A stretch of 64,000 nucleotides of DNA from Streptomyces globisporus. GTDB taxonomy: Bacteria > Actinomycetota > Actinomycetes > Streptomycetales > Streptomycetaceae. The stretch lies in assembly GCA_014649555.1 (NCBI GenBank), contig BMTG01000001.1, positions 744,001-808,000 on the forward strand, given 5' to 3'. Positions 1-64,000 of the stretch are shown here, one piece after another (position 1 is the first letter of the stretch; each line of letters opens with the position of its first letter). Both the position numbers and the translations under genes were made by a program. A model generated the notes under the pieces. That model saw only the letters and a list, made by a program, of their open reading frames with translations. It had not been told where the DNA came from and ran no database searches.

Positions 1-779
1 TCGGTGTGCCGGTCCATGCGGACGGCGAGCGTCTTGATGCCGCGCAGCACGAGCCAGGCGTCGAAGGGACCGGCGACCGCGCCCATGGCGTTCTGGTGGA
101 AGGCCAGTTCCTCGGCGAGCTCCGGGTCGCTGACGACGAGCGCGCCGCCGACGACGTCGGAGTGGCCGCCCATGTACTTGGTGGTGGAGTGCACGATGAC
201 GTCCGCGCCGAGCGCCAGGGGCTGCTGAAGGTAGGGCGAGGCGAAGGTGTTGTCGACGACGAGGCGGGCCCCGGCCTGGTGCGCGACCTGGGCGACGGCG
301 GCGATGTCGGTGATGCCGAGCAGCGGGTTGGACGGGGTCTCCACCCAGACCGCCTTGGTGCGCGGGGTGATCGCGGCCCGTACGGCGGCCACGTCCGAGG
401 TGTCGGCCACCGAGAACTCCACGCCCCACCGCGCGGCGACCTTCGCGAACAGCCGGAACGTGCCGCCGTAGGCGTCGTTCGGGATGACCACGTGGTCGCC
501 GGGGGTCAGCAGCGTCCGCAGGAGGCAGTCCTCGGCAGCGAGACCGGAGGCGAAGGCGAGACCGCGGCGGCCGCCTTCGAGGGCCGCGAGGTTCTCCTCC
601 AGGGCGGTACGGGTCGGGTTGGCGCTGCGGCTGTACTCGTATCCGCCGCGCAGTCCGCCCACGCCGTCCTGCTTGTACGTGGAGACCTGGTAGATCGGCG
701 GAACCACCGCGCCGGTGAGGGGGTCGGCGGTGTTCCCCGCGTGGATGGCGAGGGTTTCGAAGCTGTGCTGGTCGCTCAT
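1..779 (-). CDS. metB: cystathionine gamma-synthase, 3' end outside window
   Basis: PLP-dependent trans-sulfuration enzyme that joins an activated homoserine ester with cysteine to give cystathionine (methionine synthesis, cytoplasm). About 259 codons are present from an ATG at 779. The N-terminus reads MSDQHSFETLAIHAGN. The family PLP-binding lysine lies in the visible stretch VHSTTKYMGGHSDV, and the PSNPLL and VDNTFASPY motifs of the Cys/Met metabolism PLP family are also present. Enzymes of this family run to about 380-390 residues, so roughly a third, the C-terminal domain, continues beyond base 1. It is divergent from the gene at 847 with a short shared promoter region. A cystathionine gamma-lyase is the main alternative, because the two subfamilies share all these motifs. 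Confidence 0.9.
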   Translation of the reverse strand, partial: MSDQHSFETLAIHAGNTADPLTGAVVPPIYQVSTYKQDGVGGLRGGYEYSRSANPTRTALEENLAALEGGRRGLAFASGLAAEDCLLRTLLTPGDHVVIPNDAYGGTFRLFAKVAARWGVEFSVADTSDVAAVRAAITPRTKAVWVETPSNPLLGITDIAAVAQVAHQAGARLVVDNTFASPYLQQPLALGADVIVHSTTKYMGGHSDVVGGALVVSDPELAEELAFHQNAMGAVAGPFDAWLVLRGIKTLAVRMDRHT

Positions 780-846
780 GAGGCCCGAGCGTAGTTCCTG
801 GCGGAGGCCCTTACCGGCCACTCGCCGCTCCGGTGACAATGGAGCC

Positions 847-1950
847 ATGGAGATTCTGTTGTTCCTGCTCGCGATGTGCATGCTCGCGGCGGTCATCGGC
901 CCCTGGTTGATGCGCCGCCGGGGCGGTATCCGCCAGGTCGCCCCCGGGTCGCCGGACGCCGCCGACCCGGACACCTACGGCTTCGCCCGCCAGGAGGAGC
1001 TGGACGTCCGGATGCCGGGCCCCGACCAGGACCTCCTGGACGTGCTCGACGTCGTCCAGGGCACCCAGCAGTGGCAGGCGGCCTCCCAGCTGCTGGCCGG
1101 GACGCCCAAGGAGGGCGAGGTGCGCTGGCAGCGGATCCAGGCCTTCGCGGGCGCGGCCTCGCTGGAGCTGGCGCAGCAGCCGGGCAAGGGCGGCTCGTGG
1201 CTGCGGGCCTGGCGCGCGGAGTCCCCGAAGGACGCGGGCGGTGCGGCGGTGCACGCGGAGTTCCTGGTGCAGCAGGCGTGGCGCTCCTCGGCGGCGGGCA
1301 GCGACGACTTCCGGATCATCCTGGAGGAGGCCCGTACGGTCTGCGGCGAGGCGGCCCTGCTCGCGCCGGGCGACCCCGTGCCGTACATCGTGGAGCTGGC
1401 GGTGGCCCGGGGCCTGGGCTACACCCCCGAGCAGTTCGACCAGCTGTGGGCGAAGATCATCGACCGGGCCCCGGCGCACCTGGGCGCGCACATCGCGGCG
1501 CTGCACTTCCACTCCGAGCGGTGGCACGGTTCGCGCAAGGACGCCGAGGCCTTCGCCACGGCCGCCGCCGCCCGCGCCCCGCAAGGTTCGCTGCTGGCGG
1601 CGCTGCCGCTGTTCGCGGTGTACGAGCACCTGCCGGAGGTCAACCTGGTGCAGGGCTTCTACCGCAGCCAGGTGGTGACCAAGGCGGTCGAGGGCGCGAT
1701 GTTCGCGGTGCACGCGGCACGCCAGGACGACCCGATGCTCGCCCACGTCCGTCACCTCCTGGTGCTGTTCCTGGTGCACATGGAGCGCTGGTCGGAGGCG
1801 ATGCACCAGCTGGTCCGGATCGACGGCCACGTGGGCGCGCTGCCGTGGACGGCGGAGCCGGACCCGGCGGCGCAGTACACGGTCTACCGGGCGCTGGCGG
1901 TCGCGGGGTACGAGGCGAACGGCGGCAGCCCGGCGACGCTGCCGCACTGA
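847..1950 (+). CDS. membrane-anchored conserved protein of unknown function
   Basis: A protein of 367 residues. Residues 1-22 form a hydrophobic helix (MEILLFLLAMCMLAAVIGPW) followed by an arginine-rich MRRRGG stop, so it is probably anchored with the bulk in the cytoplasm. The rest is alpha-helical and alanine-rich, with TPR-like helix spacing (for example around ALLAPGDPVPYIVELAVARG), but no repeat is clear enough to name. I chose the ATG at 847 because it begins directly at the membrane helix. The metB-unknown-msrA order is the one I recall from other Streptomyces, so the gene looks ancestral. Its function is not recognised. Confidence 0.8.
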   Translation: MEILLFLLAMCMLAAVIGPWLMRRRGGIRQVAPGSPDAADPDTYGFARQEELDVRMPGPDQDLLDVLDVVQGTQQWQAASQLLAGTPKEGEVRWQRIQAFAGAASLELAQQPGKGGSWLRAWRAESPKDAGGAAVHAEFLVQQAWRSSAAGSDDFRIILEEARTVCGEAALLAPGDPVPYIVELAVARGLGYTPEQFDQLWAKIIDRAPAHLGAHIAALHFHSERWHGSRKDAEAFATAAAARAPQGSLLAALPLFAVYEHLPEVNLVQGFYRSQVVTKAVEGAMFAVHAARQDDPMLAHVRHLLVLFLVHMERWSEAMHQLVRIDGHVGALPWTAEPDPAAQYTVYRALAVAGYEANGGSPATLPH

Positions 1951-1963
1951 CCTTCGTACGGCT

Positions 1964-2450
1964 TCATGGTCTGGCGGGGGCGGGAGCGGGGGCCCGCCCG
2001 AGCGTCGTGGTCACCAGCGCACCCACCACGAGCGCCGCGCCCGTCACCGTGACCGCTGTGACGCCGACGCCGTCCGCCACCAGCCCGCCGGCCAGCGCCC
2101 CCGAGTGCGATGGCAGCGTTGAACACCCCGACGAACAGCGAGGAGGCGGCCTCGCGGGCGCCGGGGGCGGCGAGCAGCACCCAGGTCTGCTTGCTCACCG
2201 AGACACCGCCGTAGCCGAGGCCCCAGAGCACCATCAGGGCGGCCGCGAGGGCGGGGGAACCGCCCAGCAACGGCAGCGCGGCGACGGTGAGCGCCAGGAC
2301 CGTGCCGATCACCAGCAGCGTGGTGCGCGGGGAACGGGCCGCCCCGGCCCCGGCGAGGAAGTTCCCGGCCACGCCGGCGATCCCGTACACCAGGAGCAGG
2401 ACGCCGATCATGGCCGCGCCGACGCCGAGGACCTGGCGGGCTGCCCGCTC
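1964..2450 (-). pseudogene. MFS transporter remnant (C-terminal part, frameshifted)
   Basis: Read on the minus strand from about 2450, the sequence encodes typical MFS transmembrane helices (GVLLLVYGIAGVAGNFLAG, then TLLVIGTVLALTVAALPLL). The frame is then lost near 2098-2103 at a run of five G (minus strand). Reading on in the next frame restores a sensible C-terminal helix (ALAGGLVADGVGVTAVTVTG ... VVGALVTTTLG) ending at a TGA at 1964. Nothing upstream of about 2450 encodes the N-terminal helices. The gene is therefore 5'-truncated and also frameshifted. It points away from the LysR remnant that abuts it, the arrangement of a LysR/efflux pair whose middle has been deleted. Confidence 0.75.
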
Positions 2451-2768
2451 ATCGGTGTCTCGGGGGCGGCGCCGGAGTACTGGCGCCTCGCCCAGGCCCC
2501 GGTCGTCACGCCCGGTGGGCGCGCGATCCCGGCGGGGCCCGCGGTGGGAAGCCTGCAGGAGGGCCTCGCCCTGGTACGGGCGGGCCGGGGCGGGATGCTG
2601 CTGTGCGACCCGACGGCCGACTACTACGGCAGCCACGCGGTGACCTTCGTCCCGGTGGCCGGCCTCCCGGAGTCCTCCCTCGCGCTGGTGTGGCACCGGA
2701 ACCACGAGACGGCCCGGACGCGGGGCTTCGCCCGGGCCCTGGCAGACGTGACCGAGGCCACCGGGTGA
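2450..2768 (+). pseudogene. LysR-type regulator remnant (C-terminal effector domain only)
   Basis: About 105 codons on the plus strand resemble the last part of a LysR substrate-binding domain: VGSLQEGLALVRAGRGGMLL, then VPVAGLPESSLALVWHRNHE, ending in a normal TGA at 2766-2768. The helix-turn-helix domain and first effector subdomain (about 190 residues) are missing. The reading frame stays open further upstream, but that sequence is the antisense of the MFS remnant and has no LysR character. The junction lies near 2450. A functional product is unlikely. Confidence 0.7.
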
Positions 2769-2843
2769 GTGGCGGGCCCCGGAATCCCGGCGGCCGCTCC
2801 CTTGTTGTAGGTACCGAACACCGACCCCCCGGAGGAGCCCCGC

Positions 2844-3509
2844 ATGTTCCTGAACCACCGCACCCCCGTGCTCCCCACCCCGGAGCAGGCCCTGCGCGGC
2901 CGCCCCGTCCCCGAATTCACCGTCCCCTCACGCCACACGGTCCTCGGCAACCCGCTGGTGGGCCCGTACCCGGAGGGCCTGGAGGTGGCGGACTTCGCGC
3001 TGGGCTGCTTCTGGGGTGCGGAGCGGAAGTTCTGGCAGACGGAGGGCGTGTGGACGACGCTGGTCGGCTACCAGGGCGGCTACACGGGGAACCCCACGTA
3101 CGAGGAGGCCTGCTCGGGCCTGACCGGCCACACGGAGGCGGTACGCGTCGTCTTCGACCCGGCCGTCGTCACGTACGAGGAACTGCTGAAGCTGTTCTGG
3201 GAGTCGCACAACCCGACCCAGGGCTTCCGCCAGGGCAACGACGTGGGGACCCAGTACCGCTCCGCGGTCTACACCCACTCCCCCGCCCAGGCAGCGGCCG
3301 CCGACGCCTCCCGTGAGGCGTACCAGAAGGTCCTGACGGCCTCGGGCCACAAGGAGATCACCACGGAGATCCTCCCGGCCGAGGGCCGCCCGTTCTGGCC
3401 GGCGGAGGCGTACCACCAGCAGTACCTGGACAAGAACCCGGGCGGCTACTGCGGTATCGGCGGCACGGGCGTCTCCTGCCCGATCGGCGTGGCCCCGGCC
3501 GAGGGCTGA
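2844..3509 (+). CDS. msrA: peptide-methionine (S)-S-oxide reductase MsrA
   Basis: Repairs methionine-S-sulfoxide in proteins using thiol reductants; cytosolic. The 221-residue product carries the catalytic [10 protein letters not shown] motif near residue 55, the [18 protein letters not shown] and [12 protein letters not shown] blocks, and the [13 protein letters not shown]-terminal motif that holds a resolving cysteine region. Length and motif order are those of a complete MsrA. A GGAGGAG ribosome site precedes the ATG at 2844 with normal spacing. The N-terminal 40 residues before the core domain are typical of actinobacterial MsrA. It ends 21 bases before the convergent TetR gene. Confidence 0.96.
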
Positions 3510-3530
3510 GCCGGACCGGCGGCCCGGGTC

Positions 3531-4256
3531 CTACGACTCCCCCTGGCCGAACCCCTCGCCCTGCCCGAGCATCGCCGGAAGCAGCCGCCGCAGCAGCCGT
3601 ACGAACTGGGCGTCCCGGTCGGCCGGGGGCGGGGCGTCCGCCGTCGTGAGGGCGGCGAGCAGGTGCGGGTGGCGGCCCTCGGCGGCGACCGCGGCCAGGT
3701 GGGCCGCCCGGGCGGCCGGGTCGCCGGAGGACGACGTCGCGGTGGACTCGCGGCGGGCGAAGAGGACGGCCAGGGCGCCGAGCAGTCCGATGGCCTCCAG
3801 CTTCTGCCCGGCGGTGCCGGGCGCGGGGGACAGGATCCCGAGCGCGTGGTCGAGGTAGTCGATCGCGTGCGGGCCCAGAACCTCGCCGCGCCGGTCGTTC
3901 AGATCGGCCAGCCACGGGTGCCGGACGTGCGCGGCCTTGGACTGGCGGGCCAGGCCGACGAGGTCGTCCAGCCAGTCACCGGCAGGAGCGACGGAGAGGT
4001 CCAGCTCGCCCGCGACCGCGTCCGCCATCAGGTCCAGCAGTTCGTCCCGGCTCCCCACGTAGCGGTAGAGCGAGGCGGGCCCCGTACCCAGCCGTTGCGC
4101 GAGCGCGCGCATCGACACGGCCGCCAGGCCTTCCGCATCGGCGAGGGCGAGAGCGGCCGTCGTGATCTGGGCGCGGCTCCGCTCGGGTGCGGGTCCACGC
4201 GCGCCCCGTTCGGGGCGTGACCAGACGGTCGTCGGCCGGGTCGCACGATCGGCCAC
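3531..4256 (-). CDS. TetR/AcrR family repressor (TetR_C-type)
   Basis: DNA-binding repressor of 241 residues. The helix-turn-helix is at about residues 30-75 ([20 protein letters not shown], then [20 protein letters not shown]), followed by a TetR_C-like ligand domain. The first 25 residues are basic and probably disordered. It is divergent from the alpha/beta hydrolase at 4363, and a strong inverted repeat lies between the two starts. The simplest reading is that it represses itself and the hydrolase and is released by a substrate of the hydrolase. The ligand is unknown. Confidence 0.88.
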
Positions 4257-4312
4257 GGGCCGCCACCTCCCCTTCAGGTCCCCGTCCGGGAGTCCGGAGC
4301 AAGCTGTAGTCT

Positions 4313-4339
4313 AATACCGCGAACACCGTTCGCAGTATT
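4313..4339. promoter_or_regulatory. TetR operator in the divergent promoter
   Basis: A 27-bp near-perfect inverted repeat: left arm AATAC-c-GCGAAC, spacer ACC, right arm GTTCGC-a-GTATT. The arms differ only at the central c/a pair. It lies about 57 bases from the TetR start and 24 bases from the hydrolase ATG, where it would block both promoters. Size and symmetry fit a TetR dimer site. Confidence 0.75.
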
Positions 4340-4362
4340 TTCGTCCAACGGAGGAGCTCGCC

Positions 4363-5277
4363 ATGACCTGGACCGAACGTCGCTTCGCCCGCAACGGCGC
4401 CGTCGAGCTCGCCCACGACCGGCTCCAGGAGGGCGCGGACGGCGAGCCGCTGCTCCTGGTGATGGGGCTTGCGGTCTCCCGGCACTGGTGGCCCGAGCAG
4501 TTGTGTGCGGCCTTCGCCGACGCCGGGTTCGCCGTCGCCCGTTACGACCAGCGGGACGCCGGCGAGTCCACCCGGCTGCCGAAGCCCGTAAACCGGGGCA
4601 ACCCCTTCGCCGCACTGGCCGCCGGCCGCGGTGCGGCCTACACCGCCGAGGACATGGCCGACGACGCGGCCGCCGTCCTGGACGCGCTCGGCTGGGAGTC
4701 GGCGCACCTCTTCGGGCACTCGCTGGGCGGGGTGGTGGCCCAGCGCGTGGCCCTGCGCCACCCGGACCGGGTGCGCACGCTCACCTCCTCCGCCGCGCTG
4801 CCCAGCGATGTCGGCGGACTGGGCGCCCTCCGCCATCTGCGGCTCGGCACGCTGGCCAAGTTCGCCCGCATCAAGCCCGCCCAGGACCGGGAGGGACGGA
4901 TCGCGGCGGGACTGGCGGTGGCGCGGATCTGCGCCTCGCCCGGCTATCCGTTCGACGAGACGGAGGCCCTGGAACGGATCACCGCCGACGTGGACACCGG
5001 CATCGCCGACCCGGACGCCCAGTCCCGCCAGATCGGTGCGGCCTGGCACGGCCCGTCCCTCGCCGAACTGCGCGCCCCCGCGCTGGTGTTGCACGGCACG
5101 GACGACCCGCTGCTCAAGCCTTCCGCGGGGCGCGCCACCGCCGCGGCGATCCGCGACGCCCGGCTCGTCCTCCAGCCGGGCGTCGGCCACGACATCCCGC
5201 GCGAGTGGCACACCGAGGTCGCCGCCGAGGTGCGGGCACTCGCGGACCGGGCAGCCCGGGTCGACGGCCGCGCATGA
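4363..5277 (+). CDS. alpha/beta-fold hydrolase
   Basis: A 304-residue single-domain alpha/beta hydrolase. The nucleophile elbow is GHSLGG (about residues 119-124), the oxyanion region is LLLVMGLAVSRHWW, an acid is in VLHGTDDPLL, and the catalytic histidine is in GVGHDIP near the C-terminus, so the triad looks complete. It resembles the 3-oxoadipate enol-lactonase/esterase group, but the substrate cannot be read from sequence. A GGAGGAG ribosome site lies close before the ATG. Control by the divergent TetR gene is likely, given the operator upstream. Confidence 0.9.
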   Translation: MTWTERRFARNGAVELAHDRLQEGADGEPLLLVMGLAVSRHWWPEQLCAAFADAGFAVARYDQRDAGESTRLPKPVNRGNPFAALAAGRGAAYTAEDMADDAAAVLDALGWESAHLFGHSLGGVVAQRVALRHPDRVRTLTSSAALPSDVGGLGALRHLRLGTLAKFARIKPAQDREGRIAAGLAVARICASPGYPFDETEALERITADVDTGIADPDAQSRQIGAAWHGPSLAELRAPALVLHGTDDPLLKPSAGRATAAAIRDARLVLQPGVGHDIPREWHTEVAAEVRALADRAARVDGRA

Positions 5278-5323
5278 CGGCCACCCCCGGTCGCAGCACA
5301 GGCAGCACGGCGCCGCCCGTCGC

Positions 5324-5752
5324 TCAGGCCGCCAGCAGCACGCCGCCCATCGGGCCCGCCGGGCCGGTCGTCCGTACCGGCCGGTGCCCGCCCGTTGTCC
5401 CCAGCGACCGGGTCCGGGTGCGGGCCGCCGTGAGGCTCACCAGCCGCTCCCCCGCCAGCGCCAGGACGTCGGCGAGGCTCAGGCCGAGCGCCTGGGCCGC
5501 AGCGGCCAGCACCTCCGAGGAGGCCTCCTTGCGGCCGCGCTCCACCTCGGAGAGGTACGCCATGGAGATCCGGGACGCCTCGGACACGTCCTTCAACGTC
5601 CTTCCCTGCGCCCGGCGTTCGCGGCGCAGCACCTCCCCGACGAGGTCGCGCCAGAGCGGCTCCCGGGGCAGGCCCTGGGGTGCCGGGTCCGCCGCCGTCG
5701 GGAGCGGGCGCAGGGGGATCACGTCGGCCTGGTTCGTCGCTCGGATGGTCAC
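5324..5752 (-). CDS. XRE-family regulator resembling ClgR/PopR
   Basis: A 142-residue protein with one helix-turn-helix at about residues 35-100. The block YLSEVERGRKEASSEVLAAA is the hallmark of the ClgR/PopR group of actinobacterial regulators, which activate Clp protease and chaperone genes. The N-terminal 30 and C-terminal 40 residues are low-complexity. ClgR itself is degraded through a C-terminal alanine pair, and this protein ends in LLAA, which could act in the same way (inference). No clp gene is nearby. It is the last recognisable gene before the defence island. Confidence 0.8.
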   Translation of the reverse strand: MTIRATNQADVIPLRPLPTAADPAPQGLPREPLWRDLVGEVLRRERRAQGRTLKDVSEASRISMAYLSEVERGRKEASSEVLAAAAQALGLSLADVLALAGERLVSLTAARTRTRSLGTTGGHRPVRTTGPAGPMGGVLLAA

Positions 5753-5828
5753 CGTCCCAGATTAGGAGCGCGACGCCCCCTCGGCACGGGGTGGGCGTTG
5801 CGCTGCGGGCGGATCTGCTGGTGGCGAA

Positions 5829-5880
5829 GTCGCGTGACAGACGGCCCGCTTCGGGAGCGGCCGTTGTCGTCACGCGCGAC
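5829..5880. repeat. long imperfect inverted repeat at the left edge of the defence island
   Basis: The 287-base gap 5753-6039 holds no supportable gene. Within it, 5829-5880 folds on itself. GTCGCGTGAC at 5829-5838 pairs with GTCACGCGCGAC at 5869-5880 (two extra bases on the right arm). Inside that, ACGGC and CGCT pair with AGCG and GCCGT around a TCGGG loop. It could be a terminator, an mRNA leader hairpin for the operon beginning at 6040, or a boundary relic. No T-tract follows. Confidence 0.5.
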
Positions 5881-6039
5881 AGCGGCTCTCTCTCAAGAAG
5901 GCGGCGATGTTTGAAGCCTCACCAGTCCAGGCAGCCGGTGGCGCTGAGGCCCGGGCTCCCGGCCGCCTCCGTCGTCACTGTGCCTTACAGTCGCATGCGC
6001 CGAGCGGTGACCGCCGGGCAGCAGCGAAGGGCGCAGGGC

Positions 6040-9000
6040 ATGGATATTTTTGGGGCACGTGATCAGCTGGTCGCCGACTACCGCGCGTTCACTTCAGGCT
6101 TCGTCCCGGTACGTGACCCCAGGATCGCGGAGCATGTCCGGCGGGAACTCGACGAGGGCAGTCAGTGGCCCGAGCCGTGGCTGTCACTCAATCCGAACTT
6201 TGCGTCCGGCGGTGCAATCGGCGATCTGACCCTCGAAGGTGTCCTCCACTCGGAGTGCGAGCGCATCTTCCGGGTGAAGGACGTTCCCGAGGATCATGGT
6301 CAACACGCCATCACTCTGCACCGTCACCAGCGGGAGGCCGTCGCTGCGGCCGCCACGGGGAAGAGCTACGTTCTCACTACGGGCACGGGGTCCGGCAAGA
6401 GCATCGGGTACATTCTGCCGATTGTCGACCATGTCCTGCGCCGCAAGGACACCGGGGCGAAGCGGTCCATCAAAGCGCTCATCGTCTACCCCATGAACGC
6501 CTTGGCCAACAGCCAACTCGGCGAACTGACCAAGTTCCTCCGCCATGGCTACCCGGAGGGTGGCGAGCCGGTCACGTTCGCCCGCTACACCGGGCAGGAG
6601 GGCGACGCGGACCGCGAGCGGATCCTCGCTTCCCCGCCGGACATCCTGCTCACCAACTACGTGATGCTCGAGTACCTGCTGACCCGCCCCAGGGAGCGGG
6701 AAAAGTTGGTCAGAGCCGCGCAGGGACTGTCTTTTCTCGTACTCGACGAACTGCATACCTACCGAGGCCGTCAAGGCGCGGACGTCGCCATGCTGGTCCG
6801 CAGGGTGCGCGACGCTTGCGCTGCTCCTGATCTGCAGTGTGTCGGCACCTCCGCGACCATGGTCTCCGGCGGTACTCCGCAGGAGCAGCGAGAGGCTGTG
6901 GCGGAGGTCGCCTCCCGACTCTTCGGCGCCCCTGTCCCTTCCTCCAATGTCATCGGCGAGACGCTGGTCAGGGCCACCACGCCCGCACACGACCGGACCG
7001 CACTGGTCAAGGCGGCGGCGGAGCCGCCGACGTCCGGTCAGTACGAGGCGCTTTCGGTGAACCCGCTCGCTGCCTGGGTGGAGGAGGAATTCGGCCTCGC
7101 CGTGGCGCCCACGGCTCCGGCAGAAGGGAGCCGGCAGGATTTCGTCCGCCGCGCGCCCACCACCGTCCAGGACGCTGCCGACCGACTCGCCTCCGTCACC
7201 GCTCTGGCACCGGACCACTGCGCAAAGGCGATCCGCACCGTGTTGCAGGCCGGCAGCCAAGCGATCGATCCTGTCACCGGGCGCCCTCTGTTCGCCTTCC
7301 GCCTGCACCAGTTCCTCTCCAAGGGCGATACCGTCCACGTCAGCCTGGAACCGGCGGAATCCCGCCACATCACGAGCCAGTACCAGACGGTCGTGCCTGA
7401 GCAGCCCGGCAAGGCGTTGCTTCCCCTGGCGTTCTGCCGTGAATGCGGCCAGGAGTATCTGGTTGTGGCCCGCGAACGGCGTGCAGAGCACGAGGTGTTC
7501 ACCGCCCGCCGCGACAACGACGCGAGCGGCGGCGACCTGGTCGCGGGCTACCTCTATGTCAGTGCGGCGCAGCCGTGGCCCCACGATGTGGCAGTGGCCG
7601 TCCGGGACGGCCGACTCCCCGACTCCTGGATCGACCCGACCGCGAGCGGCGACGCAGCCGTGTTGCCCCGCCGCGCCCCTCACCTGCCCCAGGAGATCTG
7701 GGTCGGCCCTGACGGATCCGTACAGGATCGCGGGCAGGGGCTCTGTGCGGCCTTCATCCCTTCACCGTTCGCCTTCTGCCTGCGCTGCCGCGTCAGCTAC
7801 GAACAGACCAGAGGCAGTGACTTCGCCAAACTGGCCACCTTGTCCGCCGAGGGCCGCAGCTCCGCGGTCTCGGTCATCAGCGCGAGCGTGGTCCGGAGCC
7901 TGCGCGCGGTCGAAGATCCCGGCTTCCCGGACGCGGCACGCAAACTGCTCACCTTCGTCGACAACCGACAGGACGCCAGCCTGCAGGCGGGCCACTTCAA
8001 CGACTTCGTCCAGGTCACTCAGCTCAGAGGCGCCCTCCACCGAGCCGCGGCCCGAGCGGGTTCACTGGAGCACGACGAAGTTCCGCACCGTGTGGCAGAG
8101 GCCCTCGGCCTCGGGCTCAGGGACTTCGCCCAGAACCCTGAGGCCAAGTTCGGCCAGCGCGACGCAGTGCTGCGCACCTTCCGCGACGTGCTCGCCTTTC
8201 GTGTCTTCCGGGATCTGGAACGTGGTTGGCGGATCACCATGCCCAACCTGGAGCAGGTAGGGCTACTGCGCATCGACTACGCGTACCTGCCGGAGATCTC
8301 GGCCGACACCGAGTACTGGAAGGACGTCTGCGCCCCGTTGCGGGAGGCCGAACCACAACTGCGGGAGGAACTGAGCCGCATCGTGCTCGACGAGATGCGG
8401 CGCGGCCTGGCCGTCGACGTCGAGTGGTTCACGGATGAGGGTTTCGAACGGCTGCAGAGCCGCAGCGACCAGCACCTCACCGGCGCGTGGGCGCTGCCCG
8501 AGCGCTCACAGCCCCCGCAGGCCGGCATGGTCTTCGCCCGTCCGGGTCGTCCGGGCCGTCCCCGCTCCGAGCTCAACTTCACCGGGCGCTCGGCGCTCGG
8601 TCGTTACCTGCGGCGTCCGGGGACCTTCCCGTCAGCCGACACGCCCCTCGGGGTGGAGGACGCCCAGCGGGTCATCAGCGACCTGCTCCGTACCCTCAAG
8701 CGGTACGACCTGCTGGCCGAAGTCGTACCGGCCAAGGAGAACGGGGCGCCGGGCTACCGGCTGCGGGCCTCAGCACTCGTGTGGAGACCCGGTGACGGTG
8801 TTTCCGGCGCCTCCGACCCGTTGCGCAGGACCTTCGACCCGGAGGCGGGTGCCCGGGTCAATGGTTTCTTCCGAAACCTCTACGGCGCCGTGGCCGGGGA
8901 ACTGCGGGGCCTCCACGCCGCCGAGCACACCGCTCAGGTCCGTGCCGAGGTCCGCCAGGACCGGGAGCAGGCGTTCCGCGACGGATCCCTCCCCCTGCTC

Positions 9001-11304
9001 TACTGTTCGCCCACCATGGAGCTGGGCGTGGACATCGCCACACTCAATGCCGTGGCCATGCGGAACGTACCGCCGACACCCGCCAACTACGCGCAGCGCT
9101 CCGGCCGGGCCGGCCGCTCCGGGCAACCTGCGCTGGTGACCACGTACTGCTCCACAGGCAACGCCCACGACCAGTACTACTTCCGGCGCTCCGATCGCAT
9201 GGTGGCCGGCTCCGTGGCCCCACCGCGCCTGGATCTCGCCAATGAGGAGTTGATCCGCTCCCACCTGCACGCCCTCTGGCTGGCCGAGACCGGCCTCTCG
9301 CTCGGCCATTCCCTGACCGACCTCCTCGACGTCGACGGGGAACAGCCCGCCCTCGCTCTGCAAGGCCGGGTGCAGCAGGCCGTGTCCGACCCGGCTGCCG
9401 CTCGGCGCGCTGTTGTCCGCGCACATCAGGTCCTCGACGGCCTGGGCTTGCAGGGGGCGCTCTGGTGGCGGGAGGGCTGGATCGAGGAGACGGTGGCCCG
9501 TACCCCGCACGCCTTCGATGCCGCCTGCGACCGGTGGCGCGACCTCTATCGCAGCGCCGTCCGCGAACGTGAGGAACAACACCGGCGCTGGATGAACCAC
9601 TCCAGCAGCCAGAAGGCCCGTAACCGCGCCGACCAGCGTTACCGGGAGGCCAAACGCCAGATCCTACTGCTCCGCAACGAGGAGTCCGGCTCCTCCGGCC
9701 AGGCGCAGAGCGATTTCTACTCCTACCGCTATTTCGCCTCGGAGGGATTCCTTCCCGGATACTCCTTCCCCCGGTTGCCGCTCGCCGCCTACATCCCCGG
9801 CGGCCGGGGCCCTCAGCGCCGTGACGGCGACTACCTGCAGCGGCCCCGTTTTCTGGCCATCCGTGAGTTCGGCCCCGGGGCGCTCATCTACCACGAGGGC
9901 GCTCGTTATCAGGTCACCCACGTGCAGATTCCGGTGGAGGGGGGAGACGGCGAAATCGCGACGGGATCCGTCCGCATCTGCACCTCCTGTGGGTACTTGC
10001 ACCGGGACGAGGCGGGAGTCGACCTCTGTGTGCAGTGTTCCGCGTATCTGCCCACTCCAAAGCGGGACCTCATGCGCCTGCAAACGGTCTTCACTCGGCG
10101 CCGGGAGCGGATTTCCTCCGACGAGGAGGAGCGCCGCCGTGCCGGTTTCGACCTGCTCACGGCCTACGAGTTCTCCAGCCACGGTGCCCGCTCGGGGCGA
10201 CAGGACGCCCATGTGACCGACTCCTCCGGCGCAGCGGTGGCCCACCTCACCTACGGTGACACCGCGACCATCCGCATCATCAATCTGGGCCGACGCCGTC
10301 GCCGCGACAACGAGCCCGACGGCTTCTGGCTCGACATCGGCCAGGGACGATGGCTCAGTGACCGTGCCGCCACCGGCGACGCGACGCCGGAGGACACCGA
10401 ACTGTTCGCGGACACCAACCGCGAGGCAGAGGACGTTCAGCTCAAGCGCCGTGTCATCCCCTACGTGGAGGACCGCCGTAACATCCTGCTCTTCCGGTGC
10501 GCGCAACCGGTCGACGAACGCACGGCTGCCAGCCTGCAGTACGCGTTGGAGCGCGGCATCGAGGCGGTGTTCCAACTGGAGGACGCGGAGCTGACGAGTG
10601 AGTCTCTGCCGGATGCCGACGGGCGTGGCCGGATCCTGCTCACCGAGAGTGCCGAGGGCGGGGCCGGGGTTCTCCGCCAGTTGCAGGACGTCCCGGGCGC
10701 GCTCGCCGCCGTCGCCGCGGAAGCCCTGCGCCTGTGCCACTTCGATCCGGAGACAGGTGCCGATCTGGACCGTGCCGAAGGTGCCCGGGAGCGTTGCGAG
10801 CTCGCCTGCTACGACTGTCTTCTCTCGTACTCCAATCAGGCACGGCACGGCCTGGTGAATCGACACACGGTCCGTGACCTGCTGCTGACACTGAGCAGGA
10901 CCACCACGGTGCACGCCGGATCCGGTGGTGACCGTGTCGGGTCGGTGCAGGAGCTGTCCGCCCGCACGGACAGCGGGCTGGAGCGCGACTGGCTGGCCTG
11001 GATGGAAACCGGTGGGTTCCGCCTGCCCGACGGGGCCCAGCCACTGATCGACACCGGCGGGCAGAAGGTCCGTCCGGACTTCGTCTACCGTCGGCCCGAC
11101 GGCGACACCGCCGTCTTCGTCGACGGGCCCCACCACGAGGACCCAAACCGCTCAGAGCGCGACCAGCGGGCGGAGGACGCCTTGTGGGAGGCCGGCTGGA
11201 ACGTCGTCCGGTTCCGTCATGATCAGCGGGAGGCGGGGGGCTGGACGGCCATCGCCCACCGTCACGAGGGAGTCTTCGGGACCTCCCGTCCCGACACCGG
11301 ATGA
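6040..11304 (+). CDS. DEAH helicase with DUF1998/MZB zinc domain and C-terminal nuclease-like domain
   Basis: A 1754-residue superfamily 2 helicase of the MrfA/YprA (COG1205-like) type. In order: Walker A GTGSGKS at residues 115-121; DELH box at 236-239; a large insertion; helicase C domain with QRSGRAGRSGQ from residue 1019; a zinc-ribbon CTSC/CVQC at 1314-1317 and 1330-1333; and the four-cysteine MZB/DUF1998 signature at C1566, C1586, C1590, C1593 in CELACYDCLLSYSNQ. The last 90 residues look like a Vsr/DUF559-type nuclease fold: RPDF with D1680, FVDGPHHE with D1695, then a GWNVVRFRHD ending. Start: ATG at 6040 with GAAGG ten bases upstream; the frame is open further upstream but without helicase-like sequence. 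In DISARM, DrmA supplies the helicase and DrmB the DUF1998 domain; here one protein has both. First gene of a three-gene cassette. Confidence 0.9.
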   Translation: MDIFGARDQLVADYRAFTSGFVPVRDPRIAEHVRRELDEGSQWPEPWLSLNPNFASGGAIGDLTLEGVLHSECERIFRVKDVPEDHGQHAITLHRHQREAVAAAATGKSYVLTTGTGSGKSIGYILPIVDHVLRRKDTGAKRSIKALIVYPMNALANSQLGELTKFLRHGYPEGGEPVTFARYTGQEGDADRERILASPPDILLTNYVMLEYLLTRPREREKLVRAAQGLSFLVLDELHTYRGRQGADVAMLVRRVRDACAAPDLQCVGTSATMVSGGTPQEQREAVAEVASRLFGAPVPSSNVIGETLVRATTPAHDRTALVKAAAEPPTSGQYEALSVNPLAAWVEEEFGLAVAPTAPAEGSRQDFVRRAPTTVQDAADRLASVTALAPDHCAKAIRTVLQAGSQAIDPVTGRPLFAFRLHQFLSKGDTVHVSLEPAESRHITSQYQTVVPEQPGKALLPLAFCRECGQEYLVVARERRAEHEVFTARRDNDASGGDLVAGYLYVSAAQPWPHDVAVAVRDGRLPDSWIDPTASGDAAVLPRRAPHLPQEIWVGPDGSVQDRGQGLCAAFIPSPFAFCLRCRVSYEQTRGSDFAKLATLSAEGRSSAVSVISASVVRSLRAVEDPGFPDAARKLLTFVDNRQDASLQAGHFNDFVQVTQLRGALHRAAARAGSLEHDEVPHRVAEALGLGLRDFAQNPEAKFGQRDAVLRTFRDVLAFRVFRDLERGWRITMPNLEQVGLLRIDYAYLPEISADTEYWKDVCAPLREAEPQLREELSRIVLDEMRRGLAVDVEWFTDEGFERLQSRSDQHLTGAWALPERSQPPQAGMVFARPGRPGRPRSELNFTGRSALGRYLRRPGTFPSADTPLGVEDAQRVISDLLRTLKRYDLLAEVVPAKENGAPGYRLRASALVWRPGDGVSGASDPLRRTFDPEAGARVNGFFRNLYGAVAGELRGLHAAEHTAQVRAEVRQDREQAFRDGSLPLLYCSPTMELGVDIATLNAVAMRNVPPTPANYAQRSGRAGRSGQPALVTTYCSTGNAHDQYYFRRSDRMVAGSVAPPRLDLANEELIRSHLHALWLAETGLSLGHSLTDLLDVDGEQPALALQGRVQQAVSDPAAARRAVVRAHQVLDGLGLQGALWWREGWIEETVARTPHAFDAACDRWRDLYRSAVREREEQHRRWMNHSSSQKARNRADQRYREAKRQILLLRNEESGSSGQAQSDFYSYRYFASEGFLPGYSFPRLPLAAYIPGGRGPQRRDGDYLQRPRFLAIREFGPGALIYHEGARYQVTHVQIPVEGGDGEIATGSVRICTSCGYLHRDEAGVDLCVQCSAYLPTPKRDLMRLQTVFTRRRERISSDEEERRRAGFDLLTAYEFSSHGARSGRQDAHVTDSSGAAVAHLTYGDTATIRIINLGRRRRRDNEPDGFWLDIGQGRWLSDRAATGDATPEDTELFADTNREAEDVQLKRRVIPYVEDRRNILLFRCAQPVDERTAASLQYALERGIEAVFQLEDAELTSESLPDADGRGRILLTESAEGGAGVLRQLQDVPGALAAVAAEALRLCHFDPETGADLDRAEGARERCELACYDCLLSYSNQARHGLVNRHTVRDLLLTLSRTTTVHAGSGGDRVGSVQELSARTDSGLERDWLAWMETGGFRLPDGAQPLIDTGGQKVRPDFVYRRPDGDTAVFVDGPHHEDPNRSERDQRAEDALWEAGWNVVRFRHDQREAGGWTAIAHRHEGVFGTSRPDTG

Positions 11305-11386
11305 CGCAAATACGGCATCATCGACCCCGCATCCCGCGCCTACTCGGCGCGGACCAGGACCAGCACAGCCCCAGGAGGACAAGTCC

Positions 11387-14275
11387 GTGACGACGACGGC
11401 CGCCGCAGTCCCCAGCTCCTACGCCCCCGGCACTCTGGTGACCGCCCGGGGCCGGGAGTGGGTGGTCCTGCCCGGCAGTGCCGCCGACTTCCTTCTGCTG
11501 CGGCCCCTCGGCGGGGACGATGACACGATCGCCGGGGTCCTGCCCGCTCTGGAGTCCGTCGCACCCGCCTCCTTCGCACCGCCCACGACGGCCGACCTCG
11601 GCAATCAACTGTCCGCCGGCCTCCTGCGCACCGCTCTGCGCATCGGGTTCCGGGCCGCTGCCGGACCGCTGCGTTCGCTGGCCGGGATCGCGGTCGAGCC
11701 CCGCCAGTACCAGTTGGTGCCCCTTCTGCTGGCGATGCGGCAGGACACGGTCCGGCTGCTCATCGCCGACGACGTCGGGATCGGCAAGACGGTCGAGGCC
11801 GGTCTCGTCGTCAAGGAGTTGTTGGAGCAGGGGGAGGCGAACGGCCTGGCAGTGCTGTGCAGCCCGGCTCTGGCTGAGCAGTGGCAGGACGAACTGCGCA
11901 ACAAGTTCGGCATCGAGGCCGAACTCGTGCTGCCCTCTACGGCCAAGCGTCTGGAACGCGGCCTGCCGATCGGCCAGTCACTGTTCGACCGCTACCCGCA
12001 CGTGGTGATCTCGACCGATTTCATAAAGTCCCCCAAGCGTCGTGACGCCTTCGTCCGCAGCGCTCCCGACCTCGTCGTCGTCGACGAGGCGCACACGTCC
12101 GTCTCGGACGGCAAGGGCACCACGGACAAGCAGCAGAAGCAGCAGCGCTACGCACTCCTTCAGCGACTGGCGGCAGACCCCGGCCGGCACCTCCTCCTGG
12201 TGACCGCCACTCCGCACAGCGGCAAGGAGGAGGGCTTCCGCAACCTCATCGGCCTGCTCGACCCCGCGCTCGCCGATGTGGACCTGGAGCAGAGCAAGGG
12301 CCGCGACCTGCTCGCCCGGCACATGGTGCAGCGCCGTCGTCACGACATCCGCCGTTTCCTGGATCAAGAGACCCCCTTTCCTCGCGACCGTCAGACCAAG
12401 GAAGCCCCCTACCGGCTGTCCCGCGACTACAGCGAGCTCATGCGCCAGGTGCTGGAGTACGCCCGCGAGTCCGTACAGGGCACGGACGGCGAGCTGCGCC
12501 CCCGGGTCCGTTGGTGGTCCGCCCTCGCGCTGCTCCGAGCCCTCGCCTCGTCGCCGCGCGCGGCCGCCGCCACGCTGCGGAGCCGTAGCAGCACGGTCGC
12601 TGCCCAGAGCTTGCCGGAAGTCGAGGCCCTGGGCCGCGCCGCTGTCCTGGACCTCACCGACGACGACACACTGGAAGGCATCGACACCACCCCTGGCGGC
12701 GACGCAGGTGTGGAGCAGGCCGAACGCCGCCGCCTGCGCGCCATGGCCGACCGCGCCGTCGCGTTGGAGGGGGGCAAGGACGTCAAGCTCGCCACCCTCG
12801 TCAAGGAGGTCAAGGGCCTCCTCGCCGACGGGTACGACCCGATCGTCTTCTGCCGTTTCATTCACACCGCCGAGTACGTCGCGGAGCACCTTCAGGCCGC
12901 TGTGAAGAAGGCCGCCACGGTCCGCGCCGTCACCGGCGAGCTACCGCCGGCCGAGCGTCTGGCCCGTATCGGTGAGCTCACGGAGGTGCCAGGCCGCCGT
13001 GTCCTGGTAGCCACCGACTGCCTCTCGGAGGGCGTCAACCTTCAGGAGCACTTCCAGGCCGTCGTCCACTACGACCTCGCCTGGAACCCCACCCGCCATG
13101 AGCAGCGCGAGGGGCGCGTCGACCGCTTCGGCCAGCCTCGCGACTACGTCCGTGCCATCACCCTCTACGGGCAGGACAACGGCATCGACGGCCTCGTGCT
13201 GGATGTCCTCATCCGCAAGTACCAGGCCATCCGGCGCTCCACCGGTGTTGCCGTTCCGGTCCCCGACACCGGCGACAGCATCGTCAAGGCGCTGCTGGAG
13301 GGTCTTCTCCTGCGCCAGGAGGACAGCGAGCAACTCGCCTTCGACCTCGATATCGCCACCGGGCGCGACAACCTGCACCGTGCCTGGGAAAGCGCGGCCG
13401 AGCGTGAGAACAGGCAGCTCACGAAGTTCGCCCAGTCCGGTGTACGGCTGGAGGAGGTGCAGGCCGAGGTCGATGAGATCCGTGCCGTCCTCGGTGGCCA
13501 GGCGGACGTCGCTTCCTTCGTCCGTGAGGTCCTGCTCGCACTGGGATCATCCTTGCGGGAGGTGAACGACCGTAAGGGCGCGGGATTCGTCGCCACCACG
13601 GACACTCTGCCGCTCGCCCTCAAGCATGTTCTCGGCGGCGACCTGTCCAAGCCGCGCGATGCGGGCTTCGTCCTCCTGCCGCCCGCCCGTCAGGGAAACG
13701 CGGCGCTGGTACGTACCGACCCGAAGGTCGGCGCGGTCGCCCAGTACGTTCTGGACAGCGCCCTCGACCCCGACCTGCCGGAGCGGCTGCGGCCGGCGCA
13801 GCGATGCGGCGTCATCCGCACCGCGCACGTCGCCACCCGCACCACATTGCTGCTGGTGCGCCACCGTTTCCATCTCACGCTCCCGACCCGGCGCGGAGAG
13901 CCCCGCACCCTGGTGGCGGAGGACGCCCGCCTGGCCGCCTTCCGCGGCAGCCCGACCGAACCCGACTGGCTGGACGAACAGGAGGCCCAGGCGCTGCTCG
14001 CTCTGGAGCCCACCAGCAACACCGCCCGTACGTTGGCCGAGGCCCAGCTCGGGCGGGTCCTGGACGCCCTGCCACACCTGCAGCCCGTGCTCGATTCCCG
14101 GGCAGCCGAGCAGGCCGGGCAGCTCCGGGAGTCACACCGCAGGGTGCGTTCCGCGGTGGGGGCACTGAAGCGGGGCCTGGACGTGCAGGCCCAGCCGCCG
14201 GCCGACATCCTCGGGGTGTACCTCTACTTGCCGGACAGCTCGACCGCCCACCACACCACAGGAGAACACCGGTGA
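11387..14275 (+). CDS. SNF2/RapA-type helicase (DrmD-like)
   Basis: A 962-residue SNF2-family ATPase. Walker A is GIGKT at residues 131-135 in DDVGIGKTVEAGLV, the DEAH box is at 233-236, and the helicase C domain contains LSEGVNLQEHFQ and HEQREGRVDRFGQ (about 570-585), the form seen in RapA/HepA and in DISARM DrmD proteins. The last 300 residues are alpha-helical and unassigned. The GTG at 11387 has a perfect AGGAGGA ribosome site eight bases upstream, while the open frame above it overlaps the end of the first gene. It lies 82 bases after the helicase gene, and its stop overlaps the next start (GTGA), so translation of the methylase is probably coupled to it. Confidence 0.92.
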   Translation: MTTTAAAVPSSYAPGTLVTARGREWVVLPGSAADFLLLRPLGGDDDTIAGVLPALESVAPASFAPPTTADLGNQLSAGLLRTALRIGFRAAAGPLRSLAGIAVEPRQYQLVPLLLAMRQDTVRLLIADDVGIGKTVEAGLVVKELLEQGEANGLAVLCSPALAEQWQDELRNKFGIEAELVLPSTAKRLERGLPIGQSLFDRYPHVVISTDFIKSPKRRDAFVRSAPDLVVVDEAHTSVSDGKGTTDKQQKQQRYALLQRLAADPGRHLLLVTATPHSGKEEGFRNLIGLLDPALADVDLEQSKGRDLLARHMVQRRRHDIRRFLDQETPFPRDRQTKEAPYRLSRDYSELMRQVLEYARESVQGTDGELRPRVRWWSALALLRALASSPRAAAATLRSRSSTVAAQSLPEVEALGRAAVLDLTDDDTLEGIDTTPGGDAGVEQAERRRLRAMADRAVALEGGKDVKLATLVKEVKGLLADGYDPIVFCRFIHTAEYVAEHLQAAVKKAATVRAVTGELPPAERLARIGELTEVPGRRVLVATDCLSEGVNLQEHFQAVVHYDLAWNPTRHEQREGRVDRFGQPRDYVRAITLYGQDNGIDGLVLDVLIRKYQAIRRSTGVAVPVPDTGDSIVKALLEGLLLRQEDSEQLAFDLDIATGRDNLHRAWESAAERENRQLTKFAQSGVRLEEVQAEVDEIRAVLGGQADVASFVREVLLALGSSLREVNDRKGAGFVATTDTLPLALKHVLGGDLSKPRDAGFVLLPPARQGNAALVRTDPKVGAVAQYVLDSALDPDLPERLRPAQRCGVIRTAHVATRTTLLLVRHRFHLTLPTRRGEPRTLVAEDARLAAFRGSPTEPDWLDEQEAQALLALEPTSNTARTLAEAQLGRVLDALPHLQPVLDSRAAEQAGQLRESHRRVRSAVGALKRGLDVQAQPPADILGVYLYLPDSSTAHHTTGEHR

Positions 14276-17200
14276 CCCGCCACCGCCTCGCCACCGAGAC
14301 CACATCCGCAGTGCGGGTGGTGGGCGGTCTGGTACCCGCCGGGCTGCTCGCCCGGATCAGTTCGGGCCGGGACGTGGAGGGCCTCGACCCCGCCACGTAC
14401 CACCTCCCCGGTGGTGAGACCGTCCGCGACGACGCCGGCCGGTCCTGGACCTATCTCCTGGGACGCTGGAAGGCGTTCCGCGACGATCTGGACGCCCTTC
14501 CGGAAGCCGACCGCGGCACCACCCTGACCCGCAAGAACTGGTTGCTGCCGCTCTTCCGCGAGCTCGGCTACGGACAGCTCCCGGCCGTGGGCGCGGGTGG
14601 TCTTCCGTCCGACGACAGCGAGAAGCACTTCGCCGTCTCCCACCATTGGGAGCATGTACCGGTCCACCTGCTGGGCTGGCACCTCGACCTCGACCGCCGC
14701 CACCCAGGCGTTCCGGGGGCAGCCGACACCGCGCCCCAGTCCCTGGTCCAGGAGTGCCTCAACCGCGCCACCGGCCGGTTGTGGGGCTTGGCCTCCAACG
14801 GCCGCGTGCTGCGGCTGCTGCGCGATTCGACGACCTTGATCGGCGCCTCCTACATCGAGTTCGACCTGGAGTCGATCTTCGACGGGGAGCAGTACGCGGA
14901 CTTCGTCCTGCTGTATCTGATGGCCCATCAGTCGCGTGTCGAAATGCCGGCCCGGACGGGTACGGACGGGATGGAGAGCGAACCCGTTCCGGCCGACTGC
15001 TGGCTGGAGCGCTGGCGCGTCGCCGCCATCGACACAGGCGCCCGAGCTCTGGAGAAGCTGCGGGGAGGCGTGGCCGAAACGCTGGAAACCCTTGGTGCTG
15101 GCTTCTTGGCGGCCAACCCCCAGCTGAAGGAACGCCTACGCACGGGCGAACTGAGTTTGGAGGACTACCACAGGGCGCTGCTGCGGACGGTGTACCGTCT
15201 GCTCTTCCTCTTCGTCACCGAGGACCGCGGCGCCCTGCTGGACCCGGAGGCGGAGGAGCTCGCCCGCGAGCGCTACACCCGGTACTTCTCCACCGGACGG
15301 CTGCGAGAACTCGCACTGCGGCGGGTGGGGGACACGAAGGGCGATCTGTGGCAGGCCCTCGTCCTGGTCACCGGCGGCCTGGGCAGCGAGCGGGGCGTCC
15401 CCGAGCTCGGACTGCCACCGCTCGGCGGCCTCTTCGACCACGGTCCGCTCGACATCCTCCAGGACCTCGCCCTACCCAACCAGGTGCTGCTGTCCGCAGT
15501 ACGGTCACTGGCCCTGGTACGGGACGGAAGCGGCCGGCCCATCCGTATCGACTACCAGCACCTGGGCGCGGAGGAGTTGGGCAGCGTCTACGAATCGCTG
15601 CTGGAGGAGGTCCCGCAGTACGACCCCGCCGAACCGGATGTCTTCACCCTGGAGCGGCTGGCTGGTAACGAGCGCAAGAAGACGGGCTCGTACTACACAC
15701 CGACACCGCTCATCGACTGCCTGCTGGACAGCACGCTCGCCCCCCTGATCCGGCAGGCTCTGCGCGAGAGCGACCCGGAGCGGGCGCTGCTGGAGCTGAC
15801 GGTCTGCGACCCAGCATGCGGGTCCGGGCACTTCCTGGTGGCATCGGCCCGCCGACTTGCCAAGGCGCTCGCGTACGTCAGGACAGGCGACCCGGAGCCT
15901 GTACCGGTGGCGGTCCGCAGTGCGATGCGGGACGTCGTCTCGCACTGCATCCACGGCGTGGACCTCAACCCGCTGGCCACGGAGCTGGCCAAGGTGTCGC
16001 TCTGGCTGGAGACCCTGGAGCCGGGGCGCCCGCTCAGCTTCCTGGACGCCCAGATCAAGGTCGGCAACGCGCTTCTCGGCGTGACGCCCCGGCTGCTGGC
16101 GAACGGCATCCCGGACGAGGCGTACAAACCGCTCGGCGGCGACGACAAGCGCGTCGCGGCGTCCCTGCGTAAGCGCAACGCGGCCGAACGGATCGGCCAG
16201 AGCGACCTGTTCAGCGAGGCGTCCGTGCGGGTGGAGAACGCCCGCTTCGCGAAGGCCGTCGCGTCGGTCGTCCAGGCCCCGGCCCGCTCGCTGGTCGACA
16301 TCCACGTCCAGGCGCAGCGCTACCGCGACCTGGCCCGTTCCCCGGAACTGCGGCGCGCGAAGGACGTCGCCGACGCCTGGTGCGCGGCCTTCGTCTGGCG
16401 CAAGACCGCTGATGCTCCGCCCGGTGTCACCACTGCGGTGGTCGAGCAGCTCGACACCGCTCCCGAGACGGTCGAGGACGGGACGCGCGAGGAGGTCTAC
16501 CGGCTGGCTGAGGAGTACCGCTTCTTCCACTGGCATCTGGAGTTCCCCCACGTCTTCGCCGTGGACGACATGGACGCGGCGGACGCACATCCGCACACGG
16601 GCTGGCGCGGCGGCTTCGCGTGCATGGTCGGCAATCCTCCCTGGGAGAAGGTGAAGCTGTCCGAGAAGGAGTTCTTCGCCGGCCGCCACCCGGGGATCGC
16701 GAACGCCGCCAACAAGGCCGCTCGCGAACGGGAGATCAAGAAGCTGGAGCAGAGCGAGGCCGGTGCGGCCCTGCATGCCGAGTTCGTGGCCGCCCGCCGC
16801 CGGGCAGAGGGCGAGAGCCATCTCCTGCGCTCCTCCGACCGGTATCCGCTGGCCGGGCGCGGGGACGTCAACACGTACGCGGTCTTCGCCGAGACCGCCA
16901 CGCACGCGATCGCCCCCAAGGGGCGGATGGGCCTGGTCCTCCCCACCGGCATCGCGACCGACGCCACGACGGCCCCGTTCTTCTCCGACCTGGTGCGGAC
17001 GGGTCGGCTGGCGTCGTTCCTGGACTTCGAGAACGAGGCGTTCATCCTCAGCCGGGATGTTCACCACAGCGTTCGGTTCTGCCTGCTCTCCGCCGGGGGC
17101 CAGGACGTACGGGTGGGCGAGGCGTCCTTCGCCTTCAAGACCCGGTACATGAACGATTTGCCGTCCCGTATGTTCGCCATGCCGCCCGAGGAGATCCTGC

Positions 17201-18309
17201 TCGTCAACCCGAACACGGGCACGCTGCCCGTGTTCGGCAGCCGCCGCGACGCCGAGATCACGCTGGGGATCTACCGGCGGGTGCCGGTCCTGATCCGCGA
17301 GGGTGACCCGAACGGCAATCCGTGGGGTGTGTCGTTCATGACGATGTTCCACATGGCCAACGACTCGGGCCTCTTCCGCACCCGCGCTGAGCTGGATGCC
17401 GAGGGCTGGCAGCTCAGGGGGAACGTCTTCGAGCGCGGTGAGGAGCGGATGCTGCCGCTCCTGGAGGCGAAGATGCTCCACCACTTCGACCACCGGTACG
17501 GCAGCTACGAGGGGCAGACCCAGGCCCAGGCCAACATGGGCACGCTGCCGCGCACCACGGCTGAGCAGCATGACGATCCGTCGTTCGTCACGTTGCCCCG
17601 GTACTGGGTCCCGCAGAGCGAGGTCGACAGCCGCCTAGGGGGGCGTTGGGAGCATCAGTGGCTGCTCGGGTGGCGGGACATCGCCCGCTCGTCTGACGAG
17701 CGGACGATGATTTCCTCTGTCTTCCCCAAGGTCGGCGTCGGACACACCAACCCACTGGCCCTTGTACCGAACTCCGCTGCCGCGGCCCTGTTCTACGCCC
17801 TGTCGACGTCCTTCGTTCTGGACTACGTGATCCGGCAGAAGATCGCAGGCACACACCTGACCTACGGCTACGTGGAACAGCTTCCGATGCCGTCGCCAAG
17901 CGTCTTCGAGGAGCTGGCAAGGGGCCTGGTCGAGGACCCGATCCCGTGGGTCGTCGAGCGAGTGATCGAGCTTACCTATAGCGCCTACGACGTGGCCCCG
18001 TTCGCTCAGGACCTGCGCCACCACGGGGAACCGTTCCGCTGGGACGTGACACGTCGCAGGAGGCTGAGGGCGGAGCTGGAGGCACTGTTCCTCCACGTGT
18101 ACGGACTCAGCGAGGCGGATGCGGAAAATGTTCTGGACAGCTTCGCTGTCGTGAACCGCAAGGACAGGGATTCCTTCGGCGCGCGCAGGACGACAGACGA
18201 AGTGATCACCGCGTACCGGGCAATGAGCGAGGCCTTGGCCAGTCGTGTTCCGTACCGGACAACGATCGCGCCACCGCCGGGCCACGGCTCAGCTCACGAC
18301 GGGCGCTGA
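14272..18309 (+). CDS. adenine-specific DNA methylase (Eco57I/PglX/DrmMI-like)
   Basis: A 1345-residue N6-adenine methyltransferase. SAM motif I is DPACGSGHFL from residue 513 and the catalytic motif IV is NPPW at 788-791. A long N-terminal helical region and a C-terminal target-recognition-like region (after about residue 900) flank the core. I see no clear PD-(D/E)XK motif in the N-terminal part, so it looks like a stand-alone modification enzyme as in DISARM class 1 or BREX, not a self-contained type IIG enzyme. The GTG start overlaps the SNF2 gene stop by four bases, with GGAG nine bases upstream. It most likely methylates host DNA so that the two helicases spare it (inference from DISARM). 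Confidence 0.92.
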   Translation: MTRHRLATETTSAVRVVGGLVPAGLLARISSGRDVEGLDPATYHLPGGETVRDDAGRSWTYLLGRWKAFRDDLDALPEADRGTTLTRKNWLLPLFRELGYGQLPAVGAGGLPSDDSEKHFAVSHHWEHVPVHLLGWHLDLDRRHPGVPGAADTAPQSLVQECLNRATGRLWGLASNGRVLRLLRDSTTLIGASYIEFDLESIFDGEQYADFVLLYLMAHQSRVEMPARTGTDGMESEPVPADCWLERWRVAAIDTGARALEKLRGGVAETLETLGAGFLAANPQLKERLRTGELSLEDYHRALLRTVYRLLFLFVTEDRGALLDPEAEELARERYTRYFSTGRLRELALRRVGDTKGDLWQALVLVTGGLGSERGVPELGLPPLGGLFDHGPLDILQDLALPNQVLLSAVRSLALVRDGSGRPIRIDYQHLGAEELGSVYESLLEEVPQYDPAEPDVFTLERLAGNERKKTGSYYTPTPLIDCLLDSTLAPLIRQALRESDPERALLELTVCDPACGSGHFLVASARRLAKALAYVRTGDPEPVPVAVRSAMRDVVSHCIHGVDLNPLATELAKVSLWLETLEPGRPLSFLDAQIKVGNALLGVTPRLLANGIPDEAYKPLGGDDKRVAASLRKRNAAERIGQSDLFSEASVRVENARFAKAVASVVQAPARSLVDIHVQAQRYRDLARSPELRRAKDVADAWCAAFVWRKTADAPPGVTTAVVEQLDTAPETVEDGTREEVYRLAEEYRFFHWHLEFPHVFAVDDMDAADAHPHTGWRGGFACMVGNPPWEKVKLSEKEFFAGRHPGIANAANKAAREREIKKLEQSEAGAALHAEFVAARRRAEGESHLLRSSDRYPLAGRGDVNTYAVFAETATHAIAPKGRMGLVLPTGIATDATTAPFFSDLVRTGRLASFLDFENEAFILSRDVHHSVRFCLLSAGGQDVRVGEASFAFKTRYMNDLPSRMFAMPPEEILLVNPNTGTLPVFGSRRDAEITLGIYRRVPVLIREGDPNGNPWGVSFMTMFHMANDSGLFRTRAELDAEGWQLRGNVFERGEERMLPLLEAKMLHHFDHRYGSYEGQTQAQANMGTLPRTTAEQHDDPSFVTLPRYWVPQSEVDSRLGGRWEHQWLLGWRDIARSSDERTMISSVFPKVGVGHTNPLALVPNSAAAALFYALSTSFVLDYVIRQKIAGTHLTYGYVEQLPMPSPSVFEELARGLVEDPIPWVVERVIELTYSAYDVAPFAQDLRHHGEPFRWDVTRRRRLRAELEALFLHVYGLSEADAENVLDSFAVVNRKDRDSFGARRTTDEVITAYRAMSEALASRVPYRTTIAPPPGHGSAHDGR

Positions 18310-18339
18310 GCGTCGGCACCTGGCCAGGTACAAAGGTCG

Positions 18340-18370
18340 AGGCGGGTTCGACGGCATCGGACCCGCCCTT
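18340..18370. terminator. hairpin between convergent genes
   Basis: GGCGGGTTC and GGACCCGCC form arms around a short GACGGCAT-type loop, followed by a TTTGAG stretch. It sits just after the methylase stop and before the convergent DUF397 gene end, so it may end transcription from both sides. Confidence 0.6.
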
Positions 18371-18386
18371 TGAGCCTGATATCCGG

Positions 18387-18605
18387 TCAATCAGCCAGAC
18401 TATCCGCCTGTATCTCGCCGATAAATCTCTGCCACGCGGCGGCGGCAAAGGTCAACACCGGCCCTGCGAGAGCAGTGGAGTCACGGACCGCGACGCCCGA
18501 GGCAGGTCGAGCGACCTCAACGCAGTCGCCTTGATTCCCGCTGTACGTGCTCTTGAGCCAGCAAAGGTGGGTGAGACTCGCATGGCGTTTTTCGCTGTGA
18601 TCCAA
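18387..18605 (-). CDS. DUF397 family small protein (Scr2/AbaA-orfD-like)
   Basis: A 72-residue DUF397 protein with the family core LCWLKSTYSGNQGDCVEVA, then GVAVRDST and the conserved W-F end (AAAAWQRFIGEI). In Streptomyces such proteins are encoded next to XRE-DUF5753 regulators and are thought to bind and modulate them (WhiJ locus, Scr1/Scr2 pair). The TTG at 18605 is preferred because AAGGGA lies about nine bases upstream. A TTG at 18626 would also work but overlaps the regulator gene by 20 bases. With the first choice the two genes are one base apart, so they are co-transcribed and probably translationally coupled. Confidence 0.85.
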   Translation of the reverse strand: MDHSEKRHASLTHLCWLKSTYSGNQGDCVEVARPASGVAVRDSTALAGPVLTFAAAAWQRFIGEIQADSLAD

Positions 18606-18606
18606 C

Positions 18607-19464
18607 TTACTCAGTTCCCTTCGCAATCCTGATGATCAGGTCGCGCGATGGGCCCGTATCCAACGCCGCCGCTCGCAGAAGGTCGTAGGCGCGACCGTAG
18701 GCGGCCAGGTCCTCGTCGCGTTCCAGGTAGAGGCTACTCGTCAGGGACTCGGCATACACCACGTCGAGATCGCCTCTCACCGGGAACTCCAGGATGACGA
18801 ACGGACCCAACATCCCGATGTGCCCACCTGCGCTGAACGGAAGAACCTGAAGAACGACATGGGGCTGCTCAGCAGCTTCGGCGAGCCGCAACAGCTGCCT
18901 CTCCCTGACTTCATGCGGACCAACCTGCCTGCGCAGGACCGCTTCGTCCACGATGGCCCACATCTTGAGCGGTTCCTCACGCGTCAGCACTGCATTCTGC
19001 CGCGCGAGGCGCACCTCCACCAACGCCCGGACATCTGCCGCGCTGGCCTCTGGTTGCAGTGCCTGAATGGTCGCCCGTGCGTAGTCCGGGGTCTGCAACA
19101 AGCCGGGGATCAGAAGCGTTTGGAAACTCCTCATCGCAACGGCTTCCGCTTCGAAGCCGATGTACGAGGCGTAGCGCTGGGTCAGTACATCACTGTACGG
19201 CTGCCACCAGACGCGCTGCTTGCCCTCACGGGCGAGTGCTCCCAAAGCCTCTCGCTCCTCCTGCGAGCTCACGCCGTACAGGTCCAGCACCTTGGCGATC
19301 TCATGGGCACGCATTCCGCTACGCCCGTTCTCCACACGGCTGAGCTTGGACTGATGCCAGCCCATATTGCTGGAAACCTCCTCCGTGGTGAGTCCTGCGT
19401 GGTCACGCAGTTTGCGCAGCTCCATACCGAGGATGCGGCGTCGAACGGTTGGCCGGGCAGCCAT
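18607..19464 (-). CDS. XRE regulator with DUF5753 domain (Scr1/WhiJ-type)
   Basis: A 285-residue regulator. The helix-turn-helix is at about residues 15-70 (LRKLRDHAGLTTEEVSSNMG, then WHQSKLSRVENGRSGMR), followed by the DUF5753 effector domain (YIGFEAEAVAMRSFQTLLIP, GLLQTPDYARA, then PFSAGGHIGMLGPFVILEFP). The ATG at 19464 is preceded by GGAGGAG. An upstream in-frame start would run through the promoter palindromes and is rejected. The family includes WhiJ, a developmental regulator, and Scr1, described as a toxin-antitoxin-like regulator. The partners are the DUF397 gene behind it and the divergent HATPase gene, the classic three-gene set. Confidence 0.9.
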   Translation of the reverse strand: MAARPTVRRRILGMELRKLRDHAGLTTEEVSSNMGWHQSKLSRVENGRSGMRAHEIAKVLDLYGVSSQEEREALGALAREGKQRVWWQPYSDVLTQRYASYIGFEAEAVAMRSFQTLLIPGLLQTPDYARATIQALQPEASAADVRALVEVRLARQNAVLTREEPLKMWAIVDEAVLRRQVGPHEVRERQLLRLAEAAEQPHVVLQVLPFSAGGHIGMLGPFVILEFPVRGDLDVVYAESLTSSLYLERDEDLAAYGRAYDLLRAAALDTGPSRDLIIRIAKGTE

Positions 19465-19508
19465 GGCTCCTCCTCCTGCTGGTGCGGCACCTTCACCAGT
19501 ACGAGTGA

Positions 19509-19545
19509 AAGTGCATATGCACTTAATCAAATGCCTTGGCACTTT
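19509..19545. promoter_or_regulatory. two palindromic sites in the divergent promoter
   Basis: AAGTGCATATGCACTT at 19509-19524 is a perfect 16-bp palindrome. Seven bases on, AAATGCCTTGGCACTTT (19529-19545) is a related imperfect copy that shares the GCACTT half. They lie between the XRE gene start at 19464 and the HATPase start at 19615. They are probably the operator of the XRE-DUF5753 protein. Confidence 0.65.
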
Positions 19546-19614
19546 GAGGCGCTAGGCACATCCTAGCTGGGACCTGTAGCTCAACGTAGTCAAATCGCTA
19601 CGCCTCAGAAGGAG

Positions 19615-20115
19615 ATGATCAACCTGCTGTACCGCCGGACACTCCACGCAGGAATCACGACCACTCAGCACGCCATCGGCGTCAGGCCCCAAGCCGGCCC
19701 ACCCTGGGGCGACGCCACCCGCACCACCTTCCGTATCCGGGCGGAGGAGCGCTCCGTCCCGTCCGCGCGGCGCTACACCCGGATCTGGCTGGAGGACATC
19801 CAGGGCATCGAGGACGACGGAGCCTGCGAGAGTCTGCTGCTGATCGTCTCCGAGCTGGTGACCAAAGCCGTCGTCCACACCGAGAGCACGTGGATCACCT
19901 GCTACCTCTGGGCCGCCGCCGACCTCCTGCACGTCGAGGTACAGGACCAGGGGACTCGCCTGGCCGGCCCGAACATCCGCTCGGCCACCGCCGACGACGA
20001 GCACGGACGTGGTCTGCTGCTCGTCCAAACGCTCGCCCAGGACTGGGGCATCATCCCCGACCCGGTTGAGGGCCGCTCGGTGTGGGCCGCAGTCCCCTTC
20101 ACCCCAACGCACTGA
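19615..20115 (+). CDS. HATPase (anti-sigma/AbaA-type ATP-binding protein), degenerate N-box
   Basis: A 166-residue GHKL ATPase-like protein of the RsbW/SpoIIAB group that accompanies XRE-DUF5753/DUF397 pairs in Streptomyces. Visible: SELVTKAVVHTE at about residues 83-94, where the family has SELVTNAVRHA, so the Mg-ATP-binding Asn of the N-box is Lys; DQGTR in place of the DxGxG box; and an intact GRGLLLV box. ATP binding may therefore be weak or absent. AAGGAG lies directly against the ATG at 19615, which is unusually close, so the true start is uncertain. It is divergent from the regulator gene across the two palindromes. Confidence 0.8.
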   Translation: MINLLYRRTLHAGITTTQHAIGVRPQAGPPWGDATRTTFRIRAEERSVPSARRYTRIWLEDIQGIEDDGACESLLLIVSELVTKAVVHTESTWITCYLWAAADLLHVEVQDQGTRLAGPNIRSATADDEHGRGLLLVQTLAQDWGIIPDPVEGRSVWAAVPFTPTH

Positions 20116-20200
20116 CCCGGTCTGCGGCCGAGGGCCGGCGAAGCCGAGACCTGCGGCCGAAAACACGTCAACTCGTGCAGGCCACACCGACAATGACGCC

Positions 20201-21589
20201 ATGGTCGCGATCATCAGGTGCACCGAGCAGGAGACGGATCACGTCGAGTTCAAGGAGAAGATGTACCCAGCGGCACGGCGTGAGCGGTGGAGCTGGACCA
20301 TCACCCGTCCACGGGAGTTCTGGCCCAAGGGCAGCCACGTCACACTGATCGCGACGCCGGACGCCAACCAGCAGCCCTGGGTGACCAGACTCGGGATGAC
20401 CAAGCGAGTGCGGCAGGTGTCCGATCTCCAGCAGAAGCTGGAGATCTCCCAGACCACCCTCATCGATCGCCCCGTGCCCCTGGACACCGTCCTCAACTGC
20501 CTCCACGATCGACACCGTCGGCACGTCGTCGCCGAAGGCCAGCAGAAGGAGGCCACGGGCAAAGCCGTGCTCGCGGCACTGATCGAACTGCGGCCCGAGC
20601 TGCGGAACACTCTCCTCTACATCAGCGCCACCGTGGACGGTTATCGAATGCCGGCCGATTCCAAGGCCGGGCAGGCCCTGGCCACACAACGGGATGCGAC
20701 CCTGGCGGTCGCCCGTATGGCGGGCATGAGCATTCCGCAGCTCGCCCAGTGGGACCCGCCAGCGGAACAGCTGTACGACGACAGGCCGCCGCCGGCCTAT
20801 CTGGACCTGCTCTCCAGGACCGCACCCTCGGCCCCTTCCTCACGCACGCGCGAGTCGTCTCCCGCCGAGGAGAACGCCCTGGAGGACCATCTGATCAACC
20901 GCGACACGGAGAACCTGCTGGGCTGGTTCGGCAGCCAGACCGCCCACGTGGCCTGGCGTCAGTTCAAACAGCACGGTCAGACGCTCTTCGTGGCGAACGC
21001 CAACCGGTCGAGCGCCGAGCGGATCTCCGGCGCTGACATCATCTACTACAACGACACCCGGCAGAACCTGGTTCTCGTCCAGTACAAGAAGCTGAACGCC
21101 CGCCGTGGCGGCTACTACTACCCGGACAGTGACCGCAACCTGAACAGGGAGCTGGTACGTCTGCGGGCGATGGACCGCTATGCGGCCCACTTCCGCCGCT
21201 CCGAGGACGATCACCGGCTGAGCCCCGATCCAAGTTGGATAAAACTGTGCCCTCCCGACACTGTGATCCCTCAGGCCGACGTGATGGTGCCGGGTATGTA
21301 CTTCTCCAGGACGCACTTCGAGCGCCTGCGCCAGGATCCGCGACTGCACACGGGCCGAAAGAAGGCGGTCCGGTTCGGATACGCCAACGTCCCGAGCTAT
21401 CTGGACAACACCATGTTCACGCGGCTGGTGGAGACGGGGATGATCGGCACCACCGGGGTGGGCACCGATCTGGTGCGCAGACAGATCACGAGAAGCTACA
21501 AGCTGGGCCACATGGTGATCATGGGAGTGGTCAGCGGTGAGGATGCCCCTCAGTCCGACCGCTACACCCGGCGCAGGCAAGGACGCTAG
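20201..21589 (+). CDS. unknown protein with Mrr-like D...QxK nuclease motif
   Basis: A 462-residue protein I do not recognise. Around residues 277-297 it reads GADIIYYND ... LVLVQYKKLN, with D279 and Q294-Y-K296. This is the spacing and setting (G-x-D on one strand, hydrophobic strand ending QxK) of the Mrr-like branch of the PD-(D/E)XK nucleases, in which Gln replaces the second acid. The N-terminal 200 residues (WTITRPREFWPKGSHVTLIA and on) are unassigned and could recognise DNA or a partner. The ATG at 20201 was chosen as the first start after the HATPase gene; no strong ribosome site precedes it. It is followed 149 bases later by AIPR and McrBC, and is probably part of that system. Confidence 0.7.
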   Translation: MVAIIRCTEQETDHVEFKEKMYPAARRERWSWTITRPREFWPKGSHVTLIATPDANQQPWVTRLGMTKRVRQVSDLQQKLEISQTTLIDRPVPLDTVLNCLHDRHRRHVVAEGQQKEATGKAVLAALIELRPELRNTLLYISATVDGYRMPADSKAGQALATQRDATLAVARMAGMSIPQLAQWDPPAEQLYDDRPPPAYLDLLSRTAPSAPSSRTRESSPAEENALEDHLINRDTENLLGWFGSQTAHVAWRQFKQHGQTLFVANANRSSAERISGADIIYYNDTRQNLVLVQYKKLNARRGGYYYPDSDRNLNRELVRLRAMDRYAAHFRRSEDDHRLSPDPSWIKLCPPDTVIPQADVMVPGMYFSRTHFERLRQDPRLHTGRKKAVRFGYANVPSYLDNTMFTRLVETGMIGTTGVGTDLVRRQITRSYKLGHMVIMGVVSGEDAPQSDRYTRRRQGR

Positions 21590-21738
21590 GCAGGCTTCGA
21601 CCCAGCGGCGATTTCACGCCATCCTGGATGAGCGCCCTCATTCCGGTATCGGCCTGCCCGCAGGGCGCGAGATCATGACCCGGCCGGGACCTGTCTGCCG
21701 CGTTCCGGCACATCCGTGACGGATTCCCGGGGGAAGCA

Positions 21739-23565
21739 TTGGCAAGTCTGCACGAGGCGCTGGACGAGCGGGACGACCTCGACCCGTACGGCGATCCGGT
21801 CAAACGCATGCTCTTCGCGGCGCAGATGGCGTTCGAGGTGGAGGACATCCAGGCGCTGGCGGTGGAGCACCTGGTTCAGGTCCTGCCCGGTGAGGCTCCT
21901 TGTCTGGTTTACGTCGACGAAGAAACCGGGAAGGCGGTGCTGGCCGCCGCGGGTACGGTCGCCCGCGCAGGTCTGCTGGACGCGGACTCGAACGAATCCC
22001 CTCTTTCTCGTGTTTCTGGCATCGCTTCTCTTTCCCACCTCGTTGCCCAGGCACTCTCACTCCCCGGCGCCTCTGCGACAGAGTCTGAACTGCCGAGTGA
22101 GGTAGAAGCAGCCTGTCGGGACTTCGGTGATTCCATGCGCACGGGGGCGGTGCAACGTCTGGAGCTCTGGTACGTACATTCGGGTGCGCCCTCCGCCGTG
22201 GCACAGGCACACCTTCGACGACTGCGGCACATCGCGGAACCGCTGCTGACCGGCCTGGCGGCTGCTTTGCGCATCGAAGACGCCGAGGTGTCGGACCCGC
22301 ACCTCAGCTCCTGGTACGACCGCGAGCACTCACAGATCCAGGTCGAGGACTGGGTCAACATCCCGTGCCCCGAGGGCGGCCCGCTCCCCCAGTCCGGACC
22401 GGGCTGGGACGCCCGCTCACTTTCGGTCAGTGGGGCTTGGCTGAAAGCTCTGGTCACGCAACACGAGGAGAAGCTCTTCTCCGCAAACATCCGGGGCTAT
22501 CTCGGCCGCAACCGTAGCGCCAGCAACATCAATCACGGCATCCAGCAGACGATCGACGACCGTCCTGAGATGTTCTGGCCGTTCAACAACGGCATCACTG
22601 CCTTGGTCCACGAGATCGAACAGGTGAAGGACGGCGTTCTACCCGTACGGGGGCTGTCCATCATCAACGGCGCCCAGACCGTTGGCGTCATCAGCAAGGC
22701 AAGGCCGGAGCAGGCTGAGCGTATTCAAGTCACCGCGCGCTTCATCCGATGCGACGACGCGCAAACCGTGCGGGACATCATCCGGTACAACAACCGTCAG
22801 AACCCCACCTTGGCTGCCGACTACCGCAGCACCGACCCCATCCAGAACCGATTGCGTGAGCAGTTCGACGAGCTCGGGGTGATCGGCTACAACGGCGGTC
22901 GGCGGGGCGGGATCGAGGACGTGATCCGGCGGCCCGGGGAGAACATGATCAGGGCCACTGTGGCCGGTCAGGCGCTGGCTGCATTCCACGGGGACCCGGC
23001 CACGGCCTACCATAGGAAGAACGCCATCTGGGAGGACGACGCCCTCTATGCGGGTGTTTTCCACAAGCGCATCAATGCCCCCCACGTCATCTTTTGTCAT
23101 TCGCTGTACAAGGCGGTCGAACAGCGCGCTCGTCAGCTGTACCAGCTTCCCACTGACGAGAAAACCGCCTTCATCGAAGGTCAGATCGGCTTCCTTCGCG
23201 GCGGAGGTGCAACCTGGCTGCTCATCACCGCCCTGGCAGAGTCGCTGGACACCGTGCTGGGCAGGGCCATCCCCAACCGGTCCGAACTCGCCTTCCGAAA
23301 GCCCGACCCGGAGCAGGCCGTGAAGCACTGGGCGCCGTTGGTGGAACTGGGGCTGGCAGCTGCGCATCACTCACTCGCCAACGCGGTCTCCAGCTCCGGG
23401 AGGTTCCGGGACGAAGCAGTTCGTACAGAAGCTCTCACTGCGTTCCAGGCGATGATGGGCCTGTTCGTCAGCGACCACGGCCCTCGGTGCAAGGCGTTCG
23501 CCGCCCAAGTCTCCCCTCTCGCCGATAACTCGGCAGATACGACCGACCAGAAGGACGAGGCGTGA
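21739..23565 (+). CDS. AIPR family (abortive infection phage resistance) protein
   Basis: A 608-residue AIPR (PF10592-type) protein. The family core is clear at about residues 245-330: FSANIRGYLGRNRSASNI, FWPFNNGIT, then LSIINGAQTVG. AIPR proteins occur in restriction and abortive-infection loci; their biochemical activity is poorly defined. The TTG start at 21739 has GGGGGAAG just upstream. However, the same frame remains protein-like for 20 codons above it (DLSAAFRHIRDGFPGEA) up to a TGA at 21676. An ATG at 21675, one frame off, would join this stretch if one C of a CCC were removed, so a small frameshift near 21678-21681 may have shortened the gene. The stop overlaps the next start (GTGATGA). 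Confidence 0.88.
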   Translation: MASLHEALDERDDLDPYGDPVKRMLFAAQMAFEVEDIQALAVEHLVQVLPGEAPCLVYVDEETGKAVLAAAGTVARAGLLDADSNESPLSRVSGIASLSHLVAQALSLPGASATESELPSEVEAACRDFGDSMRTGAVQRLELWYVHSGAPSAVAQAHLRRLRHIAEPLLTGLAAALRIEDAEVSDPHLSSWYDREHSQIQVEDWVNIPCPEGGPLPQSGPGWDARSLSVSGAWLKALVTQHEEKLFSANIRGYLGRNRSASNINHGIQQTIDDRPEMFWPFNNGITALVHEIEQVKDGVLPVRGLSIINGAQTVGVISKARPEQAERIQVTARFIRCDDAQTVRDIIRYNNRQNPTLAADYRSTDPIQNRLREQFDELGVIGYNGGRRGGIEDVIRRPGENMIRATVAGQALAAFHGDPATAYHRKNAIWEDDALYAGVFHKRINAPHVIFCHSLYKAVEQRARQLYQLPTDEKTAFIEGQIGFLRGGGATWLLITALAESLDTVLGRAIPNRSELAFRKPDPEQAVKHWAPLVELGLAAAHHSLANAVSSSGRFRDEAVRTEALTAFQAMMGLFVSDHGPRCKAFAAQVSPLADNSADTTDQKDEA

Positions 23566-25748
23566 TGACCGGCATCATCGACCGCCGGGGCGCACGGCTG
23601 CTCGCCGCCCTCGACGTACTCGCGGCGAAGCCGGACGGAATGCGCCGACTGGAAGTCTGGGCCGAGGTCGTCGCCCAGGTCCCGCTCGTCGGTGACGAGG
23701 CCGATCCTCAGCGCAACACCACCAAGGGCCAGCACGGCTTCATGTGGGACAGCACCCTGATGACCAAGGCCGGCTGGCTCGCCAAGCGCGACGGCATCTG
23801 GCACCTCACGGGGGTCGGCCGGGCGGTCGTCGCCCGCCGGCCCGACGCGGCGGTCGTACGCGGCGAAGCCGCAGCGGCCTACCGGTACTGGGACGGACAT
23901 CGCGAGAAGTTCCAGGTGGTCGAGGACTTCCTCGGCAGACTGGCGGGCACCGACAGCTGGGTCGCGGCACCTGAGCTGGCCGAGCGCGTCGGTCTGGAGC
24001 CGGACAAGCTCCTGCGATGGATCCAGGGCCAGCAGCCCGACGGCTGGGCGCGGCTGCTCGACCCCGAGGGGTCGATTCCGGACACGATCGGCTCCGACGA
24101 ACGTGAGCGCGCGCTCTGGCAGCAGGAACTGCAGCGCGACGGCATCCAGCTCTCCTCCTTCGGTGAGGCGGAGCACGCGCAGAAGCTGGGCGGCGAGGAC
24201 CTCTCGGCGCTGCTCGACGACCGGGCCGACGGCGATGAGCACCCGGACTCCGAACAGAAGCGCCGTGCCTGGCTGGTACGGGGGTCCGCGGTGCGCGGGG
24301 TCAACATGGTGTCGGAGTGGCTGGCCGAGGGCTACGTCTCCTTGTCGGCCGCCAAGCTGCGGGAACTGCCGTCCGGTGCGGACAAGGAACGCATCCGGGA
24401 AGCGGTGGAGGAGGACTACGGGCACATCTCGTACAACTCCCGCAATCAGAAGGTGCAGGAGTACCACGCCTTCCTGACCCGGATGCGCGCCGGCGACCTG
24501 GTACTGACGACCTCCGGCAACGAGGTGCACCTCGGGATCATCACGGGTGTGCCCGGCTTCGTCGCCAGTGTGGACAGCCGGGCCAACCTGCGTCGTAACG
24601 CCGAGTGGAAGAGTGCCGGACAGCCGCTGGACCTGATCGACGACCTGCCTCCGGGGGTCACCGCCAAGCTCTCCACCCAGCACGACGTGGTGGACCTCAC
24701 CGAGTTCGCCGAGGACTTCGCCCGGCTCACCGGACTGGCCCCCGGCCACGATCCTCACAGGGCACAGGACGAGGCCGAGCCGGAGCCGCCGCGGAGCGAT
24801 CACGAGATCGTTCTGCCCGACGCGACGGAGGACCTCGCCACCCTTCTCCACGTCGACCGGCCTTGGCTGGACCGCTGCGTACGACTGCTGCGGGACCGCC
24901 CGCAGCTGATCCTCTACGGCCCGCCGGGGACCGGTAAGACCTATCTCGCCCAGGCACTCGCAGAACACCTCGCCGGGCGGGAGAACGTCAAGCTCGTCCA
25001 GTTCCACCCCGCGTACAGCTACGAGGACTTCTTCGAGGGCTACCGCCCCGTGCCCGGCAAGGACGGCCACGTCGGCTTCGCCCTCACCCCGGGGCCCTTC
25101 CGCAAACTGGTCGACACTGCCAGGGAGAATCCCGAGCAGGTGTACGTCCTGATCATCGACGAGATCAACCGTGCCAATCTCGCCAAGGTCTTCGGCGAGC
25201 TGTACTTCCTCCTGGAGTACCGGGACAAGGCCGTCGACCTGATGTACTCCTCCGGGGACGACCAGGCGTTCACGCTTCCCCGGAACATCCTCGTCATCGG
25301 CACCATGAACACGGCCGACCGCTCCATCGCCCTGGTGGACACGGCCATGCGTCGCCGGTTCGCGTTTCTTCTGCTGCATCCGGAGGAGGAGCCCACCCGG
25401 TCGGTACTCCCGCGCTGGCTCAAGGAGAAGGGGTACGACGGGGAGACCGCCGGCCTTCTCTCCGAACTCAACTCGCTCATCGCGGACCGGGACTTCGCCA
25501 TCGGCCCCTCGTACCTGATGCGCCCGGCCGTCCATGACGATCCCGACGGCCTCGCCTGGACCTGGGACACCGCGATCCTGCCGCTGCTGGAGGAGTACCA
25601 CTACGGCGAGGACGGAGTGGACGTACCGAAACGGTACGGACTCGACAGCATCCGCGCCCGCGTCAAGAAGGCCCGACGCGTGCCGCGGGCGGCCGGCGGG
25701 GAGGACGACGCCCAGGACACCGGCGAGCCCGCCGCCCCGAACCCGTGA
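23562..25748 (+). CDS. mcrB: McrB-type AAA+ GTPase with Mrr_N-like and EVE/PUA-like domains
   Basis: Motor/GTPase subunit of a modification-dependent McrBC restriction enzyme, 728 residues. An Mrr_N-like winged helix occupies about residues 15-90 (HGFMWDSTLMTKAGWLAKRD). An EVE/PUA-like reader fold at about 245-390 includes AFLTRMRAGDLVLTTSGNEV. The AAA+ domain has Walker A GPPGTGKT at 453-460, IIDEINRANLAKV as Walker B, and the McrB signature MNTADRS at 582-588. EVE-like domains in McrB relatives read modified cytosines, so the target is probably modified phage DNA (inference). Starts at GTG 23562 or ATG 23565, both in frame; it overlaps the AIPR stop. The end overlaps mcrC by four bases. Confidence 0.92.
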   Translation: MMTGIIDRRGARLLAALDVLAAKPDGMRRLEVWAEVVAQVPLVGDEADPQRNTTKGQHGFMWDSTLMTKAGWLAKRDGIWHLTGVGRAVVARRPDAAVVRGEAAAAYRYWDGHREKFQVVEDFLGRLAGTDSWVAAPELAERVGLEPDKLLRWIQGQQPDGWARLLDPEGSIPDTIGSDERERALWQQELQRDGIQLSSFGEAEHAQKLGGEDLSALLDDRADGDEHPDSEQKRRAWLVRGSAVRGVNMVSEWLAEGYVSLSAAKLRELPSGADKERIREAVEEDYGHISYNSRNQKVQEYHAFLTRMRAGDLVLTTSGNEVHLGIITGVPGFVASVDSRANLRRNAEWKSAGQPLDLIDDLPPGVTAKLSTQHDVVDLTEFAEDFARLTGLAPGHDPHRAQDEAEPEPPRSDHEIVLPDATEDLATLLHVDRPWLDRCVRLLRDRPQLILYGPPGTGKTYLAQALAEHLAGRENVKLVQFHPAYSYEDFFEGYRPVPGKDGHVGFALTPGPFRKLVDTARENPEQVYVLIIDEINRANLAKVFGELYFLLEYRDKAVDLMYSSGDDQAFTLPRNILVIGTMNTADRSIALVDTAMRRRFAFLLLHPEEEPTRSVLPRWLKEKGYDGETAGLLSELNSLIADRDFAIGPSYLMRPAVHDDPDGLAWTWDTAILPLLEEYHYGEDGVDVPKRYGLDSIRARVKKARRVPRAAGGEDDAQDTGEPAAPNP

Positions 25749-27370
25749 CGGCGATCAGGCTCACCGAGTACGGCGATCGCGTCGAGGCAGCCCTGCCGGA
25801 TGACGTCGCCGCCTGGCTGAGCAGCCGGAAGCTGCTGGAGATGCACCGCACTGCCGCGGTGGGGGTCTGGTCGCTGCGGGCCACCAGCACCGTCGGATCC
25901 GTCCGCATCGGGCACGGTCCGTCCGCCGTGGACATCACGATCACGCCGAAGGTGCCCATCGACCGGCTCGTCTTCCTGCTCGGTTACGCCCGCGACCCCA
26001 AGGGTTGGCAGAACCGTGAGGTGGAGCTCCCTCAGCGCAGCGAGCTCTTCCCGGCCGTGGCCACCGCCTTCGCCCGGCAGGCCGAGCGCGCGCTGCGCCA
26101 CGGACTCCTCCAGGGCTACCGGACCGTCCAGGAGGCACTGCCCGTCCTGCGGGGAAGGCTGCGCGAGCACGAGCAGCTGCGGCGACGCTTCGGGCTGATG
26201 GTGCCGGCCGAGGTCGAGTACGACGACTACTCGGCGGACATCGCGGAGAACCGTCTGCTCGCGGCAGCGGCTCGCCGCCTGTTGCGGCTTCCAGGACTCG
26301 GCGCGGGGGTACAGGGACAGCTCGGGCGGGTGCTCTCCCGGCTCGACGGGGTCACACCGTGGGTCCCCGGCCGCCCTCTGCCCGTTTGGCGGCCCACACG
26401 GCTCAACGCCCGCTACGTCACCGCCCTGCATCTGGCGGAACTCGTGCTGCGGGCAGGCTCGTTCGATCTGGAGCCTCATACCCCGGACGACGTACGGCCG
26501 CTCCAGGTGGACGGGTTCCTGTTCAACATGAACACCGTCTTCGAGGACTTCGTCACCACGGCGCTACGCGAGGCTCTCCGCCCCTACGGAGGCCGTTCCA
26601 GCGCCCAGGACCCCCAGTACCTCGACGTCAACTCGCAGGTGCGCATGCTTCCCGACCTCGTCTGGTACGGGCCCGAAGACCGGCCCTGCGCGATCGCGGA
26701 CGCCAAATACAAGGCGGGCAAGAAGGGAGGCTTCCCCGACTCCGACCTCTACCAGATGCTCGCCTACTGCACGGCACTCTCCCTGCGCCGAGGCCACCTT
26801 CTGTACGCGGCGGGCCATAGGGCGCTGACCGGCCACACCGTCCGCCGAGCAGGAGTAGAGATCGTGCAGCACGTACTGCCGCTGCACCTGCCGCCCGCTG
26901 AACTGCTGCGGGCGGTCGCACGTATCGCGGACGCGCTCGCGGCGGACCGGGCCGGGGCTGCTGACATCGGTCTGGTCTTCGGCCGAACGGTGACCGTGAC
27001 GGAGTTGCTCGCGGCGATGGGCCCGCTGGGCTGGAGTATGTACGGCGCCAATGGAGTCGAGTACACCAGGGGCGGCTCGCCCCGTACCGAGAACGGGTCC
27101 TCCACGCGCTCGGACATCGCCGGAATGCTGGACTCGGCGCTGGCTGAAGGAGAACACGTGAGTGTCTCCTTGCACCGGAACGACGGTCGTCGGAGCGGGC
27201 AGCTGCGGTTCCTGTCCGGAGCTGCCGAAGTGTCCCTCATCCTGCAGGACGACCGACCGCTTTCCCCCGCACCCGAGTCGAGCGACGCTCTCACGTACAT
27301 GCAGGAGCTTGCGCCTCTCCTGCGCCCGTTGGGACTGACCGGCTACCGGGTACAGGATTCCGGCGCCTGA
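25745..27370 (+). CDS. mcrC: McrC-type nuclease subunit
   Basis: A 541-residue McrC partner that binds McrB and cuts DNA. The PD-(D/E)XK core is visible as LPDLVWYG with D304 and IADAKYK with D319-A-K321, preceded by the McrC scaffold (PRSELFPAVATAF-like region and ADIAENRLLAAAARR). After about residue 400 there is a C-terminal extension of roughly 140 residues (MGPLGWSMYGANGVEYTR and on) that is not part of the usual McrC core and is unassigned. The GTG start overlaps the mcrB stop by four bases, giving strict operon order. The convergent gdhA gene follows after a terminator. Confidence 0.92.
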   Translation: MTAIRLTEYGDRVEAALPDDVAAWLSSRKLLEMHRTAAVGVWSLRATSTVGSVRIGHGPSAVDITITPKVPIDRLVFLLGYARDPKGWQNREVELPQRSELFPAVATAFARQAERALRHGLLQGYRTVQEALPVLRGRLREHEQLRRRFGLMVPAEVEYDDYSADIAENRLLAAAARRLLRLPGLGAGVQGQLGRVLSRLDGVTPWVPGRPLPVWRPTRLNARYVTALHLAELVLRAGSFDLEPHTPDDVRPLQVDGFLFNMNTVFEDFVTTALREALRPYGGRSSAQDPQYLDVNSQVRMLPDLVWYGPEDRPCAIADAKYKAGKKGGFPDSDLYQMLAYCTALSLRRGHLLYAAGHRALTGHTVRRAGVEIVQHVLPLHLPPAELLRAVARIADALAADRAGAADIGLVFGRTVTVTELLAAMGPLGWSMYGANGVEYTRGGSPRTENGSSTRSDIAGMLDSALAEGEHVSVSLHRNDGRRSGQLRFLSGAAEVSLILQDDRPLSPAPESSDALTYMQELAPLLRPLGLTGYRVQDSGA

Positions 27371-27453
27371 TCCACGGCGTCCTCCGTGGCCGGAGCTCCG
27401 TTGATCGAACGCGCCCACGAGGACCCCACCCAACCCGATACAACCGCGAGGAA

Positions 27454-27483
27454 GGCTCGGGGCGCGCCGTCGCGCCCCGAGCC
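27454..27483. terminator. bidirectional terminator at the right edge of the defence island
   Basis: Perfect 13-base arms GGCTCGGGGCGCG and CGCGCCCCGAGCC around a CCGT loop, between the convergent ends of mcrC (27370) and gdhA (27490). It overlaps neither coding region and separates island from core genes. Confidence 0.85.
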
Positions 27484-27489
27484 ACCGGA

Positions 27490-29098
<1,609 letters not shown>

Positions 29099-29146
29099 CG
29101 GTCAGGAACAGGGACACCCCGACTGACGATCAGTCATGATGCCCCC

Positions 29147-29827
29147 ATGACCAAGCCACGGGGGCGTCGGAGAGGGCAGCCTCCTGACGCGTTACGGGCA
29201 TCGCGCGGGGCGCACCGGGCCGGGAACGGCCCGCCGAGGTCCCGCCCGGCCCCGCCCCTGCCGCCCCCGGCACAGGCGCCCGCGCGAGCGGCGTATCCGG
29301 CCTACGCCCGCCCCTCCGCCTACCCCGCCCCGGGGCCTCACAGGCAGCCGCGCCTGCCCAAGGGCACGGGGGACATGCGCCGGTATCTGGCGGTCGGGCT
29401 CGACGCCTATCTGTGCCTGCTGGCTGTCGGGCTGCTGGTGCGGTCCTGCCTGGCCTCCGGCGGGACGGGGCGCGCGATCGCCCTGCTGGTCGTCCAGCTG
29501 ACCGTGCTGTCGTTCGCCAACCAGGTGCTGCTGACCATGGCCGTCCGGGCGAGCGCCGGAAAGCTGATCATGGGCGTCCGGGTGATCCGGCTGCCCGACG
29601 CGGGCCGGCCGGGCTTCCGCAGGCTGGTGCTGCGCTGGCTGTACGGGCTCCTCTGGCTGCCGCTCCAGCCCTGGCGCCGGCTCCGCGGCCCGGCGGCGTC
29701 CGACGGCGCCCCCGAGCGCCCCGCCGGACGCCCGGCCGAGCCGTACGAGGACCTCGCGGGGGTACGCCAGGTGCGGCACAGCGATCTGCGGTCCTACCGG
29801 GCGGCGGTGCGGGGGCGTACGGACTGA
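29147..29827 (+). CDS. RDD family membrane protein
   Basis: A 226-residue integral membrane protein. The first 75 residues are proline/alanine-rich and cytoplasmic. The RDD domain follows, with RRYLAVGLDAYLCLLAVGLL, a second helix AIALLVVQLTVLSFANQVLL, and a GKLIMGVRVIRLPD-type motif before a third amphipathic helix. The tail is charged. RDD proteins have varied roles, including Na+/H+ antiport in one case; no specific role can be read here. Start: ATG 29147 is the first methionine at the basic N-terminus, with no ribosome site, so the mRNA may be leaderless. The last 34 bases overlap the convergent phosphatase gene. Confidence 0.85.
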   Translation: MTKPRGRRRGQPPDALRASRGAHRAGNGPPRSRPAPPLPPPAQAPARAAYPAYARPSAYPAPGPHRQPRLPKGTGDMRRYLAVGLDAYLCLLAVGLLVRSCLASGGTGRAIALLVVQLTVLSFANQVLLTMAVRASAGKLIMGVRVIRLPDAGRPGFRRLVLRWLYGLLWLPLQPWRRLRGPAASDGAPERPAGRPAEPYEDLAGVRQVRHSDLRSYRAAVRGRTD

Positions 29828-31341
29828 TCCTGCCCCTCACCGCGCTCTGCCGGGCCGGCACCGGCCCGGGCGATGAGCAGAGCTACGTCGTCGCGCTCTC
29901 CGCTGTGCCGCAGGGTGTGCAGAAGCAGGTCGCAGGTGGCGTCCAGCGAACGGCGGGGATCGTCGAGAACGTCGAGGAGAGCGTTCAGGCGTGCGTCGAT
30001 CGGCTGGTCGCGCGTCTCGACGAGGCCGTCGGTGTAGAGGACGACCTGGTCTCCCCGCTCGAAAACGACAGAGGTGGATTCGAAGGAGATGCCGCACCCT
30101 CCCAAGGGCGCGCCGGTGGGCAGGTCGAGCAGCTCGCGTCGGCCGTCCGGACGCAGGAGGACGGGCGGCAGGTGCCCGGCAACGGATATGTCGCATCGCT
30201 CGGTGCGGGGGTCGAAAACGGCGTAGACGCAGGTTGCGATGGTGTCGAGGCCGTCCGTGATGTGGTCGAGGTGGTGCAGGACCCGGGCCGGGGGCAGATC
30301 GAGATCGGCCAGGGTTCTCGTGGCGGTGCGCAGCTGTCCCATCGTGGCCGCGGCTGCCACACCGCTGCCCATGACGTCGCCGACGACGAGGGCGGTCTTG
30401 TCGCCGGCCAGGGGAATGACGTCGAACCAGTCCCCGCCGATCTCGATCGTCGCCTGGGCGGGGCGGTAACGGAAGGCGACCTCCAGCCCCGGCCGCTGTG
30501 CGGGTGGGTGGGGCAGCAGGCTGCGCTGGAGGGTGAGGGCGGTGTGGCGCTGTTCTTCCACGGCGCGATGCCGATCGGTGACGTCGACGCTGGAGGTGGC
30601 CACTCCCAGGACTTTCCCGTCGGAGGATTCGAGCCGGTAGAAGGAGATCGACCAGGCGTGGTCATGGTCCGGGTCGGCCGGCGTGCGGCCCACGGTGTAC
30701 TGGTCCACGATCGGTGTCCCGGAGGCCAGGACCTCGCGCATGGCGCCTTCGAAGGCCGCGTCGAGGAAGGGCAGCACCTCACTGACGTGCCGGCCGACGT
30801 GCTCGGCGGCAGGCACACCGTTCATCCGTTCCTCCGCGGGGTTGACGGAGATGTACCGGAGGTCGGTGTCCAGCATGGCCAGCCCGATCGGTGCCTGGGA
30901 CACCAGCTGGGCGGACAGGGCCAGGTTCCGCTCCACCCGCCGCAGCGTCGTCCGGTCGGTGGCAAGACCCAGGGCCCAGTATTCGCGCTGGTCGTCCTGG
31001 AGCCGCATGTTGCGGAACTCCACCACCCGCGTGCTGCCGTCCTTGTGCCGGACGGGAAAGACGCCCGCCCAGCTCTCGCCGTCGTCCATGACCCGGGCGA
31101 ACAGCCCCAGCACCGTTTCGAGGTGCTCCTTGTCGATCAGCAGATGGCCCGCGTACTTGCCCAGGGCCTCCTCGGCGCTGTAGCCGAAGAGGATCTCGGC
31201 CTGGGGGCTCCACAGGTCGATCCTGCCTTCGGCGTTCAGAAGGACAGCGGCCACGTTCAGCACATCCAGCAGACCACCGGGGTCCGACGGCGCCACAGCC
31301 GAAGAGTCGGGATCGCCCTGGAAACGCTCCGTGGCACCCAT
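29794..31341 (-). CDS. PAS-PAS-SpoIIE (PP2C) phosphatase
   Basis: A 515-residue signalling phosphatase. PAS domain 1 covers about residues 25-140 (LLNAEGRIDLWSPQAEILFG), PAS domain 2 about 155-275 (MLDTDLRYISVNPAEERMNG), and the SpoIIE/RsbU PP2C domain about 285-505, with EIGGDWFDVIPL, VVGDVMGSGV, VYAVFDPRT and LYTDGLVETRD metal-binding aspartates intact. Such proteins dephosphorylate anti-anti-sigma factors to release a sigma factor in response to a small-molecule or redox signal at the PAS domain. There are no membrane segments, so it is cytosolic. ATG at 31341 has GGGAGGAG eight bases upstream; earlier in-frame starts lack one. The partner anti-sigma genes are not adjacent. Confidence 0.92.
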   Translation of the reverse strand: MGATERFQGDPDSSAVAPSDPGGLLDVLNVAAVLLNAEGRIDLWSPQAEILFGYSAEEALGKYAGHLLIDKEHLETVLGLFARVMDDGESWAGVFPVRHKDGSTRVVEFRNMRLQDDQREYWALGLATDRTTLRRVERNLALSAQLVSQAPIGLAMLDTDLRYISVNPAEERMNGVPAAEHVGRHVSEVLPFLDAAFEGAMREVLASGTPIVDQYTVGRTPADPDHDHAWSISFYRLESSDGKVLGVATSSVDVTDRHRAVEEQRHTALTLQRSLLPHPPAQRPGLEVAFRYRPAQATIEIGGDWFDVIPLAGDKTALVVGDVMGSGVAAAATMGQLRTATRTLADLDLPPARVLHHLDHITDGLDTIATCVYAVFDPRTERCDISVAGHLPPVLLRPDGRRELLDLPTGAPLGGCGISFESTSVVFERGDQVVLYTDGLVETRDQPIDARLNALLDVLDDPRRSLDATCDLLLHTLRHSGERDDVALLIARAGAGPAERGEGQDQSVRPRTAAR

Positions 31342-31464
31342 GGCCCAGGCTCCTCCCAGTCCCCCCCGTTCCGGCTGTCGTCCCGCCGGTGCGGTACCTG
31401 TGCCGACATCCATCTCCCGGCAGCTCCATTGTCCCCCTCGCGACCTGGGTGGGCAGCCCAGGAG

Positions 31465-31502
31465 GGAGCGGCGGGCCCGCCGCTCCGCAGGACCTGCGGA
31501 GC
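31465..31502. terminator. two overlapping palindromes (terminator) after the DUF1330 gene
   Basis: A perfect 22-base palindrome (half GGAGCGGCGGG) at 31465-31486 overlaps a perfect 21-base one (arms GCTCCGCAGG and CCTGCGGAGC around one A) at 31482-31502. The two share GCTCC, so only one hairpin can form at a time. They lie immediately downstream of the DUF1330 stop. Confidence 0.6.
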
Positions 31503-31912
31503 TACCGTGCGGCGCGGACGGAGGACCGTACGTGCTGAGCCTGGTCTTCGGCCTGCTGCGCCGTACGGTCCCGCGCCGCCCGCATCGCCGCCGCCGTGGC
31601 CGACGCGTCGTACTCCGGGCCGACCCCCGGGACGATGACCATGTCTCCGTCCAGGTGCCGGGTGCGCAGCGGCAGGATCTCCTGGTAGGCGGGGGAGGCG
31701 TACCAGGCGTGCGCTTCGGCCACTCCGGGAAAGCCCACCATGACCACAGCGCCAGGCCAGGCCCCCTCCACCACCTCCGCCTCGGCGCCGTGCACGAGGA
31801 AGCGGCCTCCGTAGGGCTCGAAGGTGGCCTGGACCCGCTCGATGTAGGTCAGCACCTCGTCCGCCACGGGGCCGTCGGCGGGGTGCAGGTGAACGATGGC
31901 GTACGCGGTCAT
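31502..31912 (-). CDS. DUF1330 family protein
   Basis: A 136-residue cytosolic protein of the DUF1330 group (ferredoxin-like dimeric alpha/beta barrel). Visible: MTAYAIVHLHPADGPVADEV, then YGGRFLVHGAEAEVVEGAWP and AWYASPAYQEILPLR, the family's conserved EG.W and W..SP.Y..I motifs. Its function is unknown; the fold is shared with small monooxygenases. GGAGGACC lies before the ATG at 31912. The tail after residue 100 is alanine-rich and not part of the domain. Confidence 0.85.
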   Translation of the reverse strand: MTAYAIVHLHPADGPVADEVLTYIERVQATFEPYGGRFLVHGAEAEVVEGAWPGAVVMVGFPGVAEAHAWYASPAYQEILPLRTRHLDGDMVIVPGVGPEYDASATAAAMRAARDRTAQQAEDQAQHVRSSVRAAR

Positions 31913-32045
31913 GGTCCGGTCCTCCGGAAAGACGGTCGGGGTGGCTCCCCTGAACACCCACGATGCTGCCGGGCGGGGCGGAGTCCGTCGATTACCTCGG
32001 AGGTCATGCCCGGGGACGGGGCGGGGCCGACCGGGCCCGGACACG

Positions 32046-32086
32046 CCGAAGGCGGCGGTCCCGGGTTCCGGGGCCGCCGCCTTCGG
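32046..32086. terminator. terminator of the L,D-transpeptidase gene
   Basis: Arms CCGAAGGCGGCGG (32046-32058) and CCGCCGCCTTCGG (32074-32086) are perfect complements around a 15-base loop. It lies about 65 bases beyond the transpeptidase stop. Confidence 0.8.
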
Positions 32087-32150
32087 GCGGGGACGGGGGT
32101 GGTGCGGAGAAGAGGGGCCGGCGGTCCGGGAAGGAAAGCCGGTGGGTGGA

Positions 32151-33404
32151 TCAGGCCTGGGAGCCGGCCGTCCACTCCGCCCAGCTCATGTTCCAGCCGT
32201 TGAGGCCGTTGTCCGGGGTGATCGTCTTGTCCGGGGAGTTCTTGACGATGACCACGTCGCCGACCATCGAGTTGTCGTAGAACCAGGCGCCGGGGGCGTT
32301 GGGGTCGTTCGCGCCCTTCACGTCGGCGAGGCCCACGCAGCCGTGGCTGGTGTTGGCGGTGCCGAAGATGCCCTTGCCCCAGTAGTTGCCGTGGATGAAG
32401 GTGCCCGACGTGGACAGGCGCATGGCGTGCGGCACGTCCTTGATGTCGTACTCGCCCTTGCCGTCGTCATCGGTGAAGCCGACGGTGGCGCCGTTCATCC
32501 GGGTCTCCTTGTGCTTCTCGGAGATCACCATCTGACCGTTGTACGTGGGGTTGTCGGGAGAGCCCGCGGAGATCGGGATCGTCTTGATCGTCTTGCCGTC
32601 GCGGGTGATCGTCATCTGCTTGGTCTTCGCGTCGACGGTGGAGACCTGGTTGCGGCCGACCTTGAAGGTGACGGTCTTCTGCTGGACGCCGAAGACGCCG
32701 TCCGCACCCTCGACGCCGTCGAGCGCCAGCTTCAGGGTGACGGTGGAGCCGCCCTGCCAGTAGTCCTCCGGGCGGAAGTCCAGGCGCTGGCCGTTGAACC
32801 AGTGCCCCACGACCTCCTGGCCGCTGCTGGAGCTCACGGTGATGCCGTCCTGGACGGCCTTCTTGTCCGTGATCTCCTTGTTGAAGTTGATCGAGACGGG
32901 CATCCCGACGCCGACCGTGGAGCCGTCCTCGGGGGTGAAGTTCCCGATGAAGCTGTTGTCGGGCGAGACGGTGGTGAAGGAGCTGTTCTCGTGGGCCTCG
33001 CGGCCCTTCGAGTCGGCAGCCGTGGCGTCGATCTTGTACGTGGTGGAGCGCTCCAGCTGACCCGCGGGCTTCCAGCTGGAGCCGTCGGCGGCCAGCGTGC
33101 CCTCGACCGGGGTGCCGTCCTGCGTCGTCATGACGACCTTGGTCAGCTTGCCCTTGGTGACGGTGACCTGGGCCGCGTTGTTGATGCTGGCGTTGGTGGC
33201 GCCGTTCTTCGGCTTGATCGCTATCTGCGCCTCGGAGGCGTCCGCGGCTGCCGCCTTGTCGACGTCCTGCTGCGAGGACTCCGAGCTGCCGGTGCTCGCC
33301 TTGCCACCCTTGTCGCCGTCGTCGGTACAGGCCGAAAGCACCAGCACGCCGCCGAGCAGTGCGGACACGGCCACGAGGCCCTTGCGCCGCTTGCTGTCCG
33401 TCAT
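32151..33404 (-). CDS. L,D-transpeptidase lipoprotein (Ig-like domains + YkuD)
   Basis: Exported cell-wall enzyme forming 3-3 peptidoglycan cross-links, 417 residues. A lipoprotein signal ends in VLVLSAC (lipid-anchored Cys at about residue 26), followed by a Ser/Asp-rich linker. Two bacterial Ig-like domains follow (SFIGNFTPEDGSTVGVGMP in the second). The YkuD catalytic domain holds HGNYWGKGIFGTANTSHGC, with the catalytic Cys in SHGCVGL. This is the typical actinobacterial Ldt layout. ATG at 33404 is favoured because GGAGAAG lies about eight bases upstream; an ATG at 33419 adds five residues but has no ribosome site. Confidence 0.94.
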   Translation of the reverse strand: MTDSKRRKGLVAVSALLGGVLVLSACTDDGDKGGKASTGSSESSQQDVDKAAAADASEAQIAIKPKNGATNASINNAAQVTVTKGKLTKVVMTTQDGTPVEGTLAADGSSWKPAGQLERSTTYKIDATAADSKGREAHENSSFTTVSPDNSFIGNFTPEDGSTVGVGMPVSINFNKEITDKKAVQDGITVSSSSGQEVVGHWFNGQRLDFRPEDYWQGGSTVTLKLALDGVEGADGVFGVQQKTVTFKVGRNQVSTVDAKTKQMTITRDGKTIKTIPISAGSPDNPTYNGQMVISEKHKETRMNGATVGFTDDDGKGEYDIKDVPHAMRLSTSGTFIHGNYWGKGIFGTANTSHGCVGLADVKGANDPNAPGAWFYDNSMVGDVVIVKNSPDKTITPDNGLNGWNMSWAEWTAGSQA

Positions 33405-33606
33405 CACACGCTTCTCCATCGTTGCCGATTTCCCCAAAATCCCCGGACGGGACCGCCAGGCGGCATTCCCCGTCAATGTTCCAAGAACACCCGGAAAGGG
33501 CGGTCCGTTCCGCATCCTCGACAGATGTGGGGAACACCACTCATCGACGCCGCCCCGGCGGCCATGGTTCCCGTGGCCGGGCCCCGGTTTCCTCCGCCGC
33601 ACGGCG

Positions 33607-33635
33607 CGGCCCCGGTCCGCAGCAGAGCGGGGCCG
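33607..33635. terminator. GC-rich hairpin after the 33655-34104 gene
   Basis: CGGCCCCG (33607-33614) and CGGGGCCG (33628-33635) pair around a 13-base loop, just beyond the stop of the acidic hypothetical gene. The gap 33405-33654 also holds the transpeptidase leader; nothing else is evident in it. Confidence 0.55.
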
Positions 33636-33654
33636 GGGCCGGTGTTCTCACACG

Positions 33655-34104
33655 TCACACCCGCTGCGCGGGGTCACCGTCCTCGCCGTCGTTCTTCCCA
33701 TTGTGCGCGACCGTGTCGCCGTACCCCTCCTCGTCGTCCCCGTCCCGCGGCAGGAAGAGCCCCTCCTCGCCGTCGTCCGCGTCGTCCCAGCCCTCCGCGT
33801 CGGGGTCGTACTCGATGGACTCGCTGCTCCAGGAGGCCTGGGCGAGCTCGACCCCGGGCACCTCGCTGACCAGGTCGAAAGGGTCGACCAGGGAGGCGAG
33901 GGCCTCTGCACCGTCTGCCCGGACCGTGGCCTCGGCATGCATCCGCTCCTCGGCGGAATCGCTCCCGCCGACGCCGGCGACGGGCTCCCCGTACTCGGCG
34001 GCGATCGATTCGAGGGCGGTGCCGGTCAGGGCGTCGAGGTCGGTGACCTCCAGCACCATCTCGACGCGAAGTCGAACAAACCTGGATGTCTCATCTGTGC
34101 TCAT
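33655..34104 (-). CDS. acidic conserved protein of unknown function
   Basis: A 149-residue soluble protein. Residues 1-95 look folded (RFVRLRVEMVLEVTDLDALT, then AEATVRADGAEALASLVDPF). The rest is an acidic tail rich in Asp, Glu and Gly (YDPDAEGWDDADDGEEGLF). No domain is recognised. It sits between the transpeptidase and hutH, a position I recall for a conserved hypothetical in related genomes. The ATG at 34104 (MSTDETSRF) fits the start of the folded part; the ribosome site is weak. Confidence 0.7.
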   Translation of the reverse strand: MSTDETSRFVRLRVEMVLEVTDLDALTGTALESIAAEYGEPVAGVGGSDSAEERMHAEATVRADGAEALASLVDPFDLVSEVPGVELAQASWSSESIEYDPDAEGWDDADDGEEGLFLPRDGDDEEGYGDTVAHNGKNDGEDGDPAQRV

Positions 34105-34211
34105 GGCCGGAGCGTACGGCCCGGCGGGGCCACGACTTTCCACCGACCCGCTGCTTTGCTTAGCATCGGCCCACGGGGCTAACTCATGGTTGTCGCAAGG
34201 GGATCGAATCT

Positions 34212-34511
34212 GTGTCCGTCGCTCGTCGCACACTGCTGACCGCCACCGCCGCAGGCACACTGCTGGCCGCTCTCTGGTTCGTCCCGTCGGCCAACGCGAC
34301 CGGTGAGAACGCCGAGCGGCAGGGCGGCCCGGCCGCCACGTCCGACCGGACCGCCGGCCAGGCCGACGACGCCTCCGAGGCGCGTCTCGCCGACACCGGT
34401 CCGGGTCTGGACACCACCCCGTATCTCATCGGCGGTACCGCCCTGTTGGGTATCGGCGCGGCTTTCGTCACGTACTCGGTGCGCCACTCCGGGACGCGCT
34501 CGGCCTACTGA
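34212..34511 (+). CDS. small LAxTG surface protein (sortase E-type substrate)
   Basis: A 99-residue secreted protein. The signal peptide (VARRTLLTATAAGTLLAALW) ends near FVPSANA. A 35-residue polar linker leads to the motif LADTG at residues 59-63, a hydrophobic helix (PYLIGGTALLGIGAAFVTYS), and a short basic tail (RHSGTR). This is the three-part sorting signal, with LAxTG being the form used by class E sortases in Streptomyces. There is no other domain, so it may be a small envelope-attached peptide. GTG start at 34212 with AAGGGG about ten bases upstream. No sortase gene is in the window. Confidence 0.8.
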   Translation: MSVARRTLLTATAAGTLLAALWFVPSANATGENAERQGGPAATSDRTAGQADDASEARLADTGPGLDTTPYLIGGTALLGIGAAFVTYSVRHSGTRSAY

Positions 34512-34536
34512 CCCGGTACGGGTGCGCATACGAAAA

Positions 34537-34566
34537 GGGTCCCCGCACCCCCCGGCGCGGGGACCC
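34537..34566. terminator. bidirectional terminator between the LAxTG gene and hutH
   Basis: Perfect 10-base arms GGGTCCCCGC and GCGGGGACCC with a 10-base loop, flanked on the left by CGAAAA. It lies between two convergent stops. Confidence 0.85.
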
Positions 34567-34591
34567 TGCTCCGTACGCGTACGGGACCGGA

Positions 34592-36142
34592 TCAGGCCAG
34601 CGGCCCGGTGACCGGCTCCACGGCCGCGACCAGGCGTCCTTCCCGTACGAACGTGTCGGCGGCGGCCAGGTCCGGCGCGAGGAAGCGGTCCGGGCCAGGG
34701 CCCTCGGCTCCGGCGGCCCGCAGCGCGGCCACGGCGGCCTGCGAGGCGGGGGCGGGGACGAGGCCCTCGGCGGCGCGCAGCTCGACGGCGCGGGTCGCGG
34801 CGTACAGCTCGACGGCGACGATCCGGGCCAGGTTGTCCACGGCGGTACGGAGCTTGCGCGCGGCGGACCAGCCCATGGAGACGTGGTCCTCCTGCATCGC
34901 GGAGGACGGGATGGAGTCGGCGGAGGCGGGGACCGCGAGCCGCTTCATCTCGCTGACCAGGGCGGCCTGGGTGTACTGGGCGATCATCAGACCCGAGTCG
35001 ACCCCGGCGTCGTCCGCGAGGAACGGCGGCAGGCCGTGCGAGCGGTTCTTGTCGAGCAGCCGGTCGGTGCGGCGTTCGCAGATGGAGCCGAGGTCGGCGG
35101 CGACGATCGCGAGGAAGTCCAGGACGTACGCGACGGGCGCGCCGTGGAAGTTGCCGTTGGACTCGACCCGGCCGTCGGGGAGCACCACCGGATTGTCGAC
35201 GGACGAGGCCAGTTCACGGCCCGCGACGACGGCGGCGTAGTCGAGGGTGTCGCGCCCCGCGCCGTTGACCTGGGGGGCGCAGCGCACCGAGTAGGCGTCC
35301 TGGACCCGGGGCGCGTCGTCCTGGTGATGCCCCGTCAAGCCTGAACCGGCCAGCACCCGCAGCATGTTGTCCGCACTGACGCCCTGCCCGGGGTGCGGGC
35401 GGATGGCGTGCAGTTCGGGGGCGAGCACCTTGTCCGTGCCGAGCAGCGCCTCCAGGGAGAGGGCGGCGGTGATGTCGGCGGAGGTGTAGAGGTTCTTCAG
35501 GTCGGCGAGGGCCATGACCAGCATGCCGAGCATGCCGTCGGTGCCGTTGAGGAGGGCGAGGCCCTCCTTCTCGGCCAGCTCCACCGGGGCGATGCCGTGC
35601 GCGGCGAGCAGTTCACCGGCCGGGCGGACGGTGCCATCGGGGCCCTCCGCGTCGCCCTCGCCCATCAGGGTGAGCGCGCAGTGCGAGAGGGGCGCGAGGT
35701 CGCCGGAGCAGCCGAGCGAGCCGTACTCGTGGACGACGGGCGTGATGCCCGCGTTCAGCAGGTCCGCCATGGTCTGCGCGACCTCGGGGCGCACGCCGGT
35801 GTGGCCGGAGGCGACCGTCTTGAGCCGCAGGAACATCAGCGCGCGGACGACCTCGCGCTCGACGCGCGGGCCCATCCCGGCCGCGTGCGAGCGGACGATG
35901 TTGCGCTGGAGCTGCGCCCGCAGCTCGTGGCTGATGTGGCGGCTGGCGAGGGCGCCGAAGCCGGTGGAGACGCCGTAGACCGGCTCGGGCTTGGCGGCGA
36001 GCGCGTCCACGATGAGACGGGCGGCGGCGAGCGCGTCCACGGCGGCGGCGGAGAGCTCGACCCGGGCGCCGTGGCGGGCCACGGCGACGACGTCCTCGGC
36101 GGTGGTTCCGGACGTCCCCACCACGACAGTATGCATATCCAT
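34592..36142 (-). CDS. hutH: histidine ammonia-lyase
   Basis: First step of histidine degradation: histidine to urocanate plus ammonia. The 516-residue product is of normal family length. The prosthetic-group loop is GSLGCSGDLAPLSH near residue 145, where the cyclising triad is Cys-Ser-Gly rather than the Ala-Ser-Gly of the Pseudomonas enzyme; I recall this as normal in Streptomyces. Other conserved blocks are YGVSTGFGALA, KEGLALLNGTDGMLG, PQVNGAGRDTLDY and SSAMQEDHVSMGWSA. The start MDMHTVVVGTSG at 36142 matches the Streptomyces protein as I know it. No other hut genes are adjacent. Confidence 0.96.
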   Translation of the reverse strand: MDMHTVVVGTSGTTAEDVVAVARHGARVELSAAAVDALAAARLIVDALAAKPEPVYGVSTGFGALASRHISHELRAQLQRNIVRSHAAGMGPRVEREVVRALMFLRLKTVASGHTGVRPEVAQTMADLLNAGITPVVHEYGSLGCSGDLAPLSHCALTLMGEGDAEGPDGTVRPAGELLAAHGIAPVELAEKEGLALLNGTDGMLGMLVMALADLKNLYTSADITAALSLEALLGTDKVLAPELHAIRPHPGQGVSADNMLRVLAGSGLTGHHQDDAPRVQDAYSVRCAPQVNGAGRDTLDYAAVVAGRELASSVDNPVVLPDGRVESNGNFHGAPVAYVLDFLAIVAADLGSICERRTDRLLDKNRSHGLPPFLADDAGVDSGLMIAQYTQAALVSEMKRLAVPASADSIPSSAMQEDHVSMGWSAARKLRTAVDNLARIVAVELYAATRAVELRAAEGLVPAPASQAAVAALRAAGAEGPGPDRFLAPDLAAADTFVREGRLVAAVEPVTGPLA

Positions 36143-36218
36143 ATTCAGCAGCGTACGGACTGAAAACCGCCATGTCACTAGTGCTGCCGTACAGGGCCCC
36201 TTACGGCACCGGCCGGAC

Positions 36219-37373
36219 TCACGGTCGGTTGCCGCGCAGCCTGCGCCGGTCGTGCGCGGACTTCGGCGGGGAGTCCGCGAGCCGGATGACCTCGCCGTCC
36301 CGCCCGGCCACCACAGGCCCCTTGGAGCGGGCCGCCTTGGCCCGGTACTGGGCGGCGTCCGCGAGCCGGAACAGCCGCCGGGCCGAGCGCACCGGACCGA
36401 TGGGGTCACCGGTCGACGCGACCCCGCAGGCCACCCCGTCGCCCAGCTCGATCACCGCCGCCCGGTCGCAGAGCTCGGTGGCGACCCCGACCACCGCGTC
36501 GGCCGGCGGGCCCGCCGCGAGCAGGCAGAACTCATCGCCGCCGAGCCGGGCGGCCAGCGCTTCCGGCAGCATCGCCCCGCACAGCGACAGCACCGAGCCG
36601 AAACGTTCCAGCAGACGGTCGCCGACGGCGTGGCCGTGGGTGTCGTTCACCGCCTTGAGGCCGTTCAGGTCGCAGACGACGAGGCTGACGACCGTGTCGT
36701 CGACCCGGTGCCGCTCGACGGCCTCGTCGAGCTGGATATCGACGGCGCGGCGGTTGGCGAGGCCGGTCAGCGGGTCGGTGAAGGCCAGCTTGCGGACCTC
36801 CTCCAGGCGTTCGGTCTGGGCGATCCCGGAGGCGACGACGGCGGCGAGCACGGTCGCGAAGTCGGCATCGGCCCGGTCGAAGACGGGCTGCCCGGCCGGC
36901 CGCGCCACATACAGCTCACCCCACGCCCGGCCGTGCAGCACGATCGGCGCGACCACGCAGCAGCCCCGGCCGCGCCGCCGCAGCGCGGCGACCCGCTGGT
37001 GGCAGTACGGACGGGCACCGCGCGCCGGACCGCCCGCTCCGGCCAGCCCGTCGGCGGTCTCCACCCAGGCGTCGGGTTCGCCGCCGCCGGCCCAGCGCTC
37101 GTGCAGGAACTCGGTGATCTCCGGGAACTCGTGGACCGGGTAGGCCTCCTCCTCGGGGAACTCCTCCTCCCCCTCGGCCCGTTGCCCCGCGTTCACCAGC
37201 ACCCGCAGCCTGCCCCGGTCCCGCTCCCACACGGAGAGCGCGGCGAAGCTGCCGCTCAACGCCTCGCAGGCGCCCAGCGCCGCCGCCCGCCACGATTCGC
37301 GCGGCGTGTAGGCCGCGGCCATGGTCTGCGCCAGCGAAACCACGGCCCGCAGCCGTTCGTCGTCACCACCCAT
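36219..37373 (-). CDS. GAF-GGDEF diguanylate cyclase
   Basis: A 384-residue cytosolic enzyme that probably makes c-di-GMP. A GAF-like domain covers about residues 10-195 (CCVVAPIVLHGRAWGELYVA). The GGDEF domain covers about 205-350, starting FTDPLTGLANRRAVD, with an intact active loop LGGDEFCLL and the DTHGHAVGDRLL motif. There is no RxxD inhibitory site ahead of the GGDEF loop and no EAL domain. By position next to hutH it corresponds to the S. coelicolor gene I know as SCO4931 (cdgE). c-di-GMP acts through BldD in Streptomyces development (established knowledge). Confidence 0.92.
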   Translation of the reverse strand: MGGDDERLRAVVSLAQTMAAAYTPRESWRAAALGACEALSGSFAALSVWERDRGRLRVLVNAGQRAEGEEEFPEEEAYPVHEFPEITEFLHERWAGGGEPDAWVETADGLAGAGGPARGARPYCHQRVAALRRRGRGCCVVAPIVLHGRAWGELYVARPAGQPVFDRADADFATVLAAVVASGIAQTERLEEVRKLAFTDPLTGLANRRAVDIQLDEAVERHRVDDTVVSLVVCDLNGLKAVNDTHGHAVGDRLLERFGSVLSLCGAMLPEALAARLGGDEFCLLAAGPPADAVVGVATELCDRAAVIELGDGVACGVASTGDPIGPVRSARRLFRLADAAQYRAKAARSKGPVVAGRDGEVIRLADSPPKSAHDRRRLRGNRP

Positions 37374-37476
37374 TTCTACAGCCTATGTAGATTTGTCCCT
37401 TTTTGATCAGTTTGGTGCGTAACTAATTTCAACTATTTCCGACCGCTGCGTCACCCTGTGTCACGGACGCTCGTCG

Positions 37477-38289
37477 TCACTCGCCGGGCCAGTCCGGGCG
37501 CCGCTTCTCGTTGAACGCGGCCACGCCCTCCGCCCGGTCGCCGGAGAAGGCCACCGACCGCCAGGCCGCGTCCTCGACCTCGAGGCCCGCCCGCAGATCG
37601 AGCCCCTGCCCCAGCCGGAGCGCCTTCTTGGCCGCCCGCAGCCCGACCGGCGAGTTGGCGGCGATCCGGGCGCCCAGCGCGAGGGCCTCCTCGCGGTCCC
37701 GGCCGGCCTCGACCAGCTCGTCCACCAGCCCCAGTTCGCGCGCCTCGGCGGCCTCGACGCGGCGGGCGCTGAACACCAGCTCGGCGGCGCGGGCCGCACC
37801 CACCCGGCGCGGCAGCAACTGCGTACCGCCGCCGCCCGGGATGACGCCCACGGACACCTCGGGCAGCCCGACCACGGCGGTGGCGTCGGCGACGATCACA
37901 TCGCAGGCGAGGGCGAGTTCGAAGCCGCCGCCGAGGGCGAAGCCGTGCACGGCCGCGATCACCGGCATCGGCAGCTCCAGGACCCCGGTGTAGGCGGCGC
38001 GGGCGGTGGGCCGCTGGCGGACGAGGTCGGCGTCGGAGAAGGAGTTGCGCTCCTTGAGGTCCGCGCCCACGCAGAAGGCCCGCTCATGGCTGGAGGTCAG
38101 GACGGTGGCCCGGACGTCCCGGTCGGCGCCGAGCGCATCGCAGGCGGCGGCGATCGAGCGGGCCATGTCGGTGGAGACGGCGTTCATGGCCTTGGGGCGG
38201 TCGAGGACCAGCTCGGCGACGTGGTCCTGCCCCTCGTGCCGCCGTACGACGACGAACTCCCCGAACCGCTGCTCGGACGTGACGGTCAT
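37477..38289 (-). CDS. enoyl-CoA hydratase/isomerase family protein
   Basis: A 270-residue crotonase-fold protein. Oxyanion-hole segments are visible (SSHERAFCVGADLKER near residue 70 and VHGFALGGGFELALACD near 120), as is PEVSVGVIPGGGGTQLLPRR, where catalytic acids are usually placed. It is likely to hydrate enoyl-CoA thioesters in fatty acid or amino acid degradation, but family members differ in reaction. The ATG at 38289 is the only good start. Confidence 0.92.
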   Translation of the reverse strand: MTVTSEQRFGEFVVVRRHEGQDHVAELVLDRPKAMNAVSTDMARSIAAACDALGADRDVRATVLTSSHERAFCVGADLKERNSFSDADLVRQRPTARAAYTGVLELPMPVIAAVHGFALGGGFELALACDVIVADATAVVGLPEVSVGVIPGGGGTQLLPRRVGAARAAELVFSARRVEAAEARELGLVDELVEAGRDREEALALGARIAANSPVGLRAAKKALRLGQGLDLRAGLEVEDAAWRSVAFSGDRAEGVAAFNEKRRPDWPGE

Positions 38290-38402
38290 GGCTGCACCCC
38301 TGTCGGTCGACTGCGCCCGTTAACGAGCGTTACCCGGCAGGAATCCTATGCAGGACCACCGGACCGCCGACAGGGCGAAGCCGCAACCGATGCCGTAACC
38401 GC

Positions 38403-39602
38403 TCAGGAGCCCGTCTTGCCCCGCCGGGCCAGCAGCCACGGCTCCACCACGCCGAGCCCGCGCACCGGGCGCTGCCACATCGGCTGGAGCCCGAAGCGGT
38501 ACGTCGGCAGCGGCGGCTCGTCGTCGGGCTCGCGGCCCTCCTTCTCGGCGAGCCGCGCCCGCTCGGCGGCGGCCGCGACGGCTTCGGCGGCCTGCGCCTC
38601 GGACTCCGGGGCGTCGCCGTGGCGGACGAGCTCCTTGGCGAACGCCCCGTCGACCAGGACGGCGTCCTTCGGAGCTATCGAGGTGAGCCGGCTGGCGAGG
38701 TTCACCGTGGTGCCGAAGACATCGCCCATCCGGGTGGTGACCGTGCCGAACGCGATGCCGACGCGCAGGGCGGGCATCGTCTCGTCCTGGGACATCGCCT
38801 CGATCAGCCGGAGGGCTATCTCGGCGGCCGTGCCCGCGTCGTCGGCGGCGAAGAGGACCTCGTCGCCGAGGGTCTTGATGAGCCGGCCGCCGTGCGCGGC
38901 GACCAGGTCGGCGGCGGTCGTCTCGAAGGACTCGACCAGCTCGCCGAGCTCCTCCTCCTCCAGGCGCCGGGTCAGCCGGGTGAAGCCGACGAGGTCCGCG
39001 AAGCCGACCGCGAGCCGCCGGTCGACCATCTCCTCGTCGTCCGCCGCCTGCACGACCCGCCCGGTGGCGGCGGCCAGCTGGCGCCGCCACACGTAGACGA
39101 GGAACTCCTGGAGCTCCGGGAGCAACAGCTCGACCAGCGGATACGTGACCTCGGTCCGGGTCATGCCGGGCTCGGGCGGCTCGGTCAGACCCTCCAGGAA
39201 CGAGTCGATCTGCCATTCGGCCAGCCGGGCGGTGGTCTGCCCGGTGGAGCGGGCGACCTGGATCGCCATCGGCTCGCTGAGCAGCCCCGCCTCGACGAGA
39301 CCGGCGAGCCGCCGCAGGGCGAGGACGTCGGCCTCGGTGAGCGCCTTGGCCTGGCCGATGTCGGCGAAGCCCATGGCCCGCCAGAACCGGGAGGCCAGAT
39401 CCATCGAGACCCCGGCGGTGCGGGCCGCCTGGAACGGCGTGTAGCGCCGGTCGGCCCCCAGGATCAGCGCTTCGAGGCGGATGGCGAGGGGGTCGTCGGT
39501 CGGTTCCACCGTGTGGTCGACCTCGTGGTGAGGTGTGGCGTGGACCGAGGAGTCCGCCCCGGGCTCCTCACCCGCGCCGGACGACGTGTCGCCGACGGTC
39601 AC
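38403..39602 (-). CDS. cya: class III adenylate cyclase
   Basis: Makes cAMP. 399 residues: an N-terminal region with a putative helix-turn-helix-like segment (TPFQAARTAGVSMDLASRFW) and a regulatory helical part to about residue 200, then the CHD catalytic domain at about 205-330. Metal-binding aspartates are in VGFADLVGFTRL and LIKTLGDEVLFA, and base/ribose residues in GDVFGTTVNLASRL. This is the layout of the single Streptomyces Cya, needed for spore germination in S. coelicolor. A 113-base gap separates it from the downstream hydratase. Confidence 0.93.
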   Translation of the reverse strand: MTVGDTSSGAGEEPGADSSVHATPHHEVDHTVEPTDDPLAIRLEALILGADRRYTPFQAARTAGVSMDLASRFWRAMGFADIGQAKALTEADVLALRRLAGLVEAGLLSEPMAIQVARSTGQTTARLAEWQIDSFLEGLTEPPEPGMTRTEVTYPLVELLLPELQEFLVYVWRRQLAAATGRVVQAADDEEMVDRRLAVGFADLVGFTRLTRRLEEEELGELVESFETTAADLVAAHGGRLIKTLGDEVLFAADDAGTAAEIALRLIEAMSQDETMPALRVGIAFGTVTTRMGDVFGTTVNLASRLTSIAPKDAVLVDGAFAKELVRHGDAPESEAQAAEAVAAAAERARLAEKEGREPDDEPPLPTYRFGLQPMWQRPVRGLGVVEPWLLARRGKTGS

Positions 39603-39840
39603 CAGCCGCCTCCTGCCCGTTCCCTGCGCACTGCCTGCCGATCTGTCGCTGATCGCCCCAACAGTGATCTGTCGCTGGATCGCCTCAACAATACGGCAGG
39701 TGTGCTCTGGCTCACGTCCTTGGTCACCCGTCCTCGGTGCGTCGCGCGTGACATCTGCGGAGGAAGCGCTCTCACGTCCGTACGCCGTCGGAGGCGGCGG
39801 CCACCTCGGGTCCGCACGCCGTCGGGGGCCGGGGGCCGCC

Positions 39841-40710
39841 TCAGGTCAGGCCGCCCGCCGCGCCGCGCAGGTGGACGATGTCCCCGGCGGACACCGGCTG
39901 CTGGAGCCCGTCCTCGGTGGAGAGGACCAGTCGGCCGTCCCCGTCGATCGCGACCGCCTCGCCGACCAGGGACGCGCCCCCCGGCAGCTCGGCGCGCACC
40001 GTCCGGTCGAGCGTCGCGCAGCCCGCCGCGTAGGCGGCCTGGAGCCCGCTCGCGGCCGCGTCGCCGTCGGCCGCCTTCCATGCGCCGTACCAGTGCTCCA
40101 CCGAACGCAGGACCGCCCGCAGCAGGGTCTCCCGGTCGGTGGAGACCGCCCCGGCGAGGGCGAGGGAGCCCGCGGTGGGGGCGGGTAGCTCGTCGGCGCG
40201 CAGGGAGACGTTGATGCCGAGGCCCACGACGATGCCGTCCCCCGCGAACTCGCCGAGGATGCCACCGGTCTTGCGCTCCTCGCCCTCCACAGAGACCAGT
40301 AGGTCGTTGGGCCACTTCAGCGACATGTCGACACCGGCCGCCTTGGCGAGCCCGGTCGCGGCGGCCACCCCGGCCAGCAGCGGCATCCACCCCCACCGCT
40401 CCACCGGGATGTCGCCCGGCTCCAGGTAGACCGAGAGGAAGAGACCGGAGCGGGGCGGCGCGGTCCAGCTCCGCTCCAGCCGCCCGCGCCCCGCGGTCTG
40501 CTCCTCGGCGACCAGCACCGTGCCCTCGGCCGCAGTCCCGGCGCGGGCCCGCTCGGCGAGGTCGGTGTTGGTGGATCCGGTGGACTCCACGACCTCCAAC
40601 GACGTCCACAGCGCGTCCGGCCGCAGCAGCCCGCGGCGCAGCGCGGTCACGTTGAGAGGGGGCCGGTCGAGGTCCGACCAGCGGTTGTGTGACGCATCCG
40701 GTGGTGTCAT
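39841..40710 (-). CDS. birA: biotin--[acetyl-CoA-carboxylase] ligase
   Basis: Attaches biotin to carboxyl carrier domains such as the one of the AccA protein at 44405. 289 residues without the DNA-binding domain of E. coli BirA, as in other actinobacteria. Visible: STNTDLAERA, GRGRLERSWTAPPRSGLFLS with the biotinyl-AMP loop, SLKWPNDLLV with the key Lys, and the C-terminal cap domain. ATG 40710 (MTPPDASHN) is chosen. A divergent 242-base gap separates it from pccB and must hold both promoters; no clear operator was seen there. Confidence 0.93.
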   Translation of the reverse strand: MTPPDASHNRWSDLDRPPLNVTALRRGLLRPDALWTSLEVVESTGSTNTDLAERARAGTAAEGTVLVAEEQTAGRGRLERSWTAPPRSGLFLSVYLEPGDIPVERWGWMPLLAGVAAATGLAKAAGVDMSLKWPNDLLVSVEGEERKTGGILGEFAGDGIVVGLGINVSLRADELPAPTAGSLALAGAVSTDRETLLRAVLRSVEHWYGAWKAADGDAAASGLQAAYAAGCATLDRTVRAELPGGASLVGEAVAIDGDGRLVLSTEDGLQQPVSAGDIVHLRGAAGGLT

Positions 40711-40952
40711 GCAACCCAGCCTAGGTGTGGCAAAGGACGCACTGCCTTTCCGGAGGCGCGCCGATACCCTACGAGGCAGTAACCGCAGAGTGACGAACAA
40801 GAGCGCCAGAGCAGAGCCCGTACACAGCATCAGCGCGGATCCCGGAATCCGCGTGACGAGTCAGTAGCCGCAGAGCCGGACGGACGACCGCCCGTCCCCC
40901 CGTGACCACCATCCGGTCGCCGTCCCCGTGACCAGGCAGGGAGCCTCCCCCG

Positions 40953-42533
40953 ATGTCCGAGCCGCAAAGCGACATCCACACCACCGCCGGCAAGCTCGCG
41001 GACCTGACGCGCCGCATCGACGAAGCGACGCACGCCGGGTCGGCCCGCGCGGTCGAGAAGCAGCACGCCAAGGGCAAGCTGACGGCCCGTGAGCGGGTCG
41101 AGCTGCTCCTGGACGAGGGCTCCTTCGTGGAGCTCGACGAGTTCGCCCGGCACCGCTCCACCAACTTCGGCATCGAGAAGAACCGCCCGTACGGGGACGG
41201 GGTCGTCACCGGGTACGGCACGGTCGACGGCCGCCCGGTCTGCGTCTACTCGCAGGACTTCACGATCTTCGGCGGCTCGCTCGGCGAGGTCTACGGCGAG
41301 AAGATCGTCAAGGTCATGGACTTCGCGCTGAAGACCGGCTGCCCGGTGATCGGTATCAACGACGGCGGCGGCGCGCGCATCCAGGAAGGCGTCGTGGCGC
41401 TCGGCCTCTTCGCCGAGATCTTCCGCCGCAACGTGCACGCCTCCGGCGTGATCCCGCAGATCTCGCTGATCGTCGGCCCGTGCGCGGGCGGCGCGGTCTA
41501 CTCCCCCGCGATCACCGACTTCACGGTGATGGTCGACCAGACCTCGCACATGTTCATCACCGGACCCGACGTCATCAAGACGGTCACCGGTGAGGACGTC
41601 GGCTTCGAGGAGCTGGGCGGCGCCCGTACGCACAACACCACCTCCGGGGTGGCGCACCACATGGCGGGCGACGAGAAGGACGCCATCGAGTACGTCAAGT
41701 CCCTGCTGTCGTACCTGCCGTCGAACAACCTCTCCGAGGCCCCGGCCTTCCCGGAGGAGGCGGACCTCACGGTCTCGGACGAGGACCGCGAGCTGGACAC
41801 GCTGATCCCGGACTCGGCGAACCAGCCGTACGACATGCACACCGCGATCGAGCACGTCCTGGACGACGCCGAATTCCTGGAGACCCAGGCCCTGTTCGCG
41901 CCGAACATCATCACCGGATTCGGCCGGGTCGAGGGCCACCCGGTCGGGATCGTCGCCAACCAGCCGATGCAGTTCGCCGGTTGCCTGGACATCGACGCGA
42001 GCGAGAAGGCGGCCCGCTTCGTCCGCACCTGCGACGCGTTCAACGTCCCCGTCATCACCTTCGTGGACGTGCCGGGCTTCCTGCCGGGCGTGGACCAGGA
42101 GTACGGCGGCATCATCCGGCGCGGCGCGAAGCTGATCTACGCCTACGCGGAGGCGACGGTCCCGCTGATCACCGTCATCACCCGCAAGGCCTTCGGCGGC
42201 GCGTACGACGTGATGGGCTCCAAGCACCTGGGCGCCGACCTCAACCTCGCCTGGCCGACCGCGCAGGTCGCCGTCATGGGCGCGCAGGGCGCGGTGAACA
42301 TCCTGCACCGCCGCACCATCGCCGCCGCCGAGGACCCGGACGCGACCCGCGCCGAGCTGATGGCGGACTACGAGGACGCACTGCTCAACCCGTACGTGGC
42401 GGCCGAGCGCGGTTACGTCGACGCGGTGGTCATGCCGTCCGACACCCGGGCCCACATCGTCAAGGGCCTGCGTCAACTCCGTACGAAGCGGGAATCCCTT
42501 CCCCCGAAGAAGCACGGCAACATCCCGCTGTAG
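40953..42533 (+). CDS. pccB: acyl-CoA carboxylase beta subunit (carboxyltransferase)
   Basis: Transfers CO2 from carboxybiotin to propionyl-CoA (and perhaps acetyl-CoA), giving methylmalonyl- or malonyl-CoA for odd-chain lipid and polyketide supply. 526 residues with the two crotonase-like halves intact: GGGARIQEG and [20 protein letters not shown] in the first, [20 protein letters not shown] and [20 protein letters not shown] in the second. ATG 40953 follows a GGGAGCC element. It is followed after 42 bases by the epsilon subunit. The usual Streptomyces partner, AccA, is encoded at 44405. Confidence 0.96.
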
Positions 42534-42575
42534 CCGTCGGCCCACCCGCTCACCCGCTCACAGAGAGGTCTGCCC

Positions 42576-42782
42576 ATGATCAAGGTCGTACGGGGCAACC
42601 CCACCCCGGAGGAGCTCGCCGCCGCCGTGGCGGTGGTCCAGGCGCGTGCCGCCGCCGCGTCCGCGGTGTCGTCCGGGGCCCCGCTGCCGCCCGAGCAGTG
42701 GTCCGACCCGGGCCGTATCGCCCGCACCGACCGCCCGCGTCCGGGCCCCCGGGCCTGGGCCCGGACGTACTGGCCGGCCTGA
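42576..42782 (+). CDS. pccE: acyl-CoA carboxylase epsilon subunit
   Basis: A 68-residue protein: MIKVVRGNPTPEELAAAVAV, then a linker and the conserved W-x-D-P..R end (PEQWSDPGRIARTDR). Epsilon subunits bridge the alpha and beta subunits and raise activity in actinomycete carboxylases. GAGAGG precedes the ATG at 42576. It is part of the pccB operon. Confidence 0.9.
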   Translation: MIKVVRGNPTPEELAAAVAVVQARAAAASAVSSGAPLPPEQWSDPGRIARTDRPRPGPRAWARTYWPA

Positions 42783-42810
42783 GACCCGCCGGAGGGTCTG
42801 AGCCGGAACC

Positions 42811-42857
42811 GGGCGCCGCCGCCTCTTGAGTACCCGTACTCAGGCGCGGCGGCGCCC
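42811..42857. promoter_or_regulatory. long hairpin with central TGAGTA-CCCG-TACTCA palindrome
   Basis: Outer arms GGGCGCCGCCGC (42811-42822) and GCGGCGGCGCCC (42846-42857) enclose TGAGTACCCGTACTCA (42827-42842). It lies between pccE and the small membrane gene at 42878. It may end the pccBE transcript or act as an operator for the next gene; the inner 16-base palindrome has operator-like symmetry. Confidence 0.5.
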
Positions 42858-42877
42858 GGCGCAGCAGGATCGGAAGC

Positions 42878-43006
42878 ATGCTGTGGTCCGATCCCGAGAA
42901 CAAGCCGCCGAAGGAACTGCGCGACGCTCAGGCGATGATGCGCAGAGCCGGCGTGCTCCTGGCGCTGGCGATGCTGGTAGCGATGTTCGTGCTCGGCATC
43001 CACTGA
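42878..43006 (+). CDS. small single-span membrane protein
   Basis: A 42-residue protein. A polar, charged N-terminus (LWSDPENKPPKELRDAQAMM) is followed by one hydrophobic helix (GVLLALAMLVAMFVLGIH) running to the stop. GGAAGC precedes the ATG. It lies in the conserved pccE-maf interval, and I recall a small protein there in other Streptomyces. Function unknown. Confidence 0.65.
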   Translation: MLWSDPENKPPKELRDAQAMMRRAGVLLALAMLVAMFVLGIH

Positions 43007-43033
43007 CCCGGTGGCCCTTCTACGATGGCGTGC

Positions 43034-43636
43034 ATGACTGATCAGCGCCGTCTTGTGCTCGCCTCCGCCTCCCCCGCCCGTCTCGGTCTGCTGCGCCAGG
43101 CCGGTTTCGCCCCCGAGGTGATCGTCAGCGGGGTGGACGAGGACGCGCTCAGCGCCCCGACCCCCGCCGAGCTGGCGCTCGTCCTGGCCCGGGCCAAGGC
43201 GGCGGCGGTGGCGGAGCGCCCCGAGGCGGCGGGCGCCCTGGTCATCGGCTGCGACTCGGTGCTGGAACTGGACGGCGAGGCGCTCGGCAAGCCCGCCGAC
43301 GCCGAGGAGGCCACCGCCCGCTGGAAGGCGATGCGCGGCCGGGCGGGCGTCCTGCAGACCGGGCACAGCGTGATCGACACCGCCTTGGGCCGTACGGCGT
43401 CGGCGACGGCGTCCACGGTCGTACGGTTCGGCGAGCCGAGCGACGCCGAGGTCGCCGCCTACGTGGCGACGGGCGAGCCGCTGCACGTGGCGGGGGCGTT
43501 CACGCTGGACGGCAGGTCGGCCCCGTTCGTCGACTCGATCGAGGGCGACCACGGCAATGTCATCGGCCTCTCGCTGCCGCTGCTGCGTCGGCTGCTGGAC
43601 GAGCTGGACGTGTCGGTCACGGAGCTGTGGGTGTGA
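43034..43636 (+). CDS. maf: Maf-family nucleoside triphosphate pyrophosphatase
   Basis: House-cleaning enzyme that hydrolyses dTTP/UTP or modified nucleotides. 200 residues with the [18 protein letters not shown]-terminal motif, [12 protein letters not shown] metal-binding segment, and [18 protein letters not shown] at the C-terminal end. ATG 43034 (MTDQRRLV) fits the family start; an in-frame ATG nine bases earlier is possible. No ribosome site is evident. The last 20 bases overlap the convergent membrane gene. Confidence 0.93.
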
Positions 43637-44051
43637 GTTCGGGCCGCTGGGCCTGAGGCCGGGTCCCGGGCCCGTACGACAGCAGGGTGAGCACCAGCAG
43701 GGCCAGCACCACCATCATGAACGCGAAGGCGGCCCAGCCGACCAGGCCGACGGTGACCGCGCCGAGGACTCCGTGCACGACCGCGCAGCCGATCAGGACG
43801 ATTCGTCCGGCGCGTCCGGGCGCGCGGTCGCGTATCCCGGCGATCAGGGCTATCAGCCCGCACAAGACAAGCAGCAGCCCGGAGACGCCGCCCATCACCC
43901 AGGTCCCGGCGGACATGGCGTCCGGGTCCAGGCCGGCGAGCGACATGTTCTGGTTCTCGGCGACCGTGGCCAGGACGGCGTTGATGAGCACGATGCCCAC
44001 CGCCTCCCCGAACAGCACGAGCGCGGTCACGATCGCCACCGGTCTGCGCAT
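43617..44051 (-). CDS. four-helix membrane protein of unknown function
   Basis: A 144-residue integral membrane protein with helices at about 5-27 ([20 protein letters not shown]), 50-72 ([20 protein letters not shown]), 82-100 ([19 protein letters not shown]) and 103-123 ([18 protein letters not shown]), and a short polar tail. No domain is recognised. Convergent with maf, overlapping it by 20 bases. Confidence 0.8.
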
Positions 44052-44210
44052 CAGCGTCCCACCCCTGTTACCTCTGGTACGTGCGTAGCGCGGACGCTAC
44101 TCGCGGGTATTCCTCCGGACAAGGGGTTGGACGGGCCCGGGGGCCGGGCAAAGAATCCACCGACCGTTCGTAGGGAGTCCACAAAGAAACGCCGTACGGA
44201 CTTGACTGCC

Positions 44211-44375
44211 ATGACAGAGACCTGGACCACACCGGCTGGTTACTGTGCGGTTGAGGATCCCGGCGTACCGTGGTGCCACAAGGGATTTCACTACTGGGGC
44301 AAGCCTCGGATCACACTCCGTGTGGGCAAGCTCACCATTGGGGACAGGTCGTACGGCCGTGTCGGTAGTCCCTAA
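44211..44375 (+). CDS. possible 54-residue peptide upstream of accA
   Basis: In the 353-base gap between 44052 and 44404 an ATG frame encodes [20 protein letters not shown], then [11 protein letters not shown] and a basic end, rich in Trp, Tyr, Cys and His, which is unusual for random GC-rich sequence. It stops 29 bases before the accA GTG. There is no good ribosome site. It might be a leader peptide or chance; the rest of the gap should hold the accA promoter, but no clear box was found. Confidence 0.3.
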
Positions 44376-44404
44376 ACTCAGCTTGTTTCGAGGAGGGAGT
44401 CATC

Positions 44405-46159
44405 GTGCGCAAGGTGCTCATCGCCAACCGTGGCGAAATCGCTGTCCGCGTTGCTCGGGCGTGCCGGGACGCGGGGATCGCGAGTGTCGCGGTCTACGCC
44501 GAGCCGGACCGGGACGCATTGCATGTCCGGGCCGCTGACGAGGCGTTCGCCCTGGGCGGTGACACCCCGGCCGCCAGCTATCTGGACATGGCCAAGGTGC
44601 TGCAGGCCGCCGCGGACTCCGGGGCGGACGCGATCCACCCGGGGTACGGATTCCTGTCGGAGAACGCGGAGTTCGCCCAGGCCGTCCTGGACGCCGGGCT
44701 GACCTGGATCGGCCCGCCGCCGCAGGCCATCCGCGACCTCGGCGACAAGGTCGCCGCCCGGCACATCGCCCAGCGCGCGGGCGCCCCGCTCGTGGCGGGC
44801 ACCCCGGACCCGGTCTCCGGCTCCGACGAGGTCGTCGCGTTCGCCGAGCAGAACGGCCTCCCGATCGCGATCAAGGCCGCCTTCGGCGGTGGCGGGCGCG
44901 GTCTGAAGGTGGCCCGCACGCTGGAGGAGATCCCGGAGCTGTACGACTCCGCGGTCCGCGAGGCGGTCGCGGCGTTCGGCCGGGGCGAGTGCTTCGTCGA
45001 GCGCTACCTCGACAAGCCGCGCCACGTGGAGACCCAGTGCCTGGCCGACCAGCACGGCAACGTGGTCGTCGTCTCCACCCGTGACTGCTCGCTCCAGCGC
45101 CGCCACCAGAAGCTGGTGGAGGAGGCCCCGGCCCCCTTCCTGACCCAGGCGCAGAACGACGAGCTGTACGCGGCGTCCAAGGCGATCCTCAAGGAAGCCG
45201 GCTACGTCGGCGCGGGCACGGTCGAGTTCCTCGTCGGCCTCGACGGCACGATCTCCTTCCTGGAGGTCAACACCCGCCTCCAGGTCGAGCACCCGGTCAC
45301 CGAAGAGGTCACCGGCATCGACCTCGTACGCGAAATGTTCCGCATCGCCGACGGCGAGGAGCTCGGCTACGGCGACCCGGCAGTGCGCGGCCACTCCTTC
45401 GAGTTCCGGATCAACGGCGAGGACCCGGGCCGCGGCTTCCTGCCCGCCCCCGGCACGGTGACGCTGTTCGCCCCGCCGACCGGCCCCGGCGTCCGCCTGG
45501 ACGCGGGCGTCGAGACCGGCTCGGTCATCGGCCCGGCCTGGGACTCCCTCCTGGCCAAGCTGGTCATCACCGGCGCCACCCGCGAGCAGGCGCTCCAGCG
45601 GGCCGCCCGCGCGCTGGCGGAGTTCCAGGTGGAGGGCATGGCCACGGCGATCCCGTTCCACCGGGCCGTCGTCACCGACCCCGCCTTCACCGCGGACCCG
45701 TTCACCGTGCACACCCGGTGGATCGAGACCGAGTTCGTCAACGACATCAAGCCCTTCGCCGCACCCGCCGACGCGGACGCGGAGGACGAGGCCGGTCGCG
45801 AGACCGTCGTCGTCGAGGTCGGCGGCAAGCGCCTGGAGGTCTCGCTGCCGTCCTCGCTGGGCATGAGCCTGGCCCGTACGGGCCTCGCGGCCGGCGCCAA
45901 GCCGAAGCGCCGCGCGGCCAAGAAGGCCGGCTCCGCCGCCTCCGGCGACTCCCTCGCCTCGCCCATGCAGGGCACCATCGTCAAGATCGCGGTGGAGGAG
46001 GGCCAGGAGGTCAAGGAGGGCGACCTCGTCGTCGTCCTGGAGGCCATGAAGATGGAGCAGCCGCTCAACGCGCACCGCTCCGGCACCATCAAGGGCCTCA
46101 GCGCCGAGGTCGGCGCCTCCGTCTCCTCCGGCGCTCTGATCTGCGAGATCAAGGACTGA
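44405..46159 (+). CDS. accA: acyl-CoA carboxylase alpha subunit (biotin carboxylase + carrier)
   Basis: 584 residues. The biotin carboxylase N-domain begins [19 protein letters not shown]. The ATP-grasp domain has [14 protein letters not shown], and the catalytic loop is [18 protein letters not shown]. The C-terminal biotin carrier domain has biotinylation site EAMKM about 35 residues from the end. It serves the PccB/PccE carboxylase and probably other beta subunits, as AccA1/AccA2 do in S. coelicolor. Biotin is added by the BirA at 39841. GTG start at 44405 with GAGGAG upstream. Confidence 0.96.
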
Positions 46160-46174
46160 CCGCCCGCACGCTCC

Positions 46175-46219
46175 GAAGGGGCCCGGTCCACGTCGTGACG
46201 ACGTGGACCGGGCCCCTTC
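46175..46219. terminator. terminator after accA
   Basis: Long near-perfect hairpin: arms begin GAAGGGGCCCGGTCCACGTC and mirror into a GACGTGGACCGGGCCCCTTC right arm across a GTGAC-type loop. It lies 15 bases after the accA stop. Confidence 0.88.
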
Positions 46220-46278
46220 GTCGCAGTGGCATCCTGGAACCCACGAAGGTCCCGAGGACCGAGGGAGGGGCGAAAGCG

Positions 46279-46875
46279 ATGGCAGGGGCGATCCCGATGG
46301 ACGCGAGCACGGCACAGCCGGCGGCCCGGCCGATGCGCGCGGACGCGCGCCGGAACCACGACCGGCTGGTGGGCGAGGCGCGCAGGTCCTTCGCCGAGCA
46401 CGGTACGGACGCCTCGCTGGAGGACATCGCCCGGAGGGCGGGCGTGGGCATCGGCACCCTCTACCGGCACTTCCCGAACCGGGACGCCCTGATGAACGCG
46501 GTCTTCCAGGACGCCCTGTGCTCGCTCCTGGACCGTTCCCGCGAACTGGCGGCGGCGGAGGCCCCGTGCCGGGCGCTGGTGGACTGGCTGGGCGCGATCG
46601 TCACTCATGCGGGTGAGTACCGCGGCCTGGCCCACTCCCTGATGTCCGCCTCGCGCGACGAGACATCGGCCCTGGTGCAGTGCCATCTGCCGCTCCGGGA
46701 AGCAGGCGCGGGGCTGCTGCGGCGGGCCCAGGAGAGCGGGTCCGTACGGGACGACGTCTCCATCGACGACCTGCTCCAGCTGACGAACGCGATCGCCCTG
46801 GCCGCCGAACAGTCGCCGGACGATCCGGAGTTGGCGGACCGTCTGCTGCGACTGACGCTGCGCGGGCTGAAGTAG
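46279..46875 (+). CDS. TetR family regulator
   Basis: A 198-residue regulator. The helix-turn-helix covers about residues 30-75 (FAEHGTDASLEDIARRAGVG, then IGTLYRHFPNRDALMNAVF), with a C-terminal ligand domain similar to the group often annotated SbtR-like/TetR_C. ATG 46279 follows a GAGGGAGGGG tract; ATG 46297 is a possible later start. No operator-like repeat was seen upstream other than the accA terminator. Target genes are unknown. Confidence 0.88.
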   Translation: MAGAIPMDASTAQPAARPMRADARRNHDRLVGEARRSFAEHGTDASLEDIARRAGVGIGTLYRHFPNRDALMNAVFQDALCSLLDRSRELAAAEAPCRALVDWLGAIVTHAGEYRGLAHSLMSASRDETSALVQCHLPLREAGAGLLRRAQESGSVRDDVSIDDLLQLTNAIALAAEQSPDDPELADRLLRLTLRGLK

Positions 46876-46902
46876 CCGAAGCCTTGTCGGGACTCCGCCG
46901 AT

Positions 46903-47092
46903 CCAGCCCCTCCGGCGTGGCCGACCGCTGCGCGGAGCTTCTCCCCGCCCCGCCCCTTCCCGAACCCGGGGCTCCGCCCCGGACCCCGCTCCTCAAGCGC
47001 CGGAACGGCTGAAATGCTAACGCCGGAGCCGCGGAATCCAGCCCCTCCGGCGTTTGAGGAGCGGGGGTTCGGGGGCAGCGCCCCCGACGTGC
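46903..47092. repeat. inverted pair of a dispersed Streptomyces repeat
   Basis: The gap 46876-47095 holds copies of one element built from CCAGCCCCTCCGGCGTTTGA, then GGAGCGGGG and a GGGGCGGAGCCCC-like tip. A forward copy runs about 47039-47090. A reversed copy about 46955-47003 (CCCCGCTCCTCAAGCGCCGG) faces it, and a partial forward start is at about 46903-46920. The facing copies could form a very large hairpin between the convergent TetR and DeoR genes. Another forward copy is at 51476-51523. Confidence 0.75.
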
Positions 47093-47095
47093 CCC

Positions 47096-48058
47096 CTACC
47101 GCCGCCGCAGGTCCGCCACCCGGGCCCGCTGCTCGCCCGAGACGTCCGCCAGGGCAGAGGCGCTGCGCAACTGCGGCCCGAGGCCGCCGTTCTGCGTGCG
47201 CCGCTGGCCGGGCAGGGGCATGTCCCTCCGGGGCCGGCTCCCCGGAGGGGGAGCGTCCCCGCCCGGCGTGTCCGCGTCCGGACCGGCCACCGTGACCTCC
47301 ACGCCCTGGTCGGCCAGGGACTGGAGCTCGGCGGCGGCACGCTCGTCGTGCAGCGGGGGCTCGTCGGTCACCAGGCGGGTGATCAGTTCGGTGGGCACCG
47401 TCTGGAACATGGTGTCCGCGCCGAGTTTGGTGTGGTCCGCCAGGACGACCACCTCCGCGGCAGCGTGCACGAGAGCCCGGTCGACGCTGGCCGAGAGCAT
47501 GTTGGAGGTGGACAGGCCACGCTCCGCCGTGAGGCCGCTCCCGGAGAGGAAGGCCCGGGAGACCCGCAGCCCCTGGAGGGACTGCTCGGCCCCGCTGCCC
47601 ACCAGCGCGTAGTTGCTCCCGCGCAGGGTGCCGCCGGTCATGACGACTTCGACCCGGTTGGCATGGGCCAACGCCTGTGCCACCAGCAGGGAGTTGGTGA
47701 CGACGGTCAGACCGGGGACCCGCGCGAGCCGGCGGGCCAGCTCCTGCGTGGTCGTACCGGCGCCGACCACGATGGCCTCGCCCTCGCCGACGAGGCCTGC
47801 GGCCAGGTCGGCGATCGCGGTCTTCTCCGCGGTGGAGAGATGGGATTTCTGCGGAAAGCCGGACTCCCGCGTCAAACCGCCCGGCAAGACCGCACCGCCG
47901 TGCCGGCGGTCGAGGAGTCCTTCTGCCTCCAGTGCCCGCACGTCCCGCCGTACGGTCACTTCGGAGGTCTGGACGACGCGGGCGAGCTCACGGAGCGATA
48001 CCGCCCCGTTGGCGCGCACCATTTCGAGGATCAATTGACGACGTTCTGCAGCGAACAC
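47096..48058 (-). CDS. DeoR/GlpR family regulator
   Basis: A 320-residue repressor. The DeoR winged helix covers residues 1-60 (AAERRQLILEMVRANGAVSL, SEVTVRRDVRALEAEGLLDR). The DeoRC sugar-phosphate-sensing domain follows to about residue 235 (GAGTTTQELARRL, NRVEVVMTGGTLR, VVVLADHTKLG). The last 70 residues are proline- and arginine-rich and not part of the family. GTG start at 48058. It precedes, on the chromosome, several nucleoside-degradation genes, but its own targets are unproven. Confidence 0.9.
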   Translation of the reverse strand: MFAAERRQLILEMVRANGAVSLRELARVVQTSEVTVRRDVRALEAEGLLDRRHGGAVLPGGLTRESGFPQKSHLSTAEKTAIADLAAGLVGEGEAIVVGAGTTTQELARRLARVPGLTVVTNSLLVAQALAHANRVEVVMTGGTLRGSNYALVGSGAEQSLQGLRVSRAFLSGSGLTAERGLSTSNMLSASVDRALVHAAAEVVVLADHTKLGADTMFQTVPTELITRLVTDEPPLHDERAAAELQSLADQGVEVTVAGPDADTPGGDAPPPGSRPRRDMPLPGQRRTQNGGLGPQLRSASALADVSGEQRARVADLRRR

Positions 48059-48128
48059 GAAACTGACAGTAACCTGGCCGCCGGTGAGTTTTCAGCAGTT
48101 TGCGCCGAATAACAGAAGTTGTACTTCA

Positions 48129-48160
48129 AAGGGGCCTCCAAGTGGTATAGGAGGCCCCTT
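48129..48160. terminator. terminator of the quinone reductase gene
   Basis: Perfect 11-base arms AAGGGGCCTCC and GGAGGCCCCTT with a 10-base loop. On the minus strand it is followed by TTTGAAG. It lies about 85 bases beyond the stop at 48245. Confidence 0.85.
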
Positions 48161-48244
48161 CGTTGTTCGGGGGTGATCGCGAAGCGGTCGCAGCACCGCC
48201 CGATCTGCCGGTGTTTGACGCGAGTTGCCCGGCTTTCCGGTCCC

Positions 48245-49684
48245 TCAGCCCTCGCCCGTGAGCTTGCGGGTGTGCAACTGCCGGGCCACTTCGGCGATCG
48301 AACCGGACAGGGACGGGTACACGGTGAAAGCGTTTGCGATCTGTTCCACCGTCAGGTTGTTGTCGACCGCGATCGAGATCGGGTGGATCAGCTCGCTGGC
48401 GCGCGGCGCGACCACGCAGCCGCCGACCACGATCCCCGTACCGGGACGGCAGAAGATCTTGACGAAGCCGTCCCGGATGCCCTGCATCTTGGCGCGCGGG
48501 TTGCGCAGCAGCGGCAGCTTGACGACCCGGGCCTCGATCTTGCCCGCGTCGACGTCGGCCTGGCTGTAGCCGACGGTGGCGATCTCCGGGTCGGTGAAGA
48601 CGTTGGCGGAGACGGCCTTGAGGTTCAACGGGGCGACCGCGTCGCCGAGGAAGTGGTACATCGCGATCCGGCCCTGCATCGCGGCGACCGAGGCCAGTGC
48701 GAAGATCCCGGTGACGTCACCGGCCGCGTAGACGCCGGGGGCGCTGGTGCGCGAGACCCGGTCGGTGAGGATGTGCCCGGACTCCTTGAGCCGTACGCCG
48801 GACTCCTCCAGGCCCATGTTCGCGGTGTTCGGGATCGCGCCGACCGCCATCAGACAGTGCGAGCCGGTGATGACCCGGCCGTCGGCGAGCGTCACCTCGA
48901 CCCGGTCGCCGACCCGCTTGGCGGACTGGGCGCGGGAGCGGGCCATGACGTTCATCCCGCGGCGGCGGAAGACGTCCTCCAGGACGGCGGCGGCGTCCGG
49001 GTCCTCGCCCGGCAGCACCCGGTCACGGGAGGAGACCAGGGTGACGCGGGAGCCGAGTGCCTGGTACGCCCCGGCGAACTCGGCGCCGGTGACACCGGAT
49101 CCGACGACGATGAGCTCCTCGGGCAGCTCGTCGAGGTCGTAGACCTGGGTCCAGTTCAGGATGCGCTCGCCGTCGGGCTGCGCGTCCGGGATCTCCCGGG
49201 GGTGCCCGCCGGTCGCTATCAGCACCGCGTCGGCGGTCAGCCGCTCCTCGGTGCCGTCGGCGGCGGTGACGACGACCTGCCGGGAGCCGTCGGCGGCCTG
49301 GAGCCCGTCGAGCCGGCCCCGGCCGCGCATCACGCGGGCGCCGGCCCGGGTGACGGAGGCGGTGATGTCGTGGGACTGGGCGAGCGCGAGGCGCTTGACC
49401 CGGCGGTTGACCTTGCCGAGGTCCACGCCGACGACCCGGGCGGCCTGCTCCACGTGCGGGGTGTCGTCGGCGACGATGATGCCCAGTTCCTCGTACGAGG
49501 AGTCGAAGGTGGTCATCACCTCGGCCGTCGCGATCAGGGTCTTCGAGGGCACGCAGTCGGTGAGGACCGAAGCTCCGCCGAGGCCGTCGCAGTCGACGAC
49601 GGTCACCTCCGCACCGAGCTGGGCCCCCACCAGGGCCGCCTCGTAGCCGCCGGGGCCGCCGCCGATGATCACGATCCGGGTCAC
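48245..49684 (-). CDS. lpdA: NAD(P)H-quinone dehydrogenase of the lipoamide dehydrogenase family (LpdA-type)
   Basis: A 479-residue flavoprotein. FAD-binding VIIGGGPGGYEAALVGAQLG at the N-terminus, NAD-binding VVGSGVTGAEFAGAYQALG near residue 180, and GVYAAGDVTG near 305. The redox-active site of true lipoamide dehydrogenases has two cysteines (family form C-x4-C). Here GGASVLTDCVPSK has Ser in place of the first, so disulfide chemistry is not possible. The same loss is known in M. tuberculosis LpdA (Rv3303c), a quinone reductase, and that is the function I assign. GTG start at 49684 begins directly at the FAD fold. Confidence 0.9.
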   Translation of the reverse strand: MTRIVIIGGGPGGYEAALVGAQLGAEVTVVDCDGLGGASVLTDCVPSKTLIATAEVMTTFDSSYEELGIIVADDTPHVEQAARVVGVDLGKVNRRVKRLALAQSHDITASVTRAGARVMRGRGRLDGLQAADGSRQVVVTAADGTEERLTADAVLIATGGHPREIPDAQPDGERILNWTQVYDLDELPEELIVVGSGVTGAEFAGAYQALGSRVTLVSSRDRVLPGEDPDAAAVLEDVFRRRGMNVMARSRAQSAKRVGDRVEVTLADGRVITGSHCLMAVGAIPNTANMGLEESGVRLKESGHILTDRVSRTSAPGVYAAGDVTGIFALASVAAMQGRIAMYHFLGDAVAPLNLKAVSANVFTDPEIATVGYSQADVDAGKIEARVVKLPLLRNPRAKMQGIRDGFVKIFCRPGTGIVVGGCVVAPRASELIHPISIAVDNNLTVEQIANAFTVYPSLSGSIAEVARQLHTRKLTGEG

Positions 49685-49944
49685 GAAAAGTCCGCCTCGC
49701 GTTGTGTAACCCGCGGCCGCCTGCCGCCCCGGCCGGGGGTCCGGGGGATCGCCCCGGGGGAATGCAGTACGTACTCCATTGTCCCGCACGCGCCAAGGTG
49801 CTTCGCCCCGGGGCCCTCCATACGGGGACGAGCCCCCGGAACGGGCCCCGCGCCCGCCCCGCGCGCCCCGCCCCCGCTCCCCCGACCGGGGCCTTCGTCA
49901 CAGGAACCGCCGCTCCCGCCCCCACCTCCCGTACCCTCGGACCC

Positions 49945-50382
49945 ATGTCGCTCTACGCCGCGTACGCCGGCAACCTCGACGCGCGGCTGATGACCCGCCG
50001 CGCCCCGCATTCCCCGATGCGCAGCACCGGCTGGCTCAACGGCTGGCGGCTGACCTTCGGCGGGGAGCAGATGGGCTGGGAGGGGGCGCTGGCCACCGTG
50101 GTGGAGGCGCCGCGCTCCCAGGTCTTCGTCGCGCTGTACGACCTGGCACCGATGGACGAGGACTCCATGGACCGCTGGGAGGGTGTCGGCCTCGACATCT
50201 ACCGGCGGATGCGCATCCGCGTGCACACCCTGGACGGCGAGGAGCCGGCCTGGATCTACGTGCTCAACGGGTACGAGGGCGGGCTGCCCTCGGCGCGCTA
50301 TCTGGGCGAGATCGCCGACGCGGCCGAGTCCGCGGGCGCCCCCCACGACTATGTGATGGAACTGCGCAAGCGCCCCTGCTGA
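49945..50382 (+). CDS. gamma-glutamylcyclotransferase-like protein
   Basis: A 145-residue GGCT/AIG2-fold protein. The N-terminal [13 protein letters not shown] corresponds to the YGSN-type substrate loop of the family (here YAGN). [20 protein letters not shown] and a [16 protein letters not shown] segment carry the expected acidic residue region, followed by [13 protein letters not shown] near the end. It probably acts on gamma-glutamyl compounds, but the substrate is unknown. Divergent from lpdA across 260 bases with no other feature seen. Confidence 0.85.
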
Positions 50383-50461
50383 CCAGGACGGACACCGCCC
50401 CGCCCGACCCCTCTTCGTACAAAAGCACGAACGCCTCGTGCGCGTCTTTGCGCCAGGGCAT

Positions 50462-50473
50462 CTACGCGCGTAG
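50462..50473. promoter_or_regulatory. 12-bp palindromic operator upstream of the nucleoside phosphorylase
   Basis: CTACGCGCGTAG, perfect palindrome, 25 bases before the GTG at 50499. A TACGCT -10-like box (50486-50491) follows. The identical 12-mer lies before deoC at 54038. Confidence 0.6.
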
Positions 50474-50498
50474 GGATTCAGCGGTTACGCTCGTCGGC

Positions 50499-51323
50499 GT
50501 GAACGCATCTGTTATTCCGGACAACATCCAGGGCGACCCGCAGGCAGCCGCCGCCGGGGCCGCCGCCCGCCTGCGCGAGCTGACCGGCGCCGAGACCCAT
50601 GACGTCGCCCTGGTCATGGGCTCCGGCTGGGCGCCCGCGGGCGAAGCACTCGGCGTCCCGGAGGCCGAGTTCCCCGTGACCGAGCTGCCCGGCTTCCCGG
50701 CGCCCGCCGTCGAGGGCCACGGCGGCACGGTCCGCTCGTACAAGATCGGCGAGAAGCGCGCCCTGGTCTTCCTCGGCCGCACGCACTTCTACGAGGGCCG
50801 GGGCGTCGCCGCCGTCGCCCACGGGGTCCGTACGGCGGTGGCCGCGGGCTGCAAGACCGTCGTCCTGACGAACGGCTGCGGCGGTCTGCGCGAGGGCATG
50901 CGCCCGGGTCAGCCGGTCCTGATCAGCGACCACATCAACCTGACGGCCGCCTCCCCGATCATCGGCGCCAACTTCGTCGACCTCACCGACCTGTACTCCC
51001 CGCGGCTGCGCGCGCTGTGCAAGGAGATCGACGACACCCTCGAAGAGGGCGTGTACGTCCAGTTCCCCGGCCCGCACTACGAGACCCCGGCCGAGATCAA
51101 CATGGTCCGGGTCATGGGCGGCGACCTGGTCGGCATGTCCACGGTCCTGGAGGCCATCGCGGCCCGCGAGGCGGGCGCCGAGGTGCTCGGCCTCTCCCTG
51201 GTCACCAACCTGGCGGCGGGCCTCTCCGGCGAACCCCTCAACCACGAGGAGGTCCTCCAGGCGGGCCGCGACTCGGCGACCCGGATGGGCGCGCTGCTGG
51301 CGAGGGTGCTGGAGCGCATCTAA
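50499..51323 (+). CDS. purine nucleoside phosphorylase (trimeric type)
   Basis: Phosphorolysis of inosine/guanosine to base and ribose-1-phosphate. 274 residues with the class II PNP motifs: [13 protein letters not shown] phosphate loop, [32 protein letters not shown] and the [10 protein letters not shown] block near residue 215. GTG start at 50499 (VNASVIPDN) is chosen. No ribosome site precedes it and the -10-like TACGCT lies seven bases upstream, so the transcript may begin at the GTG itself. It is followed by phosphomannomutase, which can process ribose-1-phosphate in some bacteria. Confidence 0.94.
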
Positions 51324-51384
51324 GCCGAGCCCGGCTTCCCGGGCCGCCTTTCCCGCCTTCTCCGGCGGCACGTCCAGCTCATCC

Positions 51385-51483
51385 CGCGCCCGAGGACCGG
51401 GCCGTCTCCGTCCCTCCCGCACTGGAGGACCGGGCCGCTTCCATCGCTCCCGCGCTGGAGGACCGGGCCCACATCCAGCCCCT
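51385..51483 (+). repeat. three 33-bp tandem repeats
   Basis: In the 254-base gap after the phosphorylase gene, units begin at 51385, 51418 and 51451. The shared core is GAGGACCGGGCC, and units two and three share CTGGAGGACCGGGCC. If translated in the frame of the following gene they give an 11-residue repeat (PALEDRAASIA-like), but there is no start codon and ribosome site to support that. The third unit runs into the dispersed repeat copy at 51476. Confidence 0.7.
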
Positions 51484-51523
51484 CCGGCGTTTGAGGAGCG
51501 GGGTCCGGGGCGGAGCCCCGGCG
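51476..51523 (+). repeat. copy of the dispersed repeat also seen at 46903-47092
   Basis: CCAGCCCCTCCGGCGTTTGA then GGAGCGGGG and the self-complementary tip GGGGCGGAGCCCC. Nearly identical to the forward copy at 47039. It lies between two codirectional genes, so it is not simply a terminator of convergent genes. Confidence 0.75.
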
Positions 51524-51577
51524 TCCACCCACCCGCACCGCCCCAGCACCACCCGCACCCCCCGAAAGGCGGCCCCC

Positions 51578-53218
51578 GTGCAGCACGACCTCATCGCGCA
51601 GGCCAGGACCTGGCTGGCCGAGGACCCCGACCCCGAGACCCGCGACGAGCTGGCCGCGCTGATCGAGGCGGGCGACACCGACGAGCTCGCCGCCCGCTTC
51701 GCGGGCACGCTCCAGTTCGGCACCGCCGGACTGCGCGGCGAACTCGGGGCCGGCCCGATGCGGATGAACCGGTCCGTGGTGATCCGGGCGGCGGCGGGCC
51801 TCGCCGCCTACCTGAAGGCCCAGGGGCAGGAGGGCGGGCTCGTCGTCATCGGCTACGACGCCCGCTACAAGTCGGCGGATTTCGCGCGCGACACCGCCGC
51901 CGTGATGACCGGCGCCGGACTCCGCGCCGCCGTGCTGCCCCGCCCGCTCCCCACCCCCGTACTGGCCTACGCCATAAGGCACCTGGGCGCCGTCGCCGGC
52001 GTCGAGGTCACCGCCAGCCACAACCCGCCGCGTGACAACGGCTACAAGGTCTACCTCGGCGACGGCTCGCAGATCGTGCCCCCCGCCGACGGCGAGATCG
52101 CGGCCGCCATCGCCGCCGTCGGCCCGCTGGCAGGCGTCGTACGCCCCGAGGACGGCTGGGAGACCCTCGGCGAGGAGGTCCCGGACGCCTACCTCGCCCG
52201 TACGGACGCGGTCCTGGCCGCCGGCAGCCCCCGCACCGCGCGCACGGTCTACACGGCGATGCACGGCGTCGGGACGTCGGTGCTGACGGCGGCGTTCGCC
52301 CGCGCCGGGTTCCCGGAGCCGGTCCTCGTCACCGAGCAGGCCGAGCCCGACCCCGCGTTCCCCACCGTCGCCTTCCCCAACCCGGAAGAGCCCGGCGCGA
52401 TGGATCTCGCGTTCGCCACCGCGCGCCGGGCCGCGCCGGATCTGGTCATCGCCAACGACCCGGACGCGGACCGCTGCGCCGTCGCCGTGCCCGACACCTC
52501 CGTCGAGGGCGGCTGGCGGATGCTGCGCGGCGACGAGGTGGGCGCGCTGCTCGCCGCGCACCTGGTGGAGCGGGGCGCCACCGGCGTCTTCGCCGAGTCG
52601 ATCGTGTCGTCGTCGCTGCTCGGCCGGATCGCCGAGAAGGCGGGCCTCGGTTACGAGGAGACGCTGACGGGATTCAAGTGGATCGCCCGGGTGGACGGCC
52701 TGCGGTACGGCTACGAGGAGGCGCTCGGCTACTGCGTCGACCCCGAGGGCGTCCGCGACAAGGACGGCATCACCGCCGCCCTGCTCGTCGCCGAGCTCGC
52801 CTCCGTACTCAAGGAGCAGGGCCGTACGCTGCTGGACCTGCTGGACGACCTGGCGCTCGCCCACGGCCTGCACGCCACCGACCAGCTCTCGGTGCGGGTG
52901 GAGGACCTGTCGGTCATCGCGGACGCCATGGCCCGGCTCCGCGAGCAGCCCCCGACCGCCCTGGCCGGTCTCGCGGTCACCTCGGCCGAGGACCTGTCGC
53001 GGGGCACGGACCGGCTGCCGCCCACGGACGGGCTGCGCTACCAGCTGGAGGGGGCCCGGGTGATCGTCCGCCCGAGCGGCACCGAGCCGAAGCTGAAGTG
53101 CTACCTGGAGGTCGTCGTCCCGGTGGCGGACGCGGCCGGGCTGCCCGCCGCGCGGGCCCGGGGAGCCGAACTGCTCGCCGGGATCAAGCGGGACCTGGCG
53201 ACGGCGGCGGGCATCTGA
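51578..53218 (+). CDS. phosphomannomutase / phosphopentomutase-like phospho-sugar mutase
   Basis: A 546-residue alpha-D-phosphohexomutase family enzyme. The catalytic phosphoserine is in TASHNPPRDNGYKVY near residue 147, the metal loop is DPDADRC near 302, the sugar loop GYEEALGYCV near 375, and the phosphate-binding RPSGTEPKLKCY at the end. The length and TLQFGTAGLRGELGAGPMRM start fit the PgcA/PGM2 subgroup, which includes phosphopentomutases; next to PNP and deoC, conversion of (deoxy)ribose-1-phosphate to the 5-phosphate is an attractive role (inference). GTG start at 51578 with GAAAGG nine bases upstream. Confidence 0.92.
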   Translation: MQHDLIAQARTWLAEDPDPETRDELAALIEAGDTDELAARFAGTLQFGTAGLRGELGAGPMRMNRSVVIRAAAGLAAYLKAQGQEGGLVVIGYDARYKSADFARDTAAVMTGAGLRAAVLPRPLPTPVLAYAIRHLGAVAGVEVTASHNPPRDNGYKVYLGDGSQIVPPADGEIAAAIAAVGPLAGVVRPEDGWETLGEEVPDAYLARTDAVLAAGSPRTARTVYTAMHGVGTSVLTAAFARAGFPEPVLVTEQAEPDPAFPTVAFPNPEEPGAMDLAFATARRAAPDLVIANDPDADRCAVAVPDTSVEGGWRMLRGDEVGALLAAHLVERGATGVFAESIVSSSLLGRIAEKAGLGYEETLTGFKWIARVDGLRYGYEEALGYCVDPEGVRDKDGITAALLVAELASVLKEQGRTLLDLLDDLALAHGLHATDQLSVRVEDLSVIADAMARLREQPPTALAGLAVTSAEDLSRGTDRLPPTDGLRYQLEGARVIVRPSGTEPKLKCYLEVVVPVADAAGLPAARARGAELLAGIKRDLATAAGI

Positions 53219-53235
53219 CGGACCGCTTCCGCACA

Positions 53236-53279
53236 CGCCGAAGGGCCGGCACCCCTCCCGGGGTCCCGGCCCTTCGGCG
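53236..53279. terminator. bidirectional terminator after the mutase gene
   Basis: Arms CGCCGAAGGGCCGG and CCGGCCCTTCGGCG are perfect 14-base complements around a GC-rich loop that itself contains CCCCTCCCGGGG. It lies between the convergent stops of the mutase and the PH-domain gene. Confidence 0.88.
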
Positions 53280-53295
53280 TCCGGCGGCGTCGGCC

Positions 53296-53934
53296 TCAGC
53301 CCACCGCCACCAGCACCACCAGCAGGACGGCCCCCGCGACGGCCGGGGCGATCACCTCGTACGCCCAGCGCACCGAGCCCCGGTCCGCGCCCTCGGGGGT
53401 CGTGTCACCGGCCCGCTCGGCGATGTCCCGCAGATCGCGGACGGTCTGGTCGGCCGAGCCCGTGCGCCCGGCGGAGTCGCGGACGTCGGCGCTGACCGAC
53501 GTACGGCCGTAGGGGTCGTCGTGCGCCGCTCGGGCCGCGCTGCGCGCCGCGCGCTTGCGGGCGCGCAGGGAGACGGGGATCGCCCACAGCTGGTACTTCG
53601 TGCCGTCCTGGGCGAGCAGCTCGGAGGAGTACGAGGCCCGTACGTCGGCGACCTCGGTCCAGGGCAGCAGGATCGTCCGGAACGGGTTGCGGACCCGGAT
53701 GCGCTCGTCGTTCGCGAAGACGGCGGGCCGCAGGGTGAACGCCACCACCAGCGGCACCACGAGGAGCAGCGCGGCCAGCGCGAGCCACGGCGTCCGCCCC
53801 TCGCCCCGGATCATGGCGTCCCCGGCCATCCAGGCGATCAGCAGGAGCAGCAGCGACCCGCAGACCAGCGCGGCCACGGAACGGTAGGTCCGGTCGGCGT
53901 GGGGCGGCTCTGCGGGAGGTGTGGGGCTCGTCAT
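53296..53934 (-). CDS. PH domain-containing membrane protein
   Basis: A 212-residue protein. Two membrane helices at about 20-42 (VAALVCGSLLLLLIAWMAG) and 50-68 (PWLALAALLLVVPLVVAF), then a bacterial PH-like domain (RIRVRNPFRTILLPWTEVAD, then YQLWAIPVSLRARK), a charged linker, and a C-terminal helix (VIAPAVAGAVLLVVLVAVG). This is a common actinobacterial family without a defined role. It is divergent from deoC, and the palindrome at 54038 lies between them. Confidence 0.85.
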   Translation of the reverse strand: MTSPTPPAEPPHADRTYRSVAALVCGSLLLLLIAWMAGDAMIRGEGRTPWLALAALLLVVPLVVAFTLRPAVFANDERIRVRNPFRTILLPWTEVADVRASYSSELLAQDGTKYQLWAIPVSLRARKRAARSAARAAHDDPYGRTSVSADVRDSAGRTGSADQTVRDLRDIAERAGDTTPEGADRGSVRWAYEVIAPAVAGAVLLVVLVAVG

Positions 53935-54037
53935 GGGGCCGATTCTGCCCGATGGCCGTCCGGCCCGGCGGAGCGCCCGCCCGCGCTCGCGCCCCCGGGC
54001 CGGAACGCACGGATCGCCCGGCCCCCTGTACAGGTCG

Positions 54038-54049
54038 CTACGCGCGTAG
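54038..54049. promoter_or_regulatory. 12-bp palindromic operator upstream of deoC
   Basis: CTACGCGCGTAG, identical to the site before the nucleoside phosphorylase gene. It lies between a TGTACA -35-like element (54027-54032) and a TATGCT -10-like box (54051-54056), the classic place for a repressor site. Confidence 0.65.
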
Positions 54050-54062
54050 ATATGCTCCTCTG

Positions 54063-55016
54063 GTGACCATGCCCACCACTGCTCCCGCATTTGCCGACGC
54101 GACCGCGTCCGACAGTGCGCTGCGCCGCTTCCTCTTCGGGTTGCCCGGCGTCGACGCCGTCGGCCTCGAAGCGCGCGCCGCCTCCCTCGGAACCCGTTCG
54201 ATCAAGACGACGGCCAAGGCGTACGCCATCGATCTCGCCATCTCGATGATCGACCTGACGACGCTGGAAGGCGCGGACACCCCGGGCAAGGTCCGGGCTC
54301 TCGCCGCCAAGGCCGTCAACCCCGACCCCACCGACCGCACGACCCCGCGCACCGCGGCCGTCTGCGTCTACCCCGACATGGCCTCCACCGCCGCCGCCGC
54401 GGTCGCCGGTTCCGGTGTGAAGGTGGCGTCCGTGGCGACCGCCTTCCCGGCGGGCCGTGCCGCGCTGGACGTCAAGCTCGCGGATGTCCGCGACGCCGTG
54501 GCGGCCGGGGCCGACGAGATCGACATGGTGATCGACCGGGGGGCGTTCCTCTCCGGCCGGTTCCTGAAGGTGTACGAGGAGATCCTCGCCGTGAAGGCGG
54601 AGTGCGGCCCCGCCCGGCTCAAGGTGATCTTCGAGACCGGCGAGCTGTCCACGTACGACAACATCCGCCGGGCCTCCTGGATCGGGATGCTGGCGGGCGC
54701 GGACTTCATCAAGACCTCGACCGGCAAGGTGGCCACCAACGCCACCCCCGCCAACACCCTCCTCATGCTGGAGGCGGTCCGGGACTTCCGGGCGGCCACC
54801 GGCGTACAGATCGGTGTGAAGCCGGCCGGCGGCATCCGCACCACCAAGGACGCGGTGAAGTTCCTGGTCCTGGTGAACGAGACGGCGGGCGAGGACTGGC
54901 TGGACCCGCACTGGTTCCGGTTCGGCGCCTCCAGCCTGCTCAACGACCTGCTGATGCAGCGCCAGAAGCTCAGCACCGGCCGTTACTCCGGCCCCGATTA
55001 CGTGACGGTGGACTGA
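54063..55016 (+). CDS. deoC: deoxyribose-phosphate aldolase
   Basis: Splits 2-deoxyribose-5-phosphate into glyceraldehyde-3-phosphate and acetaldehyde. 317 residues. Class I aldolase motifs: IDLTTLEGADTPGKVRALA, EIDMVIDRGAFLSG, KVIFETGEL, the Schiff-base lysine in ADFIKTSTGK, and GVKPAGGIRT. GTG 54063 or ATG 54069 are both possible. There is no ribosome site, and TATGCT ends six bases before the GTG, so a leaderless transcript starting at GTG is likely. The product acetaldehyde may feed the aldehyde dehydrogenase encoded five bases downstream. Confidence 0.94.
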   Translation: MTMPTTAPAFADATASDSALRRFLFGLPGVDAVGLEARAASLGTRSIKTTAKAYAIDLAISMIDLTTLEGADTPGKVRALAAKAVNPDPTDRTTPRTAAVCVYPDMASTAAAAVAGSGVKVASVATAFPAGRAALDVKLADVRDAVAAGADEIDMVIDRGAFLSGRFLKVYEEILAVKAECGPARLKVIFETGELSTYDNIRRASWIGMLAGADFIKTSTGKVATNATPANTLLMLEAVRDFRAATGVQIGVKPAGGIRTTKDAVKFLVLVNETAGEDWLDPHWFRFGASSLLNDLLMQRQKLSTGRYSGPDYVTVD

Positions 55017-55021
55017 TAGCC

Positions 55022-56461
55022 ATGGCATCCGCATTCGAGTACGCACCGGCGCCGGAGTCCCGTTCCGTCGTCGACATCGCCCCGTCGTACGGGCTGTTCA
55101 TCGACGGCGAGTTCACCGAGGCCGCCGACGGCAAGGTCTTCAAGACCGTCTCGCCGAGCAGCGAGGAGGTCCTCTCCGAGGTCGCGCAGGCGGGCACGGC
55201 GGACGTGGACCGGGCCGTGAAGGCGGCGCGGAAGGCGTTCGAGAAGTGGTCGGCGCTGCCCGGCTCCGAGCGCGCCAAGTACCTGTTCCGGATCGCCCGG
55301 ATCATCCAGGAGCGCAGCCGCGAGCTGGCCGTTCTGGAGACCCTCGACAACGGCAAGCCGATCAAGGAGACCCGCGACGCGGACCTCCCGCTGGTCGCCG
55401 CGCACTTCTTCTACTACGCGGGCTGGGCCGACAAGCTGGACCACGCGGGGTACGGGGCCAACCCGCGCCCGCTGGGCGTGGCGGGTCAGGTCATCCCGTG
55501 GAACTTCCCGCTGCTGATGCTCGCGTGGAAGATCGCCCCGGCGCTGGCCACGGGCAACACGGTGGTCCTGAAGCCGGCCGAGACGACCCCGCTGAGCGCG
55601 CTCTTCTTCGCGGACATCTGCCGCCAGGCGGGACTCCCCAAGGGCGTCGTCAACATCCTCACCGGCTACGGGGACGCGGGCGAGGCGCTCGTCACGCACC
55701 CGGACGTCAACAAGGTCGCCTTCACCGGTTCGACCGCCGTCGGCAAGGCCATCGCACGGTCGGTCGCGGGTACGGACAAGAAGGTCACGCTGGAGCTGGG
55801 CGGCAAGGGCGCGAACATCGTGTTCGACGACGCCCCGATCGACCAGGCCGTCGAGGGCATCGTCACCGGGATCTTCTTCAACCAGGGCCAGGTCTGCTGC
55901 GCGGGCTCCCGGCTGCTGGTCCAGGAGTCGGTCCAGGACGAGGTGCTGGACGCGCTCAAGCGCCGGCTCTCGACCCTCCGCCTCGGCGACCCGCTGGACA
56001 AGAACACCGACATCGGCGCGATCAACTCCGCCGAGCAGCTCGCCCGGATCACCTCCTTGGTCGAGACGGGCGAGGCGGAGGGCGCGGAGCGCTGGAGCGC
56101 CCCCTGCGAACTGCCCTCCTCCGGTTACTGGTTCGCCCCGACGCTCTTCACGAACGTCACCCAGGCGCACACCGTGGCCCGGGACGAGATCTTCGGCCCG
56201 GTGCTCTCCGTGCTCTCGTTCCGCACCCCGGACGAGGCGGTCGCCAAGGCCAACAACAGTCAGTACGGCCTCTCGGCCGGCATCTGGACGGAGAAGGGCT
56301 CCCGCATCCTCGCGGTCGCCAACAAGCTCCGCGCGGGTGTCGTCTGGGCCAACACGTTCAACAAGTTCGACCCGACGTCGCCGTTCGGCGGCTACAAGGA
56401 GTCGGGCTTCGGCCGCGAGGGCGGCCGCCACGGCCTGGAGGCGTACCTCGATGTCCGATAA
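55022..56461 (+). CDS. aldehyde dehydrogenase
   Basis: NAD(P)-dependent ALDH, 479 residues, full length. Visible: PWNFPLLMLAWKIAPALATG, the cofactor motif FTGSTAVGKAI, catalytic Glu in LELGGKGANIV, and catalytic Cys in NQGQVCCAGSRLLV near residue 295, with the EIFGPVLSV and PFGGYKESGFGREGG C-terminal blocks. It starts five bases after the deoC stop, so it is in the same operon and a likely oxidiser of deoC-derived acetaldehyde (inference). Its stop overlaps the start of the next ALDH homologue by 11 bases. Confidence 0.94.
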   Translation: MASAFEYAPAPESRSVVDIAPSYGLFIDGEFTEAADGKVFKTVSPSSEEVLSEVAQAGTADVDRAVKAARKAFEKWSALPGSERAKYLFRIARIIQERSRELAVLETLDNGKPIKETRDADLPLVAAHFFYYAGWADKLDHAGYGANPRPLGVAGQVIPWNFPLLMLAWKIAPALATGNTVVLKPAETTPLSALFFADICRQAGLPKGVVNILTGYGDAGEALVTHPDVNKVAFTGSTAVGKAIARSVAGTDKKVTLELGGKGANIVFDDAPIDQAVEGIVTGIFFNQGQVCCAGSRLLVQESVQDEVLDALKRRLSTLRLGDPLDKNTDIGAINSAEQLARITSLVETGEAEGAERWSAPCELPSSGYWFAPTLFTNVTQAHTVARDEIFGPVLSVLSFRTPDEAVAKANNSQYGLSAGIWTEKGSRILAVANKLRAGVVWANTFNKFDPTSPFGGYKESGFGREGGRHGLEAYLDVR

Positions 56462-57392
56462 CAACCGACTTGGCGTCTTCAAGACCTACAAGCTGTACGT
56501 CGGGGGCAAGTTCCCCCGCTCCGAGAGCGGCCGGGTGTACGAGGTGACCACGAAGACATCAGCCGCCGGCACGGCGGGCAAGGGCCAGTGGCTCGCCAAC
56601 GCGCCGCAGTCCTCCCGCAAGGACGCCCGTGACGCGGTCGTGGCCGCGCGCAAGGCGTTCGGCGGCTGGTCGGGCGCGACCGCGTACAACCGGGGCCAGG
56701 TCCTCTACCGCGTCGCGGAGATGCTGGAGGGCCGCAAGGAGCAGTTCGTCCGCGAGGTCGCCGCATCCGAGGGGTTGTCGAAGTCCAAGGCGGCGGCCGC
56801 GGTGGACGCGGCGATCGACCGCTGGGTCTGGTACGCGGGCTGGACCGACAAGATCGGCCAGATCGCGGGCGGGGCCAACCCGGTCGCGGGCCCGTTCTTC
56901 AACCTCTCCACCCCCGAGCCGACGGGCGTCGTCGCGGTCCTGGCGCCGCAGAAGTCGTCGTTCCTCGGGCTGGTCTCGGTGATCGCCCCGGTGATCGCGA
57001 CCGGCAACACGGCGGTCGTCATCGCCTCCGCCGACGCCCCGCTGCCCGCGCTGTCGCTGGGCGAGGTGCTGGCCACCTCGGATGTCCCCGGCGGTGTGGT
57101 CAACATCCTGTCGGGCGTCACGGCGGAGATCGCCGCGCCGCTCGCCGCCCACCAGGACGTCAACGCGATCGACCTGACCGGCGCGGACGCCGAGCTGGCG
57201 AAGGAGCTGGAGATCGCGGCGGCCGACAACCTGAAGCGCGTCCTGCGTCCACAGCCTGTGGACACAGACGGCGCGTCCGACTCCGAGGACTGGCTGGCCT
57301 CCCCCGGCACGCACCGCCTGACGGCGTTCCTGGAGACCAAGACGGTCTGGCACCCGACGGGCGCACTGGGAGCCGCGGGCTCCTCGTACTGA
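56451..57392 (+). CDS. truncated aldehyde dehydrogenase homologue lacking the catalytic part
   Basis: A 313-residue protein covering the N-terminal cofactor-binding portion of the ALDH fold (YKLYVGGKFPRSESGRVYEV, ARKAFGGWSGATAYNRGQVL, GNTAVVIASADAPLPALSLG). It ends after DNLKRVLRPQ without the glycine-rich catalytic Cys segment. Where the active enzyme has FTGSTAVGKAI this one has IDLTGADAELAKEL. It cannot be an ALDH on its own. The intact frame, the 11-base overlap with the complete ALDH gene and the normal end before a terminator argue for a maintained partner subunit rather than decay. Confidence 0.85.
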   Translation: MSDNNRLGVFKTYKLYVGGKFPRSESGRVYEVTTKTSAAGTAGKGQWLANAPQSSRKDARDAVVAARKAFGGWSGATAYNRGQVLYRVAEMLEGRKEQFVREVAASEGLSKSKAAAAVDAAIDRWVWYAGWTDKIGQIAGGANPVAGPFFNLSTPEPTGVVAVLAPQKSSFLGLVSVIAPVIATGNTAVVIASADAPLPALSLGEVLATSDVPGGVVNILSGVTAEIAAPLAAHQDVNAIDLTGADAELAKELEIAAADNLKRVLRPQPVDTDGASDSEDWLASPGTHRLTAFLETKTVWHPTGALGAAGSSY

Positions 57393-57416
57393 GCACGGAC
57401 CGCGCCGCAGGTACCC

Positions 57417-57452
57417 GAACGGGGCCGCCCTCCACCCCGGGCGGCCCCGTTC
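57417..57452. terminator. terminator of the deoC-ALDH operon
   Basis: Perfect 14-base arms GAACGGGGCCGCCC and GGGCGGCCCCGTTC with an eight-base loop, between the ALDH homologue stop and the convergent secreted-protein gene. Confidence 0.9.
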
Positions 57453-57474
57453 GCCGTGCCCGTGTCCGCGCGCG

Positions 57475-57897
57475 TCAGCCGGTGACGAGCTTGGTCACCG
57501 AACCCACCACGGGCAGGTCGCTCAGCGAACCGCCGCTGGTGATCGGGTCGGTGACGATCGCGGTGGTCACCGGCTTGAAGTCGGCGATCTGGGTGCCCAC
57601 GGCGTTGTCCAGCGGGTCAACGCCGGTGTTGGCCAGCGGGTGCAGCTGAAGGTCGGTGATCGGGGCCAGGCTGCTGGCCACCGAGGTGCCGAGCGCGCTG
57701 GTCACCGCAGGTCCGGCCGTCTCGGTGACCGCCTCGACGGCGGCGACGCCCTGCTCGGGGATCTCCGCGACCGGAGGCAGCTGGGGGGCGGCCTGTGCGG
57801 AGCCCGCACCGGCCCCCAGCGCGGCCCCCAGCGCGGTGAAGGTCAGACCGGCGCGCAGCAGGACGCGACGTTCGGGCTTACGTGCATGAAGTGCCAT
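57475..57897 (-). CDS. secreted protein of unknown function
   Basis: A 140-residue protein with a long Sec signal (RRVLLRAGLTFTALGAALGA) and likely cleavage after GSAQA-A near residue 36. The mature part is small, hydrophobic and polar in turn (SALGTSVASSLAPITDLQLH, then HPLANTGVDPLDNAVGTQI). It contains LANTG, but in mid-protein and without a following membrane helix, so it is not a sorting signal. The 264-base gap 57898-58161 to its right holds its promoter and the left flank of the tnpB-like remnant; nothing more is seen there. Confidence 0.75.
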   Translation of the reverse strand: MALHARKPERRVLLRAGLTFTALGAALGAGAGSAQAAPQLPPVAEIPEQGVAAVEAVTETAGPAVTSALGTSVASSLAPITDLQLHPLANTGVDPLDNAVGTQIADFKPVTTAIVTDPITSGGSLSDLPVVGSVTKLVTG

Positions 57898-58161
57898 GTT
57901 TTTCCACCTGATCGAGCCTGGTTGGGTAATCGTCCGTACGCGCAGAGTAGTTGAGGTGTGATGCTGGATACCAACAGGAGGCCCGAGGGGTCCCGGTTGC
58001 CCGCCGGATGGCGCACTCGGCGACATCGAACGCGTGCGGGTATGCAGCGATTGCCCTGCCGCGCAAATTTCTACGGCCGAACGAGTGACCAGTGGGCTGG
58101 GGTACTCGTTGGAGATGCCAGGTGAAAGGGCGGCCTGAGTCACACCGGGCGGGGGTACAAC

Positions 58162-59249
58162 GTGAGCAGGAGGACGGGCAAGGCGCTGCGGGTGCTGGCT
58201 GCGCCGTTTGTCGCGCCGCCGCCCAGTGGGGTTGCGGTCCGGACCCGGCTCAAGTGCCTCAAGCACGGCGACGAAGCGGTTCTGCGTGAACTGGGCTTGT
58301 ACTTGGGGTCGCTGGCGTCAGCGGACCTCAAGACTCGGTGCGCGGCCAGGCATGGCCATGACGCTCAGGCGTGGGCCGTGCGCAAGCGTGCGCTGACACC
58401 GTTGTCCTCGTCGCGGTGGGCGGGGTCGATCACGAAGGCCACCCACCATCAGTGGGCACTGGCAAGGCGCTGCCTGGCCGCGCACATCGCGCAACTGGGG
58501 ACAGGCATTGCCACGACGACCACTACGCGGCCTGGCTCTTGGACATGCACGGCAACCCGGTGGGTGAGCCCCGCAGGTTCCCCTACGACCTGACCGGCAA
58601 TGCTGCACATCGTGATGCGCAGATCCGGCATGCCACCAGCCGCCTGCTCCACTACGCCCGACAACGCGGTGCACGGACGATCGCGATCGAGGACCTCGAC
58701 TTCACCGACTCGAAGACTCGCGAGAGGCATGGACGCAGGAAGCGGTTCCGCACTCTGATCGCCCGCTTCCCGACCGCGCGCCTCGCATCCCGGCTGACCT
58801 CGATGGCCGCCGAACAAGACATCTCAGTGATCGCGGTCGACCCTGCCTACACCAGCAGGTGGGGTGCCCAGCACTGGCAGAAGGCCCTCACCACCCCCGC
58901 CCGACAGACCACCCGGCACGACGCCGCAAGCATCGTGATCGGAAGGCGTGCCCAGGGCTACGGAGCACGGCGACGGACGGCACCGCCCCCACGCGACCGG
59001 AGAGATCGCGTGGGGCATCGGACCGCCCAGGCCGCACCCCGTACGTTCGGGCGCGAGGAAAACCGCCCGCCCCGGACCGGACCACCACCACCACCACCAC
59101 GAGTGATGTCGCCACCAGGGACGCGAAAGCGGCAACCCAGTTCGTCCAACACCGTTCGGGACGAGCGCAGTGAGCGGGAGTGGACCAACGGCCCACTCCC
59201 GCTCACTGGACAGGGACGGTCCCCTGCGCGGGTCAATGCCTCACACTAG
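58162..59249 (+). pseudogene. tnpB-like (IS200/IS605 accessory) gene with internal deletion and frameshift
   Basis: The 5' part from a GTG at 58162 (RTGKALRVLAAPFVAPPPSG ... ITKATHHQWALARRCLAAHI) matches the N-terminal region I know from the large Streptomyces TnpB-related family (about 530-550 residues). Near 58500-58515 the protein jumps, in another frame, to the second half of the nuclease: YAAWLLDMHGNPVGEPRRFP, the RuvC-II glutamate in IAIEDLDF, and VDPAYTSRWGAQHWQKAL, with a HDAASI aspartate. About 200 residues are missing, including the first RuvC aspartate strand. The zinc-finger CxxC pair is also not visible. The protein would be inactive. No tnpA and no clear ends were found. Confidence 0.8.
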
Positions 59250-59253
59250 TCCT

Positions 59254-59898
59254 GTGAATTCCCCATCGATACCGACCCGTGTCGTCCTGCTCACGGGCCC
59301 CTCCGGCTCCGGCAAGTCCGTCCTGGCCGCCCGCACCGGCCTCCCGGTGCTGCGCCTGGACGACTTCTACAAGGAGTACGACGACCCGACGCTGCCCCGG
59401 GTCCCCGGCTCCACGGACATCGATTGGGACTCCGCCGGATCCTGGGACGCGGAGGCTGCGGTGGCTGCCATCGCCGAGCTGTGCCGGTGCGGCCGTACGG
59501 ACGTCCCGGTGTATGACATCGCCACCAGCTCCCGTACGGGCCACGAGACGTTCCACATCGAGCGCTCGCCACTGTTCGTGGCGGAGGGCATCTTCGCGGC
59601 GGACATCGTCACGCGCTGCCAGGAACAGGGCCTGCTGGCCGACGCACTGTGCCTGCGCGGCCGTCCGTCGACGACGTTCCGCCGCCGCCTGGTGCGGGAC
59701 CTGCGCGAGGGCCGCAAGTCGGTCCCGTTCCTGCTGCGGCGCGGCTGGCGGCTGATGCGGGCCGAGCGGCGCATCGTGGCCCGTCAGACGGCGCTGGGGG
59801 CGTATCCGTGCGGCAAGGAGGAGGCACTGGGGCGGTTCGCCGCCGCGGCGGCGGGGCGGCACCGGCGGGCGAGCGTGGGAGCGCCGGTCCCGGAGTAG
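59254..59898 (+). CDS. uridine kinase
   Basis: Phosphorylates uridine/cytidine (pyrimidine salvage). 214 residues. P-loop GPSGSGKS at about residues 15-22, substrate-binding RLDDFYKEYDDPTLPR, the GSTDIDWDSAGSWD block, and a lid with RRRLVRDLREGRKS. GTG 59254 is chosen; an ATG at 59236 would add six residues but overlaps the tnpB-like remnant. Neither has a clear ribosome site. It is the core gene directly right of the remnant, so the transposon-related gene inserted just before it. Confidence 0.85.
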   Translation: MNSPSIPTRVVLLTGPSGSGKSVLAARTGLPVLRLDDFYKEYDDPTLPRVPGSTDIDWDSAGSWDAEAAVAAIAELCRCGRTDVPVYDIATSSRTGHETFHIERSPLFVAEGIFAADIVTRCQEQGLLADALCLRGRPSTTFRRRLVRDLREGRKSVPFLLRRGWRLMRAERRIVARQTALGAYPCGKEEALGRFAAAAAGRHRRASVGAPVPE

Positions 59899-59921
59899 GA
59901 CGGGCGCCCCCGTGCTCACGC

Positions 59922-60989
59922 TCAGCCGGTGGCGGGGGCGGCGCAGCCGAAGGCCTTTGCAGCGGCCTTCATGAAGGGGGCGAAGTAGTCGTCCGTCACA
60001 GGAAGGTCGGCAGGCTCACGCGCTTCGAGGTACTGCATGCCCGGATTCATCGCCAGGTAGAGCGGATCACCCTGGGCGCAAAGCAGGATCATCTTCTGCG
60101 TGTTCACGACCTCGGCCGCACGGCCGTCCGGGGCCTTGCCCTGCGTGGTGCCCGGCGCCTTCCGCACGGCGGCGATGAACAGCGGGTCCCGGGAGACGGT
60201 GTATGTCATGAAGCCGTCCGCACGGACGATGCCGGACGAGTCGTCGTCCAGGAACAGGCTGCAGGACCACAGACCGGCCGGCGCCTTCTGACCCGCTTCG
60301 AGTACCTTCGCACCTTCCGGCACCCGACCGCGTCCGGAGAGGCCGTCCAGGCCGCAGACCCGGCCCTCGGAGACCGGGCGGGCGTCGTCGGAGACGGGCG
60401 GCACGAGCGGTCCGGGCTTCTCGGGGAGATCCCCGCAGTGCGCGGCGGCCGCGACGGAGCGGGCGGTACCGGCGGTGAACGCGGCGAACGCGGCACGGTC
60501 GGTGATCGGCCCGGTGGTGCTGACCCTGACGATGACGGGCTGCTTCGCCGTCCAGCACTTCTCGGGCAGCAGGGCCCATGCCTGGCGCCGGTCGACCCCG
60601 CCGGTGACCGCCCCGGAGAAGAACGACGTCCTCGGCAGGTCCAGCAGGTGCTCGACCCCCAGAAGGCCGTCGCCCTGCTCCGCCCACACCCGTATCGTCA
60701 GCTCGCTCTCCCCCGAGCCGAGCAACACGGACGACTTGCCGACCCGGCACACCGTGTCCGTCAGGTCCTCGTCGAGCCCGTCCCCTTCGGCCTCCAGGCG
60801 CCCGGGCCCCGGAAGGACGGCGTCCACCTTCTCAGCCGAGACCAGGTCCCCGCAGAGCCTGTCCGCCGTCAGCACATTGGTGTTGCGCCAGGCGTGCAGC
60901 AGCCCCGCGATCACCACGACGACGGCGGCCACGACCGCCCAGATCTTCCACGCCGGACGCGTACGGCCTGCTGATCCTGCTGCGCTCAC
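59922..60989 (-). CDS. single-span membrane protein with large extracytoplasmic domain
   Basis: A 355-residue protein. One helix at about 15-35 (IWAVVAAVVVVIAGLLHAW), then a cysteine-containing extracytoplasmic domain (ADRLCGDLVSAEKVDAVLPG, LPEKCWTAKQP, AHCGDLPEKPG, GRVCGLDGLSG, WSCSLFLDDDSSG) with several Cys that may form disulfides. The layout is like actinobacterial DUF3558-type envelope proteins, but I cannot name the family. GTG 60989 is four bases after the stop of the WXG-like gene, so they form one operon. Confidence 0.78.
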   Translation of the reverse strand: MSAAGSAGRTRPAWKIWAVVAAVVVVIAGLLHAWRNTNVLTADRLCGDLVSAEKVDAVLPGPGRLEAEGDGLDEDLTDTVCRVGKSSVLLGSGESELTIRVWAEQGDGLLGVEHLLDLPRTSFFSGAVTGGVDRRQAWALLPEKCWTAKQPVIVRVSTTGPITDRAAFAAFTAGTARSVAAAAHCGDLPEKPGPLVPPVSDDARPVSEGRVCGLDGLSGRGRVPEGAKVLEAGQKAPAGLWSCSLFLDDDSSGIVRADGFMTYTVSRDPLFIAAVRKAPGTTQGKAPDGRAAEVVNTQKMILLCAQGDPLYLAMNPGMQYLEAREPADLPVTDDYFAPFMKAAAKAFGCAAPATG

Positions 60990-60993
60990 GTGC

Positions 60994-63258
60994 TCACTTC
61001 CTGGTTCGCAGGGCCGAATATGCCTCTTCACGGCCGGTGATGTAGCTCTGCTTCGCCTCGCCCTTGGCGTTCTCCGCGGCGTCGGTGCCCTTGGCCTCCC
61101 GGGTATCGGCCCAGGAGTCGATCAGGTTGTTCGTCCCGGCTATGCCACCCGCCGTCTCCTTGCTGACGCCTTCGCGCGCGACGTCCTCCTGCTCGGTGAT
61201 GACGTCCTTGGACCACTCATATGTGGCGGCGTCCACAGCGCGTTGTGCGATGTCTCCGACCTGGGGGATCATGTTGGCCGCCGCTCCGAACCCGTGATAG
61301 CCGTAACGGGCCTGGTCGTTGATCTTCCCGACCTCGGCGTCCCTGACATCGAGCACCATGTCCGTGCCGATGGCGTTCATGCCGCCGAATGCTTCGCCCA
61401 CGTGCCGCGCCTTGACATCCCAGTTGGTCACGTTCTCCGTCAGGCTGCTCTGGGGCACCTGCCGACCGGCGTCCAGGTACTCCACGGCGTAGCGGCGCTG
61501 CCCCTCGTACAGGGCGTCGTAGACACGTACGGGCTCGCCGTCGGCGTTCTCTCCGATCACCCCGTCGGACACCCCGCGCATCACCCGCAGCAGGCTCTCC
61601 TTGCTGTTCGTGATGGAGGCGCTGTCGCCCGATCCGGTGGGGCGGTCCTGGCCCACCGGGCTGTCCGGCGCATAGCCGCCCAGAATGGCATGTGTGTCCG
61701 CCGTGTAGTCGTTCAGCGCACGGCCGAGCGGCGCCTTGAGGGCTTCGGGAACGCTGTCGCCCTTCGCCCCCTGGTCCAGCGTCGCGATGATCCCCTGCAT
61801 CATCCGGGCCTGGCCCTCGCTGTGCGGCCCCGGCTTGCCCAGCGGCGTACCGGGCTGTTCGCCCGTCGTCCCCGCCTCGAGTGCGAGGCCCAGGCCATGG
61901 CGGCTGAGCGGATCATCGGTGGTGATCACCCTGGGTCCGGCCGCGACGTGCTGCTGAGGCCACTCCCGCGCACCGTCCCCGTTGCCGATCAGGTAGTCGA
62001 GGTGCGCCTGCCCGTTGCCCACGTCGGGATTGAAGAAGGCGGTCGAAGCGTCGGGGTTCTTGCTCATTACACCGAGCAGGCTGTCGAGCGCGTCGGCCCG
62101 GCCCTCGCGGTGGTTGCCGCCCCACTGCTGGAAGATGGCGCTGTTGTCCTTCTCCGCGGCGATCATGTCGTCGCCCAGCCGGTTGAGGAACTGGTCGTCG
62201 AACGGCACGTCGGCGTGCGTCATCATCTCGACGAACGGTCGGTAGCCATAGAGCGGGTTGGTCTTCGAGTCGAAGTTCTTGGCCCCGGACTCCTTGAGGC
62301 CGTCCGTGAACTTCTTGTAGAACGCGCCGTCGCCGCTGTTGATCCATGCCTGGTACTTCGCCGAGCCGGGCCCGGCGTCCGCCATCGAACCCGGCACCTG
62401 GGTGGCCGTCACCACCGTGTTCGCCAGTCCGCCCATGAGCCTCGTGGACTGGGCCCCGGAGGCTCCGCCCTCCTGCTGCCGGTCCGAGAGGACATCGCTC
62501 AGCCTGATGGTGTCCTCGGGGCCCAGCTTCGTCAGCAGAGACTGGCTGAACGCCTTGTCACCGGCGTTGTCCCGCATCGAACGCTCGAACTCGGCAAGGT
62601 CTGCGGCGGAGACCTTCTTGCCGTCGATCAGGCGCTCGGCGATCTCCTCGGTGTTCCGCGCCTCGTACTCCTCGATGTCACCGACGGGCTTCCCGTTGAA
62701 TCCGTTCGTCGTGCCGTCGGTGACGTCCGAGTCCTGCACGACCGCTTTCAGGGCTATCTCCACACCGGTGTCCGCGTCCGACGTCGCAGCGACCAGGCGG
62801 TCGATCTCCTGCTGCCAGGACGTCACCGCTTCCCGCACCGACTTCTGGTAGTCCGGGTCGTGGTGGTACGCGGACCGGGCGCCCTCGCTCAAGGTCTCCG
62901 TGTCGAAGGTGACCCTGCCGGCCTCTGACACTTTCATGCCGGCCTTCACGGCACCGCTCCTCGCGGTCTGCAGCTTGCCCTTGAGCTCGGTGAACTGCGT
63001 GTGCGCGTCCCGGAGCAGAGAAGCGACCGCCTTCGCTTCGGCCTGGGCCGCCTTGTACTCGTTGAGCGTGATACCGAACGACGCGTTGGCGGCGCTCGCG
63101 CTCAGTCCGACCCAGGCCGACCCCAGCGTGATGCCGTGGACGTCCTTCTCGTACTGCTTCTCGCGCTTGTTGAACTCTCCCGCCATGTCCGTCCACTTGT
63201 CCGCGGCCTTGGTCAGGCAGGACAGGTCCGTCGTCATGATCTCGTGGTAGCTGGGCAT
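60994..63258 (-). CDS. large WXG100-like protein (probable type VII-associated)
   Basis: A 754-residue soluble protein. Residues 1-110 are helical and WXG100/ESX-like (LTKAADKWTDMAGEFNKREK ... GSAWVGLSASAANASFGITL), with an S-A-W-V-G turn in place of W-x-G. The remainder is a long helical body similar to the DUF6571-type actinobacterial proteins, rich in Asp/Asn loops (GNHREGRADALDSLLGVMSK). There is no signal peptide, as expected for ESX-type substrates. Its role might be a secreted structural or toxin-associated protein; no toxin domain is recognisable at the C-terminus. ATG 63258. Confidence 0.8.
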   Translation of the reverse strand: MPSYHEIMTTDLSCLTKAADKWTDMAGEFNKREKQYEKDVHGITLGSAWVGLSASAANASFGITLNEYKAAQAEAKAVASLLRDAHTQFTELKGKLQTARSGAVKAGMKVSEAGRVTFDTETLSEGARSAYHHDPDYQKSVREAVTSWQQEIDRLVAATSDADTGVEIALKAVVQDSDVTDGTTNGFNGKPVGDIEEYEARNTEEIAERLIDGKKVSAADLAEFERSMRDNAGDKAFSQSLLTKLGPEDTIRLSDVLSDRQQEGGASGAQSTRLMGGLANTVVTATQVPGSMADAGPGSAKYQAWINSGDGAFYKKFTDGLKESGAKNFDSKTNPLYGYRPFVEMMTHADVPFDDQFLNRLGDDMIAAEKDNSAIFQQWGGNHREGRADALDSLLGVMSKNPDASTAFFNPDVGNGQAHLDYLIGNGDGAREWPQQHVAAGPRVITTDDPLSRHGLGLALEAGTTGEQPGTPLGKPGPHSEGQARMMQGIIATLDQGAKGDSVPEALKAPLGRALNDYTADTHAILGGYAPDSPVGQDRPTGSGDSASITNSKESLLRVMRGVSDGVIGENADGEPVRVYDALYEGQRRYAVEYLDAGRQVPQSSLTENVTNWDVKARHVGEAFGGMNAIGTDMVLDVRDAEVGKINDQARYGYHGFGAAANMIPQVGDIAQRAVDAATYEWSKDVITEQEDVAREGVSKETAGGIAGTNNLIDSWADTREAKGTDAAENAKGEAKQSYITGREEAYSALRTRK

Positions 63259-63327
63259 GCTCTTGTCCCCGTTGTCCTCTGTGCCCGGTGAAAAGTGCCG
63301 ATCCGGTTTGCCTCGGCCGACAGCGGA

Positions 63328-63792
63328 TCAGTAGCCGTTGAAGGGCGAGGGCGGGAGCGGAGGCCCCAGCAGCTGCTGTGTCTGGAGCTCGGCGCCCCGG
63401 AAGATCGTGTTGGCTTCGCGCAGGGAACTCTTCTCCCTGCCGAGTCGGTTCATCAGGTTCCGGACCTGCTTGCCCCACGCGGCGTGCGCGTCCTTCACCG
63501 CACGCGAAGTGATCCAGCCCTCGCCGTCCTTGGCACCAAGCGCCGTGACCGCGGCCGCGTTCTCCTCGCTCGCCCAGTTACCCGACTTCTTGGTGTCCGG
63601 TTCGAGATGCTGCTCGATGGCGTTGGCCGCCGCGCGCTTCTGCGCCGGACTGGAGACCAGCCCGGGGGCCTGTCCCGGCGCGAACGGTCCGTAGACGGGG
63701 GGCGGGGAGGGATCGGCCGGGGCCTCGTTGAGCCGCATCGACGCCGGTGCGGCGCCGGCCGTCGCTGTCGGGTCACCTGGTTGGCTGCTCAT
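63328..63792 (-). CDS. small helical protein upstream of the WXG-like gene
   Basis: A 154-residue protein. A proline-rich N-terminus (PADPSPPPVYGPFAPGQAPG) is followed by two helices (AQKRAAANAIEQHLEPDTKK, AVKDAHAAWGKQVRNLMNRL) in the style of ESX-associated antiparallel helix pairs. ATG 63792 (MSSQPGDP) is chosen. It is 69 bases upstream of, and codirectional with, the large WXG-like gene, hence probably its operon partner or chaperone. The gap 63793-64000 holds the shared promoter and C-rich repeats (CCCCCG runs); CAGCGGGG/CCCCGCTG could form a weak hairpin. Confidence 0.7.
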   Translation of the reverse strand: MSSQPGDPTATAGAAPASMRLNEAPADPSPPPVYGPFAPGQAPGLVSSPAQKRAAANAIEQHLEPDTKKSGNWASEENAAAVTALGAKDGEGWITSRAVKDAHAAWGKQVRNLMNRLGREKSSLREANTIFRGAELQTQQLLGPPLPPSPFNGY

Positions 63793-64000
63793 CCGTCCCC
63801 CGGGAATCCTTGAAACTACCCACGCTTGACGTGGCCCGCTCACCCTAACAAGGGCCGTTCTCGGCCTCGCCCCATGACAGCGGGGCCGTACAGGACCCCC
63901 CGGCCCGTACGACCCCGCTGCTGTGTTTCCCCCGTGGCCCGCGCCTCCCCCGAAGCGATGGGCCTTTCCCCGTACTCCCCCGTTTTCCCCCGGGTCCCCT

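Follow-up and report, generated by a model that had tools for sequence, protein, structure and literature searches.

An ARMADA Type I-like operon in Streptomyces globisporus and frequent degradation of the helicase-fused nuclease motif among its relatives

RESULTS

Three closely packed genes and their downstream neighbors

We analyzed a window of 64,000 nucleotides of the Streptomyces globisporus genome (contig BMTG01000001.1, positions 744,001 to 808,000). Gene calls revealed three codirectional, closely packed genes between positions 6,040 and 18,309 of this window, all of them open frames. The first (6,040 to 11,304, plus strand; ATG start, 1,754 amino acids) codes for a YprA/DUF1998-family SF2 helicase fused to a DUF559/Vsr-like nuclease, corresponding to the YprA subunit of ARMADA Type I. 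The second gene (11,387 to 14,275, plus strand; 962 amino acids) follows after an 82-nt gap and codes for a SNF2 ATPase resembling RapA, BrxHII, DrmD, and DpdE; its GTG start is preceded by AGGAGG. The third (14,272 to 18,309, plus strand; 1,345 amino acids), encoding a PglX/DrmMI-like adenine DNA methyltransferase, also starts with GTG and overlaps the SNF2 stop codon by 4 nt. Gene limits, motifs, and Pfam matches agree with the tightly packed helicase-SNF2-methylase trio described in a sequence-only reading of this DNA. A tRNA call at positions 6,553 to 6,642, inside the helicase gene, was treated as a false positive because it had no assigned anticodon and lay within coding sequence.

The helicase carries GTGSGK at residue 115 (Walker A, GTGSGKS, residues 115 to 121; positions 6,382 to 6,402, plus strand), DELH at 236, and QRSGRAGR at 1019, and it matched the Pfam families DEAD (88 bits) and Helicase_C (49 bits). 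One zinc module opens with C466 and C469 (7,435 to 7,446, plus strand) and is completed by a second CxxC pair, C580 and C583. Another CxxC..CxxC module (C1314, C1317, C1330, and C1333; 9,979 to 10,038, plus strand) probably sits in the OB region, judging by its position. Both this module and the C466/C469 pair were invariant in 25 of 25 sequences. The MZB/DUF1998 zinc-binding domain (10,534 to 10,821, plus strand; Pfam PF09369) scored 38.3 bits against a cut-off of 24.2, which confirms that helicase and DUF1998 parts are joined in one protein. A fold search with the model of residues 1 to 1100 returned MrfA/YprA as the best solved fold, over a partial alignment. The model also contains helices at about residues 280 to 407, and no BrxA row was present among the 50 matches listed.

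At the C terminus lies a DUF559/REase_MTES_1575 domain of the Vsr-like PD-(D/E)xK type (10,969 to 11,274, plus strand), in which E1648, D1680, and D1695-G-P-H-H1699 are intact. Residues 1624 to 1754 alone matched REase_MTES_1575 (PF18741; E value of 1.6e-4, 22.1 bits, below the cut-off of 38.2) and DUF559 (PF04480; E value of 1.4e-3, 18.9 bits, below the cut-off of 20.6). Of nine relatives tested, two passed the DUF559 cut-off, none passed that of REase_MTES_1575, and one (L070) gave no match. The fold search with the C-terminal model yielded nothing at an E value of ≤0.001; the best rows were LuxS (0.027), and the PD-(D/E)xK folds recognized in the best 50 of 470 matches had E values of ≥0.17. 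A nuclease-like C terminus, as that reading had proposed, has support from the family matches and the intact E, D, and DGxxH residues.

The SNF2 protein has G.GKT at residue 131 and DEAH at 233, with Pfam matches to SNF2-rel and Helicase_C. Ten loci read DEVH at the DExH position, which we scored as kept and not lost. The methylase carries DPACGSG at residue 513 and NPPW at 788, and matched Eco57I and N6_Mtase in Pfam.

Behind the methylase, an XRE-DUF5753 regulator (18,607 to 19,542, minus strand; PF19054, 189 bits, above cut-off), a recurring neighbor of this operon, lies divergent to an RsbW-like HATPase_c_2 protein (19,615 to 20,115, plus strand; PF13581, 43 bits). The top NCBIfam model for the regulator was the Sco1979 family (264 bits, below the cut-off of 350). 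Next comes P0004 (20,201 to 21,589, plus strand), a protein of an unnamed family. Its open frame starts at 20,009, and comparison with L066 points to the ATG at 20,201 as the likely start. P0004 had no match in PADLOC, Pfam, NCBIfam, PDB sequences, or PHROGs; by eye, it is a putative PD-(D/E)xK nuclease (GADIIYYN...VLVQYKK). It is followed by an AIPR-family, AbiU-like protein (21,739 to 23,565, plus strand; PF10592, 115 bits; PADLOC AbiU, 106 bits), an McrB-like AAA+ GTPase (23,562 to 25,748, plus strand; GPPGTGKT and NTAD; AAA_5, 72 bits; NCBIfam McrB, 159 bits, below the cut-off of 637), and an McrC-like nuclease subunit (25,745 to 27,370, plus strand; PDLV and DAKYK; PF10117, 178 bits). The trio that had been described as the whole cassette stands, but the regulator pair, the unnamed protein, AIPR, and McrBC had been overlooked.

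The operon matches ARMADA Type I

In the published description of ARMADA Type I, a YprA helicase comes first, followed by a BrxHII-like SNF2 protein and a PglX-like methylase, and the helicase is fused to DUF1998 and to a C-terminal Vsr-type nuclease; the class is abundant in Actinomycetota (Bell et al. 2025 preprint, PMC12458937). Further features are a BrxA-like helical domain following RecA1 and CxxC zinc modules ahead of RecA2 and within the OB region (PMC12458937). Its published representatives are WP_108720193.1 for Type I and WP_000937974.1 for Type II. The window has the same gene order and the same DUF1998 and nuclease fusions, and we found no defining difference. The XRE/RsbW pair and P0004 go unmentioned for ARMADA Type I in the portion of the preprint available to us, as does AIPR in its main text (PMC12458937).

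Branches were very long in a first helicase tree that included DrmA and YprA, and its root was unusable; the tree was rebuilt without these sequences, DrmA being omitted for the excessive length of its branch. In the rebuilt tree the window fell among 16 helicases labeled Type I-like from gene content, none of them a published Type I sequence, and this set was separated from the two Type II and two Druantia rows with an SH-aLRT support of 99. In the order of its genes, in most of its domains, and in its place in the tree, the 6,040-to-18,309 region matches ARMADA Type I. ARMADA itself is an already known anti-phage defense system related to DISARM and Druantia, and the locus is a further copy, from Streptomycetaceae.

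ARMADA Type II, represented by copies from Escherichia coli (L072) and Streptomyces (L074), with plasmid copies among those used, has its three protein families in common with the window. It differs in its order (SNF2-methylase-YprA, whereas YprA is first in the window), in a fourth gene of the UvrD type (RelE-GajB-like), and in its separate branch in the helicase tree; Pfam revealed no UvrD-type helicase among the eight window proteins scanned. DruE models of Druantia Type III (DruH-DruE) are the best matches of the window helicase. However, a genuine Druantia III DruE (L071) scored 2,584 bits on its own PADLOC model, compared to 311 for the window, 349 for the E. coli ARMADA II helicase, and 317 for a Nocardioides relative (L007); therefore, the window behaves like ARMADA and not like Druantia. 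The Druantia Type III nuclease is of the PLD kind, whereas the window has a DUF559/Vsr-like domain, plus SNF2 and methylase genes, and neither DruH nor other Dru proteins were among the PADLOC matches listed for the eight window proteins. A Druantia identity was rejected on this score control and on gene content. A Dpd system was likewise rejected. The SNF2 protein scored 1,069 bits over the full length of one PADLOC DpdE model, but its 191 bits on the NCBI DpdE model are below the cut-off of 500, the helicase scored only 92 bits on DpdJ, and no 7-deazapurine synthesis gene was present among the eight proteins.

Degraded nuclease motifs are common among relatives

The helicase was found in 24 of 296 sampled genomes of the window's class, its own genome counted. 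Phage records gave only two partial helicase matches, and a scan of viral contigs gave none. Of 97 loci examined, counting the window, 91 had the full trio, so chance co-occurrence is excluded; the three genes do occur together widely. For scoring the nuclease motif, L039 (truncated helicase), L029 (helicase interrupted close to a contig edge), and L037 (at the edge of its contig) were left out, and L124, which covers the same place and includes the helicase end, was used for L054, leaving 94 loci.

Under a rule that admits an F-to-Y variant as intact, the nuclease motif was degraded in 45 of these 94 loci, while the helicase, SNF2, and methylase motifs persisted. The tree requires at least six changes of state. 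Mean pairwise identity in the nuclease part was 0.37 among 44 degraded actinobacterial rows versus 0.55 among 44 intact ones; in the adjoining MZB part the values were 0.65 and 0.64. These sequence comparisons suggest that, in this family, the helicase-fused nuclease is not the part under the strictest selection. The preprint calls the ARMADA Type I nuclease predicted active (PMC12458937), whereas the motif is degraded in nearly half of our loci; frequent degradation among ARMADA Type I relatives is possibly a new observation. Because the other motifs persist, it also weakens the earlier proposal that the fused nuclease replaces a PLD protein.

Relation to McrBC

McrB was found downstream in 51 of 83 scorable loci. 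In 35 it was adjacent to the methylase (overlapping it or starting within 130 nt), with a 4-nt overlap in 12 of those 35. This arrangement bears on whether ARMADA I, the AIPR-McrBC cassette, and P0004 are merely independent cargo of a defense island, neighbors by chance, a reading to which we give even odds. It is consistent with a variable slot behind the methylase, which holds McrBC, Gabija-like genes (L058 and L101), TIR (L085), EcsC-like proteins (L078 and L082), or an annotated SMC protein (L068). The close spacing of McrB and methylase in 35 loci speaks against it.

Alternatively, ARMADA I could form, together with McrBC and possibly also AIPR and P0004, one larger system in Actinomycetota in which the McrBC nuclease cuts, which we consider rather unlikely. 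Besides the adjacency and the overlaps, frequent linkage of McrBC to a DISARM-like cassette has been reported (Bell et al. 2024, PMC11090510); McrB and McrC are downstream in the window as well, but with AIPR, P0004, and the regulator pair in between, so that the window McrB lies 5.2 kb from the methylase, behind four other genes. Of 40 degraded loci, 27 had McrB as the gene following the methylase, versus 8 of 43 intact ones (Fisher's exact test, 7e-6, raw); put the other way, the fused nuclease was degraded in 27 of 35 loci with an adjacent McrB versus 13 of 48 without. However, the link was not significant once ancestry was allowed for (6 to 7 independent pairs, median P of 0.625; 2.6 pairs the same way, 0.9 opposite, 2.5 without difference). 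It was weaker still for McrB anywhere downstream (1.7 versus 0.9 pairs, median P of 1, by the motif rule before the F-to-Y correction), and a more evenly drawn sample also showed a weaker effect (8 of 17 versus 6 of 27). Moreover, 13 degraded loci had no adjacent McrB, unlike those of the soil actinobacteria Microbispora (L027 and L047) and Amycolatopsis (L025), in which a degraded motif and adjacent McrBC go together.

DISCUSSION

An ARMADA Type I operon, with a mechanism extrapolated from homologues, best explains the 6,040-to-18,309 region, at a probability of roughly 0.85. The sequence-only reading had instead seen a reduced class 1 DISARM, with drmA fused to drmB and drmC lost. A relationship to DISARM holds, in that the window shares a DrmD-like SNF2 protein (NCBIfam DrmD, 295 bits versus a cut-off of 610) and a DrmMI-like methylase (PADLOC, 193 bits). 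The absence of a PLD gene was also borne out, as no PLD domain was detected by Pfam among the eight island proteins. DrmB and DrmC models were not among the PADLOC matches listed for these proteins, and a DrmB query, run without a positive control, had no match in the genome. In class 1 DISARM, DrmA and DrmB are separate proteins, whereas the window has its helicase and DUF1998 parts in one; the family normally has both in a single protein, the DISARM split being the exception (PMC12458937). A derivation from DISARM is very improbable and was rejected, since the helicase scored far higher on DruE than on the best DrmA model (50 bits), the trio recurs as a unit, and an annotated drmA-drmB pair lies 4.4 kb from an operon copy on the Nocardioides plasmid L007, so that DISARM and the operon coexist there as separate systems.

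For the ARMADA Type I operon, homologues suggest the following course of events. The SNF2 ATPase and the methylase would inspect double-stranded DNA and its adenine methylation, distinguishing self from nonself in the manner of BREX and DISARM. Recognition of DNA structure would fall to the YprA helicase, which would load where phage DNA, replicating or incoming, exposes single strands or ends; DruE loads on 3′ single-stranded DNA (PMC13192584), and DrmAB is activated by DNA bearing a 5′ overhang (PMC9142583). It would then unwind DNA while the OB-CON-DUF1998 canopy grips a strand, and the intact C-terminal domain of the window copy could nick the engaged DNA. This nuclease step is doubtful because many relatives have a degraded motif, and in these cutting would probably be left to neighboring McrBC or host nucleases. 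Defense is expected to act directly and not by abortive infection. The published ARMADA activity experiments that we consulted concern Type II, whose fourth gene is absent from the operon; E. coli ARMADA II gave protection from 13 of 80 phages, with no abortive death, and required all four genes, the helicase Walker motifs, and NPPW (PMC12458937). The need for all four genes is hard to reconcile with a methylase that only protects.

The decayed look of the fused nuclease in roughly half of the actinobacterial relatives examined hints that cutting can pass to other proteins. We therefore offer, tentatively and as a minority possibility, that Actinomycetota ARMADA Type I may be an open platform with a fixed recognition and translocation core and an exchangeable cutting module. 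The fused nuclease would have decayed several times independently, with McrBC, or other effectors docked behind the methylase, taking over. The window, with an intact motif and a distal cassette of P0004, AIPR, McrB, and McrC, would represent the ancestral self-cutting state, its AIPR-McrBC cassette standing beside a separate XRE/RsbW-type switch.

Our analysis corrects the reduced-DISARM reading and adds a Streptomycetaceae copy to ARMADA Type I. The less strictly conserved fused nuclease parallels DISARM, in which DrmC appears nonessential (PMC9142583). It also makes testable the question of what cuts phage DNA in helicase-methylase defense systems with a dead-looking nuclease.

Assignment of the operon to ARMADA Type I

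The operon consists of three codirectional genes, coding for a YprA helicase of 1754 aa (window 6040-11304), a SNF2 ATPase of 962 aa (11387-14275), and a methylase of 1345 aa (14272-18309) that overlaps the SNF2 stop by 4 nt. As the SNF2 start we chose the GTG at 11387, which has AGGAGG upstream, though the open frame begins earlier. The Pfam domains detected were DEAD, Helicase_C, and MZB in the helicase, SNF2-rel and Helicase_C in the SNF2 protein, and Eco57I and N6_Mtase in the methylase; a motif check found the key motifs of all three proteins in place. ARAGORN placed a tRNA without an assigned anticodon at 6553-6642, inside the helicase gene, which is probably a false call.

Bell et al. 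defined ARMADA as a YprA helicase, a BrxHII/RapA-like helicase, and a PglX-like methylase; as a rule, Type I systems start with the YprA gene and have a Vsr-type nuclease at the C-terminus of its product (2025 preprint, PMC12458937). The operon, which the sequence-only reading had taken for a reduced relative of DISARM, has all of these components, the YprA-first order, and the C-terminal nuclease domain. PADLOC scored the helicase best with DruE models (311 bits) and weakly with DrmA (50 bits). As a control, the DruE3 model gave 2584 for a Druantia III helicase (L071), 349 for Escherichia coli ARMADA II (L072), and 317 for a Nocardioides locus (L007). Since the last two lie close to the window and far below Druantia, the window helicase has an ARMADA profile. 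The methylase reached 193 bits with DrmMI, and the SNF2 protein reached 270 bits with DrmD and 1069 bits with DpdE. The DpdE-labelled model PDLC02853 gave this last match over the full length; ARMADA proteins may have gone into building this model, which could then mislabel such loci as Dpd.

A phylogeny built from 22 helicases placed the window in a group of 16 Type I-like rows, labelled from gene content with no published Type I sequence among the 22, from which the Type II and Druantia rows (two each) split off (SH-aLRT 99). The modeled helicase residues 1-1100 (mean pLDDT 75) had MrfA/YprA as the best solved fold, by a partial-length alignment. A BrxA-like domain was not recovered from the helicase model among the fold matches listed.

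Occurrence and gene content of relatives

One scan of named genomes retrieved 37 loci at 52 to 60% identity. A 355-aa C-terminal query of the helicase matched in 24/296 genomes from the class and 10/61 from the window's family (both counting the window's own genome), in 28/150 of another family, and in 2/17 of a third, all of these samples overlapping. Among 284 matching plasmid records, 68 spanned at least 80% of the query.

We then surveyed gene content in 97 loci, namely, 94 kept loci plus L029, L037, and L039. The expectation that the three genes co-occur in other genomes was borne out, as the trio was complete in 91 of the 97, window included. Among the incomplete loci, contig ends interrupted L017, L037, L092, and L118, L029 was disrupted close to a contig edge, and in L039 the helicase was truncated, the methylase came next, and SNF2 was missing. 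Some complete loci had a split gene (methylase in L010 and L046; SNF2 in L116 and L124). The order was SNF2-methylase-helicase in L011, L012, and L070, in agreement with the reversed order stated for some Type I systems (PMC12458937). On the Nocardioides plasmid L007, an annotated DISARM drmA-drmB pair (3748-9644) lies about 4.4 kb from an ARMADA I-McrBC operon (14064-30045).

Decay of the C-terminal nuclease motif

The last 131 residues of the window helicase matched REase_MTES_1575 and DUF559, both below the curated Pfam cut-offs; two of nine relatives' C-terminal parts passed that of DUF559. We take this region to be the PD-(D/E)xK-type domain called Vsr-type by Bell et al. A model of residues 1085-1754 (pLDDT 79) had no fold match at E ≤ 0.001, the top one being LuxS (E 0.027).

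The nuclease motif D[FLHMY]...DGxxH, used for sorting, was intact in 49 of 94 loci and degraded in 45. Evidence outside this motif supports the same division. E1648, which is outside the sorting rule, was kept in 44/44 intact versus 14/44 degraded actinobacterial rows. Within the nuclease part, intact rows shared a mean pairwise identity of 0.55 and degraded rows one of 0.37, a gap that the sorting itself inflates a little; for the MZB part the values were 0.64 and 0.65. Wherever checkable, degraded loci retained the Walker A motifs of the helicase (27/27) and SNF2 protein (44/44) and the methylase NPPW (43/43). On a SNF2 tree of 93 rows, the nuclease state changed at least seven times, six of them forced by supported branches.

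Section 8 of the preprint calls the Type I nuclease predicted active (PMC12458937), and no other study devoted to ARMADA was among the literature matches listed. Nuclease decay in ARMADA I is possibly a new point, though it cannot be called unreported.

Genes downstream of the methylase

The window methylase is followed downstream by a minus-strand XRE-DUF5753 gene and by genes for an RsbW-like ATPase, P0004, AIPR, McrB, and McrC. Linkage of McrBC to a DISARM-like YprA cassette has already been published (PMC11090510; PMC12458937, introduction). McrB was found downstream in 51 of 83 scorable loci, directly behind the methylase in 35, and AIPR also separates the two in L022 and L033. Adjacent McrB occurred in 27/40 degraded versus 8/43 intact scorable loci (Fisher p 7e-6), but independent pairs gave 2.6 the same way versus 0.9 opposite (median p 0.625). 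By source, the counts were 19/21 degraded versus 1/8 intact in named genomes and 0/2 versus 1/7 on plasmids; the effect was weaker in the more evenly drawn remaining genomes (8/17 versus 6/27). The window itself, intact and with McrB not adjacent, completes the 43. We regard the tie between McrB adjacency and nuclease decay as a lead, not a finding.

Other arrangements were also seen. Genome G297 carries two ARMADA I copies (L086 and L087), one with an intact and one with a degraded nuclease motif; in each, McrB comes immediately after the methylase. A Gabija-like OLD-TOPRIM gene directly follows the ARMADA I methylase in L058 (6981-8699) and L101 (8371-12089), in the latter followed by a UvrD helicase gene.

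The regulator pair occupies window 18607-20115, with the XRE gene opposite to the operon. Sequence reached 3 kb or more past the methylase end in 79 loci. In 16 of these (the window and, among others, L081, L113, L116, and L126), an opposite-strand XRE-DUF5753-like gene lay no more than 3 kb from the methylase end. An RsbW-like ATPase followed in 7 of the 16, and McrB was directly behind the methylase in none of them. The window genome (8.25 Mb, 58 contigs) has 22 DUF5753 matches, which gives a chance of about 0.4% that a random 3-kb stretch carries one on a given strand, assuming a similar density in other genomes. The gene is near the methylase end far more often than this density predicts; we give no p-value because the pattern is a post hoc observation on related rows.

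P0004 (20201-21589, + strand) matched no named model, and its D...QYKK pattern is suggestive of a PD-(D/E)xK nuclease. Among the loci examined it was confined to the window and L116, where a relative (7402-9258, - strand; 37% over 217 residues) holds the corresponding place between the XRE gene and McrBC. Another relative (65%) is in viral contig L066 (5013-6374), whose neighboring genes resemble head/tail genes by eye. Between the P0004 relative and McrB, L116 has a 557-aa gene that is CoiA-like by eye (12411-14084, reversed stretch), where the window has AIPR.

Possible mechanism

Relatives suggest how the system might work. E. coli ARMADA II was active against 13 of 80 phages and acted without cell death, with lysis still occurring at the highest phage doses; it required all four genes, NPPW, and the Walker motifs of the helicases, and two other motif changes had only a partial effect (PMC12458937). 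DruE, which loads on 3' single strands, also cuts long DNA (PMC13192584). DrmAB stays autoinhibited until DNA with a 5' overhang activates it, and DrmC seems to be dispensable (PMC9142583). By analogy, the SNF2 protein and methylase would inspect DNA by its methylation, the YprA helicase would load on DNA according to structure and unwind it locally, and the fused nuclease of the window copy would cut it.

Together, these data indicate that the operon is an unremarkable, well-formed copy of a system described only very recently, and it gives a testable hint at which enzyme performs the cutting.
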